Below are positions 1 to 64,000 of a DNA stretch of 64,000 nucleotides, in pieces. The DNA lies in contig NZ_CP109444.1 in assembly GCF_036227225.1 (NCBI RefSeq), forward strand, positions 10,087,501-10,151,500, written 5' to 3'. The translations under genes and the position numbers were made by a program. Origin of the DNA: Streptomyces sp. NBC_01478. Lineage in GTDB: Bacteria; Actinomycetota; Actinomycetes; Streptomycetales; Streptomycetaceae. Position 1 is the stretch's first letter. Each line of letters opens with the position of its first letter. The notes below the pieces were generated by a model, which searched no databases, was not told the origin of the DNA, and worked only from the letters and a program-made list of their open reading frames with translations.

Positions 1-30
1 GGTTACTTGTTCTTCGGGGACGGTGAACCG

Positions 31-900
31 TCAGTCCACGTCGCCGGGTTGGGCGGCCGGTGTGCGTCCGGCCAGCACGTCCTTCAGGCGCGCGGTGCCC
101 TGCCGCACGGCGGTCTCGGTCGTGTCGGCCTCCGTGCCGTCGAGGCCGCCGGACGTCACGGTGATCGCGTCGGTGCCGACCCGGACCACGGCCAACTCCA
201 CGGTGAGCGTGGTGGGTTCGCTGCCGCTCGTGCCCGTGACGGTGACCTGGAGACCCTGGCGGGCGTCGCCCACGGAGGGCACCGGGCTCTCGATGACCTG
301 GACCGTCCGACGGCCGCCCTTGGAGTCGGTCGCGGTGAACTGGTCGCACTTCACCGGCAGCGTCTTCAGCCAGTTCAGGGAGGCGCCGAGCCGGGCCCGG
401 TCGTAGGCGGCGACCTGGTACAGCAGCCTTGAGTTGCTCTCCTCGAACCCGGTCAGCGCGGACGCGCCGGACGGCTTGCCGAGGAGATCGTCGTCGTAGA
501 GCGCGTCGAGCAGTTTCTGGCAGTCGGCGGCGTTGGTCTTGGCGGTGAGGAAGTCGGCGACGTCGACCTTGCCGACGATCAGTTGGTCGCCCCAGGTGGC
601 GGCGTCCTTGACCTGCGTCCAGTTGTCTTCGAGGTCCGCCTCGGTGATCAGCGCGGTCTTGGCCCCGGCCGGGGTGAGGACGGGGGCGGCGGACTTCTCG
701 GCACGGGGCGAGGCGGCCCTGTCCGTTCGCGGCGAGGCGATTCTGGGCTCGGCGGCGAGCGGCGAGGCGGCGACCTCCGAGGCGCTGTCGCCGTCCGTAC
801 CGTCACCGCCGCCGGAGCAGGCCGCGCAGGTCAGCAGCGTGCCCGCCGCCAGGGCCGAGGCGAGGGCACGGACGGCGCGGGAGGACGGGCGACGGTGCAT
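31..900 (-). CDS. Secreted lipoprotein of unknown function
   Basis: The 289-residue product begins with a basic stretch and a hydrophobic alanine/leucine segment ending near residue 30 in TCAACSGGG, which looks like a lipoprotein signal with a lipid-modified cysteine. A low-complexity Ala/Ser/Pro/Arg linker follows to about residue 80. The rest is a soluble domain with two well-spaced cysteines (in AADCQKLL and PVKCDQF) that could form a disulfide. The fold recalls the extracytoplasmic sensor-type domains often found as lipoproteins in Streptomyces, but I cannot name a family. The ATG at 900 was chosen because the signal peptide starts there; longer frames upstream are arginine-rich and non-coding in character. 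It is expected to be anchored to the outer face of the membrane. Confidence 0.75.
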   Translation of the reverse strand: MHRRPSSRAVRALASALAAGTLLTCAACSGGGDGTDGDSASEVAASPLAAEPRIASPRTDRAASPRAEKSAAPVLTPAGAKTALITEADLEDNWTQVKDAATWGDQLIVGKVDVADFLTAKTNAADCQKLLDALYDDDLLGKPSGASALTGFEESNSRLLYQVAAYDRARLGASLNWLKTLPVKCDQFTATDSKGGRRTVQVIESPVPSVGDARQGLQVTVTGTSGSEPTTLTVELAVVRVGTDAITVTSGGLDGTEADTTETAVRQGTARLKDVLAGRTPAAQPGDVD

Positions 901-1028
901 GACGGGGCCTCCAGGAGGAGTGGGTGGTCCCCTCAGCGCACCATCGGCCCGCCCGGCCCTCCAGCGCAGGGGGCCGTTCGGGTGAGTCACGGTGGGTAGG
1001 GCGCGCTTCCGCTCGGGCGGCCGGTACG

Positions 1029-1376
1029 TCAGCGGGTCTCGTCCTCCGGCGGCCCGGAATGCCGGTGTGGCAGATGCAGACGGTGCTCGTGGTGCTCGTG
1101 CGGCGGCCGGGGTTCGTGTTCCGCGCGGCGCGCCCGTGCCGCGAGCCCGGCCTCCAGCACATGCACCGTGCGCCCGCCGCACTTGGTGCAGATCGCGTCG
1201 GCGAGGGGTGACCTGAGGGCCTTCCCCTCCTCGTCGACGTACTCCTGCGTGGTCAGGCCGAAGGCGTCGGTCGGATCGGTGAAGAACATCACCTGGAAGG
1301 TGGCCTCCCAGCAGTGGCCGCAGTCACCACAGGTGAACGCGAAGGTCTCCGGCACGGCTCGGGGTTCCGCGGTCAT
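1029..1376 (-). CDS. Small zinc-ribbon protein with histidine-rich tail
   Basis: The 115-residue product has a CGDC pair near residue 16 and a CTKC pair near residue 64, the two knuckles of a probable zinc ribbon. After about residue 85 comes a charged C-terminal tail rich in histidine and proline (HEHHEHRLHLPHRH), suggestive of metal binding. No signal peptide or membrane segment is present, so it should be cytoplasmic. It is divergently transcribed from the K+ channel gene 169 nt away. I do not recognise a characterised family; a role as a metal-binding or nucleic-acid-associated protein is only a guess from the motif. Confidence 0.65.
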   Translation of the reverse strand: MTAEPRAVPETFAFTCGDCGHCWEATFQVMFFTDPTDAFGLTTQEYVDEEGKALRSPLADAICTKCGGRTVHVLEAGLAARARRAEHEPRPPHEHHEHRLHLPHRHSGPPEDETR

Positions 1377-1545
1377 GGCAGGGACCTCCGTCGAGTGGGG
1401 CGGCCGGTCGGGCGACCGGTACTGCCCCCAGCGCACAACGCCGCAGGTCGTACGGCAACTCGAACGCCCCGCCCGGCATGCCCGCGCTCGCGCCAGCCCC
1501 GACACTGGCCACAGGCCCCGCCACCGTGACGCGAAGGGAGTGACC

Positions 1546-2130
1546 ATGCTGCCCGGATTCCTCACCAGGGCGGTCGAGTTGCTGCTCGGCAAGGAGGGCC
1601 GCTCGCTGCACCTGAAGACGGCGGGCGCGGCGACGGCGGTCCTCGGCGTGGTGATGCTGGTGGGCTCCTGGGCGGTGGTCGCCGCCGAACACGGAGCGCG
1701 CGGCGCCAATCTGACGACGTACCCGAGGGCGTTGTGGTGGTCGATCGAGACGGCGACGACGGTCGGGTACGGAGATTTCTTTCCGGTGACACTGTGGGGC
1801 CGCGTCGTCGGCTCGGTGGTGATGGTCGCCGGCATCACCACGTACGGCCTCGTCACGGCCGCCCTGGCCACCTGGTTCGTCGGCCGGGAACAGCGCCGTC
1901 GGCATCAACTCGTGCACGGGGCGGAGGAGTTGGGCGAGGAGGCGGTGCGCGCTCTGCACGCGCGCTTCGACCGACTGGAGCGGATGGTGGGTGGGCGGGG
2001 GGGAGGAGCCGGGCGGGTGAGGGCACCGGGTCCGGCTCCTGAAGGCCGCCCGGCTACTCGGCCAACGTCAGCGCGGCGAAGGCATGCCCCTCCCACAACT
2101 GCCGCGAGGCCTCCTCCGGGTAGGCCGTGA
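1546..2130 (+). CDS. Two-TM potassium channel protein (ion channel family)
   Basis: The 194-residue protein carries the K+ selectivity filter TVGYGD at residues 72-77. The filter lies between a first membrane helix (about 25-48) and a second (about 88-110), the KcsA-type 2TM pore layout. A short amphipathic region with a probable coiled-coil segment (about 130-152) follows. The start has a GGGAG ribosome site seven bases upstream. The last 40 residues are Arg/Pro/Gly-rich and the gene overlaps the convergent esterase gene by 77 nt. A run of seven G at 1997-2003 precedes this odd tail, and skipping one base there would end the protein at 2020, so the tail may be a frameshift artefact. The channel probably tetramerises in the plasma membrane and conducts K+. 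Confidence 0.85.
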   Translation: MLPGFLTRAVELLLGKEGRSLHLKTAGAATAVLGVVMLVGSWAVVAAEHGARGANLTTYPRALWWSIETATTVGYGDFFPVTLWGRVVGSVVMVAGITTYGLVTAALATWFVGREQRRRHQLVHGAEELGEEAVRALHARFDRLERMVGGRGGGAGRVRAPGPAPEGRPATRPTSARRRHAPPTTAARPPPGRP

Positions 2131-3607
2131 CCACGGGCTCCGTGTCGAGCACCTGCACCGACCGGCGCTCGGTGTCGTACGCGGGCCAACCCGGGGCGCC
2201 CGCCCTCGCGAACGCCGTCCAGGACGCGCGGAAACGGGTCGACAGTGCCAGCGCCTCGGGGGAGGGCTCGACGTCGGCGAACAGCAGATTGCCGAGGTCC
2301 GCGGTGAACGTGCCGAACAGCAGCGGGATGTCCAGGCCGTGGCAGGAGCCCAGCACACCGCCCAACCCCGGGGCGGGCCAGGTGAGTTCATAGACGTGCG
2401 CGCGGCCGCCGGCGGCGACCTGTGCCTCGGCCAGGTGGAGGCAGGGCATGCGGAACACCCGGTCTGACTGGACGAGTTCGTGCAGCTCGCCCGGCGCGGC
2501 GTCCGGGAAGGCGCTGCGATAGGCCTGTTCGGCGTCGGGGCCCGGGCCGAACCGGCGCAGTACGGTCGCCGCGTCCTCCTCGGTGATCTTCCCGAACTGC
2601 CCGTCCAGCACGGTGAACAGGCGGAACTCGTCACGGTTGTGACCGACGATCAGCTCCACGTCCCGGGCCGCGCCCGCCGCGACGCCCTGCCAGGGCGTGG
2701 TGGGCAGCACCTCGCCGTCGACTACGGGTGCGAAGGGGCTCAGCGTGTGGGCGACGGCCCCCCACCGGTCCTCGTACTGGTGCATCTTGGCGGTCAACGT
2801 CTCGCCCGTCGCGGGCAGTTGACGCGGGTCCACGGTCGCGAGGTCGGCGGCCGTGGGGCGCAGCCCCGCCTCGGCGGCGATCGCGGTGGCGATGTCCCTG
2901 GCCAACTCGTCGGAGAAGAAGGGCCCCGGCACACTCTGCGCGATCGCCCGCCGGAACAGTCCGGCCGCGCTCGGCATGACCAGCAGCGAGGCCACCGACC
3001 CGGCACCGGCCGACTCGCCGAAGACGGTGACCTGTTCGGGGTCGCCGCCGAACGCGGTGATGTTTTCCCGCACCCACTGAAGCGCGGCGACCTGGTCGAG
3101 CAGTCCGCGGTTGGCCGGGGCGCCGTCGATCCGGGCGAACCCCTCGATTCCCACGCGGTAGTTGAAGGTCACGACCACGAGGTCGCCGTCGCGGGCGATG
3201 TGCTGCGCGTCGTAGCCGGGGCTGCCCGCGTGTCCCAACTTGTAGGCGCCGCCGTAGATCCACACCATGACCGGTCGGCGGGCCGCCGGATCGGGCGCGG
3301 GTGTCCACACGTTGACGGTCAGCCAGTCGTCGCCCGTCGGTCCCGCCAACACGCCCCGGCGGCCCTGGAATCCGGACTCCTGCGGGGGCGGCGGACCGAA
3401 GGCGAAGGCGTCCCGTACGCCGTCCCAGTCGCGCACGGGGCGCGGTGCCCGGAACCGGGCCTCCCCGACGGGCGGTTCGGCGAACGGGATGCCGCGGAAG
3501 ACCGCGAGCCCGTCCTCCAGCCGCCCGCGCACCGCACCGGCGCCGTATCGCACCACGGGTGCGGCGGTCGAACCAGTCGCCGTGTCACGGGAGTTGGGTG
3601 TCGTCAT
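2054..3607 (-). CDS. Type B carboxylesterase (alpha/beta hydrolase)
   Basis: The 517-residue length and architecture match bacterial para-nitrobenzyl-type carboxylesterases. The oxyanion region GGAYKLGH precedes the nucleophile elbow GESAGAGS, with serine 199 as nucleophile. The acidic member is probably in the DGEVLP/GHNRDEF region, and the histidine in GSCHGLDIP near residue 425. It should hydrolyse carboxylic esters of low specificity. There is no signal peptide, so it is probably cytoplasmic. The start at 3607 has a GGAGTCC-like site just upstream. It lies downstream of the MFS exporter gene on the same strand, separated by 115 nt that contain a strong hairpin, so it may be a separate unit. 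Confidence 0.9.
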   Translation of the reverse strand: MTTPNSRDTATGSTAAPVVRYGAGAVRGRLEDGLAVFRGIPFAEPPVGEARFRAPRPVRDWDGVRDAFAFGPPPPQESGFQGRRGVLAGPTGDDWLTVNVWTPAPDPAARRPVMVWIYGGAYKLGHAGSPGYDAQHIARDGDLVVVTFNYRVGIEGFARIDGAPANRGLLDQVAALQWVRENITAFGGDPEQVTVFGESAGAGSVASLLVMPSAAGLFRRAIAQSVPGPFFSDELARDIATAIAAEAGLRPTAADLATVDPRQLPATGETLTAKMHQYEDRWGAVAHTLSPFAPVVDGEVLPTTPWQGVAAGAARDVELIVGHNRDEFRLFTVLDGQFGKITEEDAATVLRRFGPGPDAEQAYRSAFPDAAPGELHELVQSDRVFRMPCLHLAEAQVAAGGRAHVYELTWPAPGLGGVLGSCHGLDIPLLFGTFTADLGNLLFADVEPSPEALALSTRFRASWTAFARAGAPGWPAYDTERRSVQVLDTEPVVTAYPEEASRQLWEGHAFAALTLAE

Positions 3608-3660
3608 CGTGGACTCCTCGGTGTGTGCCGGGGGAACTACGGGGTGCGCGGTATGCCGAG

Positions 3661-3699
3661 GGCGGTCGCCGTCCCGCACTGTGCGGGGCGGCGACCGCC
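3661..3699 (-). terminator. Hairpin terminator after MFS exporter gene
   Basis: Positions 3661-3677 pair with 3683-3699 in a 17-bp GC-rich stem with one G-U pair and a five-base loop. The hairpin sits 24 nt beyond the stop of the MFS gene on the minus strand and before the esterase start, so it probably ends or attenuates exporter transcripts. Confidence 0.6.
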
Positions 3700-3722
3700 G
3701 GGTGCTCGATGGCCAGAATGCC

Positions 3723-5204
3723 CTACGCCTTGGCCTCGGCGACCTCGGAGGCCGGGGTCGGCTCCTCGTCGGCCGGTGCCTCGACCGCCTTGCGGGCCTT
3801 GGGGATCAGGCTCGCGAGGAAGAAGGCCAGCAGCGCGGCTCCGGCGCCGATCGCCATGACCACCTTGAAGCCGTTCTCCGACGGAAGGGCGGAGCCGCCG
3901 AAGTCGGTGGTCATCTGGGCGAGGATCACACCGGCGATGGCGCTGGCGAAGGACGTGCCCAGGGACCGCATCAGGGTGTTGAGGCTGTTCGCCGAGCCGG
4001 TCTGGGAGGGGTCGACCGCGCCCATGATCAGGGCGGGCAGGGCACCGTAGGTGAAGCCGACGCCGGCGCCGATGATGCAGGACACCAGGATCAGGTGCCA
4101 GACCTCGGACATCAGCAGGATGTTCAGCGCGTAGCCGGAGCTCACGATCAGCGCGCCGATCATCAGGGTGACCTTCGGGCCCTTGGCCTTGGTGACGCCG
4201 GCGGACACGGCGGACATGGCCATCATGACGAGGCCCTGCGGGGCGAGCACCAGGCCGACCATCAGCATCGACTTGCCCAGGCCGTAGCCGGTCTGCGTGG
4301 GCAGTTGCAGGAGCTGGGGGAGGACCAGGGACATCGCGAACATCGAGAAGCCGAGGGCGATCGAGGCCAGGTTGGTGAACAGCACCTGCGGCTTGGCGGT
4401 CGTGCGCAGGTCGACCAGCGGCTGCGGGCTGCGCAGCTCGTACCAGCCCCAGGAGAGCAGGATCGCGACGGCGGCGACGCCGAGGATCAGGGTCGTCGCG
4501 CTCGTCCAGCCCCAGTCGGAACCCTTGGAGATCGCGAGCAGCAGGGAGATCAGTCCGGCGGACAGTCCGAGCGAGCCGACCAGGTCGAAGCGGCCGCCGG
4601 TGCGGACCTTGGACTCGGGCACGATCAGCAGGACCAGCAGGAAGGAGACGCTGCCGAGGACGGCGGAGACCCAGAAGAGGAGGTGCCAGTTGTAGCGGTC
4701 GGCGATGAAGGCGGCCGAGGGCAGACCCAGGGCGCCGCCGACACCGAGCGAGGCGCTCATCAGGGCGGTGGAGCCGGCCAGCCGGTCGCTGGGCAGTACG
4801 TCACGCATGATGCTGATGCCGAGCGGGACGACCGCGGCGGCCAGACCCTGGAGCGCGCGGCCGATGACCATCGGGACCAGCGAGTCGGCCAGGGCGCAGA
4901 CGATCGAGCCCGTCACCAGCAGGACGATGCTGGTCAGCAGCATCCGGCGCTTGCCGAACATGTCGCCGAGGCGGCCGACGACCGGGGTGGCCACGGCGGC
5001 GGCCAGCAGGGTGGCGGTGACCGCCCACGCCGTGTTCGACGCGGAGGCGTTCAGGTACTTCGGCAGCTCCGGGATGATCGGGATGACCAGGGTCTGCATG
5101 AGCGAGACGACGATCCCGGCGAGAGCCAGCACCGCGACGACGGCGTTCGACCTCGGCGGAGCGGAGGAACCCGCTTCGGCGGGTCGGGCAAGGGCGTCGG
5201 ACAT
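3723..5204 (-). CDS. MFS drug-resistance exporter, MarR-regulated
   Basis: The 493-residue protein is strongly hydrophobic with about 14 predicted membrane helices, as in DHA2/EmrB-like proton-driven exporters. Motif-A-like residues GRLGDMFGKRRM follow helix 2, and the VGGALGLPSAAF segment corresponds to the antiporter motif in helix 5. The C-terminus is a charged Glu/Pro/Ala tail. It should export a small hydrophobic compound using the proton gradient. The region before its start carries a paired CTTGCTT/AAGCAAG palindrome (5272-5318) of the same type found before the MarR gene at 7916, so MarR repression released by a ligand is the likely control. Confidence 0.88.
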   Translation of the reverse strand: MSDALARPAEAGSSAPPRSNAVVAVLALAGIVVSLMQTLVIPIIPELPKYLNASASNTAWAVTATLLAAAVATPVVGRLGDMFGKRRMLLTSIVLLVTGSIVCALADSLVPMVIGRALQGLAAAVVPLGISIMRDVLPSDRLAGSTALMSASLGVGGALGLPSAAFIADRYNWHLLFWVSAVLGSVSFLLVLLIVPESKVRTGGRFDLVGSLGLSAGLISLLLAISKGSDWGWTSATTLILGVAAVAILLSWGWYELRSPQPLVDLRTTAKPQVLFTNLASIALGFSMFAMSLVLPQLLQLPTQTGYGLGKSMLMVGLVLAPQGLVMMAMSAVSAGVTKAKGPKVTLMIGALIVSSGYALNILLMSEVWHLILVSCIIGAGVGFTYGALPALIMGAVDPSQTGSANSLNTLMRSLGTSFASAIAGVILAQMTTDFGGSALPSENGFKVVMAIGAGAALLAFFLASLIPKARKAVEAPADEEPTPASEVAEAKA

Positions 5205-5271
5205 GGCAGTGCCTCCATCGGAACGGGATGTGAAGAGAGGGGACGAGCAGGAACAGTCGGCGGAGAACCGG

Positions 5272-5318
5272 CTTGCTTGACTTACTCAACCATAATGAGA
5301 TTGATTGAGTTAAGCAAG
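5272..5318 (-). promoter_or_regulatory. Candidate MarR operator before MFS exporter
   Basis: CTTGCTTGACTTACTCAA (5272-5289) and, inverted, CTTGCTTAACTCAATCAA (ending at 5318) form an imperfect palindrome 68-115 nt upstream of the exporter start. The half-sites match those at 7822-7896 beside marR. The element overlaps the TAA stop of the histidine kinase gene (5310-5312). This is an inference from repeated sequence, not a proven site. Confidence 0.6.
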
Positions 5319-6545
5319 TGCATTCTGATCGTGAGTCTGGTCGTGCGTTTCGGCCGGGGACCCGGTGCGGGGGAGAAGCGGCAGTTCGGTGACGACCTCG
5401 AAGCCGCCCTGGGGCCGGTGCCCCGCCCGGAGCCGGCCACCGGCGGACAGGGCACGCTCGCGCATGCCGATGACGCCGTACCCGTCGGCCGGAGCGGGGG
5501 AGGAGGGCGGTGCCGTACCGCCGTGATCGGTGACGGTGATGCCCAGCCGGTCGTGCGAGTAGCTCAGCCGCACCTCCGCCGAGCCGGTGCCCGCGTGCTT
5601 GGTGACGTTGGTGAGCGCTTCCTGCACGATGCGGTACGCCGTGAGGTCCGCACCGGCCGACAACGGCTGTGGCCTGCCTTCGGTGTTGACGGTGACGGAC
5701 AGTCCCGCGCCCTCGAACGAGGCGGCCAGCTCGGCCAGTTGAGCCAGTCCGGGGGCGGGCCCGGCGGGCGTCTCCGAGTCGTCGGCGTGCCGCAACAGGC
5801 CCACGGTGGCCTTGAGTTCGCGTACGGCCGACAGGGTGGTGCCCGCGAGTTCGCCGGCGATCCGCTCGGCCTCCTCGGGGCGGCTGCGCATCAGCCGTAC
5901 GACCGTGCCGGCCTGGAGATTGGCCAGGACGAGGTGATGGGCGACGACGTCGTGGAGATCGCGGGCGATCCGCATGCGCTCCTCGGTGACACGGTGCCGT
6001 GCCTCCTTCTCCCGGGTCTGTTCCGCGTGTTCGGCACGTGCTCGGACCGCCTCCAGGTAGTCCGCGCGGAGCCGGGTCGTGGTGCCGAGGGAGGTCGGCA
6101 GCAGCAGCCAGAAGGCCGGGCCGAGCAGCTTGAGGATCAGCGGTTCGGTGTCGGGACCCACGACCAGGGCCGTGCCGACCAGCAGGGTGATTCCGGAGAC
6201 GGTGAAGAGGTTCGCGGTGGTCCGGGCGGAGAGCCGGGCCAGGGTGTAGAGCGCGAGCATCAGCGGTCCGATCACCAGGACCGTGAGGATGTAGCCGAGC
6301 GCGGCCACGGTCATGGCTCCGCAGAGGGTGACCACCACCGTGGTACGCGGCAGGGTGCGCCGCCACAGCAGGGCGAGGGACGAGACGCCGGTGACCAACA
6401 CGCCCGGCCACCAAGGGACTTCGAGGTCACGGCCCGGGAGCGTCAGCACGCTGCCCGGGAACGAGCAGACGACGAGCGCGGCGGCGACGACCAGGTCGAC
6501 GGTACGGGGATGGCAGCGCAGCAGCCGCTGCAGTCTGTGGATCAT
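5310..6545 (-). CDS. Orphan sensor histidine kinase (NarL/DesK class)
   Basis: The 411-residue protein has four or five membrane helices in the first 150 residues and a cytoplasmic linker. A HisKA_3 dimerisation box follows, with the phospho-acceptor histidine in ARDLHDVVAHH around residue 205. The HATPase domain shows VQEALTNVTKHA (N box) and GYGVIGMRERA (G2-like box). The G1 box reads VTDHGG rather than the usual DDG, a mild deviation. No response regulator gene is adjacent; the nearest, at 8424, lies on the other side of marR and is better paired with the kinase at 12416. The gene starts 80 nt after the dehydrogenase stop with a strong hairpin between them, so it probably has its own promoter. 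Confidence 0.85.
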   Translation of the reverse strand: MIHRLQRLLRCHPRTVDLVVAAALVVCSFPGSVLTLPGRDLEVPWWPGVLVTGVSSLALLWRRTLPRTTVVVTLCGAMTVAALGYILTVLVIGPLMLALYTLARLSARTTANLFTVSGITLLVGTALVVGPDTEPLILKLLGPAFWLLLPTSLGTTTRLRADYLEAVRARAEHAEQTREKEARHRVTEERMRIARDLHDVVAHHLVLANLQAGTVVRLMRSRPEEAERIAGELAGTTLSAVRELKATVGLLRHADDSETPAGPAPGLAQLAELAASFEGAGLSVTVNTEGRPQPLSAGADLTAYRIVQEALTNVTKHAGTGSAEVRLSYSHDRLGITVTDHGGTAPPSSPAPADGYGVIGMRERALSAGGRLRAGHRPQGGFEVVTELPLLPRTGSPAETHDQTHDQNALA

Positions 6546-6576
6546 GACGTGGGGGGTTCCTGTCCGAGACGGCCGG

Positions 6577-6619
6577 CCGCCCACCGGTTCCCGCAGCGAT
6601 GGCGGGAACCGGTGGGCGG
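6577..6619 (-). terminator. Strong hairpin between dehydrogenase and histidine kinase
   Basis: Positions 6577-6594 pair perfectly with 6602-6619 (18 bp, seven-base loop), seven nt after the stop of the dehydrogenase gene. This is a convincing intrinsic-type terminator for the minus strand, although no U tract is obvious, as is common in Streptomyces. Confidence 0.75.
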
Positions 6620-6625
6620 TCGCGG

Positions 6626-7663
6626 CTACTCGTCGAAGGTGACGACGATCTTCTCCGCCGCGCCCGGCGTCAGCGCGAGCTCGAAGGCGTGCTCGACCTC
6701 GCCGAAGGGCACTCGGTGACTGATCAGCTTGGCGAACCGCTCGTGGTGCTCGACGATCTCCCGCGTGACCTCGAAGATCTCGGTGGGGTAGCCCTGCGAG
6801 GCGATCAGCGTCAGCTCGCTGCGCAGCATCCCGCCGAGGTCGATGTCGGCGCCCTTCTTCTGTACGGCGACCATCACCAGCTTGGCGCCCCACTTCGCGG
6901 AGTCGACCGTGGTGTTGACGACCGCGGCGACACCGGCGGCGTCGATGTAGATGTCGGTGCCGGGGCGGGGCTGGCCGAGCGCGTTGGCGGCCTGGCCGTG
7001 CAGCTCGGTCAGCCGGGCGGTGACGTCCTCCTCGGCGGAGTTGATCACGGCGTCCGCGCCGACGGCGAGCGCGGTCTCCAGGCGGGAGGCGATGACGTCC
7101 GCGACGACGACGTGCTCGACCCCGCGCAGCTTCAGCCAGATCGCCGCGCCCAGACCGATGGGCCCGGCACCGAAGATGACGACCTTGTCGCCGGGCTTCG
7201 CCTCCGAACGGTTGACGGCGTGCCGGGCCACCGCCATCGGCTCGTTGAGCGCGGCGACGTCGAACGGCACGGTGTCGGGGAAGACGGTGACGCTCTTGCC
7301 GACCTCGCAGTCCTCCAGCAGGAGGTAGTCGCTCATGGCCCCGTGCTTGCCGCCGCAGCCGATGATCCCGGAGGGCGCGCCCTGCGGGTTGACGACCACC
7401 CGGTCCCCGGCCTTCAGCCCGTCGACCTCCGCGCCGACCTCGACGATCTCGCCGGCCGGCTCGTGGCCGAGGGGGACCGGGACCATGGCGCCGCCCGCTC
7501 CGAAGGGGCCGCCGCCGATGTGCAGGAAGAAGGTGTCGGTGCCGCAGATCCCGCAGGCGCGGATCTTCATGAGGGCGTCCTTCGGCCCGGGCACCGGACG
7601 CTCGACGTCCACCACGTCGATCTTGTCTACGGCGCCGGTCTGGACGGACTGCATCGTGGCCAT
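6626..7663 (-). CDS. Zinc-dependent medium-chain alcohol/polyol dehydrogenase
   Basis: The 345-residue protein is a medium-chain dehydrogenase. Cys37 in RACGICGTDT and the GHEPAGE histidine (about residue 66) are the expected catalytic zinc ligands. The GAGPIGLGA segment near residue 170 is the NAD(P)-binding Rossmann turn. The four-cysteine structural zinc lobe is not seen, only one Cys in that region, which points to the sorbitol/threonine dehydrogenase side of the family. It should oxidise a secondary alcohol or polyol; the substrate is not deducible. It is transcribed divergently from marR across a 252-nt region bearing three CTTGCTT-type sites, so it is probably a MarR target like the exporter at 3723. 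Confidence 0.85.
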   Translation of the reverse strand: MATMQSVQTGAVDKIDVVDVERPVPGPKDALMKIRACGICGTDTFFLHIGGGPFGAGGAMVPVPLGHEPAGEIVEVGAEVDGLKAGDRVVVNPQGAPSGIIGCGGKHGAMSDYLLLEDCEVGKSVTVFPDTVPFDVAALNEPMAVARHAVNRSEAKPGDKVVIFGAGPIGLGAAIWLKLRGVEHVVVADVIASRLETALAVGADAVINSAEEDVTARLTELHGQAANALGQPRPGTDIYIDAAGVAAVVNTTVDSAKWGAKLVMVAVQKKGADIDLGGMLRSELTLIASQGYPTEIFEVTREIVEHHERFAKLISHRVPFGEVEHAFELALTPGAAEKIVVTFDE

Positions 7664-7821
7664 GAGGGGACTCGCTTTCCATGTGCGTGAGGGGTGTCAC
7701 CGGCCCCGGCGGCGGACGGGGGGAGTGCTCCGACCGCCGGGACCGGTGACGGCGCCATACTCCGTCCCCACGGCGTACGGCGCGACGGGGACACCTCCGC
7801 TTCGGTGACCCCAGCTCTGGA

Positions 7822-7896
7822 CTTGCTTGAGTTAGGCAACCATAAATGCGTTACTTAAGTCAAGCAATCGTTTCGACCTTGCTTAACTCAGGCAAG
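7822..7896. promoter_or_regulatory. Three candidate MarR operator sites
   Basis: Three copies of a 19-bp palindrome lie here: CTTGCTTGAGTTAGGCAAC (7822-7840), an inverted copy TTGCTTGACTTAAGTAAC (7850-7867 read on the minus strand), and CTTGCTTAACTCAGGCAAG (7878-7896). The last is a near-perfect dyad ending 20 nt before the marR start, and the A+T-rich stretch probably also contains the promoters. The same half-sites occur before the MFS gene. Autoregulation and control of the divergent dehydrogenase are inferred. Confidence 0.7.
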
Positions 7897-7915
7897 TAGC
7901 TGTTACGGTGGACGC

Positions 7916-8419
7916 ATGTCCACACCGCCACCCGTGACAGCGTCCGTTCCGGAGGACGTAGCCGAGATCGAGCGGGTCCTCACCCGTATCGCCTACCTGG
8001 CAGGGCGGGCCCGGCAGCACGAGCGTCTGATGGCGCTGGCCGGGCTGCCGCTGGACCGGGCCGCCGTGGCGATCCTCCGGTACATCTCCGAGAGCGAACC
8101 GCTGCGCCCCGGCGTCCTGGCGGTCCGGATGTCCGTGGAGGCGTCCCATGTCACGCGCCAGCTACGGCAGTTGGAGCAGCTCGGCCATGTGGTCCGGATC
8201 CCGGACCCCGACGACGGCCGCGCCCAGCGCGTCCAGCTCACCGACAGCGGTCTGGCCGCCGTCCACCGCATCCGCGAGGCGAGCCGCCGCGGCATCGAGA
8301 TGGCGCTGGTCCACTGGTCCTCCGAGGACCTGCGGCATCTCGCGGCCCTCTTCCACCGGCTGGTCGACGACTTCGTCACCCATGCGGAGACGGCCGTGGA
8401 CGTCGGCACGACCGCCTGA
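7916..8419 (+). CDS. MarR family transcriptional regulator
   Basis: The 167-residue protein has the winged-helix layout of MarR. An N-terminal dimerisation helix is followed by the recognition-helix region around residues 65-90 (LAVRMSVEASHVTRQLRQLEQLGHV). The beta-wing is the IPDPDDGRAQRVQLTDSG segment, the family's DxRxxxLxLTxxG-like hallmark, and C-terminal helices close the dimer. MarR proteins bind palindromes as dimers and let go on binding phenolic or drug-like ligands. Three palindromes lie directly upstream and another before the exporter at 3723, so the dehydrogenase, the exporter and marR itself are the probable regulon. Its stop lies four nt from the convergent response regulator stop. 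Confidence 0.9.
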   Translation: MSTPPPVTASVPEDVAEIERVLTRIAYLAGRARQHERLMALAGLPLDRAAVAILRYISESEPLRPGVLAVRMSVEASHVTRQLRQLEQLGHVVRIPDPDDGRAQRVQLTDSGLAAVHRIREASRRGIEMALVHWSSEDLRHLAALFHRLVDDFVTHAETAVDVGTTA

Positions 8420-8423
8420 CGGC

Positions 8424-9116
8424 TCAGGAACCCGGCCGCACCTGACCGTGCTGCCAGGCCCAGGCCGCGATCTCGACGCGGTTCCGCGCGCCGAGTCTCA
8501 GTTGGACGCTGGAGAGATGCGTCTTCACCGTGGACAGCGAGACGTACAGCTCGGCGGCGATCTCGGCGTTGGTGCGGCCCAGGGCGACCAGCCGGACGAC
8601 CTCTGCCTCGCGCTCGGTGAGCGGATCGCGGAGCGCCGGTGCGGGCCGGGCCGGCTCGGGCGTGCCGGCCGTCGTGCCGGTGAGGTGCTTGAGCAGGCGG
8701 ACGGTGACCGAGGGGGAGACCAGCGAGTCACCGGCCGCCGCCGCCCGGACCGCCTCCGCCAGCAGGATCGGTCCCGAGTCCTTCAGCAGGAACCCGCACG
8801 CGCCGCCGCGCAGCGCACCGTACACGTACTCGTCCAGGTCGAAGGTCGTCACCACGACCACCCGCAGCGGATCGGCCACATCGGGCCCCGCGAGCAACCG
8901 CGTCGCCGCCAGACCGTCCAGCTTCGGCATCCGGATGTCCAGCAGACACACATCGGGCCGCTCCCGCCGGGCCAGCGCCACGGCCTCCTCGCCGTCGGCG
9001 GCCTCGGCGACCACGGTGATGTCGGGCTGTGCGTCCAGGAAGAACCGGAAACCGGTACGGACCATCTCCTGGTCGTCGGCGATCAGCACACGGATGGGCG
9101 TGGCGGGGACGGTCAT
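8424..9116 (-). CDS. NarL/LuxR-type response regulator
   Basis: The 230-residue protein starts with a receiver domain: acidic pair DD at residues 14-15, phospho-acceptor Asp60 in CLLDIRMPKLDG, Thr in VVVTTFD and Lys in FLLKDS. A LuxR-type helix-turn-helix follows (about 160-220) with LTEREAEVVRLVALGRTNAEIA and STVKTHL. It lies at the end of a minus-strand run DUF4333, ABC ATPase, ABC permease, regulator, and the matching histidine kinase is divergent at 12416. It probably binds the 12-bp inverted repeat at 12331-12380 and activates the transporter genes in response to membrane or cell-envelope stress, as in LiaRS/VraSR-like systems. Confidence 0.92.
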   Translation of the reverse strand: MTVPATPIRVLIADDQEMVRTGFRFFLDAQPDITVVAEAADGEEAVALARRERPDVCLLDIRMPKLDGLAATRLLAGPDVADPLRVVVVTTFDLDEYVYGALRGGACGFLLKDSGPILLAEAVRAAAAGDSLVSPSVTVRLLKHLTGTTAGTPEPARPAPALRDPLTEREAEVVRLVALGRTNAEIAAELYVSLSTVKTHLSSVQLRLGARNRVEIAAWAWQHGQVRPGS

Positions 9117-9154
9117 GGATCGATCATGCCTCAGCGGGAGAGGGATGGCCGGTG

Positions 9155-11152
9155 TCACTCCGTCGCCCGGGACGGGTCCGCGGTGACCGCGCGCAGCAGC
9201 GGGCGGCTCGCACCGATCGCGGTGAACAGGGCGAGGGCGCCGAGGCTTACGCAGACGGCCAGTTGTACGGCGCCGGAGGTGCTGATCGTGCTGCCGGCCG
9301 CCTTGTCGACCTGGACGGCGGCGTACAGGCCGGTCGCGGTCGTGCCGCCGGCCAGGACGAGCAGGGGGAGGACCGTCTCGCGGACCCTGGCCCGGTCCAA
9401 CACCTTCAGCGGGGTGCCGGACAGCCGGAGCAGTCCGTACGTGCGGCGCCGGTCCAGGACGTTCGCGGCGGCGGTCAGACCCGCCGAGGCCGTGGCCACG
9501 AGGAAGCTCAACGCCAGTGTGGCGGTGCCGAGTTGGGCCAGGCGGTCGGTGACGGCGGCGTCCTGCGCCTGCGCGTAGGTACCGGTGTACGGCAGTCGGC
9601 CCGCGCCGAGCGGCTGGAGAGCGGTGACGGCCGTGTCGACGGCGGCCGGACCGCCGGAGACCTGCGCGACCAGGCCGTCGCTGCCGCCGAGGAGGAAGTC
9701 GTCGTCGGTCGTGCCGACGGTCGCCGCGACCCCCGCCGCGCGTAGCAGTGTGCGGGCCTCGCCGACCGCGTGCCGGGCGGCGGTGGCGTTCGCGGTGGGT
9801 ACGGCGACCTGGCCCCGCTGGTCGAAGCCGACGATGCCGAGCTGGCCGACGCTGAAGAACCCGGCGACGAACCCCGCCAGCACCAGACCGCTCACCGTCC
9901 GCCACGCACCGCGCGGATCGTCGCTGAGCCGGCGCGCGGCCAGCAGGGTCGCCGGGCGACGGGCGAAGCGGCCCGCGATCCGGCCCAGTCGGTCCACGAC
10001 CCACGGCCCGAACATCCAGAAACCGCCGTAGAACAGCACCATCAGCGCGACCAGCGTCCCCGGCTTCAGGGTGCCGCCGCCCGTGCTCATCCGGATGTAG
10101 ACCAGTATCAGCACGAACAGGACGAGCCGGATCAGCCGGGTGCGGCGCGGATCGGACTGCTGGGCGACCCCGAGCGGCGCGGACGCCACCCGGCGCAGCA
10201 TCGACATCGCGCTCACCGCGATCAGCGCGCCCACGCCCACCACGACCGCCGCAACCCACGGCAGACCCACCCACAACTGCCCCGTGTACCAGGTTCCGAT
10301 GCCGTACGGGATCCCGGCGAGCGCGGGCAGCAGCGCCCCGTAGGCCACCGCACCCGTCAGGGCACCGGCCGCGCCCACCGCCGCCGCCTCCACGCCGGTC
10401 ATCGCGAGGATCTGCAGGGGAGTCGCACCGGCGAGACGCAGCGCGGCCAGCCGCTGTTCCCGCCGGGCCGCACCGAGCCGTCCGGCCGCCGAGGCCAGCA
10501 CGATCACGGGGACGACCAGAAGACCCACGCCGAGCAGGACCGCGCCCTGGTCGTCGACCGTGAACACGCTGCGCCGCGTACCGGAGAACCCGGAGACCAC
10601 CGCGCGCTCGGTCAGCCCCTGGTCGTAAAGCCCGTACCGCCCGGCCGACTTGGAGACCGCGGGGTCCGCGGGCGCCCGGCCGACGACGGCCACGAGCTCG
10701 TCGGGCGAGGCCAGTCCGGCGGCGCCGATCGTGCCGTAGGGCGTCGACTTCGGGAAACGGGCGGCCAGTTGGGAGGAGGGGAGGTCGTCGAGGAGCTTGG
10801 CGAGGGCGGGGGAGACGTACAACTCGCCTTGCTTCGGGAAGGTGTTCAGGCCGGGTGGTGCGGGTGTCGGTCTGTGGTCGGGGAGTTGGGCGAGGGAGAC
10901 GACCGTGATCGGCTCGTCGCGGACGTAGGTCGTGGTGAGGGCCTGGATCGCGGTGCCGTGGCGGTCCGCGTCGGGGGTGCGCCAGGCGGTGCGGTCGGCG
11001 CGGGCGCCCGCGCCGAAGTAGGCGGCGAGCAGGATGAGAAGGACGAGAGAGCCTACGGCGGCCGCTGTGGCGGCGAGGAGTTGGCTCTGCAGGCCGCGAC
11101 GGCCGGAGGACTTCGCGAGGTGCCAGGTCAGGGGCAGGACGGGGGAACGCAT
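9155..11152 (-). CDS. ABC transporter permease (FtsX-like)
   Basis: The 665-residue protein has a membrane helix near residues 20-45 and a large extracytoplasmic region (about 50-210). A block of three or four helices with FtsX-domain character follows (about 215-330), then further central helices and a second FtsX-like block at the C-terminus (about 550-660). This is the topology of MacB/BceB-like or lipoprotein-release-type exporters that work by mechanotransmission. It is separated by 16 nt from the upstream ATPase gene, and 38 nt from the response regulator downstream, so all are likely cotranscribed. Substrate is unknown; detoxification of antimicrobial peptides is the usual role of such two-component-linked transporters. 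Confidence 0.88.
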   Translation of the reverse strand: MRSPVLPLTWHLAKSSGRRGLQSQLLAATAAAVGSLVLLILLAAYFGAGARADRTAWRTPDADRHGTAIQALTTTYVRDEPITVVSLAQLPDHRPTPAPPGLNTFPKQGELYVSPALAKLLDDLPSSQLAARFPKSTPYGTIGAAGLASPDELVAVVGRAPADPAVSKSAGRYGLYDQGLTERAVVSGFSGTRRSVFTVDDQGAVLLGVGLLVVPVIVLASAAGRLGAARREQRLAALRLAGATPLQILAMTGVEAAAVGAAGALTGAVAYGALLPALAGIPYGIGTWYTGQLWVGLPWVAAVVVGVGALIAVSAMSMLRRVASAPLGVAQQSDPRRTRLIRLVLFVLILVYIRMSTGGGTLKPGTLVALMVLFYGGFWMFGPWVVDRLGRIAGRFARRPATLLAARRLSDDPRGAWRTVSGLVLAGFVAGFFSVGQLGIVGFDQRGQVAVPTANATAARHAVGEARTLLRAAGVAATVGTTDDDFLLGGSDGLVAQVSGGPAAVDTAVTALQPLGAGRLPYTGTYAQAQDAAVTDRLAQLGTATLALSFLVATASAGLTAAANVLDRRRTYGLLRLSGTPLKVLDRARVRETVLPLLVLAGGTTATGLYAAVQVDKAAGSTISTSGAVQLAVCVSLGALALFTAIGASRPLLRAVTADPSRATE

Positions 11153-11168
11153 CGAGGGCTCCGGGGGC

Positions 11169-11891
11169 TCAACTGGCGGTGAACTGGGTGTAGTTGGTGA
11201 TCCGGCCGTCGCGGACCTGGAGGATCCGGTCGCAGTGGGCGGCCACATCGGCGTCGTGCGTGACCATCACCAGGGCGGCACCCTGTTCACGCGTCACCGA
11301 CGTGAGGAGACGTACGACCTCCGTGCTGGTCGCCTGGTCCAGGGCGCCGGTCGGCTCGTCGGCGAAGACCACGTCCGGCGCCACGGCCAACGCGCGGGCG
11401 ATGGCGACCCGTTGGGCCTGCCCACCGGACAACTGCCCCGGGCGGCGCCGCTCCAGACCGTCCAGACCGAGCGGTGCGAACCAGCGCCGGGCGCGCTCCA
11501 CCGCCTGCGCGCGGGGCACACCCTCCAGCATCAGCGGAAGGGCGACGTTCTCCTCGGCGGGCAGTTCGGGGAGCAACTGGCCGGACTGGAAGACGAACCC
11601 GAACCGCTTGCGGCGCAGCGCGCTGAGCCGGTTCTCGCCCAGGTCGTCGATACGCCCCCAGCCTTCGGCCGGGGGGACCCCCATCTCGCTTCGCTCGCCG
11701 CGCAGCAGCACCTGGCCGCCGTCGGGGCGGATGATCCCGGCGAGCGTGTGCAGGAGGGTGGACTTGCCGGAGCCCGAAGGGCCCATGATCGCGAGGGAGT
11801 CGCCGGCGCCGACCTCCACGTCGACGCCCGCGAGGGCCGTGGTGGAGCCGTATGTCTTGGTGAGGCCGACACCGGCCAGGACGGCGCTCAT
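11169..11891 (-). CDS. ABC transporter ATP-binding protein (MacB/LolD type)
   Basis: The 240-residue ATPase shows Walker A GPSGSGKST at residues 37-45, a Q-loop in FVFQSGQLLPELPAEENV, the signature LSGGQAQR, Walker B VVFADEPTGALD and the switch histidine in MVTHD. This sequence set is typical of the LolD/MacB/BceA subgroup that pairs with FtsX-like permeases, here the next gene. The start codon at 11891 overlaps the stop of the DUF4333 gene as ATGA, so the two are translationally coupled. It energises the permease at the inner face of the membrane. Confidence 0.95.
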   Translation of the reverse strand: MSAVLAGVGLTKTYGSTTALAGVDVEVGAGDSLAIMGPSGSGKSTLLHTLAGIIRPDGGQVLLRGERSEMGVPPAEGWGRIDDLGENRLSALRRKRFGFVFQSGQLLPELPAEENVALPLMLEGVPRAQAVERARRWFAPLGLDGLERRRPGQLSGGQAQRVAIARALAVAPDVVFADEPTGALDQATSTEVVRLLTSVTREQGAALVMVTHDADVAAHCDRILQVRDGRITNYTQFTAS

Positions 11892-12262
11892 GAGCGGTCG
11901 AACTTCCACGTGACGGAGTCGGCCGAGGCCTTCACCACGTGGACGGGAATGCGGACGGTCGAACCGTCGCTCTTCCGGCCCGTGCAGGTGACGGTGGCTC
12001 CGGCGACGGCCTTCAGACCCGTGGGGCAGGTGACACCGGAGACCTTGTCGCCGACCCAGGGCAGCGGGTGGTACCTGCTCTGCGCCCGGCCCGCGACGAT
12101 GTCCGCCGACAGCGCCTTGTGGCCGTCGACCGACACCGTGGTGTGCGCGTCGAGTTCGGTGGTGGACTGCGTGCCGGAGAGCAGATGGGTGCCGAGCGCC
12201 CCGAGGGCGACCGCGGCCGCCGCGCCGCCGATCACCCCGATGACGAACCTGGTGGACTGCAT
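11888..12262 (-). CDS. DUF4333-like membrane-anchored protein
   Basis: The 124-residue protein has an N-terminal membrane/signal segment (VIGVIGGAAAAVALGALGTHLL, residues about 8-29 with flanking residues). An extracytoplasmic domain follows with two cysteines in VTCPTGLKA and VTCTGRKSDG, a pattern characteristic of DUF4333. It is the first gene of the transporter operon and overlaps the ATPase gene by four nt. An extracytoplasmic accessory role for the transporter or a ligand-binding role for the divergent histidine kinase is possible; the family itself has no established function that I know. Confidence 0.75.
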   Translation of the reverse strand: MQSTRFVIGVIGGAAAAVALGALGTHLLSGTQSTTELDAHTTVSVDGHKALSADIVAGRAQSRYHPLPWVGDKVSGVTCPTGLKAVAGATVTCTGRKSDGSTVRIPVHVVKASADSVTWKFDRS

Positions 12263-12330
12263 CACGTACTCCTGAAGGGTCGGAGAGGAGGAAGTGGTCC
12301 CACTCTCGCCAGCCCGGACCCGCGCCCGCC

Positions 12331-12380
12331 TCGGCCGAACGGCCAGGGTTCGCGGCACGCCCACTCGACCGTTCGGCCGA
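12331..12380. promoter_or_regulatory. Inverted repeat, candidate response-regulator operator
   Basis: TCGGCCGAACGG (12331-12342) is repeated exactly as its reverse complement at 12369-12380, within the 153-nt divergent region between the DUF4333/ABC operon and the histidine kinase gene. Perfect 12-bp arms separated by 26 nt fit a site for a dimeric NarL-type regulator controlling both sides. Binding is inferred from position only. Confidence 0.55.
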
Positions 12381-12415
12381 TCCCGTCCCACCGAGCCTCG
12401 CATACCGTGACCAGC

Positions 12416-13591
12416 ATGAAATCCGTCACCGGCCGGGGCTGCGCACGGGGGCTCGCCGTGGGCGCCCTGCTCGGGTTCGCGGTCTACGACCTGAGCTTCA
12501 CGACCGCCACCGGCGACGCGACCTGGCCCGCGGTCGTGGTGCTCCTCACCGGTCTGGCCGCCGTTCTGTGGCCCGTCGCCCGGCGCCCGCCGTGGTTGAC
12601 CCCACAGGTGCGCACCGCCGTGCCCGCCGCCCTCTCGCTGGCGTACAGCGCGGGCGCGATCCTCGCCGGGCGGTCGGAGCCGTTCGGCCCCGGCGAGATC
12701 ATGCTCCTGCTCACCCTGACCTTCATCGCCGTACGGCACTGCCCGCAGCGCTGGGCCGTGGTGTGCGGTGTCCTGGACGGTCTCGCGCTGCTCGCCCTGC
12801 CGGCGCGCTACTTCCACTCGGTGACCGACGACAGCCTGTACCTCGTCACGGCCCTTGGTCTGGTACTGCTCGGCAGCACCGCCGGGCTGGCCGGTTATCT
12901 GCGCTCGCTCGACTACCGCCGTACCGTCGCGGTTACCGAGACCCGGCGCGCCGAACGCTTCGCCATCGCCGCCGACCTGCACGACTTCGTCGCCCACCAC
13001 GTCACCGGGATCCTCGTGCAGACCCAGGTGGCCCGCATGATGGCGACCAGCCGGCCGGAAGACCTCGACCCGGTCCTGGCGGCCATCGAACGCGCCTCGA
13101 CCGAGGCCCTGGCGTCCATGCGCCGCACGGTCGGCGTCCTGCGCGACGCGGGACCGGACGCGGCCGACCGCCGCCCCGTCGGTGACCTGGCGGCCGTCGC
13201 GGAGCTCGTCGACGGTTTCGCGAGCGCCGCCCAGAAGGTCACCCTGCGCCGCGACCCCACCCTGCCCGACGACCTCCCGCACGAGGTGCAGGCCGCCGCC
13301 TTCCGGGTCGTACAGGAAGCCCTGACGAACGTACGACGCCACGCGGCCGACGCCGCCGAGGTCACCGTGGGCCTGCGCCGCGCCGGCCGCCGCCTGGAGG
13401 TCACGGTCACCGACGACGGCCACGGCGGCACCCAGCTCCCGCCGGCCGCGCACGGCGGAGGCTTCGGTCTCGTCGGCCTCACGGAACGGGTGACGGCGCT
13501 CGGCGGTGAACTCCGGGCCGGTCCGCGCGCGGGGCCGGGGGAGGCGGGGGGCTGGGAGGTGCGGGCGGTGTTTCCGGTGGGGCGGTTCTGA
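12416..13591 (+). CDS. Sensor histidine kinase (NarL/DesK class)
   Basis: The 391-residue kinase has five or six hydrophobic helices in the first 170 residues. A HisKA_3 box follows, with the histidine in AADLHDFVAHHVTG near residue 190, and then a HATPase_c domain with FRVVQEALTNVRRHA, VTDDGHGG and GFGLVGLTERV. It lies opposite the DUF4333/ABC/response regulator operon and is the natural partner of the regulator at 8424. It probably autophosphorylates on sensing an envelope signal within the membrane, since it has no large extracellular domain. Start at 12416 chosen as the ATG just before the first membrane segment. Confidence 0.9.
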   Translation: MKSVTGRGCARGLAVGALLGFAVYDLSFTTATGDATWPAVVVLLTGLAAVLWPVARRPPWLTPQVRTAVPAALSLAYSAGAILAGRSEPFGPGEIMLLLTLTFIAVRHCPQRWAVVCGVLDGLALLALPARYFHSVTDDSLYLVTALGLVLLGSTAGLAGYLRSLDYRRTVAVTETRRAERFAIAADLHDFVAHHVTGILVQTQVARMMATSRPEDLDPVLAAIERASTEALASMRRTVGVLRDAGPDAADRRPVGDLAAVAELVDGFASAAQKVTLRRDPTLPDDLPHEVQAAAFRVVQEALTNVRRHAADAAEVTVGLRRAGRRLEVTVTDDGHGGTQLPPAAHGGGFGLVGLTERVTALGGELRAGPRAGPGEAGGWEVRAVFPVGRF

Positions 13592-13619
13592 GGAGCGGGG
13601 GTGTGACTCGGATGCCTCG

Positions 13620-14432
13620 TCAGACCTTGAAGCCGATCCCGCCGTACAACGAGATCGGTCCCTCGCCGAGCGGCGTCTCGCCCTCCGCGAGTTCGGGATG
13701 CCACTCGGAGACGGACACGATGCCGGGGTCCATCGGCTCAAGTCCCTTGAAGAGGCTGCTCACTTCGGCGTGTGTGCGGGCGACCAGCGTCACCCCGCCC
13801 GCCGCGTAGGCGGCGATGCCACGCTCCACCTTCTCCGGTTCGAGGTCGGCCGTCATCGCGGACAGCACGAGGCAACTGCCCGGCGCCAGCGCGTCGACGA
13901 GGGTGCCCACCAGCTCGTGGGCGCCGTCCTCGTCCGGGATGAAGTGCAGCAGGGCGATGAGGGACAGCGCGATCGGACGCTCGAAGTCCAGGACGCGGGC
14001 CGCCTGTTGGAGGATGGTGAGCGGTTCGCGGGCGTCGGCCTGGATGTACTCCGTCGCACCCTCGGGGGTGCTGTGCAGCAGCGCCGCGGCATGGGCGAGG
14101 ACGATCGGGTCGTTGTCGACGTACACGATCCGCGCGTCCGGCGCCGTGGACTGGGCGATCTGGTGGAGGTTGGGCGCGGTCGGTATGCCGGTGCCGACGT
14201 CCAGGAACTGACGGATGCCCGACTGCCCGGCGAGCATCCGCGTCGCCCGCTGCATGAACCAGCGGTTGGCGCGTGCGGTCCGCGGGGCGCCGGGGTCAAG
14301 TGCCGTGATGTGTCTGGCGAGTTGCTCGTCGACCGGGTAGTTGTCCTTGCCGCCGAGGAACCAGTCGTACACCCGCGCCGGATGCGGCTTCGATGTGTCG
14401 ATCCGCTGGACGGCCGGCTCTGTCCCGGTCAC
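13620..14432 (-). CDS. SAM-dependent methyltransferase (DUF574 type)
   Basis: The 270-residue protein has the family signature near its start (ARVYDWFLGGKDNYPVD) and the SAM-binding glycine loop QFLDVGTGIPT around residue 75. The acidic loop is VYVDNDP. This matches the actinobacterial S-adenosyl methyltransferase family (Methyltransf_19/DUF574), abundant in Streptomyces and of unknown substrates. A GTG start at 14432 with a GAGGAG site six nt upstream is preferred over the ATG 42 nt earlier. The protein is cytoplasmic. It is not obviously linked to its neighbours. Confidence 0.88.
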   Translation of the reverse strand: MTGTEPAVQRIDTSKPHPARVYDWFLGGKDNYPVDEQLARHITALDPGAPRTARANRWFMQRATRMLAGQSGIRQFLDVGTGIPTAPNLHQIAQSTAPDARIVYVDNDPIVLAHAAALLHSTPEGATEYIQADAREPLTILQQAARVLDFERPIALSLIALLHFIPDEDGAHELVGTLVDALAPGSCLVLSAMTADLEPEKVERGIAAYAAGGVTLVARTHAEVSSLFKGLEPMDPGIVSVSEWHPELAEGETPLGEGPISLYGGIGFKV

Positions 14433-14522
14433 GCGAGGCTCCTCTGCTCGACTGCGCACTACGACGACCGCCACGAGTTCTGTACGACGATCCGCGCGGG
14501 CTGTGCGAGAAGTTTGGCACGC

Positions 14523-15347
14523 TCATGCTGACCGGGTGGCGCGGTTCGACACCCCGTCCAGGAAACGGATCAGGTCCGCGAAGACCTCCGCCCGGTTCGT
14601 CTCGTGGAACACCTCGTGCCGGGCGCCCGGATACACGTGCTCGGTCAACTCGCCGCCGCTCAACCGCTCCACGCCGACTCGGCTGCCGGCGAGCGGGACG
14701 AGCCGGTCGTCGGCGCCGTGGAGCCAGAGCAGGGGAAGTCCGCCGATGTCGCCCGACTCGGTGACGGTCCCCAGGGTTGTGGCGAAGGCCTCCAGCGTCG
14801 GCCGCTTCATTGGACCGTGCCAGACCAGCGGATCCGCCGCGTACGCCGTACCGACGCCCGGGTCGCGGGAGAGCGCGGCCGGGCTGATCGGGAGGTCGGG
14901 GATCTCGTCGAGGGTGAGCAGCCGGCCCGGCAGCTCCCAGCCGCCGATCACCGGCCCGGACAGCACGAGCGCGGCCAACTCCTCGCCGTACCGCTGCGCG
15001 AAACGGGCCGCGATCAGGCCGCCCATGGAATGGCCGATCAGGACGATGGGGACACCCGGGTGCGTGGCACGTGCCAGCTCGGCCACGGAGTGCAGGTCCG
15101 TGACCACGTCCTCGAAGTCCTCGATCAGCACACGCTCACCGGCCGACCTGCCGTGACCCTGATGATCGGGACCGAGGACGGCCGCGCCGTGCGCCAGCAG
15201 TACGGCGGCCAACTCGGCGTACCGGCCGAGGTGTTCGCCGTATCCGTGCGCGACGAGGGCGATGTGGCGAGGGTTCTCGTGCGGCCACTCGTGTGCGGTG
15301 AGCGTGCCCCGGGTGCCGGGGAGGACATGTTCGCGGGTGTCGTCCAC
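14523..15347 (-). CDS. Monoacylglycerol lipase-like alpha/beta hydrolase
   Basis: The 274-residue protein has the HG oxyanion motif in LVAHGYGEHLGRY and the nucleophile elbow GHSMGG with Ser107. An aspartate in WLHGADDRLVP and a C-terminal histidine in PGARHEVFHE complete the triad. The HGYGEH and DHQGHGRS segments are typical of monoglyceride lipases and lysophospholipases (serine aminopeptidase S33 fold). It should cleave monoacylglycerols or similar lipid esters in the cytoplasm or at the membrane face. The GTG start at 15347 has no clear ribosome site and may be leaderless. It is divergent from the TSUP permease gene. Confidence 0.88.
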   Translation of the reverse strand: MDDTREHVLPGTRGTLTAHEWPHENPRHIALVAHGYGEHLGRYAELAAVLLAHGAAVLGPDHQGHGRSAGERVLIEDFEDVVTDLHSVAELARATHPGVPIVLIGHSMGGLIAARFAQRYGEELAALVLSGPVIGGWELPGRLLTLDEIPDLPISPAALSRDPGVGTAYAADPLVWHGPMKRPTLEAFATTLGTVTESGDIGGLPLLWLHGADDRLVPLAGSRVGVERLSGGELTEHVYPGARHEVFHETNRAEVFADLIRFLDGVSNRATRSA

Positions 15348-15478
15348 AGCCGGAAACTAGCATCGTCGATCGGTGGCCATGATCCGTCGACGGCCGTGGC
15401 CCGTCCCGGCGTGGCAGGGGCCACCTGGCGAGACACTCCTTACGCGGCCAGATGTAAGGACATACCATCGGTCCTCGC

Positions 15479-16264
15479 ATGAACACGATGACTCTCTGGC
15501 ACATAACCGGTTGGGAATTCGCCGCGCTCGCCGCCGCGGCCCTGCTCGTCGGCTTCTCGAAGACCGCCGTGAGCGGGGCCAACACGGTCAGCCTGGCGAT
15601 CTTCGCGGCCGTCCTGCCCGCCCGCGCCTCCACCGGCGTCCTGCTCCCGATCCTGATCGTCGGCGATGTCCTCGCCGTCCTCACCTACCGGCGGCACGCC
15701 CACTGGCCCACGCTGTGGCGGCTGTTCCCGGCGGTCGCGGCGGGAGTCGTGATCGGGACGCTGTTCCTGGTGTGGGCCGACGACGCGGTCGTACGGACGT
15801 CGATCGGGGCGATCCTGCTGTTCATGGCCGGGGTCACCCTGTGGCGCCGACGCAAGGCGGACACGGGGGCCGGGGCCGGTGACGAGCCGGACTCCGTCAC
15901 CACGAGGTCCGGCCGGGCGAAGGCGGGCTCGTACGGCGTGCTCGGCGGGTTCACCACGATGGTCGCCAACGCCGGCGGCCCGGTGATGTCGATGTACCTG
16001 CTCTCCGCCGGCTTCCGGAAGCTGGGCTTCCTCGGCACGTCGGCGTTCTTCTTCCTGATCGTCAACGTGACCAAAGTGCCCTTCAGCGTGGGCCTCGGCC
16101 TGATCGACGGGCACTCCCTCCTGCTTGACGCGGCACTCGCGGCATTCGTCGTGCCCGGTGCGTTCATCGGCAAATGGGCTGTGAACCGAATCAACCAGCG
16201 ACTGTTCGAGCAACTCGTGATCGCGGCGACGATCATCGGCGGACTGCAACTGCTGCTGCGCTGA
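15479..16264 (+). CDS. TSUP (TauE/SafE) family membrane permease
   Basis: The 261-residue protein has eight predicted membrane helices in two related halves, each with the glycine-rich GFSKTAVSGAN / GGFTTMVANAGGP loops that mark the TauE/SafE sulfite or sulfonate exporter family. The second loop (about residues 155-170) is well conserved. It probably moves a small organic or inorganic sulfur anion across the plasma membrane; direction and substrate cannot be read from sequence. cobK begins 55 nt downstream on the same strand and may be cotranscribed. Confidence 0.88.
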   Translation: MNTMTLWHITGWEFAALAAAALLVGFSKTAVSGANTVSLAIFAAVLPARASTGVLLPILIVGDVLAVLTYRRHAHWPTLWRLFPAVAAGVVIGTLFLVWADDAVVRTSIGAILLFMAGVTLWRRRKADTGAGAGDEPDSVTTRSGRAKAGSYGVLGGFTTMVANAGGPVMSMYLLSAGFRKLGFLGTSAFFFLIVNVTKVPFSVGLGLIDGHSLLLDAALAAFVVPGAFIGKWAVNRINQRLFEQLVIAATIIGGLQLLLR

Positions 16265-16318
16265 CGACGCCGCCGACTCCCCGGACGCCTCCGCCCCGTG
16301 ACCTCGTACGCTCGCCCC

Positions 16319-17089
16319 ATGTCCCCGCACATCCTGATCCTCGGCGGCACCACCGAGGCACGTGAACTCGCCGCCGAGCTGACGCGACGGCGTCCCGAGA
16401 TCCGGGTGACCACCTCCCTCGCCGGGCGGGTGTCACGGCCTGGGGCACTGGCGGGAGAGGTACGGATCGGCGGGTTCGGCGGAGCCGAGGGCCTGGCCGA
16501 GTGGTTGCGGGAGCACCGCGTGGACGCCGTCGTCGACGCCACCCACCCCTTCGCGGAGTCGATCACCGCGAACGCGGTGCGGGCCGCGGCGGCGAGCGGC
16601 CTGCCCGTCGTGGTGCTGCGCCGGCCGGGTTGGCAGCCCGGCCCCGGTGACCGCTGGCACCCGGTCGCGGACCTGGCCGAGGCCGCCGAGGCGCTCCCCG
16701 CACTCGGGCGCCGCGTCCTGCTCACCACCGGCCGCCTCGGGCTCGCCGCCTTCGCCCATCTGTCCCGATTGCACTTCGTCGTACGGTCGGTGGAGCCGCC
16801 CGAGCCCCCGATGCCGCCGGATGTCGAAGTGCTGCTCGCCCGCGGGCCCTTCACCGTGGCCGACGAGACGGCGCTGCTGCGCGAGCACCGGATCGACGTG
16901 GTCGTGACGAAGGACAGCGGGGGAGTGGCGACCTCGGCGAAACTCACGGCCGCGCGGACGGCGGGCGTTCCGGTCGTGGTCGTACGACGACCGCCGTTGC
17001 CGGACGGGGTGAGCGCGGTGCCCGATGTCGCCGGGGTGCTGGAGCGGCTGGGTCGGCTGGAGCGGCTGGGGCTCAGCCCGGGGCGATGA
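16319..17089 (+). CDS. cobK: Precorrin-6A reductase
   Basis: The 256-residue protein opens with the dinucleotide-binding strand HILILGGTTEARELA, the hallmark of CobK/CbiJ. Family segments DATHPFAE (about residue 77) and VVTKDSGG (about residue 197) are also present. It reduces precorrin-6A to precorrin-6B with NADPH in cobalamin synthesis. Together with cobF about 2.7 kb away it indicates the aerobic (cobalt-late) pathway. The ATG at 16319 is chosen because the glycine motif starts within six residues; the ATG 21 nt upstream is less likely. Its end overlaps the convergent zinc-motif gene by 17 nt. Confidence 0.93.
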   Translation: MSPHILILGGTTEARELAAELTRRRPEIRVTTSLAGRVSRPGALAGEVRIGGFGGAEGLAEWLREHRVDAVVDATHPFAESITANAVRAAAASGLPVVVLRRPGWQPGPGDRWHPVADLAEAAEALPALGRRVLLTTGRLGLAAFAHLSRLHFVVRSVEPPEPPMPPDVEVLLARGPFTVADETALLREHRIDVVVTKDSGGVATSAKLTAARTAGVPVVVVRRPPLPDGVSAVPDVAGVLERLGRLERLGLSPGR

Positions 17090-17537
17090 CCGTGGCCCGG
17101 AGCCGGTCCACCGTGCGCAGCATCTCGTCCCGGTTCTTGGCGGACTTCATCCAGGCCGGGAGCCGGGCGACCAGCGTCATCTTCTGCCCGGTGTCGTACC
17201 AGGGCGCGCGTTCGCGCAGGTCGGCGGCGACGAACCGCCGGATCAGGTCGAGGTGTTGGAGGTTGTACGCCCACAACTCCCCGTGTCTGGTCCTGGTTCG
17301 CAGCCAGAGGGGCGGCCGGGAGCACGGAGAGGGGCCCGTGTCGATCCTGCACAGGCCGCAGGACCGGCAGACCAGGCGGGTGTGCGGATACCGCTTCCCC
17401 TCGGCGTCCGGAGGCGTGCACGGGCGCCGCTCGAAGTGGGCGATCCGCTCGCAGCGCGGGCAGCGCACCAGCATCGACGACGCGAAGTCGGAGCGGGTGG
17501 CGCGCGGGTCGTGGAAGCGCACGGGAGCGGGGGACAT
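17073..17537 (-). CDS. Cysteine-rich putative zinc-binding protein
   Basis: The 154-residue protein has CPRC near residue 24 and CRSC near residue 53 followed by another Cys at GLCRID, a treble-clef or zinc-ribbon-like arrangement with histidines nearby. The C-terminal half is helical and basic. It resembles proteins reported in many Streptomyces with no known role, sometimes called TFIIB-type zinc ribbon-containing, and might bind nucleic acid. The start at 17537 was preferred over a longer frame because the upstream residues are low complexity. It overlaps cobK by 17 nt at the 3' ends. Confidence 0.65.
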   Translation of the reverse strand: MSPAPVRFHDPRATRSDFASSMLVRCPRCERIAHFERRPCTPPDAEGKRYPHTRLVCRSCGLCRIDTGPSPCSRPPLWLRTRTRHGELWAYNLQHLDLIRRFVAADLRERAPWYDTGQKMTLVARLPAWMKSAKNRDEMLRTVDRLRATVIAPG

Positions 17538-17597
17538 GCCGTGAGTATGACCACCGGCGCGCTCGCCCGGCACCCGGATTTCAGGGCACCGGAGTCT

Positions 17598-19676
17598 TCA
17601 GGAGGCGGTGCTCCCCTCCAACTCCGCCGGGCGGCGCGGCAGTCCGGAGCTGAGGTCCTCCACCAGGAGCCGCTTGGCGATGGAGTCGACCGCGGCGCGC
17701 AGGTCCGTTCCGGAGGGGCGGCCGATGTCCTGCTGGACCCGCTCCTCCAGCCAGTTGCCCCATGCCCTGCCGATGATCTCGGCCTCGCGTTCGCCCGGCA
17801 CGGTGTGGGACAGGAGAGAGCCGGTGCGGGTCAGATAGCCCTCCTCGACCATGCGGTCGAAGACCGGGAGGAGCACCTCCGGGGGCATGTGCCGGCGTGC
17901 GGCGATCAGACCGAGGCTCGCGTGGCCGACCATCCTGGTGAACAGTTCGACCTGCATCACTGCCCACGCGCCGGCGATGTCCAGCCGGGTGTCGGAGTCC
18001 GTGATGATCCGCCGCGCGGTGTCCAGGTCCGTGCTGCCGATGACCTTGCTCACGGCCGCTTCGAGGAGGCGTTGCGAGTCCCCGCCGCGCGGTGACGCGA
18101 AGCCCTCGCCCATGTCCGTGGAGCCCATCCGCGCGCTGTCGCGCAGCTCGACCTGCTTGAGGAACAGGGCGACGACGAAGCCGATCACCGCGACCGGCAC
18201 CGTCCACCGGAACACCGTCTGGATGGTGTCGGCGTACGCGTTGATGATCGGCGCGGCGGCGGCGTGCGGCAGCTTGTGCAGGCCCTCGGGGCTGGTCGCC
18301 GCCTTGGTGATCACGGCCGGGTTCAGCGCGCTCGTCCGCACGGCGGACGTGATCCCGTCCTTGAGGTTGGGGGCCAGGCTGTTGGCGTAGATCGTGCCGA
18401 AGACGGCGGTGCCGAACGAACTGCCCAGCGTACGGAAGAAGGTGACGCCCGAGGTCGCGGTGCCGAGGTCGGTGTACTCGACGGTGTTCTGCACGGCGAT
18501 CGTCAGCACCTGCATGCACAGCCCGATGCCGGTGCCGAGCACGAACATGTACACCGATTCCAGGAACGCGCCGGTGCCCGGACCCATGAGGGACATCAGA
18601 TACAGCCCGACGCCCATCACCGCGGAGCCGATGATCGGGAAGAGACGGTACTGGCCGGTCTTGCTGACCACGTTGCCGCTGAAGACGGACGCGATCAGCA
18701 GCCCGATCACCATGGGCAGCGTCCGCACCCCGGAGACCGTGGCCGAGTCGCCGTCGACGTACTGGAGATAGGTCGGCAGATACGTCAGCGCGCCGAGCAT
18801 CGCGAAGCCGACGATGAAGCTGAGGATCGAGCAGACCGTGAACACCGGGTTGCCGAACAGCCGCATGGGCAGCATGGGTTGCTCGGCCCGGGTCTCGACC
18901 CAGCAGAACAGGCCGAGCGCGATCGCGCCGCCCACGAACAGGACGATGATCGTCGCCGAGCCCCACGCGTACTCGTTGCCGCCCCAACTCGTCGCCAGGA
19001 TCAGGGAGCTCGCGCCGACCGCGACGAGCGCGATGCCCAGGTAGTCGATGACGGGCCGCACCGCCGACTTGACCACGGGGATGGTGCGGGCCGCCGCGAT
19101 GACGACGACGATCGCGATGGGCACGTTGACGTAGAACGCCCAGCGCCAGGTCAGATGGTCGGTGAACAGGCCGCCCAGCAGCGGTCCGATGACCGTGGCC
19201 ACACCGAACACCGCGCCGATCGCGCCCTGGTACTTGCCGCGCTCCCGCAGCGGGATGACGTCGGCGATCAGCGCCATCGCCGTCACCATCAGCCCGCCCG
19301 CGCCGATGCCCTGCACCGCACGCCAGGCGATCAGCAGTGTCATGTTGGTGGCGAGACCGCACAGGAACGAGCCCGTGATGAACACGATCGCCGAGACCTG
19401 GAAGACCACCTTGCGGCCGAACAGGTCACCGAACTTGCCGACCAGTACGGTCGCCACGGTCTCCGCCAGCAGATAGGCGGTGACGACCCACGACATGTGC
19501 TCGGCACCGCCCAGGTCCGACACGATCGTCGGCAGGGCCGTGCCCACGATGGTCTGGTCGAGGGCCGCCAGCAGCATGCCCAGCATGATCGTCACGAAGA
19601 CGACGTTGCGGCGGCGAGGGTCCAGCACGGGGGGCTGCTGCGCGGAAGGCAGCGAGGTTTCCTCGGCGACTGTCAC
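17598..19676 (-). CDS. DHA2 MFS exporter with C-terminal winged-helix-like domain
   Basis: Residues 1-520 form a 14-helix DHA2 (EmrB/QacA) drug exporter. Characteristic segments are [17 protein letters not shown] in helix 1, [10 protein letters not shown] (motif A) after helix 2, and [20 protein letters not shown] (antiporter motif C) in helix 5. Residues about 540-692 are a cytoplasmic extension predicted mainly helical, with a segment around 600-650 ([18 protein letters not shown], then a turn) resembling a MarR-type winged helix. At 692 residues it is longer than the usual 480-530. The extension could regulate transport or bind DNA; this is inference. It lies 69 nt downstream of cobF on the same strand. 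Confidence 0.88.
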
Positions 19677-19745
19677 GAGGTCACCTTCACACCGGTGGAC
19701 CCTCCGTGCACAGTGGGCGGGTCCGCTCGGGTGCCTGCGCGTGCG

Positions 19746-20519
19746 CTATTCCGCTGCCGGGTGCCGGCGCAGCAGATACGTGTCCATGATCCAGCCCTTG
19801 CGCTCCCGGGCCTCCGCGCGCAGCCGCTCGATGCGCGGGGCGGCCTCGGCTATCGGACCGGAGGCGAGGATCTCGTCCGGGGTGCCGATGTAGGCACCCC
19901 AGTAGATGTCGATGTCCTGGTCGGCGTACTGCCGGAAGGTCTGCCGCGCGTCGAGCATCACGACCACGTCGTCCACCCCCTCCGGGAACCCCTCGGACAG
20001 CCGCCGGCCCGTGGTGATCTGCACCGGCCCGGCCACCCGGTTCAGTCCCGTGCGGTGCCGGGCGACGAGCGCCGAGACACTGCTGATGCCGGGCACCACG
20101 TCGTACTCGAACGTCACCGCGCCCCGCGCCAGGATCTCCTCCAGGATGCCGAGCGTGCTGTCGTACAGCGAAGGATCGCCCCACACCAGGAACGCGCCGC
20201 TCTCCTCCTCGCCCAACTCCTCGACGATGAGCCGCTCGTAGATGTCCGCGCGGGCGCTGCGCCAGTCCCCGACCGCCGGGGAGTACGCGGCACCCCCGGC
20301 CTTCCGGTCCCGCTCCGGGTCGCGCGCCTCGACCAGGCGGTACGTGCCCTCGGGTAGGTGCGCGTCGAGCATGTCCCGGCGGAGCCCGGTGAGGTCGGAC
20401 TTCACCTCGCCCTTGTCGAGGAGGAAGAACACGTCCGTGCTCCGCAGCACCCTGACCGCCTGGAGGGTGAGCTGCTCGGGGTCGCCCGCGCCGATACCGA
20501 TGACATGAATCTTTCGCAC
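19746..20519 (-). CDS. cobF: Precorrin-6A synthase (deacetylating)
   Basis: The 257-residue protein is a CobF-type SAM methyltransferase of the tetrapyrrole methylase fold. It has the N-terminal IHVIGIGAGDPEQLT loop and the central GDPSLYDSTL and PGISSVSALVARH motifs. It methylates C-1 of precorrin-5 and removes the C-20-derived acetyl unit, a step confined to the aerobic pathway. The GTG start at 20519 places the glycine loop directly after the initiator and is preferred over the ATG at 20558, which adds an unrelated 13-residue leader. cobK is nearby. Confidence 0.93.
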   Translation of the reverse strand: MRKIHVIGIGAGDPEQLTLQAVRVLRSTDVFFLLDKGEVKSDLTGLRRDMLDAHLPEGTYRLVEARDPERDRKAGGAAYSPAVGDWRSARADIYERLIVEELGEEESGAFLVWGDPSLYDSTLGILEEILARGAVTFEYDVVPGISSVSALVARHRTGLNRVAGPVQITTGRRLSEGFPEGVDDVVVMLDARQTFRQYADQDIDIYWGAYIGTPDEILASGPIAEAAPRIERLRAEARERKGWIMDTYLLRRHPAAE

Positions 20520-20597
20520 GCCCCCGAGTCTGCCCCACGCCACTGACGGTCCGTACACCGCACCGGCCCGGCCACGGCGTCCCGCGAGACGGCCCGG

Positions 20598-21131
20598 CTA
20601 CGACATCCCTCGCAGCCGGGGCGCCCGATCCCGCGCGTCGACGCTCCCGCCGCCCCGCTCCACGTCGTCCGCGAGCCCCCGCGCCCACGCGGCGACCCCC
20701 GCGAGATCCATCCCGTACGGCCGCTCCCGCCCCGACCGGGCCGCCCACTCCTCGACGCCCCCGGCCCCGCGCCGCAGCAGCCGGGCCCCGCCGGTGACAT
20801 TGCCCCGGGCCGCGTGGGTGAGCCCCACCGCGAGCTGGGCGAGCCCGCGCCACAGGCCGTTTTCCTCGTCCGGCCCCGACTTCCAGGCGTCCTCGAAGAC
20901 TTCGTGCGCGTGGAACGGTTTCCCCTCGTCGAGCAGCGCCTGCGCCTCGACGACGGTGTCCTCCGGCGCGCGCACGACCCCCTCGGGCTGCCGTGCCACG
21001 CCGTCCGCGTCGTAGGGCAGCGGTCGCCCGAGCCCGTCCCGCGGCCGGGCATTGCGCGCCCGCCCCTCACCGTCCCGGTCCCGCGCGCCGGCCGTACCGT
21101 CCGAGGTCGCACCTGCGGTTGTGTCGCCCAT
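20598..21131 (-). CDS. DUF309 family protein
   Basis: The 177-residue protein contains the DUF309 core: LLDEGKPFHAHEVFEDAWK near residue 82 and LAQLAVGLTHAARGN near residue 117, a helical hairpin bundle with conserved His/Glu. The first 60 residues are a low-complexity Asp/Gly/Arg region. DUF309 proteins are small, widespread and uncharacterised; a metal- or nucleotide-linked role has been guessed from the HxHE motif but is not established. It lies between cobF and the tRNA-Pro gene, which it faces away from. Confidence 0.8.
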   Translation of the reverse strand: MGDTTAGATSDGTAGARDRDGEGRARNARPRDGLGRPLPYDADGVARQPEGVVRAPEDTVVEAQALLDEGKPFHAHEVFEDAWKSGPDEENGLWRGLAQLAVGLTHAARGNVTGGARLLRRGAGGVEEWAARSGRERPYGMDLAGVAAWARGLADDVERGGGSVDARDRAPRLRGMS

Positions 21132-21160
21132 ACGACGATTGTCCCGCGCCCGGCACCGGC

Positions 21161-21190
21161 TTCGGCGCACCCCCGGGTGTGGGGTAAAGT
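21161..21190 (+). promoter_or_regulatory. Candidate promoter of tRNA-Pro
   Basis: A TTCGGC hexamer at 21161 and TAAAGT at 21185 are spaced by 18 nt and end 41 nt before the tRNA, consistent with a vegetative sigma factor promoter. Confidence 0.45.
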
Positions 21191-21231
21191 GCTGTTCGCG
21201 CGATCAACACGGTTCTCCGTGGGAAGCGCAG

Positions 21232-21305
<74 letters not shown>

Positions 21306-21328
21306 CTCGACAGAGTCGCAGGTGAAGG

Positions 21329-21356
21329 GGCGGTTTCGGAGAAATCCGAGGCCGCC
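21329..21356 (+). terminator. Terminator downstream of tRNA-Pro
   Basis: Positions 21329-21340 pair with 21345-21356 (12 bp including two G-U pairs) around a GAAA tetraloop, followed by the T-containing tail TCTTCGT. It begins 24 nt after the tRNA and is a good intrinsic terminator. Confidence 0.75.
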
Positions 21357-21407
21357 TCTTCGTCATGTTGGGGACCAGGCGGCCGGGGAGTACGGCCTAT
21401 TCGAGAT

Positions 21408-21446
21408 TTGCGCATTCCAGCAAGAAACTTGCAGTGGCTTGCGCAA
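21408..21446 (+). promoter_or_regulatory. CTTGCAG/TTGCGCA repeats upstream of first GH87 gene
   Basis: The A+T-rich region 90-130 nt before the first secreted enzyme gene holds TTTGCGCA (21407-21414), CTTGCAG (21428-21434) and CTTGCGCAA (21438-21446). CTTGCAG also occurs at 24713-24719 before the second enzyme gene. CTTGCAG-type heptamers are known to me from Streptomyces alpha-amylase and maltose (MalR/Reg1) promoters, so LacI-type sugar control is a reasonable hypothesis. Confidence 0.35.
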
Positions 21447-21537
21447 TTAATTCTTTGCTTCGTCGGAATCTAGCGGGGTCGATTCGGTCTCTGTACGGTC
21501 GGGGCGCCGGTTCCCCCACTCCCTGAAGGAGCATCAG

Positions 21538-24500
21538 ATGCTGACGATCCCCAGACCCCGGCGACTGGCGGTGACCGTCGTCGCCGCGGTCGGCGCGCTG
21601 TGCGTGTCCGCCTTACCGGCCGCCGCCCTGCAGGGGGCGCCGCCGTCCAAGGCGCAGGTGGCGGTGGGCGCGACGACGCCCTTCTCGGTCTACGAGGCCG
21701 AGGGCGGAACGCCGGGCGGAGGCACGGCCGTCCGGTCGCTGACCTCGGCGCCGACGACGCAGTACTCGAGCGCCGCCCTGGAGGCGTCGGGTCACTCCTA
21801 CGTCCACCTGGACGGCACGGGCCAGTCGGTGCAGTGGACGAACACCACCGGGCAGCCGATCTCCTTCCTCAACATCCGTGCGAGCATTCCCGATTCGGCG
21901 TCCGGAGGCGGTGTCACCGGGACGCTGGACCTGTACGTCGACGGGGTGTTCCGGCAGGCCCTGAACCTCAACTCGAAGCAGAGCTGGGTGTACGAGGGCA
22001 ACGGCAACTACAACACGAGCGACGACCAGAACCCGGCCGACGGCGACCCCAGGGTCTTCTGGGACGAGTCGCACACCTTCGTCACCGGGGCCCCGATCCC
22101 GGCGGGCGCCACGTTCTCCCTGCGCAAGGACTCCGCCAACAGCGCGTCCTTCTACGACGTGGACTCCGTCGACGTGGAGAACCCGCCGGCGCCGCGGACA
22201 CAGCCCGCGAACTCGATCTCGATCACGAGTTGCGGCGCGGTGGCGGACAACACCCCGACCAACGGCGCGGCCGACAACCAGGCGGTGGACAGCCGGGCCG
22301 CCATCCAGACCTGCATCGACCAGGCCCGGTCGCAGGGCAGGATCCTGTGGATCCCGCAGGGCACCTTCTATGTGAAGGGCACCGCGGGACTGAACGCGCA
22401 GGGGATCACCATCGCGGGCGCGGGGCTCTGGTACAGCACGGTCTACCGCGACGTCCCGGTCCCCAACTCCACACCGCTGGCAGCCCTGTTCGACCTGACC
22501 TCCTGCACGGTGCGTGACTTCCACATCGACGCCAACGCCGTCAGCCGGAGCACCATCGGCGGGGACGGCGGCGCGATGGACACCACCGGCACCGACTGGC
22601 TGGCCGAGGGCATCTGGACCCAGCACACCATGTCGGGCTTCTGGGCCTCCGGCACCGGCGGCACGGTGCGGAACAGCAGGCTGACGTCGATCTGGGCGGA
22701 CGGGATCAACGTCAACAACGTCTCGCTGGGCGCCGACACCGGCAACGACCTGACGGTCACCGACAACTTCGTGCGCGGCACCGGCGACGACGCGATCGCC
22801 GTCAACTCGGTGAACTACAACACCAACGGCGACGGTTCCCAGACCTTCTACCACCCGATGACCGACGTCACCGTCAGCCACAACACCTCGATCGCACCCT
22901 GGGGCGGCAAGGGCGTCGGGATCTACGGTGGCAGCGGCCACCTGGTCGAGGACAACTACATCGCCGACACGGCCCGTTACATCGGTCTGGGTGCCGGGCG
23001 CTTCGGTGTCAACGGCAGCGACCTGCTGTCCGCGACCGTGACCGGCAACACCGTGGTCCGCTCCGGCGGCAACGCCTACAGCCAGGGCCAGCCCGCCCTG
23101 CACATCGGCAACGGCGGCGACGGACAGAACGTCGGGACGGTCGACAAGGTCACGGTGACCGGCAACACCGTCACCGACTCCCTCTACGACGGGATCGCCT
23201 TCTCCACCTCGACCAACACCCTGCTCCAGGACAACACCGTCAACAGCCCCGGCCGCAACGGCATTTCGATCTCGCCGCCGTTCTACCCGGCGCCCACCGG
23301 CTCCGCGACGATCACCGGCAACACGGTCACCGCACTCGACCCCGGCACCTCGCCCTTCGTCAACAACTCCACCGGATTCGTCGCCACGTTGAGCGACAAC
23401 CACTGGCCGCCGCCCGCACCCGAGGGCCCCTACGGCGGCACCCCGGCAGCCGTGCCCGGCACGGTGCAGGCGGAGAACTACGACACCGGCGGCCAGGGGA
23501 TCGCGTACAACGTCACCTCCGTCAACGGCAACGCCAACTCCTACCGCGCCGACGGCGTCGACCTGGACAACACCTCGGACACCGGCGGCGGTTACAACCT
23601 GGGCTGGACCGGCGCCGGACAGTGGTTCCGCTACACGGTCGACGTCGCCGCGGCCGGCACCTACACGCTAGACCTGCGCATCGCGGCCCCGTCCGCGGTG
23701 CCGGGCGCGCTGCACCTGTCGGACGCCTCCGGCACCAACCTCACCGGAGCCGTCGACCTGCCCGCCACCGGCGACTGGCAGACCTGGGGCACCGCCACCA
23801 CCCACGTGACATTGCCCGCGGGCCGGCAGGTTCTGACACTCGATCAGGACAGCGGCGGCTGGAACATCAACTCCCTTGGGTTCACGGCCGGGAGCGGCTC
23901 GCCGTCGGCCGACTTGGCCGTATCTCCGGGCTCGTTGACCTTCTCCGACCAGGCGGTGAACACGACCAGCCCCGCACAGACCGTCACCGTCACCAACTCC
24001 GGTACCGCCACTGCCTCGTTCACCGGAGTCGCCGCCGGTGGTGACTTCGCGCAGACCAACACCTGCGGTACGTCGCTGGCCGCCGGCGCGCACTGCACGG
24101 TCGCCGTCACCTTCACACCCACCGCCTCCGGCGCCCGCACCGGCACCCTCACCCTGACCGGCGACCAGTCCAACAGCCCCACCACGGTGGCCCTTTCGGG
24201 CACCGGCACGACCGGCACCGGCACGAATCTCGCCGCCGGCAGGCCCACCGGCGAGTCGAGCCACACCGACGTGTACCCGTCGTCGAACGTCACGGACGGC
24301 AACCAGGGCTCCTACTGGGAGAGCGCCAACAACACGTTCCCGCAGTGGGTCCAGGTCGATCTCGGCGCGGCCCGGAGCGCCTCCCGTGCGGTGCTGCAAC
24401 TGCCCGCCGCGTGGGGCGCCCGCACCCAGACCCTGACCCTCGGCGGCAGTACCGACGGCACCACCTTCACCACCCTGAAGTCCTCGGCCGCCTACACCTT

Positions 24501-24633
24501 CGACCCGAGCACCAGGAACACCGTCACGCTCACCTTCCCCGCCACCGCGCAGCGCTACTACCGCGTCACCGTCACCGCCAACAACGGCTGGCCCGCGGGC
24601 CAGGTCTCCGAGTTCCAGATCTGGGCCGCCTGA
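21538..24633 (+). CDS. Secreted GH87-like alpha-1,3-glucanase (mycodextranase type)
   Basis: The 1031-residue protein has a signal peptide (1 to about 31) and an N-terminal beta-sandwich (about 45-215). A right-handed beta-helix follows (about 225-620), with repeated VTGNTV-like coils. Next come a CBM6-like module (about 638-783, GTVQAENYDTGG), an Ig-like HYDIN/choice-of-anchor domain (785-892) and a discoidin F5/8C module (895-1031). In the helix, Asp388 (WADGIN) and Asp417-Asp418 (GTGDDAIA) occupy the positions of the GH87 catalytic aspartates. It should hydrolyse alpha-1,3-glucan outside the cell. The signal peptide contains a TTA leucine codon (residue 26, 21613-21615), implying bldA-dependent translation. 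A GAAGGAG ribosome site precedes the ATG. Confidence 0.85.
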   Translation: MLTIPRPRRLAVTVVAAVGALCVSALPAAALQGAPPSKAQVAVGATTPFSVYEAEGGTPGGGTAVRSLTSAPTTQYSSAALEASGHSYVHLDGTGQSVQWTNTTGQPISFLNIRASIPDSASGGGVTGTLDLYVDGVFRQALNLNSKQSWVYEGNGNYNTSDDQNPADGDPRVFWDESHTFVTGAPIPAGATFSLRKDSANSASFYDVDSVDVENPPAPRTQPANSISITSCGAVADNTPTNGAADNQAVDSRAAIQTCIDQARSQGRILWIPQGTFYVKGTAGLNAQGITIAGAGLWYSTVYRDVPVPNSTPLAALFDLTSCTVRDFHIDANAVSRSTIGGDGGAMDTTGTDWLAEGIWTQHTMSGFWASGTGGTVRNSRLTSIWADGINVNNVSLGADTGNDLTVTDNFVRGTGDDAIAVNSVNYNTNGDGSQTFYHPMTDVTVSHNTSIAPWGGKGVGIYGGSGHLVEDNYIADTARYIGLGAGRFGVNGSDLLSATVTGNTVVRSGGNAYSQGQPALHIGNGGDGQNVGTVDKVTVTGNTVTDSLYDGIAFSTSTNTLLQDNTVNSPGRNGISISPPFYPAPTGSATITGNTVTALDPGTSPFVNNSTGFVATLSDNHWPPPAPEGPYGGTPAAVPGTVQAENYDTGGQGIAYNVTSVNGNANSYRADGVDLDNTSDTGGGYNLGWTGAGQWFRYTVDVAAAGTYTLDLRIAAPSAVPGALHLSDASGTNLTGAVDLPATGDWQTWGTATTHVTLPAGRQVLTLDQDSGGWNINSLGFTAGSGSPSADLAVSPGSLTFSDQAVNTTSPAQTVTVTNSGTATASFTGVAAGGDFAQTNTCGTSLAAGAHCTVAVTFTPTASGARTGTLTLTGDQSNSPTTVALSGTGTTGTGTNLAAGRPTGESSHTDVYPSSNVTDGNQGSYWESANNTFPQWVQVDLGAARSASRAVLQLPAAWGARTQTLTLGGSTDGTTFTTLKSSAAYTFDPSTRNTVTLTFPATAQRYYRVTVTANNGWPAGQVSEFQIWAA
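24229..24630 (+). repeat. Discoidin module coding repeat, copy 1
   Basis: The final 400 nt of the first GH87 gene closely match 28030-28432 at the end of the second, at nucleotide as well as protein level. Both carry stretches such as GACGGCAACCAGGGC and GAGAGCGCCAACAAC. A more divergent relative ends the third enzyme gene. Confidence 0.7.
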
Positions 24634-24655
24634 CCCCACCTGCCCCACCCATCCC

Positions 24656-24690
24656 ACGATGCCGCCGGACACCCCGTCCGGCGGCATCGT
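24656..24690 (+). terminator. Terminator after first GH87 gene
   Basis: A perfect 15-bp stem (24656-24670 with 24676-24690) with loop ACCCC starts 22 nt after the stop codon. It separates this gene from the next enzyme gene, which therefore needs its own promoter. Confidence 0.8.
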
Positions 24691-24700
24691 CATGTGCGCG

Positions 24701-24877
24701 GGCAATTGAGATCTTGCAGGCCTCATTTTTGTTTGTTGCAATGCCCTGTCTAGTTATTGCGTGATCATGCCAAGGATATTACGGTCCCCCTTGCATCGTC
24801 GCCACCCCCTGTCTCCCCTCCCTCTCCGGCGGTGCCAACGGAATAGTTCCGACATTTCGTTACTGAAGGAGTGGCAC
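24701..24877 (+). promoter_or_regulatory. A+T-rich promoter region of second GH87 gene
   Basis: This 177-nt region is unusually A+T-rich for the window, with CTTGCAG at 24713-24719, a T tract at 24726-24734 and TTGTTGCAA around 24734. It ends with GAAGGAG at 24865-24871, seven nt before the GTG start. The CTTGCAG heptamer is shared with the region before the first enzyme gene. Exact promoter boxes are not clear. Confidence 0.4.
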
Positions 24878-27800
24878 GTGTTCCATTCCATCCGAGATCT
24901 GAGACGAGCCCTCGTCTGCGCGGTCAGCACCGCGATGGTGGCCGCCGCAGGCGTCTTCGCGCTGGCGGCCCCGCCCGCCCTGGCGGCGTCCACCGCCACC
25001 GGCGGCAGCGGCGCGAGCCTGCCCTACGTCGAGGTGCAGGCGGAGAACTCCGACACCAACGGCACGAACATCGGCCCGAGTTACACCGCCGGCCAATTGG
25101 CCGACGAGGCGTCGTACCGCAAGGCGACGACCCTCCAGGGCACCGGCAAGTACGTCACGTTCACCACGCCGGTGGCGACCAACTCGATCAACTTCCGCTA
25201 CAGCATCCCCGACACCTCGGGCGGCTCGGTCTACACCGCCGCGCTGTCGCTGTACGTCAACGGAGTCAAGCAGCCCGACTTCACCCTGACCAACGCCTAT
25301 AGCTGGTACTACGGCAGCTACCCCTTCACCAACACACCGGGCAGCAACCCGCATCACTTCTACGACGAGGCCCACCGCCTGTTCTCCACCACCTATCCGG
25401 CGGGCACGACCTTCAAGCTCCAGGTCGACGCGGGGGACACCGCCTCCTCGTACACGCTCGACTTCGCCGACTTCGAGCAGGTCGGCGCCGCGCTGACCGC
25501 ACCCTCTGGGTCCGTGTCGGTCACCAGCAAGGGCGCCGACGCGACCGGCGCGGCCGACTCGACCAGCGCCTTCAACGCCGCGATCAGCTCGGCGGGCCCC
25601 GGCGGCACCGTGTGGATCCCGCCGGGCACCTTCAACATCCCCGGCCACATCAGCGTCAACAACGTCACGATCGCCGGCGCCGGCATGTGGTACTCCACCG
25701 TCACCGGCACGGCCCCCGGCTTCTACGGCAACTCCGCGCCCAACGCGAGCACCGGCGTGCGCCTGCAGAACTTCGCGATCTTCGGCAATGTGCAGGAACG
25801 CGACGACAGCGCGCAGGTCAACGGAGTCGGCGGCGCGATGAGCGACTCGACCGTCTCCAACCTGTGGATCGACCACCTGAAGGTCGGCGCCTGGATGGAC
25901 GGGCCGATGGACGGCCTGACATTCACCGGCATGCGCATCCGTGACACCACCGCCGACGGCATCAACTTCCACGGCGGCGTCACCAACTCGAAGGTGACCA
26001 ACAGCGAGATCCGCAACACCGGCGACGACGGCATCGCCACCTGGGCGGACTCCGCCCTCGGAGCCGACGCCAACGACACGATCTCCAACAACACCGTGTC
26101 CCTGCAGATCCTCGCCAACGCCATCGCGATCTACGGCGGCCACGACAACACCGTGAGCGGCAACCGCGTGGTGGACACCGGCATCGCCCAGGGCGGCGGC
26201 ATCCACGTGGGCCAGCGCTTCACCTCGACGCCGGTCGGCACCACCACGATCTCCGACAACACCATGGTCCGGGCCGGCAGCCTCGACCCCAACTGGCAGT
26301 TCGGCGTGGGCGCGTTGTGGTTCGACGGCAGCCAGGGCGCGATCACCGGCCCCATCAACGTGACCAACGCACTGATCCAACAGAGCCCTTACGAAGCGGT
26401 CCAGTGGGTCGAGGGCACCATCAGCGGCGTCAACCTCAACAACGTGACGATCGCCGGCACCGGCACCTTCGCCCTCCAGGAACAGACCGGCGGCGCCGCC
26501 AAGTTCACCAACGTCACGGCGACCGGCGTCGGTTACTCCAACCCCGTGTACAACTGCTCGGGCGGCAACTTCGTCATCACCGACGGCGGCGGCAACTCCG
26601 GTATCAGCGGCACGCCTTACTGCGGCGGCTGGCCGGCTCCGGTGTATCCGCCCTACCCGTCCGAAGGCGTGACGGCCACCCCCGGCGCGCTCAACTTCGG
26701 TTCCGTGGCGACCGGTTCGACGAGCGCCGCGCAGACCGTGACGGTCTCCAACCCGACCAGCACCGCCGCGTCCGTCTCCTCGATCTCCACCAGCGGCGAC
26801 TACGCCCAGACCAACACCTGCGGTTCGTCGATCGCCGCGAACGGCTCCTGCACCGTCAGCGTGAAGTTCGCGCCGACCGCCACCGGCAGCCGTAGCGGAT
26901 CGCTGTCCGTCAACGCGGGCGGGGTCACCAACACGGTCACGCTGTCCGGTACCGGCACCGCGCCGGGGCCCGTGCTGAACACCGATCCGGGGAGTCTGGC
27001 CTTCGCCGCCACGGTGGTCGGGTCGTCGGCGACCGCGCAGACGGTGACCGTGACGAACTCGGGCACCGCGTCGGCGACCGTCTCCGGCGTCGCGGCGACC
27101 GGTGACTTCAGCCAGACCAACACCTGCTCCACCCTCGCGGTCGGCGCGTCCTGCACGGTGACCGTCGGCTTCAAGCCCACCACGGGCGGAGCGCGCGCGG
27201 GCAACCTGACCGTCACCAGCAACGCCAACAACAGCCCGACCGTCGTCGCCCTGACCGGCACCGGCATCGACAGCACCACCAACATCGCCGCCGGGCGCCC
27301 CGCGACGGCCAGTTCGGGCAGCAGTCCGTACGTCGCCTCGAACCTCACCGACACGGACGCGTCCACGTACTGGGAGGGCACGCTCGGTGCGTTCCCGCAG
27401 TGGGCCCAGGTCGACCTCGGGCAGAACTACAGCGTCGGCAAGGTCGTGCTCAAGCTCCCGCCGGCGACGGCGTGGTCGACCCGCACACAGACCCTGTCGG
27501 TGCAGGGGTCCACGGACGGCTCCAGCTTCTCCACGGTCAAGGCCTCGGCCGGGTACACCTTCGACCCGAGCACCGGCAACACGGTGACCGTCACGTTCAG
27601 CGCCGCCACGGCGAGATACGTGCGGGTGAACATCACCGCCAACTCGGGCTGGAACGCTGCCCAGTTGTCGGACTTCGAGGTGTTCCCCAGCGGCGGCGGC
27701 TCCTCGCCGGCGACCCTGTCGGCCAGCCCGGCCTCGTTGACGTATCCCACTCAGGCGCTCAACACCAGCAGCAGCGCGCAGGCCGTCACGGTCACCAACA

Positions 27801-28435
27801 CCGGCACCGCGGCCGCGACCGTCTCCGGCATCACCACCACGGGCGACTTCGCGCAGACCAACACCTGCGGGACGTCGATCGCGGCCAACGCCTCCTGCAC
27901 GGTCAACGTCACGTTCACGCCCACCGCGTCCGGCACCCGCGCCGGTGATCTCAGCATCGCCAGCAACGCGTCGAACGGCACAACGACGGTTCCGCTGACC
28001 GGCATCGGCGCCGGCACGGTGAGCCGGAACCTGGCAGCGGGCGCGGCCACCACCGAGTCCAGCCACACCGACGTGTACGGGTCGTCGAACGTGACGGACG
28101 GCAACCAGGGCACCTACTGGGAGAGCGCCAACAACGCTTTCCCGCAGTGGGTCCAGGTCGACCTCGGTTCCGCGCAGAGCGCGAGCCGCGTCGTCCTCCA
28201 GCTCCCCGCGACCTGGGGTGCCCGCAACCAGACGCTGTCCCTGTCGGGCAGCACCGACGGTGCCACCTTCACCACCCTCAAGTCGTCGGCGACGTACGCC
28301 TTCGACCCCACCACCAACAACACGGTCACCCTCACCTTCACCGCGAGCACCCAGCGCTACCTCCGGGTGAACATCACGGCGAACAACGGCTGGCCGGCCG
28401 GCCAGATCTCGGAGTTCCAGGTCTGGAACACCTGA
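24878..28435 (+). CDS. Secreted GH87-like alpha-1,3-glucanase, multi-module
   Basis: The 1185-residue protein starts at a GTG behind a GAAGGAG site; the longer ATG frame lacks one and adds 39 odd residues. Order: signal peptide (to about 36, PALAAS), beta-sandwich (45-205), right-handed beta-helix (205-595), two Ig-like HYDIN/choice-of-anchor domains (597-697 and 699-800), discoidin module (800-943), a third Ig-like domain (944-1045), and a second discoidin module (1050-1185). Asp360 in TADGIN and Asp383-Asp384 in NTGDDGIA are spaced 23 and 24 residues apart, as I recall for characterised GH87 catalytic aspartates. It should be an extracellular endo-alpha-1,3-glucanase anchored on polymer by the discoidin modules. 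It is closely related to the previous gene, probably an old tandem duplication. Confidence 0.85.
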   Translation: MFHSIRDLRRALVCAVSTAMVAAAGVFALAAPPALAASTATGGSGASLPYVEVQAENSDTNGTNIGPSYTAGQLADEASYRKATTLQGTGKYVTFTTPVATNSINFRYSIPDTSGGSVYTAALSLYVNGVKQPDFTLTNAYSWYYGSYPFTNTPGSNPHHFYDEAHRLFSTTYPAGTTFKLQVDAGDTASSYTLDFADFEQVGAALTAPSGSVSVTSKGADATGAADSTSAFNAAISSAGPGGTVWIPPGTFNIPGHISVNNVTIAGAGMWYSTVTGTAPGFYGNSAPNASTGVRLQNFAIFGNVQERDDSAQVNGVGGAMSDSTVSNLWIDHLKVGAWMDGPMDGLTFTGMRIRDTTADGINFHGGVTNSKVTNSEIRNTGDDGIATWADSALGADANDTISNNTVSLQILANAIAIYGGHDNTVSGNRVVDTGIAQGGGIHVGQRFTSTPVGTTTISDNTMVRAGSLDPNWQFGVGALWFDGSQGAITGPINVTNALIQQSPYEAVQWVEGTISGVNLNNVTIAGTGTFALQEQTGGAAKFTNVTATGVGYSNPVYNCSGGNFVITDGGGNSGISGTPYCGGWPAPVYPPYPSEGVTATPGALNFGSVATGSTSAAQTVTVSNPTSTAASVSSISTSGDYAQTNTCGSSIAANGSCTVSVKFAPTATGSRSGSLSVNAGGVTNTVTLSGTGTAPGPVLNTDPGSLAFAATVVGSSATAQTVTVTNSGTASATVSGVAATGDFSQTNTCSTLAVGASCTVTVGFKPTTGGARAGNLTVTSNANNSPTVVALTGTGIDSTTNIAAGRPATASSGSSPYVASNLTDTDASTYWEGTLGAFPQWAQVDLGQNYSVGKVVLKLPPATAWSTRTQTLSVQGSTDGSSFSTVKASAGYTFDPSTGNTVTVTFSAATARYVRVNITANSGWNAAQLSDFEVFPSGGGSSPATLSASPASLTYPTQALNTSSSAQAVTVTNTGTAAATVSGITTTGDFAQTNTCGTSIAANASCTVNVTFTPTASGTRAGDLSIASNASNGTTTVPLTGIGAGTVSRNLAAGAATTESSHTDVYGSSNVTDGNQGTYWESANNAFPQWVQVDLGSAQSASRVVLQLPATWGARNQTLSLSGSTDGATFTTLKSSATYAFDPTTNNTVTLTFTASTQRYLRVNITANNGWPAGQISEFQVWNT
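28030..28432 (+). repeat. Discoidin module coding repeat, copy 2
   Basis: This is the counterpart of 24229-24630. A third, more diverged copy lies inside the same gene at about 27276-27690, and a fourth at 30054-30471. The similarity of copies 1 and 2 makes recombination or gene conversion between them plausible. Confidence 0.7.
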
Positions 28436-28445
28436 CCCGCCCCGA

Positions 28446-28481
28446 CGGTGCCGCCGGGCGCGGGCGCGCCCGGCGGCACCG
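28446..28481 (+). terminator. Hairpin between second GH87 and GH71/99-like genes
   Basis: A 16-bp perfect stem (28446-28461 with 28466-28481) with loop GGGC begins 10 nt after the stop and ends 19 nt before the next start. With only a ribosome site (GAAAGGAG) between it and the next gene, it may act as a leaky terminator or an mRNA-stabilising element within one transcript. Confidence 0.7.
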
Positions 28482-28500
28482 ATCACCGAAAGGAGTCGAG

Positions 28501-30474
28501 ATGGGTGTCACCCGAAGAGTCTTCTTGAGGGCCGCGATCGCGGCCACCGCGGTGGGAGCCGCGGGAGCGACCGAGACCGTACTCGCCCCGGCCGCGTCGG
28601 CGGTCGGTTCGCCGGGCGACGTCGTCGGCAAGGTCACCGTCGGCTACCAGGGCTGGTTCGCGTGCGCCGGCGACGGCGCGCCCGTCAACGGCTGGTGGCA
28701 CTGGAGCCAGGACTGGGGTCAGCCGCCGTCCCGGAACAACACCAACATCAAGTGCTGGCCCGATGTGCGCGAGTACACCAACACCTACCAGACGTCGTAC
28801 GCCGCCCTCGGCAACGGCCGGCCCGCCAAGCTGTTCTCGTCGTACGACCAGCAGACGGTCGACACCCACTTCCTGTGGCTGCAGCAGAACGGCATCGACA
28901 CGGCCGCCCTGCAGCGCTTCAACCCCACCGGCGGCGAGGGCCCCACGCGGGACGCCATGGCGACCAAGGTGCGTAGCGCCGCCGAAGCGTACGGCCGGAA
29001 GTTCTACATCATGTACGACGTCTCCAACTGGACGAACATGCAGTCCGAGATCAAGACGGACTGGACGGCCAAGATGTCGGCGCACACGGCGAGTTCGGCG
29101 TACGCGAAGCAGAACGGCAGGCCGGTGGTCTGCATTTGGGGGTTCGGCTTCAACGACCCCAACCATCCCTTCACCCCCGACGCCTGCCTCGACGTCGTCA
29201 ACTGGTTCAAGGGGCAGGGGTGTTACGTCGTCGGAGGCGTCCCGCGCGAATGGCGGACCGGGACCGGCGGCTCGCAGCCCGGCTTCCTCGGCGTCTATCA
29301 CGCCTTCAACATGATCTCGCCGTGGATGGTCGGCGCCATCGGCAACGTCACCGAGGCCGACAACGCCTACACCACGTACACCGTCCCCGACCAGGCCGAC
29401 TGCAACGCCAACGGCATCGACTACCAGCCCTGCGTCCTGCCCGGCGACGTCTCCGGCCGGCAGCGCGCGCACGGCGACTTCATGTGGCGGCAGTTCTACA
29501 ACGTGGTGCGGGCCGGGGTGCAGGGCATCTACATCTCGATGTTCGACGAGTTCAACGAGGGCAACCAGATCGCCAAGACCGCCGAGACCCAGGCCTGGGT
29601 GCCCACCGACTCCGGGTTCCTCGCCCTCGACGAGGACGGCACCGCCTGCTCCTCCGACTACTACCTGCGGCTGACCGGCGACGGCGGCCGCATGCTCAAG
29701 GGGCAGCTCGCGCTGACCCCGACTCGCCCTACGCAGCCGGTGGTTCCCGCCGGTGGTGACACCACGCCGCCGTCCGCGCCGGGCGGTCTGACGGCCACCG
29801 GACACACCGCCACCTCCGTCTCGCTGTCCTGGAACACGTCGACCGACAACGTCGGCGTGACCGGCTACCGCGTCCTCCAGGTGTCCGGCTCGACCGGCAC
29901 GCAAGTGGGCACCACTGCCTCAACCTCCTTCACCGTCACCGGACTTGGCGCGTCCACCGCCTACACCTTCGACGTCGTCGCCCTCGACGCGGCGGGCAAC
30001 GTGTCACAGCCCTCCAACCAGGTCACCGTCACCACCGACCCCCCGTCCAGCACCACCAACCTCGCCCTCCACCAACCGACTTCGGAGAGCAGCCACACCC
30101 AGATCTACGCCTCCGGCAACGCGACCGACGGCGACGCCACCACCTACTGGGAGTCCGCCAACAACGCCTTCCCGCAATGGGTCCAGGTCGATCTGGGCGC
30201 CGCCACCGGCGTCAAGCGGATCGTCCTGCGCCTGCCCCCGGCCACCGCCTGGTCCACCCGCACACAGACCGTCTCCGTCCAGGGCGGCACGGACGCCGGC
30301 ACCGCCACCCAACTCCTCGCCGCGGCGGGCTACACCTTCGACCCGGCGACCGGCAACACCGCGACCCTCACGCTCCCCTCCACGGTCACCACCCGCTACG
30401 TACGGCTCAACTTCACCGCCAACACCGGCTGGCCGGCCGGGCAGGTCTCGGAGTTCCAGGTCTACGGCGCCTGA
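28501..30474 (+). CDS. Tat-secreted GH71/99-like glycosidase with Fn3 and discoidin modules
   Basis: The 657-residue protein begins with a twin-arginine signal (TRRVFLRAA), so it is exported folded. The catalytic region (about 40-410) has the GYQGWFACAGDG opening and FDEFNEGNQI near residue 345, characteristic of proteins grouped as GH71/99-like TIM barrels. The acidic residues there are the likely catalytic ones, but I cannot assign them. A fibronectin type III domain (about 420-505) and a discoidin F5/8C module (about 518-657) follow. GH71 enzymes of fungi are alpha-1,3-glucanases, so together with the two GH87 genes a common substrate is plausible. GAAAGGAG precedes the ATG. Confidence 0.78.
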   Translation: MGVTRRVFLRAAIAATAVGAAGATETVLAPAASAVGSPGDVVGKVTVGYQGWFACAGDGAPVNGWWHWSQDWGQPPSRNNTNIKCWPDVREYTNTYQTSYAALGNGRPAKLFSSYDQQTVDTHFLWLQQNGIDTAALQRFNPTGGEGPTRDAMATKVRSAAEAYGRKFYIMYDVSNWTNMQSEIKTDWTAKMSAHTASSAYAKQNGRPVVCIWGFGFNDPNHPFTPDACLDVVNWFKGQGCYVVGGVPREWRTGTGGSQPGFLGVYHAFNMISPWMVGAIGNVTEADNAYTTYTVPDQADCNANGIDYQPCVLPGDVSGRQRAHGDFMWRQFYNVVRAGVQGIYISMFDEFNEGNQIAKTAETQAWVPTDSGFLALDEDGTACSSDYYLRLTGDGGRMLKGQLALTPTRPTQPVVPAGGDTTPPSAPGGLTATGHTATSVSLSWNTSTDNVGVTGYRVLQVSGSTGTQVGTTASTSFTVTGLGASTAYTFDVVALDAAGNVSQPSNQVTVTTDPPSSTTNLALHQPTSESSHTQIYASGNATDGDATTYWESANNAFPQWVQVDLGAATGVKRIVLRLPPATAWSTRTQTVSVQGGTDAGTATQLLAAAGYTFDPATGNTATLTLPSTVTTRYVRLNFTANTGWPAGQVSEFQVYGA

Positions 30475-30599
30475 TCCCTCCGCCGGGGGTGTCGTCAGAA
30501 CCACCCCCGATCCGGTGTTCAGGCCCAGGGACCGCGAGCGTCGCCGGCGGCAGGATTCATGGCGTACCCAATCCACCACACGTACCTCCGGGGGACTCC

Positions 30600-31247
30600 A
30601 TGAACGAAATGTCGGCCAGGCGTCTGGCGGGCGGTGCGGGCATCGCCGCCGCCGTCGCTCTCATCGTCCAAGTGCCCCTGTACTTCGTCTACTCGGGGCC
30701 GCCGCCGGACGCCAACGTACTGGCCAGGCTGCTCATCGGGATCGTCGCGCTGGCGTTCCTGCTGGTCTTCGTGACCGCGTTCCGCGACCTGGTGAAGCGC
30801 GTGAACCCCGAGTACGAGTGGGCCGGTTCGCTGGCCTTCACGGCGGGGCTCGTCTACACGACGATCACGCTGGTCTCCATGGGTCTCGAGGCCGGCGCGG
30901 TCATCGCCGCCGACCGTCCGATCGACCCGACGATCGAGGTCAGCGGCACCTACATCCTCTACGGGTCGATCTCCCGGCTGATGCTGGCGTTCTTCCTGAC
31001 CGCGCTGGGCTTCGCCGTCTCCCGCACCCGACTGCTGCCGCGCTGGACCGCCAGGTCGGCCTATGTCCTGGCCGGGATCAACCTGGCCTTCGTGCCGTCC
31101 CTGTTCTTCGGGAACACCCCCGCGCATTTCTACGCCGCGAACGGCTGGGGCACCACCGCCCTTATGGGCGCGATCCTCAGCTACTGGCTGCTGGCCCTGG
31201 GCGTCTCCACCTACCGCAGCGCGAAAGCCCCCGCGGTGAGCCACTGA
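30600..31247 (+). CDS. DUF4386-like integral membrane protein
   Basis: The 215-residue protein has about six predicted membrane helices (first at 8-31) with short loops and a conserved aspartate/arginine-rich loop after helix 2. It resembles DUF4386 membrane proteins of unknown function, often found as single genes in actinobacteria. The start ATG at 30600 has GGGGGA upstream. It stands 125 nt after the glycosidase gene and 49 nt before the next; functional linkage to either is not evident. Confidence 0.7.
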   Translation: MNEMSARRLAGGAGIAAAVALIVQVPLYFVYSGPPPDANVLARLLIGIVALAFLLVFVTAFRDLVKRVNPEYEWAGSLAFTAGLVYTTITLVSMGLEAGAVIAADRPIDPTIEVSGTYILYGSISRLMLAFFLTALGFAVSRTRLLPRWTARSAYVLAGINLAFVPSLFFGNTPAHFYAANGWGTTALMGAILSYWLLALGVSTYRSAKAPAVSH

Positions 31248-31270
31248 AAGGGGAGTCCGGTCCCGGCCGG

Positions 31271-31287
31271 ATACCCAGGGTGGGTAT
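31271..31287. promoter_or_regulatory. CsoR-like palindrome (candidate copper-responsive operator)
   Basis: ATACCCA GGG TGGGTAT is a perfect 7-bp inverted repeat with a three-base centre, 10 nt before the start codon at 31297. It contains TACCC-N5-GGGTA, the type of sequence bound by copper-sensing CsoR repressors in Streptomyces as I recall it. The downstream genes encode His/Cys- and Met/His-rich proteins, which fits. Confidence 0.55.
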
Positions 31288-31296
31288 GGTGGCTCC

Positions 31297-31710
31297 ATGG
31301 CCCGCCTCGAACAGCCCGGAGGACCGCACCCTCGCGTGCGGTCCTCGGTGCTGCTCGTCGCCGCCCTGCTGTTCGGCCTGCTCGGGATGCACGGGCTCGG
31401 GCCCGTCCTCATGCCCGACCCCGCGCCCGGGCACACCATGACGGCCACGACCGGGATGACGGGCGAGCGGGTGTCGACACCGGACGCCTGCGATCACGAC
31501 CAGGGCGACTGCGGCAGCCACATGACGCACGCCGACGCGACCTGCGCCTCCGCGTCCGTCGCCCATGCCCCGGCCGTGGTTCCGGTGCTGCAACCCGATG
31601 TGGCGGCCGGCGCCGAGGTGCCGGACGGTCGTACGTCCGGGGCGGGCAGCGGTCCCGACGGGGGCCGGGCCCCACCCTCCCTCTCGGAACTCCAACTCCT
31701 GCGGATCTAG
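31297..31710 (+). CDS. Small His/Cys-containing membrane protein (DUF6153-like)
   Basis: The 137-residue protein has one membrane segment (VLLVAALLFGLLGMHGLGPVLM, about residues 18-39 with flanks). An exterior domain follows with CDHDQGDCGSHMTHADATC (residues about 64-83), rich in Cys, His and Met, suggesting metal binding. It resembles the Streptomyces DUF6153 family. A CsoR-like palindrome overlaps its promoter region and a DUF305 lipoprotein gene follows 68 nt downstream, so copper handling at the cell surface is the best guess. The ATG is very close to the TATGGT box at 31285, so the mRNA might be leaderless. Confidence 0.65.
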   Translation: MARLEQPGGPHPRVRSSVLLVAALLFGLLGMHGLGPVLMPDPAPGHTMTATTGMTGERVSTPDACDHDQGDCGSHMTHADATCASASVAHAPAVVPVLQPDVAAGAEVPDGRTSGAGSGPDGGRAPPSLSELQLLRI

Positions 31711-31778
31711 AGCGGCCCGCGCGCCGACGTGCGCGCACCGGCATGCTCTGAACGGATCCACACACCAGGAGTTCCACC

Positions 31779-32387
31779 ATGACCGCACAGCGCAGGTTCG
31801 TCCGTCGTACCGTCCTCGCCGTCACCGCCTCGGTGGCCGCCCTCACGCTCGCCGCGTGCGGCAGCGACGGTGGCGACAAGGCGAGCAGCGGTACCGGTAC
31901 CGCTACCGCTACCGGCGGGCACAACGCCGCGGACGTCTCCTTCTCGAAGGACATGATCCAGCACCACCGCCAGGCCGTGGAGATGGCCGGGCTGGCCGCC
32001 GATCACGCCTCCTCGGCGCAGGTGAAGAGCCTTGCCACGAAGATCGAGGGCGCACAGGCCCCGGAGATCAAGACCATGTCCGGCTGGCTCACCTCGTGGG
32101 GCGAGCAGGTCCCCGAGGACATGTCCGGCATGAACCACGGCATGTCCACCGCGACGCCCGGCATGATGAGCGACGCCGACATGGGCAAGCTGGAGAAGGC
32201 CTCCGGCACCGGCTTCGACACCATGTTCCTCACCATGATGGTCGAACACCACGAGGGCGCCGTCGACATGGCGAAGACCGAGAAGGCGGACGGCACGTAC
32301 CAGCCCGCCACGAAGCTCGCCGCCGATGTCATCACGGCGCAGAGTGCCGAGATCCAGCAGATGAACAAGATGCTCGGCAAGAGCTGA
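31779..32387 (+). CDS. DUF305 lipoprotein, putative copper-binding
   Basis: The 202-residue protein has a lipoprotein signal with LTLAAC (Cys27) and a Ser/Gly/Thr linker, then the DUF305 helical domain. The hallmark paired histidine motifs are SKDMIQHHRQAVEM (about residue 55) and MMVEHHEGAVDM (about residue 150), with a Met/His-rich loop MNHGMSTATPGMM between them. DUF305 proteins are exported ferritin-like helical bundles often linked to copper genes. It follows the DUF6153-like gene and probably shares its CsoR-like operator. A convergent hairpin at 32404 ends the unit. Confidence 0.85.
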   Translation: MTAQRRFVRRTVLAVTASVAALTLAACGSDGGDKASSGTGTATATGGHNAADVSFSKDMIQHHRQAVEMAGLAADHASSAQVKSLATKIEGAQAPEIKTMSGWLTSWGEQVPEDMSGMNHGMSTATPGMMSDADMGKLEKASGTGFDTMFLTMMVEHHEGAVDMAKTEKADGTYQPATKLAADVITAQSAEIQQMNKMLGKS

Positions 32388-32403
32388 CACCGTCACTGAA
32401 CGA

Positions 32404-32432
32404 GGCCCGGCCGCGCACCGCGCGGCCGGGCC
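32404..32432. terminator. Bidirectional terminator between DUF305 and DUF5954 genes
   Basis: A 12-bp stem (32404-32415 with 32421-32432) with loop CACCG lies in the 50-nt gap between two convergent genes. Confidence 0.75.
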
Positions 32433-32437
32433 CCGGC

Positions 32438-33565
32438 TCAGGAGTCCTCCGCCGCCTCGCGCTTGCGCCGCTGCTCCTCGAACAGCCGGAGGAACTCCTT
32501 CGCCTGTTCCTCCGCGATGCGCCGCTGCTCGATCTCCTCGTCGCTCAGCACCCGGTCCCCGTCGAACACACCCTCCTCACGGAGCTGTTGCTCCTGGACG
32601 GCGGTGGGCAGTTCGGGGTCGGGGTCGGAGGGGCGCGGGCCCTCGGGACCGTCGGGGCCGACGCGCACGAGCCGTTCGACACGCACGATCCGCGTCCGGC
32701 AGCCGTCGATCACGATCTCGTCGCACCGCTCGGCGTCGATCCGGTCGGCCAGCCGCCCGTACTCCGCCTTCGTCTCCTCGTCGAGCTGCTCCATGACCGG
32801 CGCCATCACCCGCAGATAGTTGGTGAGCGCGTCCCGCGACCCCTGCGGGCTCGATTTCGTCATCTGCGTCGGCGCCCAGTGACCGTCCGAGAACTCGGCC
32901 GCCGTGAACTCCGCCGGCAGCAGCACACCCCCGGGATGCGTCTTCAGCGCGCGCCGCGAGTCCCGCCGTACGGCGGCGGGAGTCGTGCCCGGCGCGTGGA
33001 CCAGCGACAGCAGCTCCATCCGCAGGATGCCCTCGGACATCCCCGTCGGGGTGTACGGATCGATCACGAACCCCGTGGTACGGCCGCGGTACTCGTAACC
33101 GTGCCCCACCTTCGCCGGGTCGGGGTCGGACGGCCGGGGCGGCTCCGGTCCCGTCGGCCCCATCCGGATGAACTGATCCCCCCGGATGACCCGGAACCGG
33201 CGGTCGAGCACCGTGACTTCGTCCACGGCCTCCCAGTCCAGTCGCTCCGCACCCCGCAGCCACTCCCGCTGCGTCGCCGTGTCGCCCGCGTCCTCGGCGG
33301 TCCGGGCCAGTCCGCGGAACGTCGAGGCCATGGTGTCGCGTGCGCCCTGCGGGTACGGGGTGGAGAAGAAGGAGACGATCTTCCAGCCGCCGGTCTCCAG
33401 CTCCTCGGCCACACCGAACACCGCGCCACCACCGCCGAGGACGTTCGGATAGGCCTTGCGGGCCTGCCACGCCTCCACGTCCGCGAGGGCCGCCGCCGGG
33501 GCCTCCGGCAGCGCCTCCATCCTGATCATCCGGTACCCGGGAACCTGATCACCGTGCTCAGACAT
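32438..33565 (-). CDS. DUF5954-like protein with internal duplication
   Basis: The 375-residue cytoplasmic protein resembles the Streptomyces family DUF5954, whose role is unknown. The phrase VxVGPxGPExPRPSDPDP occurs twice, at about residues 128-150 (IRMGPTGPEPPRPSDPDP) and 305-325 (VRVGPDGPEGPRPSDPDP). Each copy is preceded by a short beta segment around VTVLDRRFRVIRG or IVIDGCRTRIVRV, so the protein is built from two related halves. The C-terminal 45 residues are a charged helix with coiled-coil character (EEIEQRRIAEEQAKEFL). It is divergent from the Nudix gene. No signal or membrane segment is present. Confidence 0.7.
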   Translation of the reverse strand: MSEHGDQVPGYRMIRMEALPEAPAAALADVEAWQARKAYPNVLGGGGAVFGVAEELETGGWKIVSFFSTPYPQGARDTMASTFRGLARTAEDAGDTATQREWLRGAERLDWEAVDEVTVLDRRFRVIRGDQFIRMGPTGPEPPRPSDPDPAKVGHGYEYRGRTTGFVIDPYTPTGMSEGILRMELLSLVHAPGTTPAAVRRDSRRALKTHPGGVLLPAEFTAAEFSDGHWAPTQMTKSSPQGSRDALTNYLRVMAPVMEQLDEETKAEYGRLADRIDAERCDEIVIDGCRTRIVRVERLVRVGPDGPEGPRPSDPDPELPTAVQEQQLREEGVFDGDRVLSDEEIEQRRIAEEQAKEFLRLFEEQRRKREAAEDS

Positions 33566-33689
33566 GCCTCCAGCATGCCCGGGAGCGGGGACGGTACGCG
33601 ACGAATCAACGCAACCGGCACACCAGTTGGGCTCGCGAGGCACAGGATTTGGCCAGGCGTCGCGCGCCCCGGGGTGATAGACGTCGGAC

Positions 33690-33734
33690 ATGAACAACGT
33701 GATCGTCCCCTCCCGCCCGGCCGGTGCCCGATGA
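33690..33734 (+). CDS. Candidate 14-codon leader ORF overlapping Nudix start
   Basis: ATG at 33690 opens a 14-codon frame (MNNVIVPSRPAGAR) that stops at TGA 33732-33734, overlapping the Nudix ATG at 33731 as ATGA. The Nudix start has no ribosome site of its own, whereas GGGGTGA lies 11 nt before this small frame. It may therefore provide translational coupling; whether the peptide itself matters is unknown. Confidence 0.4.
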   Translation: MNNVIVPSRPAGAR

Positions 33735-34393
33735 CCGCCGGCGCCGACACCCCCGACCGCCGGGGCCGCACCGGCCTGCACCGCACCGGCCTCGACCTGA
33801 CCGGCAACCCCCGCGTCAAGGTCCGCGACGTGACCCTGCTGTCCAGCCACTGGTACGTCGAGCGCACCACGACCTTCGACTTCCGGCACGCCGACGGCAC
33901 CTGGACCACCCAGGAACGCGAGACCCACGACCGCGGCAACGGCGCCACCCTGCTCCTCTACGACGCCGAGCGCGAAACGGTCCTGCTCACCCGCCAGTTC
34001 CGCTTCCCCGTGTACGTCAACGGCCACCCCGACGGCATGCTCGTCGAGACCCCGGGCGGACTCCTCGACGACGAGGACGAACACCCGGAGGAGGCCGTAC
34101 GACGCGAGGTGGTCGAGGAGACCGGCCACACCGTCGGCGCGGTCGAGCACGTCTTCGACGTCTATATGAGCCCCGGCTCGGTCACCGAACGCATCGGCTT
34201 CTACGCCGCCTCCTACGGCCCCTCGACCCGCACCCACGAGGGCGGGGGCCTCCAGGAGGAGGGCGAGGACATCGAGATCCTCGAACTGCCCTTCCGCAGA
34301 GCCCTGGAGATGATCCGGAGCGGGGAGATCGCCGACGCCAAGACCATCATGCTGCTCCAATGGGCGGCCCTGGACGGGCCGTTCGCCAAGTAG
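33731..34393 (+). CDS. Nudix hydrolase, NudK/ADP-sugar pyrophosphatase-like
   Basis: The 220-residue protein carries the Nudix box at about residues 111-135 (GGLLDDEDEHPEEAVRR, then EVVEETG) with the metal-binding REVVEE core. The regions FRFPVYVNGHPDG and, after the box, MSPGSVTERIGFY and the end pattern ALEMIRSGEIADAKTIMLLQ resemble NudK-type GDP-mannose and ADP-sugar hydrolases. It should cleave a nucleotide sugar to sugar-phosphate and nucleoside monophosphate using Mg2+. The start overlaps a 14-codon leader frame. It stands alone before a 634-nt non-coding stretch. Confidence 0.88.
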   Translation: MTAGADTPDRRGRTGLHRTGLDLTGNPRVKVRDVTLLSSHWYVERTTTFDFRHADGTWTTQERETHDRGNGATLLLYDAERETVLLTRQFRFPVYVNGHPDGMLVETPGGLLDDEDEHPEEAVRREVVEETGHTVGAVEHVFDVYMSPGSVTERIGFYAASYGPSTRTHEGGGLQEEGEDIEILELPFRRALEMIRSGEIADAKTIMLLQWAALDGPFAK

Positions 34394-34651
34394 CCGGCTC
34401 CACGCGAATACGGCGTGGTTTCGCCACGGGTGTCGGATTGTTCCGTGTGGCATGTCGGGATCCGGCTCCGTCAAGGGCGCGAAAAGTCCACCGTGCTCCG
34501 ACAGGGGGGAATCCGGCCACCGCCCGCTGGTGAACTCCCTTGCCCGATCGGTGACTTGATCGGAGGAGTGCGGGGCTTTGTCCGCGCGACCGACCGGATA
34601 TCGTCGGCCCCGCACACGGTGTCGGCGAGCGGCGTGCCGCGCGCCGCGCGT

Positions 34652-34682
34652 CCGCCCCCTCGTGGCACGCGCGAGGGGGCGG
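34652..34682 (+). terminator. GC-rich hairpin in intergenic region
   Basis: Positions 34652-34662 pair with 34672-34682 (11 bp, nine-base loop). It lies about 260 nt after the Nudix stop, so it could be a distal terminator or part of the downstream operon's leader. Confidence 0.45.
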
Positions 34683-34880
34683 CTCCGGGCGCCGCGGTGC
34701 CTCGTAAGGGAACTGAAGCCACCACGGACACCGAGCAGTTCCGGGGAATCCGACCTCTTTCTAGGGGAGTTCACCATCGATGGGAACGGGAGTTCTCCGG
34801 CCTCCGGTCTGCGTCCACTGAGGGGCTCGTGGAGCAGCGGAATGATCGTTTCGGAATTCCTCACCAAAGGGGTTCACGCT

Positions 34881-34926
34881 GCCTCCGTTTGTGCCATCAT
34901 GAGGCACTCGGAGGCGAGAGTCTCCG
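34881..34926 (+). promoter_or_regulatory. Alternative hairpins in operon leader
   Basis: GCCTCCG (34881-34887) pairs with CGGAGGC (34909-34915), with an inner stem GTGCC/GGCAC. The segment CGGAG (34909-34913) can instead pair with CTCCG at 34922-34926. The two structures exclude each other, as in attenuators. The element is about 100 nt before the first gene of the operon. Function is speculative. Confidence 0.35.
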
Positions 34927-35027
34927 ACGGACGACCGTGCTCGGGTGGGGATCTGACACGGCGTCCGGGGGGTTGAGCGGCAGCTCGGCGTATACGGCCG
35001 ACTGTTCGCTTCGGGGGGAGTCATCCA

Positions 35028-36956
35028 ATGGGGGAATCCCGTAATGATCAGGCATGTCCTGTGTGCGGAGATCCGGCGCGGGGAGACGAGTTCTGCCCAG
35101 TGTGCCGATGGCAGTTGTACGACGACCCGGTCCTGGGGGAGTTGACCGCGCACGACGTCGAGCAGGCGCGATCGGGGCTCGAAGCGGCCGGGCACACCTG
35201 GGACACCGGGGCGGCGCGGCGGTCGGCCCGGACCGGCGGGGCCGTGGGCGAGCGGCTCGCGGCGGTGATGCGAGGTGGTCCGCCCAGACCCGGGGAACGG
35301 ATACCGGACGGCCCCCCTGCTTCTCAGGGAACGCCCTCCGGTCGAATTGCGGGACCGAGGTCCGCGGAACATCCCGAGGGGTACGAAGACATTCTTGACG
35401 ACCTCTTCGGTCACCGCGTCAAGGAATTACTCTTCCTCGAATTCACGCCGGGCGAAGTGAACATGATCAAGGTGACCGTGGGAGAAGGCGGATTACCCCG
35501 ACAGGCCGATGCGGGAAGCGCGAATTGGCGTTCCCTCGCTCCCGCCCTCGACTCGCATCCGGATATCCGTCGTTTCCAAATCGCCGGCGGCATCGGCACT
35601 TTACCCCCGGTCTCCCGCGGTGAATTCGACGCCGCCGTTCTCCACTGGCTCAAGGCGTACGTCCCGCCCTCCTACGAGCACTCCCTCGTGCTGCTGACGC
35701 CCCGTGCCGACTGGGCCCTGCTGGAGCGGGCGGCGGTCGCGGTGCGTGGTGTGTACACCCCGCGGGCCGAACTGGGCCGCGGTGACGCGACGGCCGCGGA
35801 GGGCACGACCGAGGAAGCCGTCACGGAGGTCCTGCGCACCGCCCCGCTGCTCGCCGACCACACCCTGCTTCTGGCCTGTTCCGACCGGGAGACCGGTGCC
35901 GTGCGTACCCGGAACCATGTGCTGTTTCCAGCCGGTCGCCGGCTGCGGCGCGGTGAGACGGCGACCGCTCGCGTCACCGTGCACGGCGGGCCCGGCGTCG
36001 CACAGCCGCTGTACTTACCGGTGTTCGCCGGCACCCCCGCTCCCGACGGGACCGGCGCCCCGACCCTGGCCGTGCACCAGGCTGGCGTCGGCGCGCTCGA
36101 CCACTCCACGCTCACGTTCGTGCTGCGCGGACCCGGCGAGATCGACCTCGTCGACCCCCGCACCGGGACGGCACCGGTACCGGCTCCGCGCGCCGCCGTC
36201 GATGTACCCGCGCTGCTCACCCGCCTGCCCCACCGGATCGTCCGGCCGCCCCGGCTGGAACTCCTTCTCACGGTCGAACTCAGCGGCGCGGACCCGGCGG
36301 AGACCGGGGAACGCCTCGCCTTCGCCCGGGAGTTGGTCGCCGCGCTCGCCGCTCACGGCCCGACCGGAGCGACCCTGCGGGTCGGCGCGGTCGGCCACTA
36401 CGACCATGTGATCCAGGAGAACAGCTACACCACGCGGCCCCGGCTGCTCGAACCCCCGGTCCCGCCGGGTCCGGCGTCCGTCCTGACGGCGGCCCTCGCC
36501 ACCTGGGGTCACACCCTGCGCGCGCAGGACCTGGCGTCCTCGCTGGAGGACGCGCTCCATGCTGTGCTGCCGCTCGCGAGCTCGCCGAACGGCACCGCGG
36601 GGAACGTACGGCGTGTCCTGCTGATCGTGGCCCGCAGGCCGCCCGGGCGGCCCCAGCAGCACGACCTCGTCCCGACCTGCCCGCGCGGCCGCGACTGGGA
36701 GCCGGCGCTGCGTCAGTTGCGGGCCGTCGGAGTCCGGGTGATGACGAGGGCCGACCCCGTGACCGGACCCGATCCTTCGAGCCGACCGGACGCCGCTGCC
36801 CGGCGCTACGCCGACCGGGCGTGGGCCGCGCTGTCCGCCGACGGCTCGTTCCGCCCGGGCACCGACTCGGCCGCCGACGTCGCCAGGGCCCTCGCCCCGT
36901 CCTGGGATCTGGACGGACCGCCCTGCCCGCTGGCCTTCGCCACCCCCCTGCTCTGA
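35028..36956 (+). CDS. Zinc-ribbon protein, first gene of conflict-like operon
   Basis: The 642-residue protein begins with a zinc ribbon: CPVC at residues 10-13 and CPVC at 23-26. A linker (to about 110) and a large domain of mixed alpha/beta character follow (about 115-640). No family is recognised with confidence. The middle (about 370-560) has a VWA-like rhythm (LELLLTVELSG, VRRVLLIVARR) without a clear MIDAS. The gene has four in-frame TTA leucine codons (residues 134, 156, 192, 330), so its translation should need the bldA tRNA, and codon use between 35370 and 35620 is less GC-biased than in its neighbours. The next gene starts 27 nt later; the following genes all overlap. It may deliver target recognition or scaffold the GTPase. 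Confidence 0.75.
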   Translation: MGESRNDQACPVCGDPARGDEFCPVCRWQLYDDPVLGELTAHDVEQARSGLEAAGHTWDTGAARRSARTGGAVGERLAAVMRGGPPRPGERIPDGPPASQGTPSGRIAGPRSAEHPEGYEDILDDLFGHRVKELLFLEFTPGEVNMIKVTVGEGGLPRQADAGSANWRSLAPALDSHPDIRRFQIAGGIGTLPPVSRGEFDAAVLHWLKAYVPPSYEHSLVLLTPRADWALLERAAVAVRGVYTPRAELGRGDATAAEGTTEEAVTEVLRTAPLLADHTLLLACSDRETGAVRTRNHVLFPAGRRLRRGETATARVTVHGGPGVAQPLYLPVFAGTPAPDGTGAPTLAVHQAGVGALDHSTLTFVLRGPGEIDLVDPRTGTAPVPAPRAAVDVPALLTRLPHRIVRPPRLELLLTVELSGADPAETGERLAFARELVAALAAHGPTGATLRVGAVGHYDHVIQENSYTTRPRLLEPPVPPGPASVLTAALATWGHTLRAQDLASSLEDALHAVLPLASSPNGTAGNVRRVLLIVARRPPGRPQQHDLVPTCPRGRDWEPALRQLRAVGVRVMTRADPVTGPDPSSRPDAAARRYADRAWAALSADGSFRPGTDSAADVARALAPSWDLDGPPCPLAFATPLL

Positions 36957-36983
36957 ACCACCGCCGCGCTCCGAGGAGAACGC

Positions 36984-38210
36984 ATGTCCGCTGATTTCTA
37001 CGACCCCAACAAGAACACGCCGGGCGGCACTCCGGCGGGCGGTCCGCCGAACGGTCCGGCCACCCCGGTGCCGCCCGTCCCCGGGCAGTCGGGCGGCCCC
37101 GACCCGGCCGCCGGACCGGAGCCCGCGGCCCGGCGGTGGTCCCCGACCGTGGTTGGACCGTTCCAGGCGCCTCCCGTCCAGCCGCCCCCGCTGCCGTCCG
37201 GACCCCCGGTCCAGGACGAGAGCCTCGCCCCCCTGCGCATCCCCACCGCTCCCCAGGGCGAGGACGCGGCGCCGGACCGGATGCGCATCGGCTTGTGGGG
37301 CGCGCCGAGGTCGGGCAAGACGACCTATCTGGCCGCGCTGCCCATCGCCGCCCTGCAGTTCCAGCGGCACGGGCGGGGCAACTGGGTGATGAGCGGCATG
37401 ACGCCCGACGCCGGCAGGTTCCTGAGCGACAGCGTGCACTCCCTGGCCAGCGAGCGCGTCTTCCCGCAGGCCACGACGGACCTCAACACGATGAGCTGGG
37501 CGTTCCAGGGCGAGGAGCCCGGATCGGGACTGATGCGCCGCTCCCGTGAACCCAGCTTCGTCCTGGAGACCCTGGACGCACCGGGGGAGTCCTACCAGCC
37601 GGGCCACCCCTACCACGAACGGGTCCTCGACCAACTCACCAAGTCCCAGGGGCTGATCTACCTCTTCGACCCGCTCGGCGACGCCGAGAAGGACAACGAG
37701 AGCCTGAAGTTCTTCTACTCGACCCTGAGTGAACTGAGCACCCGGGTACGGGACAGCGGCGGACAGCACCGGGGCAGACTGCCGCACCATGTGTCGGTCT
37801 GCGTCGCCAAGTTCGACCACCCGGACGTGTTCCGGCCCTCCGTGGAAGCCGGCTGGGTCACCCAGGACTCCGTCGGCTCGCAACTGCCCCGGGTCCCCGC
37901 CGAACAGAGCCAGGGCTACTTCCAGTGGCTGTGCGACGAGTTCCGCGGCGCCACGGCACGACTCGTGCGCGACGGACTCGCGAACTTCTTCCACCCCGAC
38001 CGCATCAGCTACTACGCGACGTCCGCGATCGGGTTCCGGCTGAACCCGCAGCACATCTTCGACTACCGCAACTACGCCAACGTCGACACCCTCGGCGGAC
38101 AGCCCCGGATCTGCACCTCGCCCGTGCCGATCAACGTCCTGGAGCCACTGACCGACATGGAACGCAGGATCCGTACCGACCGCGGCGGACGCCGGGGGAG
38201 GCGACGGTGA
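36984..38210 (+). CDS. TRAFAC-like GTPase of the operon
   Basis: The 408-residue protein has a Pro/Gly-rich N-terminal tail (1 to about 90) and then a P-loop GTPase domain. Walker A/G1 is GAPRSGKT (residues 106-113), G3 is DAPGE from Asp198, and a G4-like VAKFDHPD lies near residue 275. The sequence is closest in feel to the TRAFAC-clade GTPases found next to large GTPase-associated proteins in actinobacterial conflict systems. It probably acts as a nucleotide switch in the cytoplasm. It begins with a GGAG site 27 nt after the previous stop, and its stop overlaps the next gene's GTG by four nt. Confidence 0.8.
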   Translation: MSADFYDPNKNTPGGTPAGGPPNGPATPVPPVPGQSGGPDPAAGPEPAARRWSPTVVGPFQAPPVQPPPLPSGPPVQDESLAPLRIPTAPQGEDAAPDRMRIGLWGAPRSGKTTYLAALPIAALQFQRHGRGNWVMSGMTPDAGRFLSDSVHSLASERVFPQATTDLNTMSWAFQGEEPGSGLMRRSREPSFVLETLDAPGESYQPGHPYHERVLDQLTKSQGLIYLFDPLGDAEKDNESLKFFYSTLSELSTRVRDSGGQHRGRLPHHVSVCVAKFDHPDVFRPSVEAGWVTQDSVGSQLPRVPAEQSQGYFQWLCDEFRGATARLVRDGLANFFHPDRISYYATSAIGFRLNPQHIFDYRNYANVDTLGGQPRICTSPVPINVLEPLTDMERRIRTDRGGRRGRRR

Positions 38211-40774
38211 GCGACGCGTCCGGCGCCGTACGGCTCGACGCCCACTGGTCGGTCCTCGGCAAGCACGCGGGACGGCACATGGGATACCAGGTGCTGGACG
38301 GAAGCCTGCCCAAGTCCCGGGCCGAGCAGTACCTCTGGGCCGCCGCCGCCACCGGCGTCCCCGACAAACGCAACCCCGCCGACGGTCTGCCCTGGCGGGT
38401 GTTCCTGGGGGCCGTGCACAACGACGGCAGCCCCGTCTGTGCCGCCGTCCGCACCACCTGGGACGGCAGCACGGACGGCACCGGCGCCCCCAGCTACGCC
38501 TGGCGGCTCCTGCTGCTGGACTGGGCGCGGGCCGGTGCCGCCGGACTGACCTGGTCGGCGCTCGACCATGCGGAGGCCGACGCGCAACCGCCCGAGGGCG
38601 CCCCCGTCTCGCTCACGATCCGTCCGACGCAGGCCCTCGAACTCGCCACCACGGTCGACCGGTTGGGCTTCGAGTGGGCCGCCCGGGTCGCCGCGCTGCT
38701 GCTCGACCGGCAGCGCGTGGCCCTCACCGCGTCGGCCGGTGCCGCGCTCCCCGACGGCGCGGAACGCGTGCTCATCCTCGACGCCGTCTGTTCCCTCCTG
38801 CCGTACGGCTGCCGCTCCTGGCTCAGCGCGGCGACCTGGTCCGGCGGTGGTGAGCACGACATCACGCTCGCCTTCGCGTCCGCGGCCCGCACCGGACAGG
38901 CCGAGGTGTGGCTGGGGGCGGGCAGCCCGCCCGAACCACGCGGTGAGGTGGCCCGCACCTATCTCGGCGAACTGCTGAGACTGAGCGCCAAACAGCGGTC
39001 GACCACCGAACTGGTCGAGCATCTGCTGCGCGCCACGGTGCCGCTGTCGGCGCACGACTCCCGGGAGGCGCTGCGGATCCTGCGCGAGATCGACCTCCTC
39101 GACTCGGTCGTCGCGGACCTCCGCCAAGGACGCGGCGAACTCGCCGAAGTACAAAGGGTGTTGGAGCTGTACCCGGTGCAGGGGCTGAGCGAGGAGGCGC
39201 TCCGGCTGATCCTGTCCTTCCTGGCCGGGCACGCGTCCCGCGCCCGCGGCGGCACCGCCGAGACACTCCTGCACCAGTACTGGAGTCCCCTGACGCCGAG
39301 GCTGCTGGCCGAGGCCGTCCTGCTGGCCGGCGCGACCCAGGGGTCCTTCCAGCAGGCGGAGGACTTCCTGAGTCTGATGGACACGGTGGAGACCCGGGCT
39401 CCGGGCGCGTTCGACGCCCTGTTCACCTCCCTGGTGGAGGGGACACGGGATCACGGCTGGACCGGAAACCTGGTCTACATGGCGGAGCAGCGGTTCGGCC
39501 GTTGGTCGGAATCGGCCGACGCCCTGCTCCTGCGTTCCCGTGAGGCCGGACGCGCCTGGCTGCGCATGTTCCTCAGGGACAGCACCCGCGACCCGGCCCG
39601 GCTGCGCCGACTGGTGACGCGGGCAGTGGGGGAGCCCGGTTCGGGGGCGGCCGGATGGCTGCGGTTCGCCGCGGTCCTCGTCGGCGGCGGTCCCCTCGAA
39701 CAGGCCACACCCGCGGACGCCGCCGAGTTCCTCGAAGCAGCCGACGGCGCCTGGAGGACCGTGCTGGACATGGCCGCCACCGAGCGCACGCCGGAGGTCG
39801 TCGCCCTGATCTGGCCCACGCTGCGACTCGTCTCCCGCGACCGGGAGGGCCGGTCGACGCTGCTGTCCGGACTCGACCGGCTCGCCCCGGCCGGAGGCGT
39901 CGGCCTCGAACCGCACCTCGCCGCGGACGTCGACCTGCTGTACGCCGTGATCGCCGACGAGGCCGGCGGAGGCCGCGCCCCCGTGTCCCTGCCGAGCCTG
40001 CGCCGGACCTCGGACCCCGCCACCCGGGAGGCCTACGCCGCAGCGCTGATCGGACGCGTCGAACCGGACGACCGGCTGGCCGCGCTCGCGGTCGAGGCGC
40101 TCCTCGGCGAGGCACCGGACCAGAGTTCATGGCAGGTGCTCGGCCGGCTCAGGGCGGAGCGGGCCAGCGCGACCTCCTATGTGTGCAACTCCCTCGACCG
40201 ACGGCTCACGGACGATCACCGCCGATGGCTCGAACTCGACCTGCCCGCCGACCTGGTGACGGAGCTGAGCCACCGCCCGCACCTCGGCTGGCTCCGTGCC
40301 GTGTGCGACTTCCGCGGGGCCGCACGGAAGGAGGCACCGGGCTACGAGGAGATGGGCCGGGCCATCGTCGGCGGTTCCGTGGGCGGCAGGTTCTCCCCGC
40401 AACTGCTGGACGAGATCACGGACTACATGCTGGCGTCCACGTCGATGGACGCGTACTGCCTCAGGAAGGCCGTGCGCGAGGCACCGGACGGTCTGCGCCG
40501 CGACCTGTACGCGGCCATCTCCCAGACCGAGGGAGGCACGATGCTCCGCACGGGCCTGGCCAACTTCAGCCACGACGAGATGATCAGCCATCAGGAGGCC
40601 GTGGCCGCACTGGGCTACCCCTATGCGAATCCGGTGCCCGCACAGCCCCCCGCCCTGGCCCGCGACATGTCGGCTCCGCCGCCGCGGCCCCCCGGCCCAC
40701 CGCATCACCGGCAGGCGGGCTTCTGGCAGCGGCTCCGCCCGCGCCGCCCCATCTGGTGGAACGGCTGGCGATGA
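38207..40774 (+). CDS. GTPase-associated protein 1-like large protein
   Basis: The 855-residue protein starts at a GTG overlapping the GTPase stop (GTGA) with GGGGGAGG upstream. Its N-terminal 150 residues (DAHWSVLGKHAGRHMGYQVL, then LLLLDWARAGAAGLTWSAL) resemble the domain I know from proteins called GTPase-associated protein 1-related in Streptomyces. The remainder (about 200-780) is almost all helical, like an ARM/HEAT scaffold. The C-terminal 45 residues are Pro/His-rich. There is no P-loop, signal or membrane span. It is probably the partner that couples the GTPase to the rest of the complex. Identification of the family is from memory and unchecked. Confidence 0.72.
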   Translation: MSDASGAVRLDAHWSVLGKHAGRHMGYQVLDGSLPKSRAEQYLWAAAATGVPDKRNPADGLPWRVFLGAVHNDGSPVCAAVRTTWDGSTDGTGAPSYAWRLLLLDWARAGAAGLTWSALDHAEADAQPPEGAPVSLTIRPTQALELATTVDRLGFEWAARVAALLLDRQRVALTASAGAALPDGAERVLILDAVCSLLPYGCRSWLSAATWSGGGEHDITLAFASAARTGQAEVWLGAGSPPEPRGEVARTYLGELLRLSAKQRSTTELVEHLLRATVPLSAHDSREALRILREIDLLDSVVADLRQGRGELAEVQRVLELYPVQGLSEEALRLILSFLAGHASRARGGTAETLLHQYWSPLTPRLLAEAVLLAGATQGSFQQAEDFLSLMDTVETRAPGAFDALFTSLVEGTRDHGWTGNLVYMAEQRFGRWSESADALLLRSREAGRAWLRMFLRDSTRDPARLRRLVTRAVGEPGSGAAGWLRFAAVLVGGGPLEQATPADAAEFLEAADGAWRTVLDMAATERTPEVVALIWPTLRLVSRDREGRSTLLSGLDRLAPAGGVGLEPHLAADVDLLYAVIADEAGGGRAPVSLPSLRRTSDPATREAYAAALIGRVEPDDRLAALAVEALLGEAPDQSSWQVLGRLRAERASATSYVCNSLDRRLTDDHRRWLELDLPADLVTELSHRPHLGWLRAVCDFRGAARKEAPGYEEMGRAIVGGSVGGRFSPQLLDEITDYMLASTSMDAYCLRKAVREAPDGLRRDLYAAISQTEGGTMLRTGLANFSHDEMISHQEAVAALGYPYANPVPAQPPALARDMSAPPPRPPGPPHHRQAGFWQRLRPRRPIWWNGWR

Positions 40775-42096
40775 CGACCATGACCCCGACCGCCATCGCC
40801 GTCGACCCCGGCGCCCGCCACACCCGCATCGCCCACCTCGCCGCGGACGGCACCCCGACCCTGGCAGACCTGCCCGGCACGGTGCCGGGCGAGGGACTGC
40901 CCACCGCCGCCGGCGCGGGCGGCCATCACGGCGCCGCGCTCCGGTCGGCGTACACCGTCTACCGCGAGCGCTACGGCACGCCCGAGCAGGTGGTCGTGGT
41001 CGTCCCGCAGCACGACCGCGCCGAACACGCCCGCCGGGCCACGGACGTCCTGACCGCCCTGCACGGCACCGACCCGCTGCCCCGGCTGCGCGCACTGGGC
41101 ACCCCGCACGCCGTCCTGGCGCTGCTGCGGCACGCAGGAACGGCGACCGGCACCCGGTACACGGTGTGCGACCTGGGAGCCACCGCCGCCGAGGTGTCCG
41201 GGTGCGCCCTGGCCCCGGGCACCGTGGCCGTGACCGGTTCCGCACGGCACGCGCCCGCGGACGGTTTCGGCGCCGGACTCGACCGGGCGCTGCTCACCGC
41301 CGTAGGGCTGCCGGACGACGAGGACGGGTGGGTGGCGCTCGCGGCGGCCCGGGCCGAGGACGGGGCCGCCCGGCGGCTCGACCTCGCCCTCGAACAGAGC
41401 GCACGGCATCCCGGGCGCTACGACGGGATCATGGTCCACCGGGTGGGCGGCCGGGACCTTGGGGTGGGCGCCGTACGGCAGGCGCTGGAACGGCTCACCA
41501 CCGGACTGGACTCCGTCCTCGACACACGGCCCGGGACACCGGTCGTCACCGTCGGCGGAGGAGCCCGATTCGCGCCGCTCGTACGGCATGTGACGAACCG
41601 TCAGGGAACGCCGGTCGAGCTTCCGGAGGGGACGGACCCCGCGCTCGCCGCCGCGTTCGGCGCGGCGCTGGTCGCCGCGGGGCGGATCGATCCCGCCGAC
41701 CGGTATCCGTACGCCGTGCTCGTGGACACGCACCGGACGGCCGGCGGCGCGCCCCGGGCGGAGGAACTGCTGATCTGCCCGGCCGGGGCGCTGGAGCCGG
41801 GCGGCGCGACCGTCTTCGCGCAGAGCGAGGGGCGGCCCGTCCGGATCAGGACCAGGCCGGTCGGCGCGTCCGCCGTCCGACCCGTCCACGTGCACGTCCG
41901 CGCCGCGCGGGACGGGCGGCCGGTCCCGGTCGGCACCCTGAGGATCCCCGCCGCGGAGGGGGCGCGCTTCCACGTCGGCGTCCGCCTCGCCGTGGACGGT
42001 GAGGCCCTCCTCGTACTGCACCCACTGGGTTCCGGAACCCCCTGGGAATACCCGCTCGGCGCCCTGCCGACCGACATCGAGGGAGCTCGATCGTGA
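40771..42096 (+). CDS. Short Hsp70-like actin-fold ATPase
   Basis: The 441-residue protein has the three nucleotide-binding signatures of the Hsp70/actin fold: phosphate-1 AIAVDPGARHTRIA (residues 6-20), phosphate-2 YTVCDLGATAAEVSG (about 130) and the adenosine motif VVTVGGGARFAPLV (about 260). After the ATPase core (to about 300) only about 130 residues remain, forming a beta-rich piece instead of the full DnaK peptide-binding and lid domains (DnaK is about 640 long). It therefore belongs to the divergent Hsp70-like group, perhaps a regulatory chaperone of this complex. The start ATG overlaps the previous stop by four nt. Confidence 0.82.
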   Translation: MTTMTPTAIAVDPGARHTRIAHLAADGTPTLADLPGTVPGEGLPTAAGAGGHHGAALRSAYTVYRERYGTPEQVVVVVPQHDRAEHARRATDVLTALHGTDPLPRLRALGTPHAVLALLRHAGTATGTRYTVCDLGATAAEVSGCALAPGTVAVTGSARHAPADGFGAGLDRALLTAVGLPDDEDGWVALAAARAEDGAARRLDLALEQSARHPGRYDGIMVHRVGGRDLGVGAVRQALERLTTGLDSVLDTRPGTPVVTVGGGARFAPLVRHVTNRQGTPVELPEGTDPALAAAFGAALVAAGRIDPADRYPYAVLVDTHRTAGGAPRAEELLICPAGALEPGGATVFAQSEGRPVRIRTRPVGASAVRPVHVHVRAARDGRPVPVGTLRIPAAEGARFHVGVRLAVDGEALLVLHPLGSGTPWEYPLGALPTDIEGARS

Positions 42097-43694
42097 TGTC
42101 ATCCGCCAGAGGGCCGTCCCACGCGCCCCAGCGGCCCGCCGCCGCACGCACCCGGTGGTTCGCCGCCCGCGCCGCAGCCGCGGCCGTCGCACTCATCGCC
42201 CTCGTGCCGTTCACCGCGCCCGCGGCGAGCGCCGACACAGGACCCTCCCGCGCCCGGATCTACCAGGATCTCGGCTTGAACGACCAGCCGGCCGACTACG
42301 TCGTGCTGGTGGACACCTCCGGGTCGATGGCGAACGACGGCAAGTACGACACCGTCCGCTCCACCCTGCGCCCGTTCCTGGACGGCCTGTCCGCCAAGGA
42401 CCATGTCGCGCTGTTCACCTTCGACTCCCGCCCCGAGCCGCGCTACATCGGCTCGGCCGGCGACACCGACGCGATCATGTCCAAACTGCCCGAGTCCCCC
42501 GACCCCGAGGGAGAGACGGACATCGGGGCGGCCCTGAACAGCGCGCTCGGCGAACTCGAGCGGTCCGACGCCGCCGAGATCGCCTCCGTCGTGCTGCTCA
42601 CCGACGGGGTGCACCATCCGCCCGCGGGCTCCGCCTACCCCAAGTCCACCGGCCTCGCCTGGACCGCCCTGCACCGACGGGCCCAGGCCGTCGCCGACCA
42701 CACCGAACTCGCGGGCTACGCCCTGCCGTTGGGCAGCGGCGCGACCGGAGCCGACCTCCTCGGGGACGTCGTCGACCACACCACCGTGCTGCGCCCGGAC
42801 AGCATCCAGGACCTGAGCGGCTACCTGGAACGGGCCGGTGACGGCACCCGGGCCCGCAAGGCGCGGCTCCTGCTGGCGGACGACATCGGCAAGGGCATCA
42901 CCGCCACCTGGTCCCCGAGCGGCCGCCAGGACCTCACCGAAGGTTCGGTCGCCGCGACCGTCACACTCCGCTCGACGACCCGTCATGTCCCGCTGACCGT
43001 ACGCGACTTGAGCGTGTCGGTGGCAGGCCAGCCGCTGCGGGTCACCGGAGTGCCGACCACGGTGACCCTGGAACCGGGCCACTCCAGGTCCCTTCCGGTA
43101 CGACTGCGCGGCGCGCTGTCCGCCGGTCCGGTGCCGTACCGCCGCACCAAGGACGTGGACGCCCCGCTGAGGGTGTCCGGCCAGGTCACCTCGGACTGGC
43201 AGCGGGCCCTGGCACCGGACGTCCATCTGAAGGTGCCGGGTGAGGTCCGGGTCACCGGAGCCGCACTGCCGCTGCGGGCCACCGTGGGTTCCGCGGTGCT
43301 GCTGCCCGCCGTCGGCGCCGCCCTCGTGGCCCTGCTGCTGATCCTCTGGCTGGCCTGGCGGCGCACCCACCGCCCCCGGCTGCGGGGCGAATTGCTGCTG
43401 GAGTCGGTGTTCGGAGGGCAACTGCCCGACCGGATCGCCCTGTCCGGGCGCCGGGTCGCGCTGCACCCGCGGATCATCGGCGGCCAGGGATCGGTGCGCG
43501 GACGACGCCGGGCGACCGAACACGGCCCGCAGGTGGACCTGCTCATCCGCTACACACCGGACGGCAGTACGAACCGGCAGAGCGGGGCGACCTGCGTACC
43601 CGGCCGCCAAGTCGTCGTCAACGGCGTGTCCTTCACCTATCTGCCCGAACAGCGGGCGGGCAGCCCCGTTCCCGCCGACGGACGGCCGCGGTGA
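42093..43694 (+). CDS. Membrane-anchored VWA domain protein
   Basis: The 533-residue protein has a signal peptide (to about 47, APAASAD) and a VWA domain (about 67-250). The domain has an intact MIDAS: DTSGS at about residue 73, a threonine in GETDIGAAL and an aspartate in VVLLTDGVHH. A beta-rich stalk follows, then one membrane helix near residues 405-428 (VLLPAVGAALVALLLILWLAW) and a cytoplasmic basic beta-domain of about 100 residues. The VWA domain thus faces outside and the tail inside, where it could meet the other proteins. GTG 42093 and ATG 42096 are both possible starts; the GTG is better spaced from GGGAG and overlaps the previous stop. Confidence 0.85.
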   Translation: MMSSARGPSHAPQRPAAARTRWFAARAAAAAVALIALVPFTAPAASADTGPSRARIYQDLGLNDQPADYVVLVDTSGSMANDGKYDTVRSTLRPFLDGLSAKDHVALFTFDSRPEPRYIGSAGDTDAIMSKLPESPDPEGETDIGAALNSALGELERSDAAEIASVVLLTDGVHHPPAGSAYPKSTGLAWTALHRRAQAVADHTELAGYALPLGSGATGADLLGDVVDHTTVLRPDSIQDLSGYLERAGDGTRARKARLLLADDIGKGITATWSPSGRQDLTEGSVAATVTLRSTTRHVPLTVRDLSVSVAGQPLRVTGVPTTVTLEPGHSRSLPVRLRGALSAGPVPYRRTKDVDAPLRVSGQVTSDWQRALAPDVHLKVPGEVRVTGAALPLRATVGSAVLLPAVGAALVALLLILWLAWRRTHRPRLRGELLLESVFGGQLPDRIALSGRRVALHPRIIGGQGSVRGRRRATEHGPQVDLLIRYTPDGSTNRQSGATCVPGRQVVVNGVSFTYLPEQRAGSPVPADGRPR

Positions 43695-44344
43695 ACGGCC
43701 CGCCGCTCAACATCGCGGCCTCCCACGTCGGTACCCGGGCTCTCGGGCCCGGTGTGCGGTCCGTTGTGTGGGTGCAGGGCTGTCCGTTCCACTGCGCCGG
43801 CTGCGTCTCCCCGGGCTGGATCCCCGACCGCCCCGCCCGCCAGGTCCAACCCGCCGAGCTGGCCGCCGAGTTGCTCGCCGACCCTCGGGTGAGCGGCCTC
43901 ACCCTCTCCGGCGGGGAGCCGATGGGGCAGGCCGCCGGACTCGCCGAACTGGTCCGCGCCGCCCGCGAGATCAGGGACGTCTCCATCATCTGCTTCACCG
44001 GACACCGCCTGGAACGGCTGCGCACCAGGCCCCCGGGGCCAGGGGTGCCAGCCCTGCTCGCCGCGGTCGACGTCCTCATCGACGGCCTGTACGTGGCCGC
44101 GCTGAACGACGGCCGCGGCCTGCGCGGCAGCTCCAACCAGCGTGTCCACCACCTCACTTCACGACTGGCGGACCGCGGCCACGACTTCGATCACGGCCCC
44201 CGCACTGCCGAGATCGCCGTCAGCGGACCGGAGGCCCTGCTCATCGGGGTGCCGCCGAACGGCCTGCTGAACGCGTTCGACACGGCGGTCGACGCCGTCC
44301 GCGCCCGTACGTCCCCAGGAAGGGAACACCACCATGAGCGGTAG
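43691..44344 (+). CDS. Radical-SAM activase-like 4Fe-4S protein
   Basis: The 217-residue protein has the radical-SAM cluster motif C-x3-C-x2-C in VQGCPFHCAGCVSPG (residues about 35-49) and the SAM-binding GGEPM near residue 77. Its size and the QGCPFHCAGC context are those of NrdG/PFL-activase-like minimal enzymes that make glycyl radicals. No glycyl-radical enzyme is encoded here, so its target may be another protein of the operon or a small molecule. A GTG start overlaps the VWA stop by four nt, and its end overlaps the next gene by 11 nt. No extra cluster domain is present. Confidence 0.85.
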   Translation: MNGPPLNIAASHVGTRALGPGVRSVVWVQGCPFHCAGCVSPGWIPDRPARQVQPAELAAELLADPRVSGLTLSGGEPMGQAAGLAELVRAAREIRDVSIICFTGHRLERLRTRPPGPGVPALLAAVDVLIDGLYVAALNDGRGLRGSSNQRVHHLTSRLADRGHDFDHGPRTAEIAVSGPEALLIGVPPNGLLNAFDTAVDAVRARTSPGREHHHER

Positions 44345-45731
44345 GAAGCGCATCCAGGTCGACGAGTCGGAGTGGTACCGCATCCAGCGCAAGGCGCAGC
44401 AGCTCAAAGAGGTGCAGCGCAACCTCCCCCGGCTCATCGACGACGTCCGCGCACAGACCCGGGCGGACATCGACCGGACCTTCGCCGGGGTGCAGGAGCG
44501 GCAGCGCCGGCACGAGGAGGCGGTCCGCGCACTCAGCGACCAGACCCGGCAGTTGGAGGCCGACACCACGCGCAGGCTTCAGCAGCAGACGGCGGAGCTG
44601 CACCGGACCCTCGACGAGACCGCGGGCCGCATCCAGGCGGACACCCGACGGGAACTGGCCCGCCAGCAGGAGGAGACCCGGCAGGCGATCGCCGGCGAGC
44701 GGGCGGAACGGCGTGCCGAGATGGCCGTGCTGGCCCAGGAGATCAACGTCATGAAGGCGGACCGGGCGCACGCCGAGAAGATGGTGCGGGCCTGGCTCGG
44801 GGACGCCAGGACGATGGCCGGCCTGATCGCCGACACGCTGCCGCACGAGCGGTACGCGCCCGGCGAACTGGCCCGGCTCACCGGGCGGTTCGCCACCGCC
44901 GAGAACAACATCGTGCAAGGGCAATTCGAGGCCGCGCTCGCCGTCGTCCAGGAGACCTTCCACTCACTGAGCGACCTGCGGGTCGACGTCACCCAGCGCG
45001 AACTGGAGCGCTGTTCCGCCCAGGCCGAGGCGGTCGAGGCCCTGGTCCGGGTGGAGAAACTGATCGTGGGCAACGAGGAACGGTCCGTCATCGGACCCGA
45101 CGGCGAGGCTCTGCCCGGCTACCGGCTGGACGTCGTGTACTGGTCGGACGGCGAACTGGACACACTGCGCCAGGAGACCGCCCAGGCCCTGACCCGGGCC
45201 CGCGACGACGGGACGGACACCGACGCCCTGCACGGTCTGCGCGACCAGGAGGCGACCCGGCTCGAACAGGATCTCGGCGACACCGTGGAACGGGCGGGCA
45301 TGCGCCACCTGTCCTCGCAGATCCGGGTCAACCTGGCCGACGCGGTGGCCCAGACCCTCAGCGCGCACGCCTACTACGACCTGGTGGACGGCGAGTACGA
45401 GAACGACGAACGGGGTTCCTACTTCGCGAAGCTCCGCAACGAGGCGAACGGCAACGAGATCGTGGTGGACGTCTCGCAGGCCGACCGGGACTCGGACCAG
45501 TGCGTCATCAGGGTGCTCTCCTACGACCACGACACCACGGCCGAGGCCGACCTGATGGACCGCGCCCGGATGATCCAGCAGGCACTGGTGGAGGACGGCC
45601 TGCGGGCCTCGGCGCCGGAGACCGAGCCCGGCGTGCCCGACCCCGCCCACCGCCCGACCCTGCCCGAGGGCGGCCCCGGGTCCGCTCCGTTGCCCACCGA
45701 GCAGCGCCGGCGGGAGACGGAAGCAGAGTGA
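44334..45731 (+). CDS. Coiled-coil protein of the operon
   Basis: The 465-residue protein is predicted almost entirely helical up to about residue 330. A long coiled coil occupies about residues 15-165 (many Glu/Arg/Gln heptads such as RRLQQQTAELHRTL). A helical bundle follows, and a mixed alpha/beta domain lies at about 340-425 (SYFAKLRNEANGNEIVVDVS). The last 45 residues are disordered and Pro/Glu-rich. No known family was recognised. It could act as a filament or scaffold linking the VWA protein and the AAA+ ATPase. The start lies inside the end of the radical-SAM gene and its stop overlaps the AAA+ gene as GTGA. Confidence 0.72.
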   Translation: MSGRKRIQVDESEWYRIQRKAQQLKEVQRNLPRLIDDVRAQTRADIDRTFAGVQERQRRHEEAVRALSDQTRQLEADTTRRLQQQTAELHRTLDETAGRIQADTRRELARQQEETRQAIAGERAERRAEMAVLAQEINVMKADRAHAEKMVRAWLGDARTMAGLIADTLPHERYAPGELARLTGRFATAENNIVQGQFEAALAVVQETFHSLSDLRVDVTQRELERCSAQAEAVEALVRVEKLIVGNEERSVIGPDGEALPGYRLDVVYWSDGELDTLRQETAQALTRARDDGTDTDALHGLRDQEATRLEQDLGDTVERAGMRHLSSQIRVNLADAVAQTLSAHAYYDLVDGEYENDERGSYFAKLRNEANGNEIVVDVSQADRDSDQCVIRVLSYDHDTTAEADLMDRARMIQQALVEDGLRASAPETEPGVPDPAHRPTLPEGGPGSAPLPTEQRRRETEAE

Positions 45732-48343
45732 CCGCATCACCGGCCGGCCCGCCGTCCACGCCGGGGCCGTCGACGGAGCGGCTGGATCCGGCCGCCCTGC
45801 GCGGCGGCGAACCCTTCACCGTCGTCTACGGCCCGGGTGTGGGCGACCAGTTCGTCGACCACGCCTACCAGGTGTGCGTCTTCGAGGAGGCGCTGTGGCG
45901 GCTGCTGCGGGCCGAGGGTTTCGAGCGGATCGTCTTCAGCTCGCTGGACCATCCGGTCTACTTCCGTGACCAGGCCTCCCGCGACCTCTCCCGGCGCAGG
46001 GCCGTCCCGGCCGCCCGGACCTGCCCCGCGGAGCCGCGCGCCATGCGGCACGCGCAGCTCAAGGGCCCGCTCGGCGGACTGCTGGTGCGGGACTTCGCCC
46101 CGCGCGCCGCCGCAGCGCCGGACGACACCGGCGGGGCGGCGCCGGGACGTCCTCCGGCACCGTCGACCGGTACCTCCGACGTGTTCGGTGTCACGACCCT
46201 GACCGGCTATCTCCACCAGACCGCGCACCGAACCGCCGTGGTGTTCTCGCACGCTGAGGAGACCCTGCAACACATCAGGGCGCCACGGCAGTTGGCGGGC
46301 GCCATGGAGCGGTGGGCGCATGATCCCAACGCGCGCAACCTGTGGGTCCTCGTCTTCCGCAGGACCGGTCTGGACGAGGTGGAGGAGTTTCTGCGCAGAC
46401 GCGGGGACTTCCCGCACCTGGAGACCTTCGTGAATGCCCAGAGTGCCGCGCCGGGAGGCGGCGCCACCTTCCGGATCGGGCACCCTCAGGCCGCCGAACT
46501 GGAACGGCTCGTCCACCATGTACGGCTGCGCCAGGGGCTGCGCATCGCCGACTGGCGGGAGTTCGACCCCATCGTCAGGGCCATGGCCGGGCAGCCCGTC
46601 AAGGCGCGCACCTGGCACACCCGGCTCGGTCAACTGGCGGCGAGGAACGGCTCGTTGGGGCGGGACTCGGTACGCCAGTGGCTCGGCGCGGTGAGCGACG
46701 ACGTGCGCACACCCTGGGAGAGACTGGAGGCCATGCCCGGCCTCGACTCGCTCAAGCGGCACTTCGAGCAACTGCGGGCCGAGGCGGAGGCCGCCGAGGA
46801 ACTGCTGGCCGCGGGGCGGGTCACCGCCGCGGAACCGCCCGCCCTGCACCTGGTGTTCACCGGCAACCCGGGCACGGGCAAGACCACGGTGGCGCGGCTC
46901 GTCGCCGAGATGTACCGCGACCTGGGACTGCTCGACCGCGGTCATGTCGTCGAGGCGCAGATGAGCGACCTCGTCGGCGGATACGTGGGCCAGACCGCGC
47001 CGTTGACCAACCGGACGATCGACCGGGCCCTGGACGGTGTGCTGTTCATCGACGAGGCCTATGGACTCAGCGACCAGCGGGGCGGGTTCGGCGGCGAGGC
47101 CATCCAGACCCTGCTCAAGCGGATGGAGGACGACCGGGGCCGACTGGTCGTGATCGTCGCCGGATACCCGGAGAAGATGAAGGAGTTCCTCAAGTCCAAC
47201 GAGGGCCTGGCGAGCCGGTTCCCGCAGGACAACATCCTCGACTTCCCCGACTACGCCCCCGACGTCCTGCACGCGATCCTCCAACTCCGCCTGGCCGAAC
47301 GGGGGGTAAGGCCGACCGAGAAGGCGGTCGGGCAACTGGAGGCGATCGTCGGGGAGTTGTACCGCACCAGGGGCGCGGACTTCGCCAACGCCCGCGACAT
47401 GCGCACCCTCGGTGACGCCATCGTCAAGCGCTGGTCCGGCCGCAACCGCCGCAACATCGCCGAACCGGTCGGCCCCGAGGACATCCCCGAGGCCTACCGC
47501 GCCTATCTGCCCCGGCCCGCGCCCGACCCTGCCGACCTGCTCGCCGAACTCGACGACTACGTCGGACTGGGGCCGGTCCGCGAGGTCCTGGAGAACCTGG
47601 CCAACCGGCTGCGGATGCGGCAGGCTCGCAACAAGGGCACACCCGCTCCGCCGCATCTGCTGTTCACCGGGCCACCCGGCACCGGCAAGACCACGGTGGC
47701 ACGGCTGATCGGGAGGCTGTTCCACGAACTCGGCCTGCTGCGCAAGGGACATGTCGTCGAGGTGACCCGCAGCGATCTGGTCGCCGGGTTCGTGGGACAG
47801 ACCGGGCCGCTGGTGCGCGACGCCGTGCAGAAGGCGCTGGACGGCGTCCTCTTCATCGACGAGGCCTACAGCCTGGTCCGGGACACCGGTGGACACGGCG
47901 GGTTCGGTGCCGAGGCCATCGACACACTGATCCGTGAGATGGAGCATCTGCGCGGCCGCCTCGTGGTCGTCGCCGCGGGCTATCCCCAGGACATGGACGC
48001 CCTGCTGGACTTCAACCCGGGCATGCGGTCACGCTTCACACAGCGGGTGCCGTTCCCGGAGTACGGGTCGCGGGACCTGGTGGAGATCCTGCGCCGGATG
48101 GCCGCCGCCGAGGACTGCACCCTGGGCGAGGGCGTCCCCGAACGGGCCGCGCGCTGGCTGCGGGAGACCAGAAACGCCGATCCGACCGCCTTCGGCAACG
48201 CCCGCACGGTACGCGGCCTGCTGGAGACGATGGAAGGGCGCATGGCAGCCCGATTCGCCCTGGGCCCCACCGAATCCGTCTACCTGCCACAGGACGTACC
48301 GGACCCACCCGACCCACCGGGTGCACCGGTCCGGCGCCGGTAG
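45728..48343 (+). CDS. Tandem CbbX/SpoVK-type AAA+ ATPase
   Basis: The 871-residue protein has an N-terminal domain of its own (about 1-330) and then two consecutive AAA+ modules. The first has Walker A GNPGTGKT (residues 379-386) and Walker B LFIDEAYG (Asp442-Glu443). The second has GPPGTGKT (648-655) and LFIDEAYS (Asp711-Glu712). Both show the GYVGQT/GFVGQT pore-loop-like stretch and the FANARD/FGNART arginine-bearing sensor region of CbbX and SpoVK proteins. CbbX remodels Rubisco by pulling on its C-terminus, so a remodelase that acts on a partner protein is the likely role. A strong terminator follows. Confidence 0.9.
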   Translation: MTASPAGPPSTPGPSTERLDPAALRGGEPFTVVYGPGVGDQFVDHAYQVCVFEEALWRLLRAEGFERIVFSSLDHPVYFRDQASRDLSRRRAVPAARTCPAEPRAMRHAQLKGPLGGLLVRDFAPRAAAAPDDTGGAAPGRPPAPSTGTSDVFGVTTLTGYLHQTAHRTAVVFSHAEETLQHIRAPRQLAGAMERWAHDPNARNLWVLVFRRTGLDEVEEFLRRRGDFPHLETFVNAQSAAPGGGATFRIGHPQAAELERLVHHVRLRQGLRIADWREFDPIVRAMAGQPVKARTWHTRLGQLAARNGSLGRDSVRQWLGAVSDDVRTPWERLEAMPGLDSLKRHFEQLRAEAEAAEELLAAGRVTAAEPPALHLVFTGNPGTGKTTVARLVAEMYRDLGLLDRGHVVEAQMSDLVGGYVGQTAPLTNRTIDRALDGVLFIDEAYGLSDQRGGFGGEAIQTLLKRMEDDRGRLVVIVAGYPEKMKEFLKSNEGLASRFPQDNILDFPDYAPDVLHAILQLRLAERGVRPTEKAVGQLEAIVGELYRTRGADFANARDMRTLGDAIVKRWSGRNRRNIAEPVGPEDIPEAYRAYLPRPAPDPADLLAELDDYVGLGPVREVLENLANRLRMRQARNKGTPAPPHLLFTGPPGTGKTTVARLIGRLFHELGLLRKGHVVEVTRSDLVAGFVGQTGPLVRDAVQKALDGVLFIDEAYSLVRDTGGHGGFGAEAIDTLIREMEHLRGRLVVVAAGYPQDMDALLDFNPGMRSRFTQRVPFPEYGSRDLVEILRRMAAAEDCTLGEGVPERAARWLRETRNADPTAFGNARTVRGLLETMEGRMAARFALGPTESVYLPQDVPDPPDPPGAPVRRR

Positions 48344-48345
48344 AC

Positions 48346-48388
48346 GGGTGTCACCGGCAGGTCCACCGGACCTGCCGGCTGACACCCC
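48346..48388. terminator. Terminator after AAA+ gene (convergent)
   Basis: GGGTGTCACCGGCAGGTCC (48346-48364) pairs with GGACCTGCCGG and GACACCC (48368-48388) in a long stem with a small internal bulge and a tight loop. It lies in the 88-nt gap between two convergent genes and should serve both strands. Confidence 0.75.
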
Positions 48389-48431
48389 CGGCGGGCGGGG
48401 CGTGGCCCCTCCGGCTCACCGGGGTCACCGC

Positions 48432-49403
48432 TCACGGGCTCGTACGGCCCACCATCGCGCGTCCGTCCGTGTTCCGTTCGGCGCGCTGGTCGAGTACCCG
48501 GCCCAGTGCCTCGTCCGCCTCGCGCAGCCGTCGCTCGATGGACTCGGTGGTGGCCGCCACCTCCGCCAGCGTGGCCGTCTCCGCGGCCGGGGAGGCAGGT
48601 GTGCCGGCGGGCCCGGCGGCTTCGCGCAGTGCGCGGGCCAGCTCACGATCGGCCTGCGCGTGTCGGGTCAGGGAGGCCAACTGGCCGCCGCGTTCCGTAC
48701 GGATGCGCTCCAACCGGTCGTGACAGGCGGCGAGTTCCGCCGAACTCGCCCGGTACTCGCGCTCGGCGGCGGCCAGCGCGCTCTGTGCCGTCGCGGCCCG
48801 CTCCAGCGTCTGCCGGGTCTGCGGTGCCAGGACCGCCAACTGGTCCTCGGTGAGACGGACCAGCGCGTCACTGCTGGTCCGCAGGGCCTCGTCGACCCCG
48901 GCGTCCCGGCCGCGCAGCTCCACCAGCCGCTCCTGGATGACCTGTTGCTGGTTCCGCAGCCCGTCCAGCGCGACCACCAGCCGCTCCAGGCGCCGCAGTT
49001 CGTCCACCTGCCGGCGCAGCTCCTCGTGCTCGGCGAGCCGGGCCCGCAGGGCCTCCTCGGCGGCCGTCAGCTTCTCCAGCGTCTCGCGCTCGGCCCGTAC
49101 CCTGTCGGCGGTCTCCGTCAGTCGCCGGGCCAACTCCGTTGTGCGGTCGGCGTTCTGCTCCCCGGGCCGGGCCGCCGCCAGCAGGCCGGGCAACGCGTCC
49201 GCCAGCTCACGACCTTCCTCCAGCGCCAGGTCCAGGGCGAAGAAGACCGCGAGGGCGTCCTGGCCCCTGGCCCCGCCGTCCAGCCCGCGCAACGCGGCGG
49301 TGGCCCAGCGGAACGCATGGCCCAGCACCTGCGGCGCGGCCGTCGGATCGGCCGCGTCGGAGCCGGCCAGCGCCTCCGCGAGCTCTCGTCTGCTGTCCTC
49401 CAC
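48432..49403 (-). CDS. Coiled-coil protein near trypsin-co-occurring gene
   Basis: The 323-residue protein is predicted all-helical with a long coiled coil from about residue 85 to 300, rich in Glu, Leu, Arg and Ala (heptads such as LEKLTAAEEALRARLAEHEE). No enzymatic motif, signal or membrane segment is seen. The GTG start at 49403 is preceded by GGGGGGA; a GTG or ATG 45 nt upstream is possible. It is convergent with the AAA+ gene and divergent from the small trypsin-associated gene, so it may form part of the neighbouring cluster as a filament-forming or sensor component. Confidence 0.7.
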   Translation of the reverse strand: MEDSRRELAEALAGSDAADPTAAPQVLGHAFRWATAALRGLDGGARGQDALAVFFALDLALEEGRELADALPGLLAAARPGEQNADRTTELARRLTETADRVRAERETLEKLTAAEEALRARLAEHEELRRQVDELRRLERLVVALDGLRNQQQVIQERLVELRGRDAGVDEALRTSSDALVRLTEDQLAVLAPQTRQTLERAATAQSALAAAEREYRASSAELAACHDRLERIRTERGGQLASLTRHAQADRELARALREAAGPAGTPASPAAETATLAEVAATTESIERRLREADEALGRVLDQRAERNTDGRAMVGRTSP

Positions 49404-49520
49404 GCTTCCCCCCGTCGTTGTTCCGGCCGATGTCCGCGTATCGCCCAAACCCCCACACGACCGGTACGGGCACCACTATCCTTCACGCACAACGTCCGGC
49501 GGTGACAGTTCGGGGGATTC

Positions 49521-49850
49521 ATGGCCGAGTTGGTGCGTTTCCACGGCCCTGACGGGGCGTCACTCATCGTGGAGGTGGAGGACGACGACACGGGGCTGGA
49601 GCTGATCTCCCGGGACCCCACCGGTGTCGTACAGGCCGGCCGGCGGCTGGAGGACGCGTTGGCCGCGGTGCGCCCGGCCCTCCGGTCGGTCGTCGACTCC
49701 GTGCGGACGCTCGCGCCCGACGAGTACGAGGTCGAGTTCGGGATGAAGCTCAACGCCGAGTCCGGCGTGGTGATCGCCAAGTCATCCATAGAAGGGCACT
49801 TCAACGTCAAGATCCGCTGGTGCCGCGCCGACCGGGACCCGGCGGAGTGA
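49521..49850 (+). CDS. Trypsin-co-occurring small protein (CU044_2847/trypco1-like)
   Basis: The 109-residue protein matches in length and pattern the small family usually annotated as CU044_2847 or trypsin-co-occurring domain 1. Features are an N-terminal beta segment (VRFHGPDGASLIVEVEDD), a central helix and a closing strand pair in VEFGMKLNAESGVVIAKSSIEGHFNVKIRW. The family is named for standing next to trypsin-like protease genes, and here the next gene, four nt downstream, encodes exactly that fused to a P-loop and TPR array. It probably serves as an effector-associated or adaptor module in the same predicted conflict system. GGGGGA precedes the ATG. Confidence 0.75.
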   Translation: MAELVRFHGPDGASLIVEVEDDDTGLELISRDPTGVVQAGRRLEDALAAVRPALRSVVDSVRTLAPDEYEVEFGMKLNAESGVVIAKSSIEGHFNVKIRWCRADRDPAE

Positions 49851-49854
49851 AGCG

Positions 49855-52800
49855 GTGTCCGTCACCTGGGAACGCCCGCCCTGGCAGGTGAGTATCCGCC
49901 GCACTCGCGCCGACAACCCCGTCGGCGCCGGTCTGCTGGTCACCCCCCGCCATGTCCTGACGTGCGCACACGTCGTACGGCCGGGCACGGCGTCCAGTGT
50001 CCCCACCGAGCCCGTGTACGTCCAGTTCCAGTTCGCCGAGCGGCACGACCCGATCGCCGCCACCGTCGTCCCCGAGGGCTGGCACCCCGCCGGTGGTCAC
50101 GACACCGGTGACATCGCCGTCCTCGAACTGGCCGAGCCAGCCCCTCCCGACGCCGGGCCCGCACCGCTGCGCACCACCGACCCCGGCACCTGGGACCACC
50201 GGTTCCGGGCGTACGGGTACCCCAAGGAGCACCCCCGTGACGGCGTGTACGCACGGGGCGAGATCATCGGTCAGGCCGGGACCGACCGGTTGCAGGTCCA
50301 GACGAGCCCGCACGCCGGCTGGGCGCTCGAACAGGGCTTCTCCGGCGCCCCGTTGTGGGACATGAACAGCCAGGGCGTCGTCGGGATCCTGGTCGCCCGC
50401 GACTCCGTCGCCAAGGTCGACCGGGGCACGGCCTACGCCATCCGCGTCGAGGCACTCGCCCGCTACTGGCCCCCGCTCGCCGCCCACGTACGGGACGCCA
50501 CGACCGCGGAGACGCGCGACCGGCTGGAGAACCTGCTGTGGGTCCCGCTGACCGGGGAGGGCGAGATCCCCCGGGTTGACCGGGTGGATCCGTACGACAT
50601 CGGTGTCTCCCGCTCCAAGTACAGCAACGGTCCGCACGAGGCACCCTACGTGGCCCGCCACCCCCAGGACGAGCAACTGGACGCGGCCCTCCTCGACGCC
50701 CGGTTCGTGGTGCTCGCGGGCCGCTCCAAGGCCGGCAAGTCCCGCACCCTGTACGAGGCGTTGCGGCGCACCCTGCCCGGCGCCCGGCTCATCGTGCCGC
50801 GGCCCGACCGGCCGGAGCAGCGCGTCCTGGACGACCTCAGCCGCCTCAACCTGCCGACCGGCCCCGACCGGAGCGTGCTCTGGCTGGACGACCTGCACCG
50901 CTATCTCCAGCCCGGCGGCCTCGACCTCCAGCTCCTCGACCGGCTCGCCCGCCAGCACCCCGCCGTCACGGTCGTCGCCACCATCCCGGCCAAGCAGCGG
51001 GCCGCGCTGACCGCCATGGAGAACGACGTCGGCCGAGTCTCCCGTACCGTCCTGGGCAAGGCGCACACCGTCGAACTGCCCTCGCGGCTCGCGGAGGCGG
51101 ACGAGGCCATCGCCCAACAGCTCTATCCCGGCGAGGACTTCGCGGCCCGCGGCATCGGCGAACTGATGGTGGCCGCGCCCGCGCTGGAACAGCGCTTCGA
51201 CGACGGCGCGGAGAGCTGCCCGGCCGGCTGGGCGCTGGTGAAGGCGGCCACGGACTGGTTGCGGATGGGCATGACGGAACCGGTCCCGGAGACCGCCCTG
51301 CGCGAACTCTTCGGCCCCTATCTCACCGCGCACCACCCGCAGTTCGACGTCGACGACGCGCTGTTCAGGGCCGGGCTGGCCTGGGCGAGGGAGCCGGTGG
51401 CCGGCGGCATCGCCCTGCTGCACCGGGCAGACGGCGACCTGCCCGGGTACGCGGGATCCCCCTATCTCTCCGAGTACCTGGACACCCGGTCCGACGACCC
51501 CTCCGCGGCGGTGCCGCCGCTCGCCTGGCAGTACCTCGCCGAACGGCAGCCGGGCGGCGAACTGCTGCGCACCGCGTACGTCGCGCTGCTGCGGGAGGAG
51601 TCCGAGGTCGCGGAGCGGATGTTCCAGCGGATCGCGGCCACCACCGGCGACCGGGACGGCGCCGCCTGGGCCTCGCTGATGCTCGGTGAAATACGCCTGT
51701 ACCAGGGCGACTTCGACGCGGCGGCGAGCCTGCTGGACACGGCGGCCCGCTCGGGCGCCGAGGATGTCGTCCCACTGGCCCAACTCGACCTGGCCGGCGT
51801 CCTCATGGTGACCGGCGAGCGGGCGCGGGCCCGGGGACTGCTGGAGACCGCCGTCGCCTCCCGCGATCCGCAGGTGTCGCAGATGGCACAGGTCGGCCTC
51901 GCCCGCCTGCTGGCGGCACAGGGCGAGGCGGAGCGGGCGGAACGCCTGCTGGAAGCCGTACTGGCCACCGGGGACACGGAAGTGGCACCGCTCGCACAGA
52001 CACAACTGGTCCGCGTCCTGACCGGCGACTCACCCAACGTACGTGCCGGCCGGGTCTCCGGCCGGGCCCACGGCAAGCCCGGTACGGGCGGCGGCACCGG
52101 CAGGGGCGGCTCGGCGGAACCGGTGGAGCAGCCGTGGGCGCTGTCCCGGGCCCTGGGCGAGTCGATCGCCGGGCAGATCACCGCCCTGGCCTCGGTGGGT
52201 CTCGGCGGCATCTACGCCCACCAGGGCCGGCTCGAACGGGCCGAGGAACTGCTCAAGTCGGCCGTGGAGAGCGGCGGTTACCACGCCGTACCGCAGGCTC
52301 GGTCGGGCCTGGGCGAGCTGTACCTCATGCAGGGCCGGTTCGCCGAGGCCCAGCAGATGTTCGAGGCCGTGCTGCGCTCCGGGCATCCGCTGCTCGCGCC
52401 GACCGCCCAGGTGGCCCTCGGCATCGCCCTGCTGCAACAGGGCGACCAGGAAGGGGCGTTGCCCCTGCTGCGCGAGGTGTCGGAGCAGGGCCATCCCGAC
52501 CAGGCGCCGCGCGCGGCCTGCGTCCTCGGCGAGTGGTACACCGCGCTGGAGGACGGCCCGGCGGCCCGGGAGTGGCTGGAGCGGGCGGTCGACTCCGGGC
52601 ACCCCGACTGGTCGCACACGGCCCGCGTCGACCTCGCGGTGGTGCTGGCCGTCGAGTCGGACGACCTGGACCCGGTACGGGACCTGCTGACGGAGGTGAT
52701 GCGCTCCGGGCACCCCGAGCAGATGCCGCGCGCGGCCGATGTCCTCGGTGAACTCCTCGCCCTGGCCGGCCTGGCGGCGGAGGCCGAGGCGGCCTACCGC

Positions 52801-54216
52801 GCCGCGATCGACTCGGGCCACCGGGAGTGGACCTGCATCGCCCGGATCAACCTCGCTTCCCTGCTGGCGGCCGGCGACGGGGGGAGGGCCGGAGCGCGGG
52901 AACTGCTGACCGAGGTGATGGGGTCGGACCATCCCGACCAGGGGCCGCGGGCGGCCGACCTGCTGGGCGACCTCCTCGCCGCGGAGGGCAGGTTCGGGGA
53001 GGCCGAGGACGCCTACCGGGTCGCGATCGACTCGGGCCACGACGAGTGGTCGCTGATCGGCCGGATCGACCTGGCCCTGATGCTCGCCGACAACGAGCAG
53101 CAGTTCGCCCGCGCGGAGAGCCTGTTGCGGGTGGTCGCCGAATCCGCCAACGCCACGGCCGCGACCTGGGCGACCACCCTGCTCGGCATGGTCCATGTGC
53201 ACGACGGACGGCGGGCCGAGGGCCTGCGTCACCTGCGGGAGGCCGGGCGCACCGGCGAGGCCCCGGTGGCACAGATGGCCCGCTTCCAACTGGCGAAGTT
53301 CCTCATCGAGGACGGTGAGAACGACGACGCCCGCGAACTCCTGCGGTCCGTGGTCGAGGACGATCGGACGGACGTCACCGAGGTCGCCCGCGCCTATCTG
53401 TGCGTCCTGCTGCTGGGCGAGGGCGACACGGACGCGGCCGAGGAACTGCTGCTGGGCGTGGAACGCTCGGGCGACCCCGAGGCGATCGCCGTCGCCTATC
53501 TCGGCATGGGCGAGTACCTGCTGGAGATCGGCGAACTCCAGACCGCAGGTGAGCTCCTCGAAGGCGCGCTGGGCGTGGGCGACCCCGAGACCGCGCCGAA
53601 GGCCGGCGCGCTGCTGGGCGTCGTACGCCGGTCCGGCAACGACTTCGACGAGGCCCGGCGACTGCTGTCCGACGCCCTGGCCACCGGGGATCCGGAGGTC
53701 GAGCCCCTCGCCCGGCGCTATCTCGGCAGCACCCTGTTCCGGATGGGGCTGCGGCGCGAGGCCGAGGAGATCCTGCTGCCGCTGGCCCGTTCCGAGGACA
53801 CCGAACACCGCCCGCAAGCACTGCTTCTGCTGGCGCAGGTGCTGGTGACGGACAACCGGTCAGAGGAGGCGTACCCCTGGTTCGAGGAGGCCCTCGCCTG
53901 CGGCGACGCGGAGACCGAGTCCGCGGCCCGCTACGACTTCGCCGCGCTGCTGGTCGAGATGGGACAGCGGGAGCGCGCCCAGGAGGTGTGGGTGCCGGAG
54001 GTGTCCGAGGCGGACGGTCCGGAAGGGATCGAACCCGGGCCCGCTACGGCCCCGGAGGCCCCGCCCGCCGCGTCCGGACCGCCGCGCCCCGCACCCCACC
54101 CGCTGCCGGTTACGGTGCTGACCCTGCTCGGCGACGTGGCCTCCGCCGAGGGCGACGAGGCCGAGGCCCGCTACTGGTACGGCCTCGCCCGGGCCGGGGC
54201 GGGAGACACGTCATGA
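49855..54216 (+). CDS. Trypsin-like protease fused to P-loop NTPase-like domain and TPR array
   Basis: The 1453-residue protein starts at a GTG five nt after the small gene. Residues 1 to about 200 form a trypsin-like domain with His39 (TCAHVV), Asp86 (DTGDIAVLEL) and Ser163 (GFSGAPLW). A P-loop GRSKAGKS (289-296) and a Walker B-like LWLDDLH (Asp345-Asp346) mark a degenerate STAND-type NTPase domain. From about residue 560 to 1400 are around 20 tetratricopeptide repeats, many with SGHP or SGDP turns. There is no signal peptide, so the protease acts inside the cell. The design (protease effector, NTPase switch, TPR sensor) resembles the regulated death or defence proteins of bacteria. Confidence 0.88.
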   Translation: MSVTWERPPWQVSIRRTRADNPVGAGLLVTPRHVLTCAHVVRPGTASSVPTEPVYVQFQFAERHDPIAATVVPEGWHPAGGHDTGDIAVLELAEPAPPDAGPAPLRTTDPGTWDHRFRAYGYPKEHPRDGVYARGEIIGQAGTDRLQVQTSPHAGWALEQGFSGAPLWDMNSQGVVGILVARDSVAKVDRGTAYAIRVEALARYWPPLAAHVRDATTAETRDRLENLLWVPLTGEGEIPRVDRVDPYDIGVSRSKYSNGPHEAPYVARHPQDEQLDAALLDARFVVLAGRSKAGKSRTLYEALRRTLPGARLIVPRPDRPEQRVLDDLSRLNLPTGPDRSVLWLDDLHRYLQPGGLDLQLLDRLARQHPAVTVVATIPAKQRAALTAMENDVGRVSRTVLGKAHTVELPSRLAEADEAIAQQLYPGEDFAARGIGELMVAAPALEQRFDDGAESCPAGWALVKAATDWLRMGMTEPVPETALRELFGPYLTAHHPQFDVDDALFRAGLAWAREPVAGGIALLHRADGDLPGYAGSPYLSEYLDTRSDDPSAAVPPLAWQYLAERQPGGELLRTAYVALLREESEVAERMFQRIAATTGDRDGAAWASLMLGEIRLYQGDFDAAASLLDTAARSGAEDVVPLAQLDLAGVLMVTGERARARGLLETAVASRDPQVSQMAQVGLARLLAAQGEAERAERLLEAVLATGDTEVAPLAQTQLVRVLTGDSPNVRAGRVSGRAHGKPGTGGGTGRGGSAEPVEQPWALSRALGESIAGQITALASVGLGGIYAHQGRLERAEELLKSAVESGGYHAVPQARSGLGELYLMQGRFAEAQQMFEAVLRSGHPLLAPTAQVALGIALLQQGDQEGALPLLREVSEQGHPDQAPRAACVLGEWYTALEDGPAAREWLERAVDSGHPDWSHTARVDLAVVLAVESDDLDPVRDLLTEVMRSGHPEQMPRAADVLGELLALAGLAAEAEAAYRAAIDSGHREWTCIARINLASLLAAGDGGRAGARELLTEVMGSDHPDQGPRAADLLGDLLAAEGRFGEAEDAYRVAIDSGHDEWSLIGRIDLALMLADNEQQFARAESLLRVVAESANATAATWATTLLGMVHVHDGRRAEGLRHLREAGRTGEAPVAQMARFQLAKFLIEDGENDDARELLRSVVEDDRTDVTEVARAYLCVLLLGEGDTDAAEELLLGVERSGDPEAIAVAYLGMGEYLLEIGELQTAGELLEGALGVGDPETAPKAGALLGVVRRSGNDFDEARRLLSDALATGDPEVEPLARRYLGSTLFRMGLRREAEEILLPLARSEDTEHRPQALLLLAQVLVTDNRSEEAYPWFEEALACGDAETESAARYDFAALLVEMGQRERAQEVWVPEVSEADGPEGIEPGPATAPEAPPAASGPPRPAPHPLPVTVLTLLGDVASAEGDEAEARYWYGLARAGAGDTS

Positions 54217-54241
54217 AGCGGGCAGGGGATGACAGCGGGGG

Positions 54242-55027
54242 TCAGGGCCTGACCAGCAACTGGAAGTCGAACGCGTAGCGCGACGCCCGGTAGATGTGCG
54301 TCCCGTACTCGACCGCCCGCCCCGTGTCGTCGTACGCCGTGCGCTGCATCGTGAGCAGTGCCGCGCTCTCCTTCTCGTCGAGGCGGGCCGCCTCCTCGGG
54401 GGTGGCGGAGCGGGCGCCTATCGTCTGGCGGGCGCTGTGCAGGGTGATGCCGGCGGTGCGCAGCATCCGGTACAGGCCCGTCGACTCCAGCTTGGCGGTG
54501 TCGAGGGGGAGCAGGTTCGCCGGGAGGTAGTTGCAGAGGAACGCCACCGGCTGGCCGTGCGTGGAGCGCAGCCGTTCCAGGAGCGTCACCTCGCTGCCCT
54601 CCGGGACGCCGAGGGCGGCCGCGACATCCGCGGTCGCGGGCACGCCCTCGTTGCGCAGCACCAGCGTGGTCGGGCCCTGCCCGGCCGACTCCAGGTCGTC
54701 GTAGAGGCTGCTGAGTTCCAGCGGTCGCTTGACCTGGCTGTGCACCACCTGCGTGCCGACCCCCCGCCGCCGGACCAACAGCCCCTTGTCGACCAGGGAT
54801 TGGATGGCCTGGCGGACGGTGGGGCGGGACAGACCCAGGCGGACCGACAGGTCGATCTCGTTGCCCAGGAGGTTGCCCGGGGCGAGGGTCCCGTGCTCGA
54901 TCGCCGACTCCAACTGCTGCGCGAGCTGGTAGTACAGCGGCACCGGACTGTTGCGGTCCAGGGCGAAATGCAGGGCATCGAGCGGGGACCCGGCCACGGC
55001 GCGCGAGTAGCCACCGGTCTTCGCCAC
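54242..55027 (-). CDS. GntR/HutC family regulator of the inositol operon
   Basis: The 261-residue regulator has an N-terminal winged helix (about 27-95) with VPLYYQLAQQLESAIEHG and LSRPTVRQAIQSLVDKGLL. A UTRA-type effector-binding domain follows (about 110-255; LLERLRSTHGQPVAFL). HutC-type regulators bind sugar or sugar-phosphate ligands. It is the last gene of the iolC-to-iolA run, 32 nt after mmsA, so it is probably autoregulated with the operon and acts on the inverted repeat at 61341-61404. Its end lies 25 nt from the convergent TPR gene. Confidence 0.88.
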   Translation of the reverse strand: MAKTGGYSRAVAGSPLDALHFALDRNSPVPLYYQLAQQLESAIEHGTLAPGNLLGNEIDLSVRLGLSRPTVRQAIQSLVDKGLLVRRRGVGTQVVHSQVKRPLELSSLYDDLESAGQGPTTLVLRNEGVPATADVAAALGVPEGSEVTLLERLRSTHGQPVAFLCNYLPANLLPLDTAKLESTGLYRMLRTAGITLHSARQTIGARSATPEEAARLDEKESAALLTMQRTAYDDTGRAVEYGTHIYRASRYAFDFQLLVRP

Positions 55028-55059
55028 AGGGGCACCTCCTCACGGATCGTGACGGACTG

Positions 55060-56553
<1,494 letters not shown>

Positions 56554-56582
56554 GGTGCGAGTGCCTTTCGGGGGAGGGGAGT

Positions 56583-58460
56583 TCAGAGGTGGCGGCGACG
56601 GTCGGCGACCTGGCGGTCGTACTCCTCGCGGGCCTGTACGGCCGATGCGCGCGAGGCGGTCTCGGCGACCGGTACGTCCCACCAGGCCTCGGCCGGGGGA
56701 GCGGTCGGGGTGGCGGTGTCGGTCTCGACGTAGACGCAGGTCGGCCGGTCGGAGGCGCGGGCCGTGGCGAGCGCCTCGCGCAGTTCGCGGACCGTCTTTG
56801 CGCGCAGGACGTCCATGCCGAGGCTGGCCGCGTTGGCGGCGAGGTCGACCGGGAGCGGGGCGCCGGAGAAGGTGCCGTCGGCCGCCCGGTAGCGGTAGGC
56901 GGTGCCGAAGCGCTCGCCGCCGACCGATTCGGAGAGGCCGCCGATGGAGGCGTAGCCGTGGTTCTGGATCAGGACCAGGTTGACCGGCAGGCCCTCCTGG
57001 ACCGCCGTGACGATCTCGGTCGGCATCATCAGGTAGGTGCCGTCGCCGACCAGCGACCAGACGGCGGTGTCGGGGGCGGCCTGCTGGACGCCGATGCCGG
57101 CCGGGATCTCGTAGCCCATGCAGGAGTAGCCGTACTCCAGGTGGTACTGGCGGGGGCTGCGGGCTCGCCAGAGCTTGTGCAGGTCGCCGGGGAGCGAACC
57201 CGCCGCGTTGATCACCACGTCGTCGTCGCCGACAACTGCGTCGAGGGCGCCGAGGAGTTGGGTCTGGGTCGGTACGGCGTTCTCGTCGGGGGCGGTGAAC
57301 GCGGTGTCAACAACCTGCTCCCACCGCTCCTTGCCCGCGCGGTACTCGGCCTCGTAAACCGAGTTCACACGGTGATCGGCGAGTGCCTCCGTCAACGCCG
57401 TGAGCCCCGCCCTCGCGTCGCACACGAGGGTGCGGGCGGCCAGCTTGTGGGCGTCGAACGCGGTGATGTTGAGGTTGACGAAACGGACGGCCGGGTTCTG
57501 GAAGAGCGTGTTCGACGCCGTCGTGAAGTCCGTGTACCGGGTGCCGACGCCGATCACCAGATCCGCCGTGCGCGCGATGTCGTCGCTGACCGCCGTGCCG
57601 GTGTGGCCGATGCCGCCCAGGTCGGCCGGGTGGTCGTAGCGCAGCGAGCCCTTGCCCGCCTGGGTGGAGGCGACGGGGATGCCGGTGGCGTCCACCAGGG
57701 CCTTCAGCGCGTCCTCGGCCTGGCTGTGGTGGATACCGCCGCCCGCGACGATCACCGGGCGCTCGGCGGACCGGATCGCCGCGACGGCCTCCGTCAGCTC
57801 GAACGCGTCCGGCGCGGGACGCCGTACGTGCCACACGCGGTCGGCGAAGAACTCCTCCGGCCAGTCGTAGGCCTCGGCCTGAACGTCCTGCGGCAGAGCG
57901 AGAGTTACGGCTCCGGTCTCGACCGGGTCGGCCAGCACGCGCATCGCGTTCAGGGCGGCCGGGATCAGCGCCTCGGGGCGGGAGATCCGGTCGAAGTAGC
58001 GGGAGACCGGGCGCAGCGTGTCGTTGACCGAGAGGTCCGCCTCGACCGGGTGCTCCAACTGCTGGAGCAGCGGGTCGGCGGCACGGGTCGCGAAGTAGTC
58101 GCCGGGGAGGAGCAGGACCGGCAGACGGTTGATCGTGGCGAGCGCGGCACCCGTGACCAGGTTGGTGGCGCCCGGTCCGATCGAGGTCGTGACGGCCTGC
58201 GCGGAGAGGCGGTCGAGCTGGCGGGCGTAGCCGACTGCCGCATGAACCATGGCCTGTTCGTTGCGGCCCTGGTGGAACGGCATCGTGTCCTCGCCGGCCT
58301 CGAGGAGTGCCTGGCCGAGTCCGGCAACGTTGCCATGGCCGAAGATGCCCCAGGTGCCGGCGACCAGCCGGTGCCGTACGCCGTCGCGCTCGGTGTACTG
58401 GACCGACAGGAACTGCACCAGGGCCTGGGCGACGGTCAGGCGGCGGGTGGGGGTGGTCAT
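56583..58460 (-). CDS. iolD: 3D-(3,5/4)-trihydroxycyclohexane-1,2-dione hydrolase
   Basis: The 625-residue thiamine-diphosphate enzyme has the IFGHGNVAGLGQALLEAG opening (Pyr domain), a central domain with GVGTRYTDFTTAS, and the C-terminal ThDP-binding GDGTYLMMPTEI motif. The inositol-specific residues and size agree with IolD (about 620-640). It opens the ring of the diketo-inositol intermediate to give 5-deoxy-glucuronate. Its ATG overlaps the TGA of iolB by one nt, so they are translationally coupled. Confidence 0.95.
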   Translation of the reverse strand: MTTPTRRLTVAQALVQFLSVQYTERDGVRHRLVAGTWGIFGHGNVAGLGQALLEAGEDTMPFHQGRNEQAMVHAAVGYARQLDRLSAQAVTTSIGPGATNLVTGAALATINRLPVLLLPGDYFATRAADPLLQQLEHPVEADLSVNDTLRPVSRYFDRISRPEALIPAALNAMRVLADPVETGAVTLALPQDVQAEAYDWPEEFFADRVWHVRRPAPDAFELTEAVAAIRSAERPVIVAGGGIHHSQAEDALKALVDATGIPVASTQAGKGSLRYDHPADLGGIGHTGTAVSDDIARTADLVIGVGTRYTDFTTASNTLFQNPAVRFVNLNITAFDAHKLAARTLVCDARAGLTALTEALADHRVNSVYEAEYRAGKERWEQVVDTAFTAPDENAVPTQTQLLGALDAVVGDDDVVINAAGSLPGDLHKLWRARSPRQYHLEYGYSCMGYEIPAGIGVQQAAPDTAVWSLVGDGTYLMMPTEIVTAVQEGLPVNLVLIQNHGYASIGGLSESVGGERFGTAYRYRAADGTFSGAPLPVDLAANAASLGMDVLRAKTVRELREALATARASDRPTCVYVETDTATPTAPPAEAWWDVPVAETASRASAVQAREEYDRQVADRRRHL

Positions 58461-59356
58461 CAGGACTTCTCCGGTGCCGTGTAGAGGGGGAGTCGGGGGT
58501 CGACGGGCTGCTCGGGCCACGTGCCGCGGACCCAGGCGTGATCGGGGTGGTCGCAGATCAGCCAGGAGCGGTCGTCCTCGGGACCCGCCATGACGTTGAG
58601 GTAGTACATGTGGTGGCCGGGCACCGCCATCGAGGGCCCGTGCCAGCCGTCCGGGATCAACACGACGTCTCCGCCCCGGACTTCGGCCAGGACGTCCGTG
58701 TTACGGCCCTGCCCGGACGGGGAGACCCGCTGGTAGCCGAGACCGGGGGTGCCCTCGTGGTCGGCGAACTCGAAGTAGTAGACCTCTTCGAGGACGGACT
58801 CCTCGCCGGGCCGGTGCTCGTCGTGCTTGTGCGGCGGGAAGGAGGACCAGTTCCCGCCGGGCGTGATCACCTCGACCGCGATGAGCTTGTCGCACTCGAA
58901 GACGCCGGCCGCGCCGAAGTTGTTGACCTGACGGCTGCTGTTGCCGGTGCCGCGCAGCTCCACCGGCACCGAGGAGGCCGGTCCGTAGCGGGCGGGCAGC
59001 CGGCGGCCGCAGCGGGCGCCGGTCAGCGCGAAGCGGCCGCCGCCGGCGGACGAGACCGTCGTACGGGAGTCCCGTGGCACGTACGCGAAGTCGCTCACGG
59101 AGGTGAACACGCTCTCGCGGCCGTGGAGTTCGAAGGTGTCGTGGCCGAAGTCGTCGGCGGCGGAGACCGTGCAGGCGCCGCTGAGCGGGAGGACGATCCA
59201 CTCGCTGTCGTCGGTGTCGAAGGTGTGCGTGCCGCCCGGGGGCAGCTCCAGGACCCGCAGGCTGGAGTAGCCCCAGGCCGCCGACTCGGGGGTGACGTCC
59301 ACGACGTAGGGGCCGCCGAGGGCCTTGCCCGCGGGAAGGTGGTACGCGCTCGTCAT
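58460..59356 (-). CDS. iolB: 5-deoxy-glucuronate isomerase
   Basis: The 298-residue protein is a double cupin of the KduI/IolB family, with metal-ligand histidines in SSFPPHKHDEH and a further His/Glu set around EEVYYFEF and DGWHGP. It isomerises 5-deoxy-D-glucuronate to 2-deoxy-5-keto-D-gluconate. Length fits IolB. It lies 14 nt after the aldolase gene and overlaps iolD, in the classic order of actinobacterial inositol operons. Confidence 0.95.
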   Translation of the reverse strand: MTSAYHLPAGKALGGPYVVDVTPESAAWGYSSLRVLELPPGGTHTFDTDDSEWIVLPLSGACTVSAADDFGHDTFELHGRESVFTSVSDFAYVPRDSRTTVSSAGGGRFALTGARCGRRLPARYGPASSVPVELRGTGNSSRQVNNFGAAGVFECDKLIAVEVITPGGNWSSFPPHKHDEHRPGEESVLEEVYYFEFADHEGTPGLGYQRVSPSGQGRNTDVLAEVRGGDVVLIPDGWHGPSMAVPGHHMYYLNVMAGPEDDRSWLICDHPDHAWVRGTWPEQPVDPRLPLYTAPEKS

Positions 59357-59370
59357 CGTGTGCCTCCGGT

Positions 59371-60249
59371 TCACAACAGACCCACGGCGGTGTCCACCGC
59401 CGCTTCCACGCCGCCGTCGGCGGGGTACAGCAGGGAGCGGCCCACGACCAGGCCCTGCACGGTGGGCAGGCGCAGCGCCTTGCGCCACTTCTCGTACGCG
59501 CCCTCCTGGTCGTCGCCGACCTCGCCGCCGAGCAGCACGGCCGGCAGCGTCGAGGTCTCCAGGACCTCGGCCATGTCGTCCGGGTCCTCGGTGACGGGCA
59601 GTTTCAGCCAGGTGTAGGCGGACGTGCCGCCCAGGCCCGAGGAGATCGCGATCGAGCGGGTCACGGCCTCCGCGGACAGGTCGTTGCGGACCTTGCCGTC
59701 GACCCGGCGGGAGATGAACGGCTCGACGAACAGGGGGAGTTGGCGCGCCGCCATGTCGTCGATGGCGCGGGCCGTGGACTCCAGGGTGGTCAGCGAGCCC
59801 GGGTCGGCGTAGTCGATGCGGAGCAGCAGCTTGCCCGCGTCGAAGCGGAGCCGGGCGATGTCCTCGGCGCGGTGGCCGGTGAACCGGTCGTCCATCTCGA
59901 ACGCGGCGCCGGACAGGCCGCCGCGGTTCATCGAGCCCATCACGACCTTGCCCTCCAGGACCCCGAGCAGGAGCAGGTCCTCGAGTATGTCGGCGGTGGC
60001 GAGCACCCCGTCGACACCCGGCCGGGACAGCGCCACGCACAGGCGTTCCAGCAGGTCGGCGCGGTTCGCCATGGCCGTACGGCGGTCGCCGACGCCCAGG
60101 GCGCCGCGCGCGGGGTGGTCGGCGGCCACGATCATCAGGCGACCGCTGTCACCGAGCAGCGGGCGGCGGACCCGGCGGGCGGCCGCCTCGGCTATGGCTT
60201 CCGGATGCCGGGCTCTGACCGTGACCAGGTCGGGGATGCTGATGCTCAA
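59371..60249 (-). CDS. DeoC/LacD-type (beta/alpha)8 aldolase of the inositol operon
   Basis: The 292-residue TIM-barrel-type protein belongs to the DeoC/LacD fructose-bisphosphate-like aldolase group found between iolC and iolB in actinobacterial inositol operons. Segments of note are VAADHPARGALG at the start, GKLLLRIDYADPGS with a possible Schiff-base lysine, and LPAVLLGGEVGDDQ. By position it probably cleaves 2-deoxy-5-keto-D-gluconate-6-phosphate to malonate semialdehyde and dihydroxyacetone phosphate in place of a class II IolJ. Direct evidence for that reaction is lacking here. Confidence 0.78.
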   Translation of the reverse strand: MSISIPDLVTVRARHPEAIAEAAARRVRRPLLGDSGRLMIVAADHPARGALGVGDRRTAMANRADLLERLCVALSRPGVDGVLATADILEDLLLLGVLEGKVVMGSMNRGGLSGAAFEMDDRFTGHRAEDIARLRFDAGKLLLRIDYADPGSLTTLESTARAIDDMAARQLPLFVEPFISRRVDGKVRNDLSAEAVTRSIAISSGLGGTSAYTWLKLPVTEDPDDMAEVLETSTLPAVLLGGEVGDDQEGAYEKWRKALRLPTVQGLVVGRSLLYPADGGVEAAVDTAVGLL

Positions 60250-60288
60250 GAGAAGCTCCGTTCAGGAAAGACTCGGGCGGTCACGGGG

Positions 60289-61257
60289 TCAGCCGCCCAC
60301 GCGCGCGCCGGCGAGGAGGTCCTCGACCTCGGACTCGGTGGGCATCGCGGTGGAGCAGGCGAGACGGGAGGCGACGAGGGCGCCGGCCGCGTTGGCGAAC
60401 CGCATGGACCGTTCCAGGTCCCAGCCGGCCAGCAGGCCGTGGCACAGCGAGCCGCCGAAGGCGTCGCCCGCGCCGAGGCCGTTGAGCACCTCGACCGGGA
60501 CCGGCGGCACCTCGGCGGTCGTGCCGTCGCGGTGCACGGCCAGGACGCCCTTGGGGCCCTGCTTGACGACGGCCAGCTCCACGCCCGCGTCCAGCAGCGC
60601 CTCGGCGCAGGCGCGCGGCTCGCGGACGCCGGTGGCGACCTCGCACTCGTCGAGGTTGCCGACCGCGACAGTCGCGTGCCGCAGTGCCTCGGCGTAGTAC
60701 GGGCGGGCCTCGTCCGGGTTCTGCCAGAACATGGGGCGCCAGTCCAGGTCGAAGACCGTGGTGCCCGCCTTGTCGCGCGCCTTGAGGGCGGCGAGCGTGG
60801 CGGAGCGGCTCGGCTCCTCGCTCAGACCGGTGCCGGTGATCCAGAAGACGCGGGCCTGGCGGATCGCGAAGTAGTCCAGCTCCTCGGTGCGGATCTCCAG
60901 GTCGGGCGCCTTGGGCTGCCGGTAGAAGTACAGCGGGAAGTCGTCCGGCGGGAAGATCTCGCAGAACGTGACCGGGGTCGGGTAGTCCGCGACGGGCGTG
61001 ACCCAGCGGTCGTCCACCCCGAAGTCCTTGAGGGCCTCGTGCAGATACGTCCCGAAGGGGTCGTCGCCGGTGCGGGTGATCACCGCGGTGCTGCGGCCGA
61101 GCCGGGCGGCGGCGACCGCCACATTGCTGGCCGAGCCGCCGAGGAACTTGCCGAACGTCTCGACCTGGGCCAGGGGTACGCCAGACTGCAAGGGGTAGAG
61201 ATCGACCCCGATCCGACCCATGGTGATCAGATCGAAGGACTGGGCTGACTCGGCCAT
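60289..61257 (-). CDS. iolC: 5-dehydro-2-deoxygluconokinase
   Basis: The 322-residue PfkB-family sugar kinase has the N-terminal GGSASNVAVAAARLG motif and the C-terminal NGLGAGDAFGGSL catalytic motif. It phosphorylates 2-deoxy-5-keto-D-gluconate. The ATG at 61257 with GAGGAG eight nt upstream is preferred over a GTG three codons earlier that lies too close to that site. It is the first gene of the operon, divergent from the sugar transporter genes. Confidence 0.93.
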   Translation of the reverse strand: MAESAQSFDLITMGRIGVDLYPLQSGVPLAQVETFGKFLGGSASNVAVAAARLGRSTAVITRTGDDPFGTYLHEALKDFGVDDRWVTPVADYPTPVTFCEIFPPDDFPLYFYRQPKAPDLEIRTEELDYFAIRQARVFWITGTGLSEEPSRSATLAALKARDKAGTTVFDLDWRPMFWQNPDEARPYYAEALRHATVAVGNLDECEVATGVREPRACAEALLDAGVELAVVKQGPKGVLAVHRDGTTAEVPPVPVEVLNGLGAGDAFGGSLCHGLLAGWDLERSMRFANAAGALVASRLACSTAMPTESEVEDLLAGARVGG

Positions 61258-61316
61258 GCGCGACACTCCTCTGAGCTGCTGGGGGTGGGCGGGTCCCAGG
61301 GGCCTGCCGCCTCCCA

Positions 61317-61346
61317 GGTGTAGGTCTCGGAGGGGCTCCCTGTCAA
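61317..61346 (-). promoter_or_regulatory. Candidate promoter of iolC operon
   Basis: On the minus strand TTGACA (61346-61341) and TACACC (61322-61317) are separated by 18 nt, 60 nt before the iolC start. The -35 hexamer lies within the left arm of the inverted repeat at 61341-61404, so a repressor there would block the polymerase. Confidence 0.55.
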
Positions 61347-61404
61347 TAGTTTGTACTTACATTCGGACCTGATCGTGAAATGATGTCTTAACAAAGTATT
61401 GACA
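61341..61404. promoter_or_regulatory. Inverted repeat, candidate GntR operator
   Basis: TGTCAATAGTTTGT (61341-61354) recurs as TGTCAATACTTTGT on the other strand (61404-61391), differing at one of 14 positions. Each arm covers the TTGACA -35 hexamer of one of two divergent promoters. The 36-nt A+T-rich centre may also be part of the site. Binding by the GntR protein at 54242 is an inference. Confidence 0.65.
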
Positions 61405-61427
61405 GCGGACGCGACCGGGGATTTGAT
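61399..61427 (+). promoter_or_regulatory. Candidate promoter of sugar ABC transporter operon
   Basis: TTGACA (61399-61404) and TTTGAT (61422-61427) are separated by 17 nt, 120 nt before the binding-protein gene. The -35 box is part of the inverted repeat arm. Confidence 0.5.
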
Positions 61428-61546
61428 TCCGTCCCAACGCAACAGCCGTGTTTCGCGCCAGCCAACCCGGGGCCGGACAGGCCCCGAGCCCGGATCTCTG
61501 CGATCATTGCTCCCTTTCCCCTGAAGCACAGTGAGGTGCAGGAAAG

Positions 61547-62566
61547 ATGGACCGTTCTTCCCACTCCCGTACGCGCAGAATGGCCCCCTTCGTGGCGGTC
61601 GCCGCGGCAGCGGCACTGACCCTCGCCGGCTGCTCCAGCAGCTCGGGCGGCAAGAAGTCCACGGAGGACTCCTCCGGCGCCTCCGCGGGCAAGGCCAGCA
61701 CTCCCCGGATGACGGTCGCCCTGGTCACGCACCAGGCGCCGGGCGACACGTTCTGGGACATCGTCCGCAAGGGCGCCCAGGCCGCCGCCGACAAGGACAA
61801 CATCAAGCTCATCTACTCGGCCGACCCGAACGCGGGCAACCAGTCGAACCTGGTGCAGAACGCGATCGACCAGAAGGTCGACGGCATCGCGGTCACCCTC
61901 GCCAAGCCCGACGCCCTCAAGGACGTCATCGGCAAGGCGAAGACCGCGAACATACCCGTCGTGGGCCTCAACTCCGGTCTCAGCGACTGGAAGAACCTCG
62001 GACTGCTGGAGTTCTTCGGCCAGGACGAGACGGTCGCGGGTGAGGCGCTCGGCAAGCGGCTGAACACCGAAGGCGCCAAGAAGGTCGTCTGTGTCATCCA
62101 GGAGCAGGGCAACATCGGCCTGACCCAGCGCTGCGACGGCGTGAAGAAGACGTTCACCGGCAGCACCGAAGTCCTCAACGTCAACGGCACGGACATGCCG
62201 TCGGTGAAGTCGACGATCACCGCCAAGCTCACGCAGGACAAGGCCATCGACTACGTGGTCACGCTGGGCGCCCCGTTCGCCCTGACCGCCGTGCAGTCGC
62301 TGACCGACGCGGGCAGCAAGGCGAAGGTCGCCACCTTCGACCTCAACAAGGACCTCACGACCGCCATCAGCAAGGGCACCATCCAGTTCGCGGTGGACCA
62401 GCAGCCGTACCTCCAGGGCTACTTGGCCGTCGACTCGCTGTGGCTCTACAAGAACAACGGCAACTACAGCGGTGGCGGTGAGCAGCCCGTACTGACCGGC
62501 CCGGCCTTCGTCGACAAGACCAACGTCGCAGCCGTCGCCAAGTACGCCGCCAACGGAACCCGGTGA
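61547..62566 (+). CDS. Sugar (probably myo-inositol) ABC substrate-binding lipoprotein
   Basis: The 339-residue protein has a lipoprotein signal with LTLAGC (Cys29) and a Ser/Gly linker, then a type I periplasmic-binding fold of the ribose/inositol class (MTVALVTHQAPGDTFWD, then VDGIAVTLAKPDAL, and DLNKDLTTAISKG). It is anchored to the outer face of the membrane and delivers sugar to the permease. Position opposite the inositol catabolic genes suggests inositol as substrate. Its stop overlaps the permease start. Confidence 0.88.
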   Translation: MDRSSHSRTRRMAPFVAVAAAAALTLAGCSSSSGGKKSTEDSSGASAGKASTPRMTVALVTHQAPGDTFWDIVRKGAQAAADKDNIKLIYSADPNAGNQSNLVQNAIDQKVDGIAVTLAKPDALKDVIGKAKTANIPVVGLNSGLSDWKNLGLLEFFGQDETVAGEALGKRLNTEGAKKVVCVIQEQGNIGLTQRCDGVKKTFTGSTEVLNVNGTDMPSVKSTITAKLTQDKAIDYVVTLGAPFALTAVQSLTDAGSKAKVATFDLNKDLTTAISKGTIQFAVDQQPYLQGYLAVDSLWLYKNNGNYSGGGEQPVLTGPAFVDKTNVAAVAKYAANGTR

Positions 62567-63642
62567 TGAGCATGACCCAGCACGCCGAGCCGGCGGTGAC
62601 CTCACCGCCGGCCCCCGGCCCGAAGGAAACCGACGGCCGGACCTCTGAACGGCCCCTGGCGCTCCGGCTGTTGGCGCGTCCCGAGGTGGGTGTCTTCCTC
62701 GGTGCGGCCGCGGTGTACGTGTTCTTCCTGATCGCCGCTCCGCCGGTGCGCGAGGGCGCGTCGATGGCGAACATCCTCTACAGCTCCTCGACCATCGGCA
62801 TCATGGCCTTGCCGGTCGCCTTGTTGATGATCGGCGGGGAGTTCGACCTCTCCGCCGGTGTCGCCGTCATCACCTCCGCACTCACCGCGAGCATGCTCAG
62901 CTACCAACTGACCATGAACGTATGGGTCGGTGTGACCGTCGCCCTGCTGGTGTCCTTGGGGATCGGGTTCCTCAACGGCTGGATGGTCGTCAAGACCGGA
63001 CTGCCCAGCTTCCTGGTCACCCTGGGCAGCTTCCTCATCCTGCAGGGCGTCAACCTCGCGGTGACGAAGCTGGTCACCGGGAACGTGGCGACGGACGACA
63101 TCAGCAACATGGACGGCTTCGGCCAGGCCAAGAAGGTCTTCGCGTCCTCGTTCGAGGTCGGCGGCGTCAACGTCAAGATCACCATCATCTACTGGCTGGT
63201 GTTCGCGGCGATCGCGACCTGGGTGCTGCTGCGCACGAAGTACGGGAACTGGGTTTTCGCGGTCGGCGGGAACAAGGACTCGGCGCGGGCCGTGGGCGTG
63301 CCCGTGGCGTTCACGAAGATCTCCCTGTTCATGCTGGTCGGTTTCGGTGCCTGGTTCATCGGCATGCACCAGTTGTTCTCCTTCAACACCGTCCAGTCCG
63401 GCGAGGGCGTCGGGCAGGAGCTGATCTACATCTCCGCGGCCGTGATCGGCGGCTGCCTGCTGACCGGTGGTGCGGGTTCGGCGATCGGCCCGGTGTTCGG
63501 GGCGTTCATGTTCGGGATGGTGCAGCAGGGCATCGTCTACGCGGGCTGGAACCCCGACTGGTTCAAGGCGTTCCTGGGCGTGATGCTGCTCGGCGCCGTC
63601 CTCATCAATCTGTGGGTCCAGCGCACCGCGACCCGGAGGTGA
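62563..63642 (+). CDS. Sugar ABC transporter permease (RbsC/AraH type)
   Basis: The 359-residue protein has about 10 membrane helices and the BPD_transp_2 features of ribose/inositol permeases: [15 protein letters not shown] (about residue 87), [16 protein letters not shown] (about residue 128) and [13 protein letters not shown] (about residue 240). A GTG start overlaps the previous stop (GTGA); ATGs at 62566 and 62572 are alternatives. It forms the membrane channel with the ATPase that follows five nt later. Confidence 0.9.
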
Positions 63643-63647
63643 CCTTC

Positions 63648-64000
63648 ATGGCAAGCAACGAATCCGGCACTCACGGCGCCATCCTCGAAGACACGGCGCC
63701 GAGCGACGCGGACGCGCCGATCGTCCAACTGCGCAACGCGGGCAAGGCGTACGGCAACGTCCGCGCCCTGCACGGCGTCGACCTCGCGGTCCGCCCCGGC
63801 CAGGTCACCTGCGTGCTGGGCGACAACGGCGCGGGCAAGTCGACCCTGATCAAAATCATCTCGGGGCTGCACCAGCACACCGAGGGCGAGTTCCTCGTCG
63901 ACGGCGGGCCGGTGCACTTCACCACCCCCCGCCAGGCTCTGGACCGGGGTATCGCGACCGTCTACCAGGACCTGGCCGTCGTCCCGCTGATGCCGGTCTG
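63648..64000 (+). CDS. Sugar ABC transporter ATPase (partial, cut by window end)
   Basis: Only the first 117 codons are present; the gene runs off the window. The Walker [10 protein letters not shown] lies near residues 60-68 and the Q-loop is in [10 protein letters not shown]. The distance from Walker A to Q-loop and the [12 protein letters not shown] stretch match the RbsA/XylG ATPases that serve type I sugar importers. A GGAGG site precedes the ATG, 5 nt after the permease stop. Confidence 0.92.

What the first reader, a model, noticed from the sequence alone, without database searches (positions are those of the whole stretch)
35028..48343. Eight-gene, translationally coupled operon joining GTPase, Hsp70, VWA, radical-SAM and tandem AAA+ proteins
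Seen directly: six consecutive gene junctions overlap by 4-11 nt (38207, 40771, 42093, 43691, 44334, 45728). The products include a P-loop GTPase, a short Hsp70-like ATPase, a surface VWA protein with one membrane helix, a radical-SAM activase-like enzyme and a two-ring CbbX-type AAA+. Such a combination is not a classical pathway. Domains of this kind (TRAFAC GTPase with associated protein, VWA, AAA+) are, as I recall, predicted in NTP-dependent biological conflict systems of multicellular bacteria. My inference is a stress- or phage-responsive complex at the membrane in which AAA+ and Hsp70 remodel, the GTPase switches and the radical-SAM enzyme modifies a partner.
Basis: partly seen in the sequence, partly recalled or inferred. 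Interest (0 to 1): 0.88.

Follow-up and report, generated by a model that had tools for sequence, protein, structure and literature searches.

The report
GTPase–chaperone–protease operon of actinomycetes
This is a conserved set of nine Streptomyces genes, next to an interchangeable protease gene, that looks like an undescribed relative of predicted bacterial immune switches built from a GTPase and chaperones.

Summary
In detail: eight + strand genes (35028-48343), six consecutive junctions overlapping by 4-11 nt. The set is a real unit: 18 of 22 Streptomyces/Kitasatospora relatives keep all eight genes in order, and 12 of 37 other actinomycete loci keep them block-swapped, g6-g7-g8-g1-g2-g3.

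g2 is a divergent double-GTPase. g3 is probably a divergent GTPase-associated protein 1 (GAP1), on weak GAP1-M matches in 14 of 30 family members; its N-terminal fold is nearest TagF and, more weakly, DENN GTPase-exchange modules. g4 is a shortened Hsp70, g5 a membrane-anchored VWA, g1 zinc ribbon plus VWA fold, g6 radical SAM, g8 tandem CbbX/SpoVK AAA+.

Most likely: an undescribed class of the GTPase-centred conflict systems predicted by Kaur et al. 2020 (PMC7159879), with a new chaperone/radical-SAM module. Phage response is untested.

The parts
35028..36956 (+). g1, 642 aa: N-terminal CxxC..CxxC (zinc-ribbon-like), middle region of uncertain fold, C-terminal VWA-fold domain (res. ~405-627) without a DxSxS metal motif
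36984..38210 (+). g2, 408 aa: GTPase with GAPRSGKT, DAPGE and AKFD motifs; divergent DO-GTPase
   Evidence: PF19993 18.2 bits (cut-off 27) in the window; 27 of 28 alignment members (window included) at E<=1, best 4.2e-5; g2 profile finds the canonical DO-GTPase of the same genome at E 2.4e-9 in a small ORF set
38207..40774 (+). g3, 855 aa: probable divergent GAP1; alpha/beta N-terminal part (1-240) and helical superhelix (247-802)
40771..42096 (+). g4, 441 aa: shortened Hsp70-like ATPase (nucleotide-binding part plus short C-terminal region; by its length no lid)
   Evidence: Profile A5 against PDB: Hsp70 SSB1 E 4.6e-13; no Pfam hit from the single sequence
42093..43694 (+). g5, 533 aa: N-terminal hydrophobic segment 22-40, VWA with DTSGS, second hydrophobic segment ~396-414, C-terminal tail
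   Evidence: VWA_2 E 3e-13; hydropathy and motif, DxSGS in 19 of 21
43691..44344 (+). g6, 217 aa: short radical SAM protein, NrdG/PFL-activase-like
   Evidence: Fer4_12 E 8e-30; TIGR02491 89.1 bits, below 126.1; CxxxCxxC 29 of 30, GGEP 30 of 30
44334..45731 (+). g7, 465 aa: coiled-coil-like protein with conserved C-terminal region
   Evidence: 98 proteins found (itself included), none with a precomputed Pfam domain; 53% mean column identity in A6
45728..48343 (+). g8, 871 aa: unknown N-terminal ~335 aa plus two SpoVK/CbbX-type AAA+ domains
   Evidence: TIGR02881 426 bits; EccA1 and CbbX structures E 4e-47 to 6e-46; two Walker A motifs in 30 of 31
48432..49448 (-). x9: ninth core gene, coiled-coil-like protein (ORF listing start TTG at 49448; 323 aa from 49403); convergent with g8 here, in line after g4 in Actinomadura-type loci
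   Evidence: 31 of 60 loci; profile from Streptomyces-type x9 finds 13 in other loci, E 9.7e-21 to 6.8e-62 after bias terms of 36-66 bits, no shuffled or reversed hit up to E 10
49521..49850 (+). Trypco1 (trypsin-co-occurring domain 1), effector slot
   Evidence: PF19493 E 9.2e-26; cluster in 10 loci, window included
49855..54216 (+). Trypsin (TCAHVV, GDIAVLEL, GFSGAP) - P-loop (GRSKAGKS) - TPR protein, 1453 aa, candidate effector/sensor
   Evidence: Trypsin_2 E 2e-14, TPR_16 E 2.9e-33; motifs; cluster in 12 loci, window included; a CHAT-protease family takes its place in 4 others

Best explanation
It is a nine-gene constant core plus an exchangeable protease gene, forming an undescribed class of the GTPase-centred (DO-GTPase/GAP1) conflict systems. 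Proposed working, all inferred from anatomy: in the resting cell g2 (GTPase) is held by g3, whose N-terminal part contacts g2 and whose helical superhelix scaffolds the complex and possibly senses. The complex sits at the membrane through g5 (VWA on a membrane anchor; a DUF4407 membrane protein may play this part in other families). When an invader or its damage is sensed by the superhelix or by the TPR/P-loop part of the protease, g3 changes the nucleotide state of g2. The VWA/Hsp70/AAA+ layer (g1, g4, g5, g8) with the coiled-coil proteins g7 and x9 then remodels or assembles the complex, after or together with a radical-SAM modification of one component by g6. The output is release of a trypsin- or caspase-type (CHAT) protease that harms the infected cell. 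Shown: genes, conserved motifs, gene order, co-occurrence, protease exchange. Inferred: every contact, the order of steps, and the trigger.
For: Unit: 18 of 22 Streptomyces/Kitasatospora loci with g1-g8 in order and 12 of 37 other loci with g6-g7-g8-g1-g2-g3. These loci were collected by g3; a search anchored on g7 found it in 4 other genomes of the genus (of 120), and the 3 with enough contig carried g1-g8, though two of the three proved to be loci already in the g3 set. Ninth core gene. GTPase/GAP1 relation; layout like that of the canonical GAP1 of the same genome (N2 3-136, M 151-246, C 266-850, against alpha/beta 8-120, alpha/beta 134-240, helical 247-802). Hsp70 and VWA components are listed for GAP1-N2 systems, a radical SAM for FtsH-type systems and Trypco1-trypsin for VMAP systems in Kaur et al. 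(PMC7159879; sections read, passages). Protease exchange: of 16 Streptomyces-type loci with x9 and a gene called beyond it, 11 have the trypsin cluster, 4 the CHAT-protease cluster, 1 neither, none both; the four-locus CHAT clade nests inside the trypsin loci. Patchy: g7 in 5 of 121 genomes of the genus.
Against: No phenotype or interaction data. PADLOC: no specific match to a known defence protein among the eight core proteins, x9 and the trypsin protein (best g8 to IetA E 9e-16, against 3.7e-128 to SpoVK; others coiled-coil or protease similarity), nor for Trypco1 and five genes of other loci. GAP1 relation is weak: GAP1-N2 does not find g3 even at E 10 in the whole genome, GAP1-C hits none of 30 members, hhalign g3 against GAP1 was not significant, a profile search with distant g3 relatives reached no Pfam-labelled GAP1, and the GAP1-M search at E 10 also rings below its cut-off in 4 of 14 control genomes. 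No FNIII protein and no GrpE among the genes scanned. In 11 of 13 other-family loci with x9 no gene of the trypsin or CHAT clusters follows it. The CHAT exchange in Streptomyces is one clade, so exclusivity is not many independent events. No copy on plasmids by megablast or, for g7, in phages.
Confidence: 0.6

Rival explanations
1. An envelope- or development-related assembly machine, not immunity: the GTPase switch, VWA/Hsp70/AAA+ layer and protease regulate turnover of a membrane complex during hyphal growth or stress.
For: Membrane VWA (19) or DUF4407 cluster (10) in the 30 loci holding g1-g4, g7 and g8; a DO-GTPase is named in PSP envelope-stress operons and AAA+ proteins beside PspA (PMC11237479, passages).
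Against: g7 found in only 5 of 121 genomes of the genus (13 candidates scored per genome), so not general physiology; interchangeable trypsin/CHAT proteases and a CHAT/RES cassette fit conflict better.
Confidence: 0.25
2. A maturation pathway centred on the radical SAM enzyme: chaperones and AAA+ deliver a protein or peptide that g6 modifies (metalloenzyme, glycyl-radical or peptide product).
For: g6 is NrdG/PFL-activase-like; AAA+ of CbbX type remodels enzymes (recalled); g6-g7-g8 keep together when the order changes.
Against: No glycyl-radical enzyme or transporter among the eleven genes scanned (small precursor peptides were not sought); 15 loci show g1-g2-g3 without g6-g8 (in at least 3 of them, L032, L045 and L064, the contig starts inside g1), so the GTPase half exists without it.
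Confidence: 0.1
3. Chance neighbours without common function.
For: None beyond the unusual mix of domains.
Against: Order and overlaps conserved across divergent loci; block-swapped but intact in other families; x9 changes strand yet stays.
Confidence: 0.02

Closest known systems
GAP1-N2-type DO-GTPase systems (Kaur et al. 2020, PMC7159879)
   Same: GTPase gene followed directly by a GAP1-like gene; Hsp70 without peptide-binding part, VWA and membrane components; actinobacteria; variable effectors
   Different: GAP1-N2 and GAP1-C models do not hit g3; zinc ribbon on g1, not on the GTPase; no FNIII, GrpE, tubulin or kinase among the genes scanned here; extra radical SAM, tandem CbbX AAA+, two coiled-coil proteins; sections 27-29 of the paper describe no such theme
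FtsH-type MoxR-vWA ternary systems (same paper, section 21)
   Same: VWA, two-AAA+ protein and a radical SAM enzyme together
   Different: AAA+ here is SpoVK/CbbX type with both Walker A motifs kept, no MoxR among the genes scanned, GTPase/GAP1-like core instead
VMAP ternary systems
   Same: Trypco1 beside a trypsin; the paper reports mutually exclusive trypsin and caspase peptidases (passages)
   Different: No MoxR family among the eleven genes scanned; VMAP was not sought by a model of its own
DENN modules and TagF
CbbX / SpoVK / EccA AAA+ proteins
   Same: AAA+ domains of g8
   Different: Tandem AAA+ domains with an N-terminal region of unknown fold; different gene partners

Membership tests
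GAP1-N2-type DO-GTPase system | TRAFAC GTPase of the DO-GTPase family | tested here: met
   Below cut-off in the window (18.2 of 27 bits), but DO-GTPase2 is the family matched by most members, 27 of 28, best E 4.2e-5; g2 profile hits the canonical DO-GTPase at 2.4e-9 in a small ORF set
GAP1-N2-type DO-GTPase system | GAP1 protein with N2, M and C domains next to the GTPase | tested here: inconclusive
   Position met; GAP1-M 14 of 30 members, best E 0.0035; N2 and C not hit; hhalign not significant
GAP1-N2-type DO-GTPase system | FNIII-repeat protein | tested here: not met
   No FNIII family at E 0.01 in the eight core proteins or three 3' genes; only a weak fn3_5 in the VWA of L033 (E 0.0097)
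GAP1-N2-type DO-GTPase system | Zinc ribbons on the GTPase | tested here: not met
   CxxC pairs lie in g1 (pattern in 30 of 46 g1); window g2 N-terminus has none
GAP1-N2-type DO-GTPase system | Hsp70 with GrpE (the Hsp70 theme) | tested here: not met
   Hsp70 present, no GrpE among the genes scanned
GAP1-N2-type DO-GTPase system | Variable effector genes | tested here: met
   Trypsin or CHAT at the 3' slot, CHAT/RES cassette 5' in five loci; not seen in most other-family loci
MoxR-vWA ternary system | MoxR-type AAA+ plus VWA | tested here: not met
   The AAA+ gene g8 is SpoVK/CbbX type, over the TIGR02881 cut-off
DENN module | Longin + DENN fold binding a GTPase | tested here: inconclusive
NrdG class III RNR activase | Score over the curated cut-off and partner NrdD | tested here: not met
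   89.1 against 126.1 bits; no NrdD among the genes scanned

The most novel reading that the evidence does not exclude
A third class of GAP1 proteins, spread over Streptomyces, Kitasatospora, Actinomadura, Nonomuraea and Frankia relatives, carries a DENN/TagF-like GTPase-regulating fold. Together with its GTPase it gates, through a VWA-Hsp70-tandem AAA+ chaperone layer and a radical-SAM modification, an exchangeable trypsin or CHAT death protease: a bacterial immune switch built like a eukaryotic GTPase/exchange-factor pair.
Probability: 0.3. Interest if true: 0.88.

Novelty: new variant of a known kind. Interest (0 to 1): 0.7.

Why it matters
If true it adds a whole class, with a new chaperone/radical-SAM module, to a set of immune systems of multicellular bacteria that so far rest on prediction, and it defines a cassette to test. 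A DENN-like regulator paired with its own GTPase in bacteria would also bear on where eukaryotic GTPase exchange modules came from.

Tried and rejected
Profile-profile comparison of g3 with ten canonical GAP1 sequences: no significant match (scores 23.9 and 24.9 for two g3 alignments, against 16.1-26.3 for the other seven genes). Of 14 GAP1 loci, 4 (L068, L069, L071, L077) were dropped because my script found no start motif. GAP1-N2 search of the own genome: g3 not among its six places at E 10. Protein-database search with distant g3 relatives: no labelled GAP1. g1 middle region as Hsp70: Foldseek E 2e-6 but rmsd 10.9-20.1 and TM 0.23 or less for those rows; hhalign g1 against g4 not significant: left open. 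g8 N-terminus as an inactive AAA+: not supported. g1 C-terminus against g5 VWA by sequence: 27% probability, settled by the fold. PADLOC: no specific defence match. Plasmids (megablast of 13.3 kb, roughly 85% identity or more) and phages (g7 protein only): no match. Promoter/terminator scan: no promoter-like site, terminators at chance level (sigma-70 consensus is a poor guide in GC-rich DNA). My pattern for the further VWA metal residues matched 0 of 21, window included, and a strict one for two Walker B motifs of g8 21 of 31: I do not build on them. Viperin-like radical SAM: PADLOC gave no hit for g6. FANCI, PPR and similar hits of the helical part of g3 were taken as generic helical-repeat similarity. 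Papers joining TagF with DENN or longin: of 39 papers holding two of the three terms 20 were listed, none of them with TagF.

Full report
1. Observation. The eight + strand genes are open and sit as stated: g1 35028-36956, g2 36984-38210, g3 38207-40774, g4 40771-42096, g5 42093-43694, g6 43691-44344, g7 44334-45731, g8 45728-48343. Six consecutive junctions overlap, five by 4 nt and one by 11 nt; g1/g2 has a 27-nt gap. The window lies at 10.09-10.15 Mb of a single 12.12-Mb contig.

2. Is it a unit? A scan of GTDB species genomes with a g3 alignment gave 59 loci from 82 matching stretches. Profiles of the eight proteins were then searched in them (best + strand hit per gene). Of 22 Streptomyces/Kitasatospora loci 18 have g1-g8 in order (in L011 g8 is cut by the contig end, in L024 g5 is short, in L026 another gene lies between g6 and g7), 3 stop after g3 (L015, L017, L023; contig ends) and L019 lacks g4-g7. 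Of 37 other loci (Actinomadura, Nonomuraea, Frankia, Sphaerisporangium and others) 12 have the blocks swapped, g6-g7-g8 then g1-g2-g3; 15 show g1-g2-g3 only, 6 g2-g3, 2 g2-g3-g5, 2 g3 only (some of these are cut by contig ends). Because these loci were collected by g3, I also searched 121 genomes of the genus with g7: 5 have it including this one. Of the 4 others the 3 with room carry all eight genes and the fourth (5.5-kb contig) g5-g8. Two of the three (L089, L090) are identical to loci already in the g3 set (L021, L020), so only L088 is a new full example; it too has x9, Trypco1 and a trypsin protein. In 296 genomes drawn across the phylum only this genome had g7. Only 13 and 5 candidates were scored per genome, so both are lower bounds. 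The module is coherent and patchy.

3. Clustering of genes called by my own simple caller in all 60 loci showed a ninth core gene, x9 (48432-49448, minus strand), in 31 of 60. In Actinomadura-type loci it lies in line after g4. A profile from Streptomyces-type x9 finds 13 others at E 9.7e-21 to 6.8e-62 and no shuffled or reversed control up to E 10 (bias terms of 36-66 bits are large, as for coiled coils). Thirty of 60 loci hold g1-g4, g7 and g8; 29 of these hold x9, 28 g6, 19 g5 and 10 a gene of the DUF4407 cluster (PF14362 E 1.7e-76 and 2e-68 in the two members scanned).

4. Effector slot. After x9 the window has a 109-aa Trypco1 protein (PF19493 E 9.2e-26) and a 1453-aa protein with trypsin (three catalytic motifs by pattern), a P-loop and TPRs. 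Of the 16 Streptomyces-type loci with x9 and a gene called beyond it, 11 have the trypsin cluster next (some after Trypco1), 4 (L016, L020, L021, L022) another cluster and 1 (L013) neither. That other cluster is a CHAT protease in the full-length copy of L021 (L089, E 3.6e-42); L020 has a full-length copy by BLAST that was not itself scanned, and of L016 and L022 only N-terminal parts are held. No locus of 23 has both, by cluster membership in the sequence held (six of the 23 end before or at the slot). The CHAT clade nests among trypsin loci. A CHAT protein also follows x9 in L034 (E 4.3e-27), and in L048 a protein after g5 scores just under the cut-off (22.4 of 24). Five Streptomyces loci carry a 5' cassette: RES cluster in 5, CHAT cluster in 4, and in 4 a gene whose scanned example has a weak, below-cut-off Macro match (one Streptomyces member of each cluster scanned). 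In the other 11 of 13 other-family loci with x9 no gene of the trypsin or CHAT clusters follows; only two of those neighbours were scanned (APH-like in L031, semialdehyde-dehydrogenase-like in L037). Kaur et al. report Trypco1 beside trypsins in conflict systems and mutually exclusive trypsin and caspase peptidases (passages).

5. Identity of the switch. g2: a P-loop pattern in 54 of 58, a [TNA]K[FYIL]D pattern in 58 of 58; the Streptomyces-type members shown have DxxGE, most of the others not. DO-GTPase2 and DO-GTPase1 are the families matched by most members (27 and 25 of 28; many other P-loop families follow). g3 has no Pfam match at E 0.01; among 30 members (window included, the rest 18-25% identical to it) GAP1-M is matched by 14, each of 20 other families by 1. 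A six-frame GAP1-M search of the whole genome returns two places: the canonical GAP1 (E 9.4e-27) and g3 (E 0.46); the same search rings below cut-off in 4 of 14 control genomes, so the single hit alone would be weak. The same genome has a canonical system at 9.05 Mb (PP2C, two DO-GTPase2, GAP1-N2/M/C). Against: GAP1-N2 does not find g3, hhalign not significant, no labelled GAP1 reached.

7. Literature. In the held library the DO-GTPase/GAP1 names occur in 3 papers and Trypco in 2. Searches joining radical SAM with Hsp70, VWA, AAA ATPase, GTPase or CbbX listed 1 and 4 papers, of which only Kaur et al. has a bearing by title and abstract start. Kaur et al. (PMC7159879; sections 21, 27, 28, 29 and part 1 of 35 read, other passages by search; supplements not seen) describe tubulin, Hsp70/GrpE and kinase themes, and name radical SAM once, with FtsH-type systems. 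Their supplementary lists might contain some of these loci.

8. Verdict. A real, conserved, patchily distributed system; most likely an undescribed class of GTPase-centred conflict systems. Function, contacts and chemistry are inferred. On re-checking, the g7-anchored test proved less independent than first written and several counts were narrowed; the odds rest on gene order, the GTPase/GAP1-M signals and the protease exchange and are left unchanged.

Noticed in passing
G000:C1:9046000-9064000 (L067): A canonical GAP1-N2 system in the same genome: PP2C phosphatase, two DO-GTPase2 genes and full GAP1.
   Followed up: partly
L013, L016, L020, L021, L022 (5' of g1): RES (5 of 5) and CHAT (4 of 5) cluster genes, plus in 4 a gene with a weak Macro match in its scanned example; looks like a second effector cassette.
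   Followed up: partly
L038, L047, L050, L053, L054, L058, L059, L062, L063, L065: Loci with g1-g2-g3 but no g6-g8, with a DUF4407-cluster gene and a protein-kinase-cluster gene on the other strand (one of each scanned, L047); six of them (L038, L047, L050, L053, L058, L063) show two g3 copies.
   Followed up: partly
window 54242-63642: Genes that read by eye like a myo-inositol use cluster (regulator, dehydrogenase, IolD/B/C-like, sugar binder, permease); names from reading, not searched.
   Followed up: no
P0162-P0178: A 43-45% identical group of g7 relatives, those with names mostly Streptomyces, whose neighbours I could not see; the search meant to fetch them failed.
   Followed up: no
L019: g3 runs straight into a shortened g8 with a 4-nt overlap, g4-g7 missing: natural deletion or assembly artefact.
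   Followed up: no
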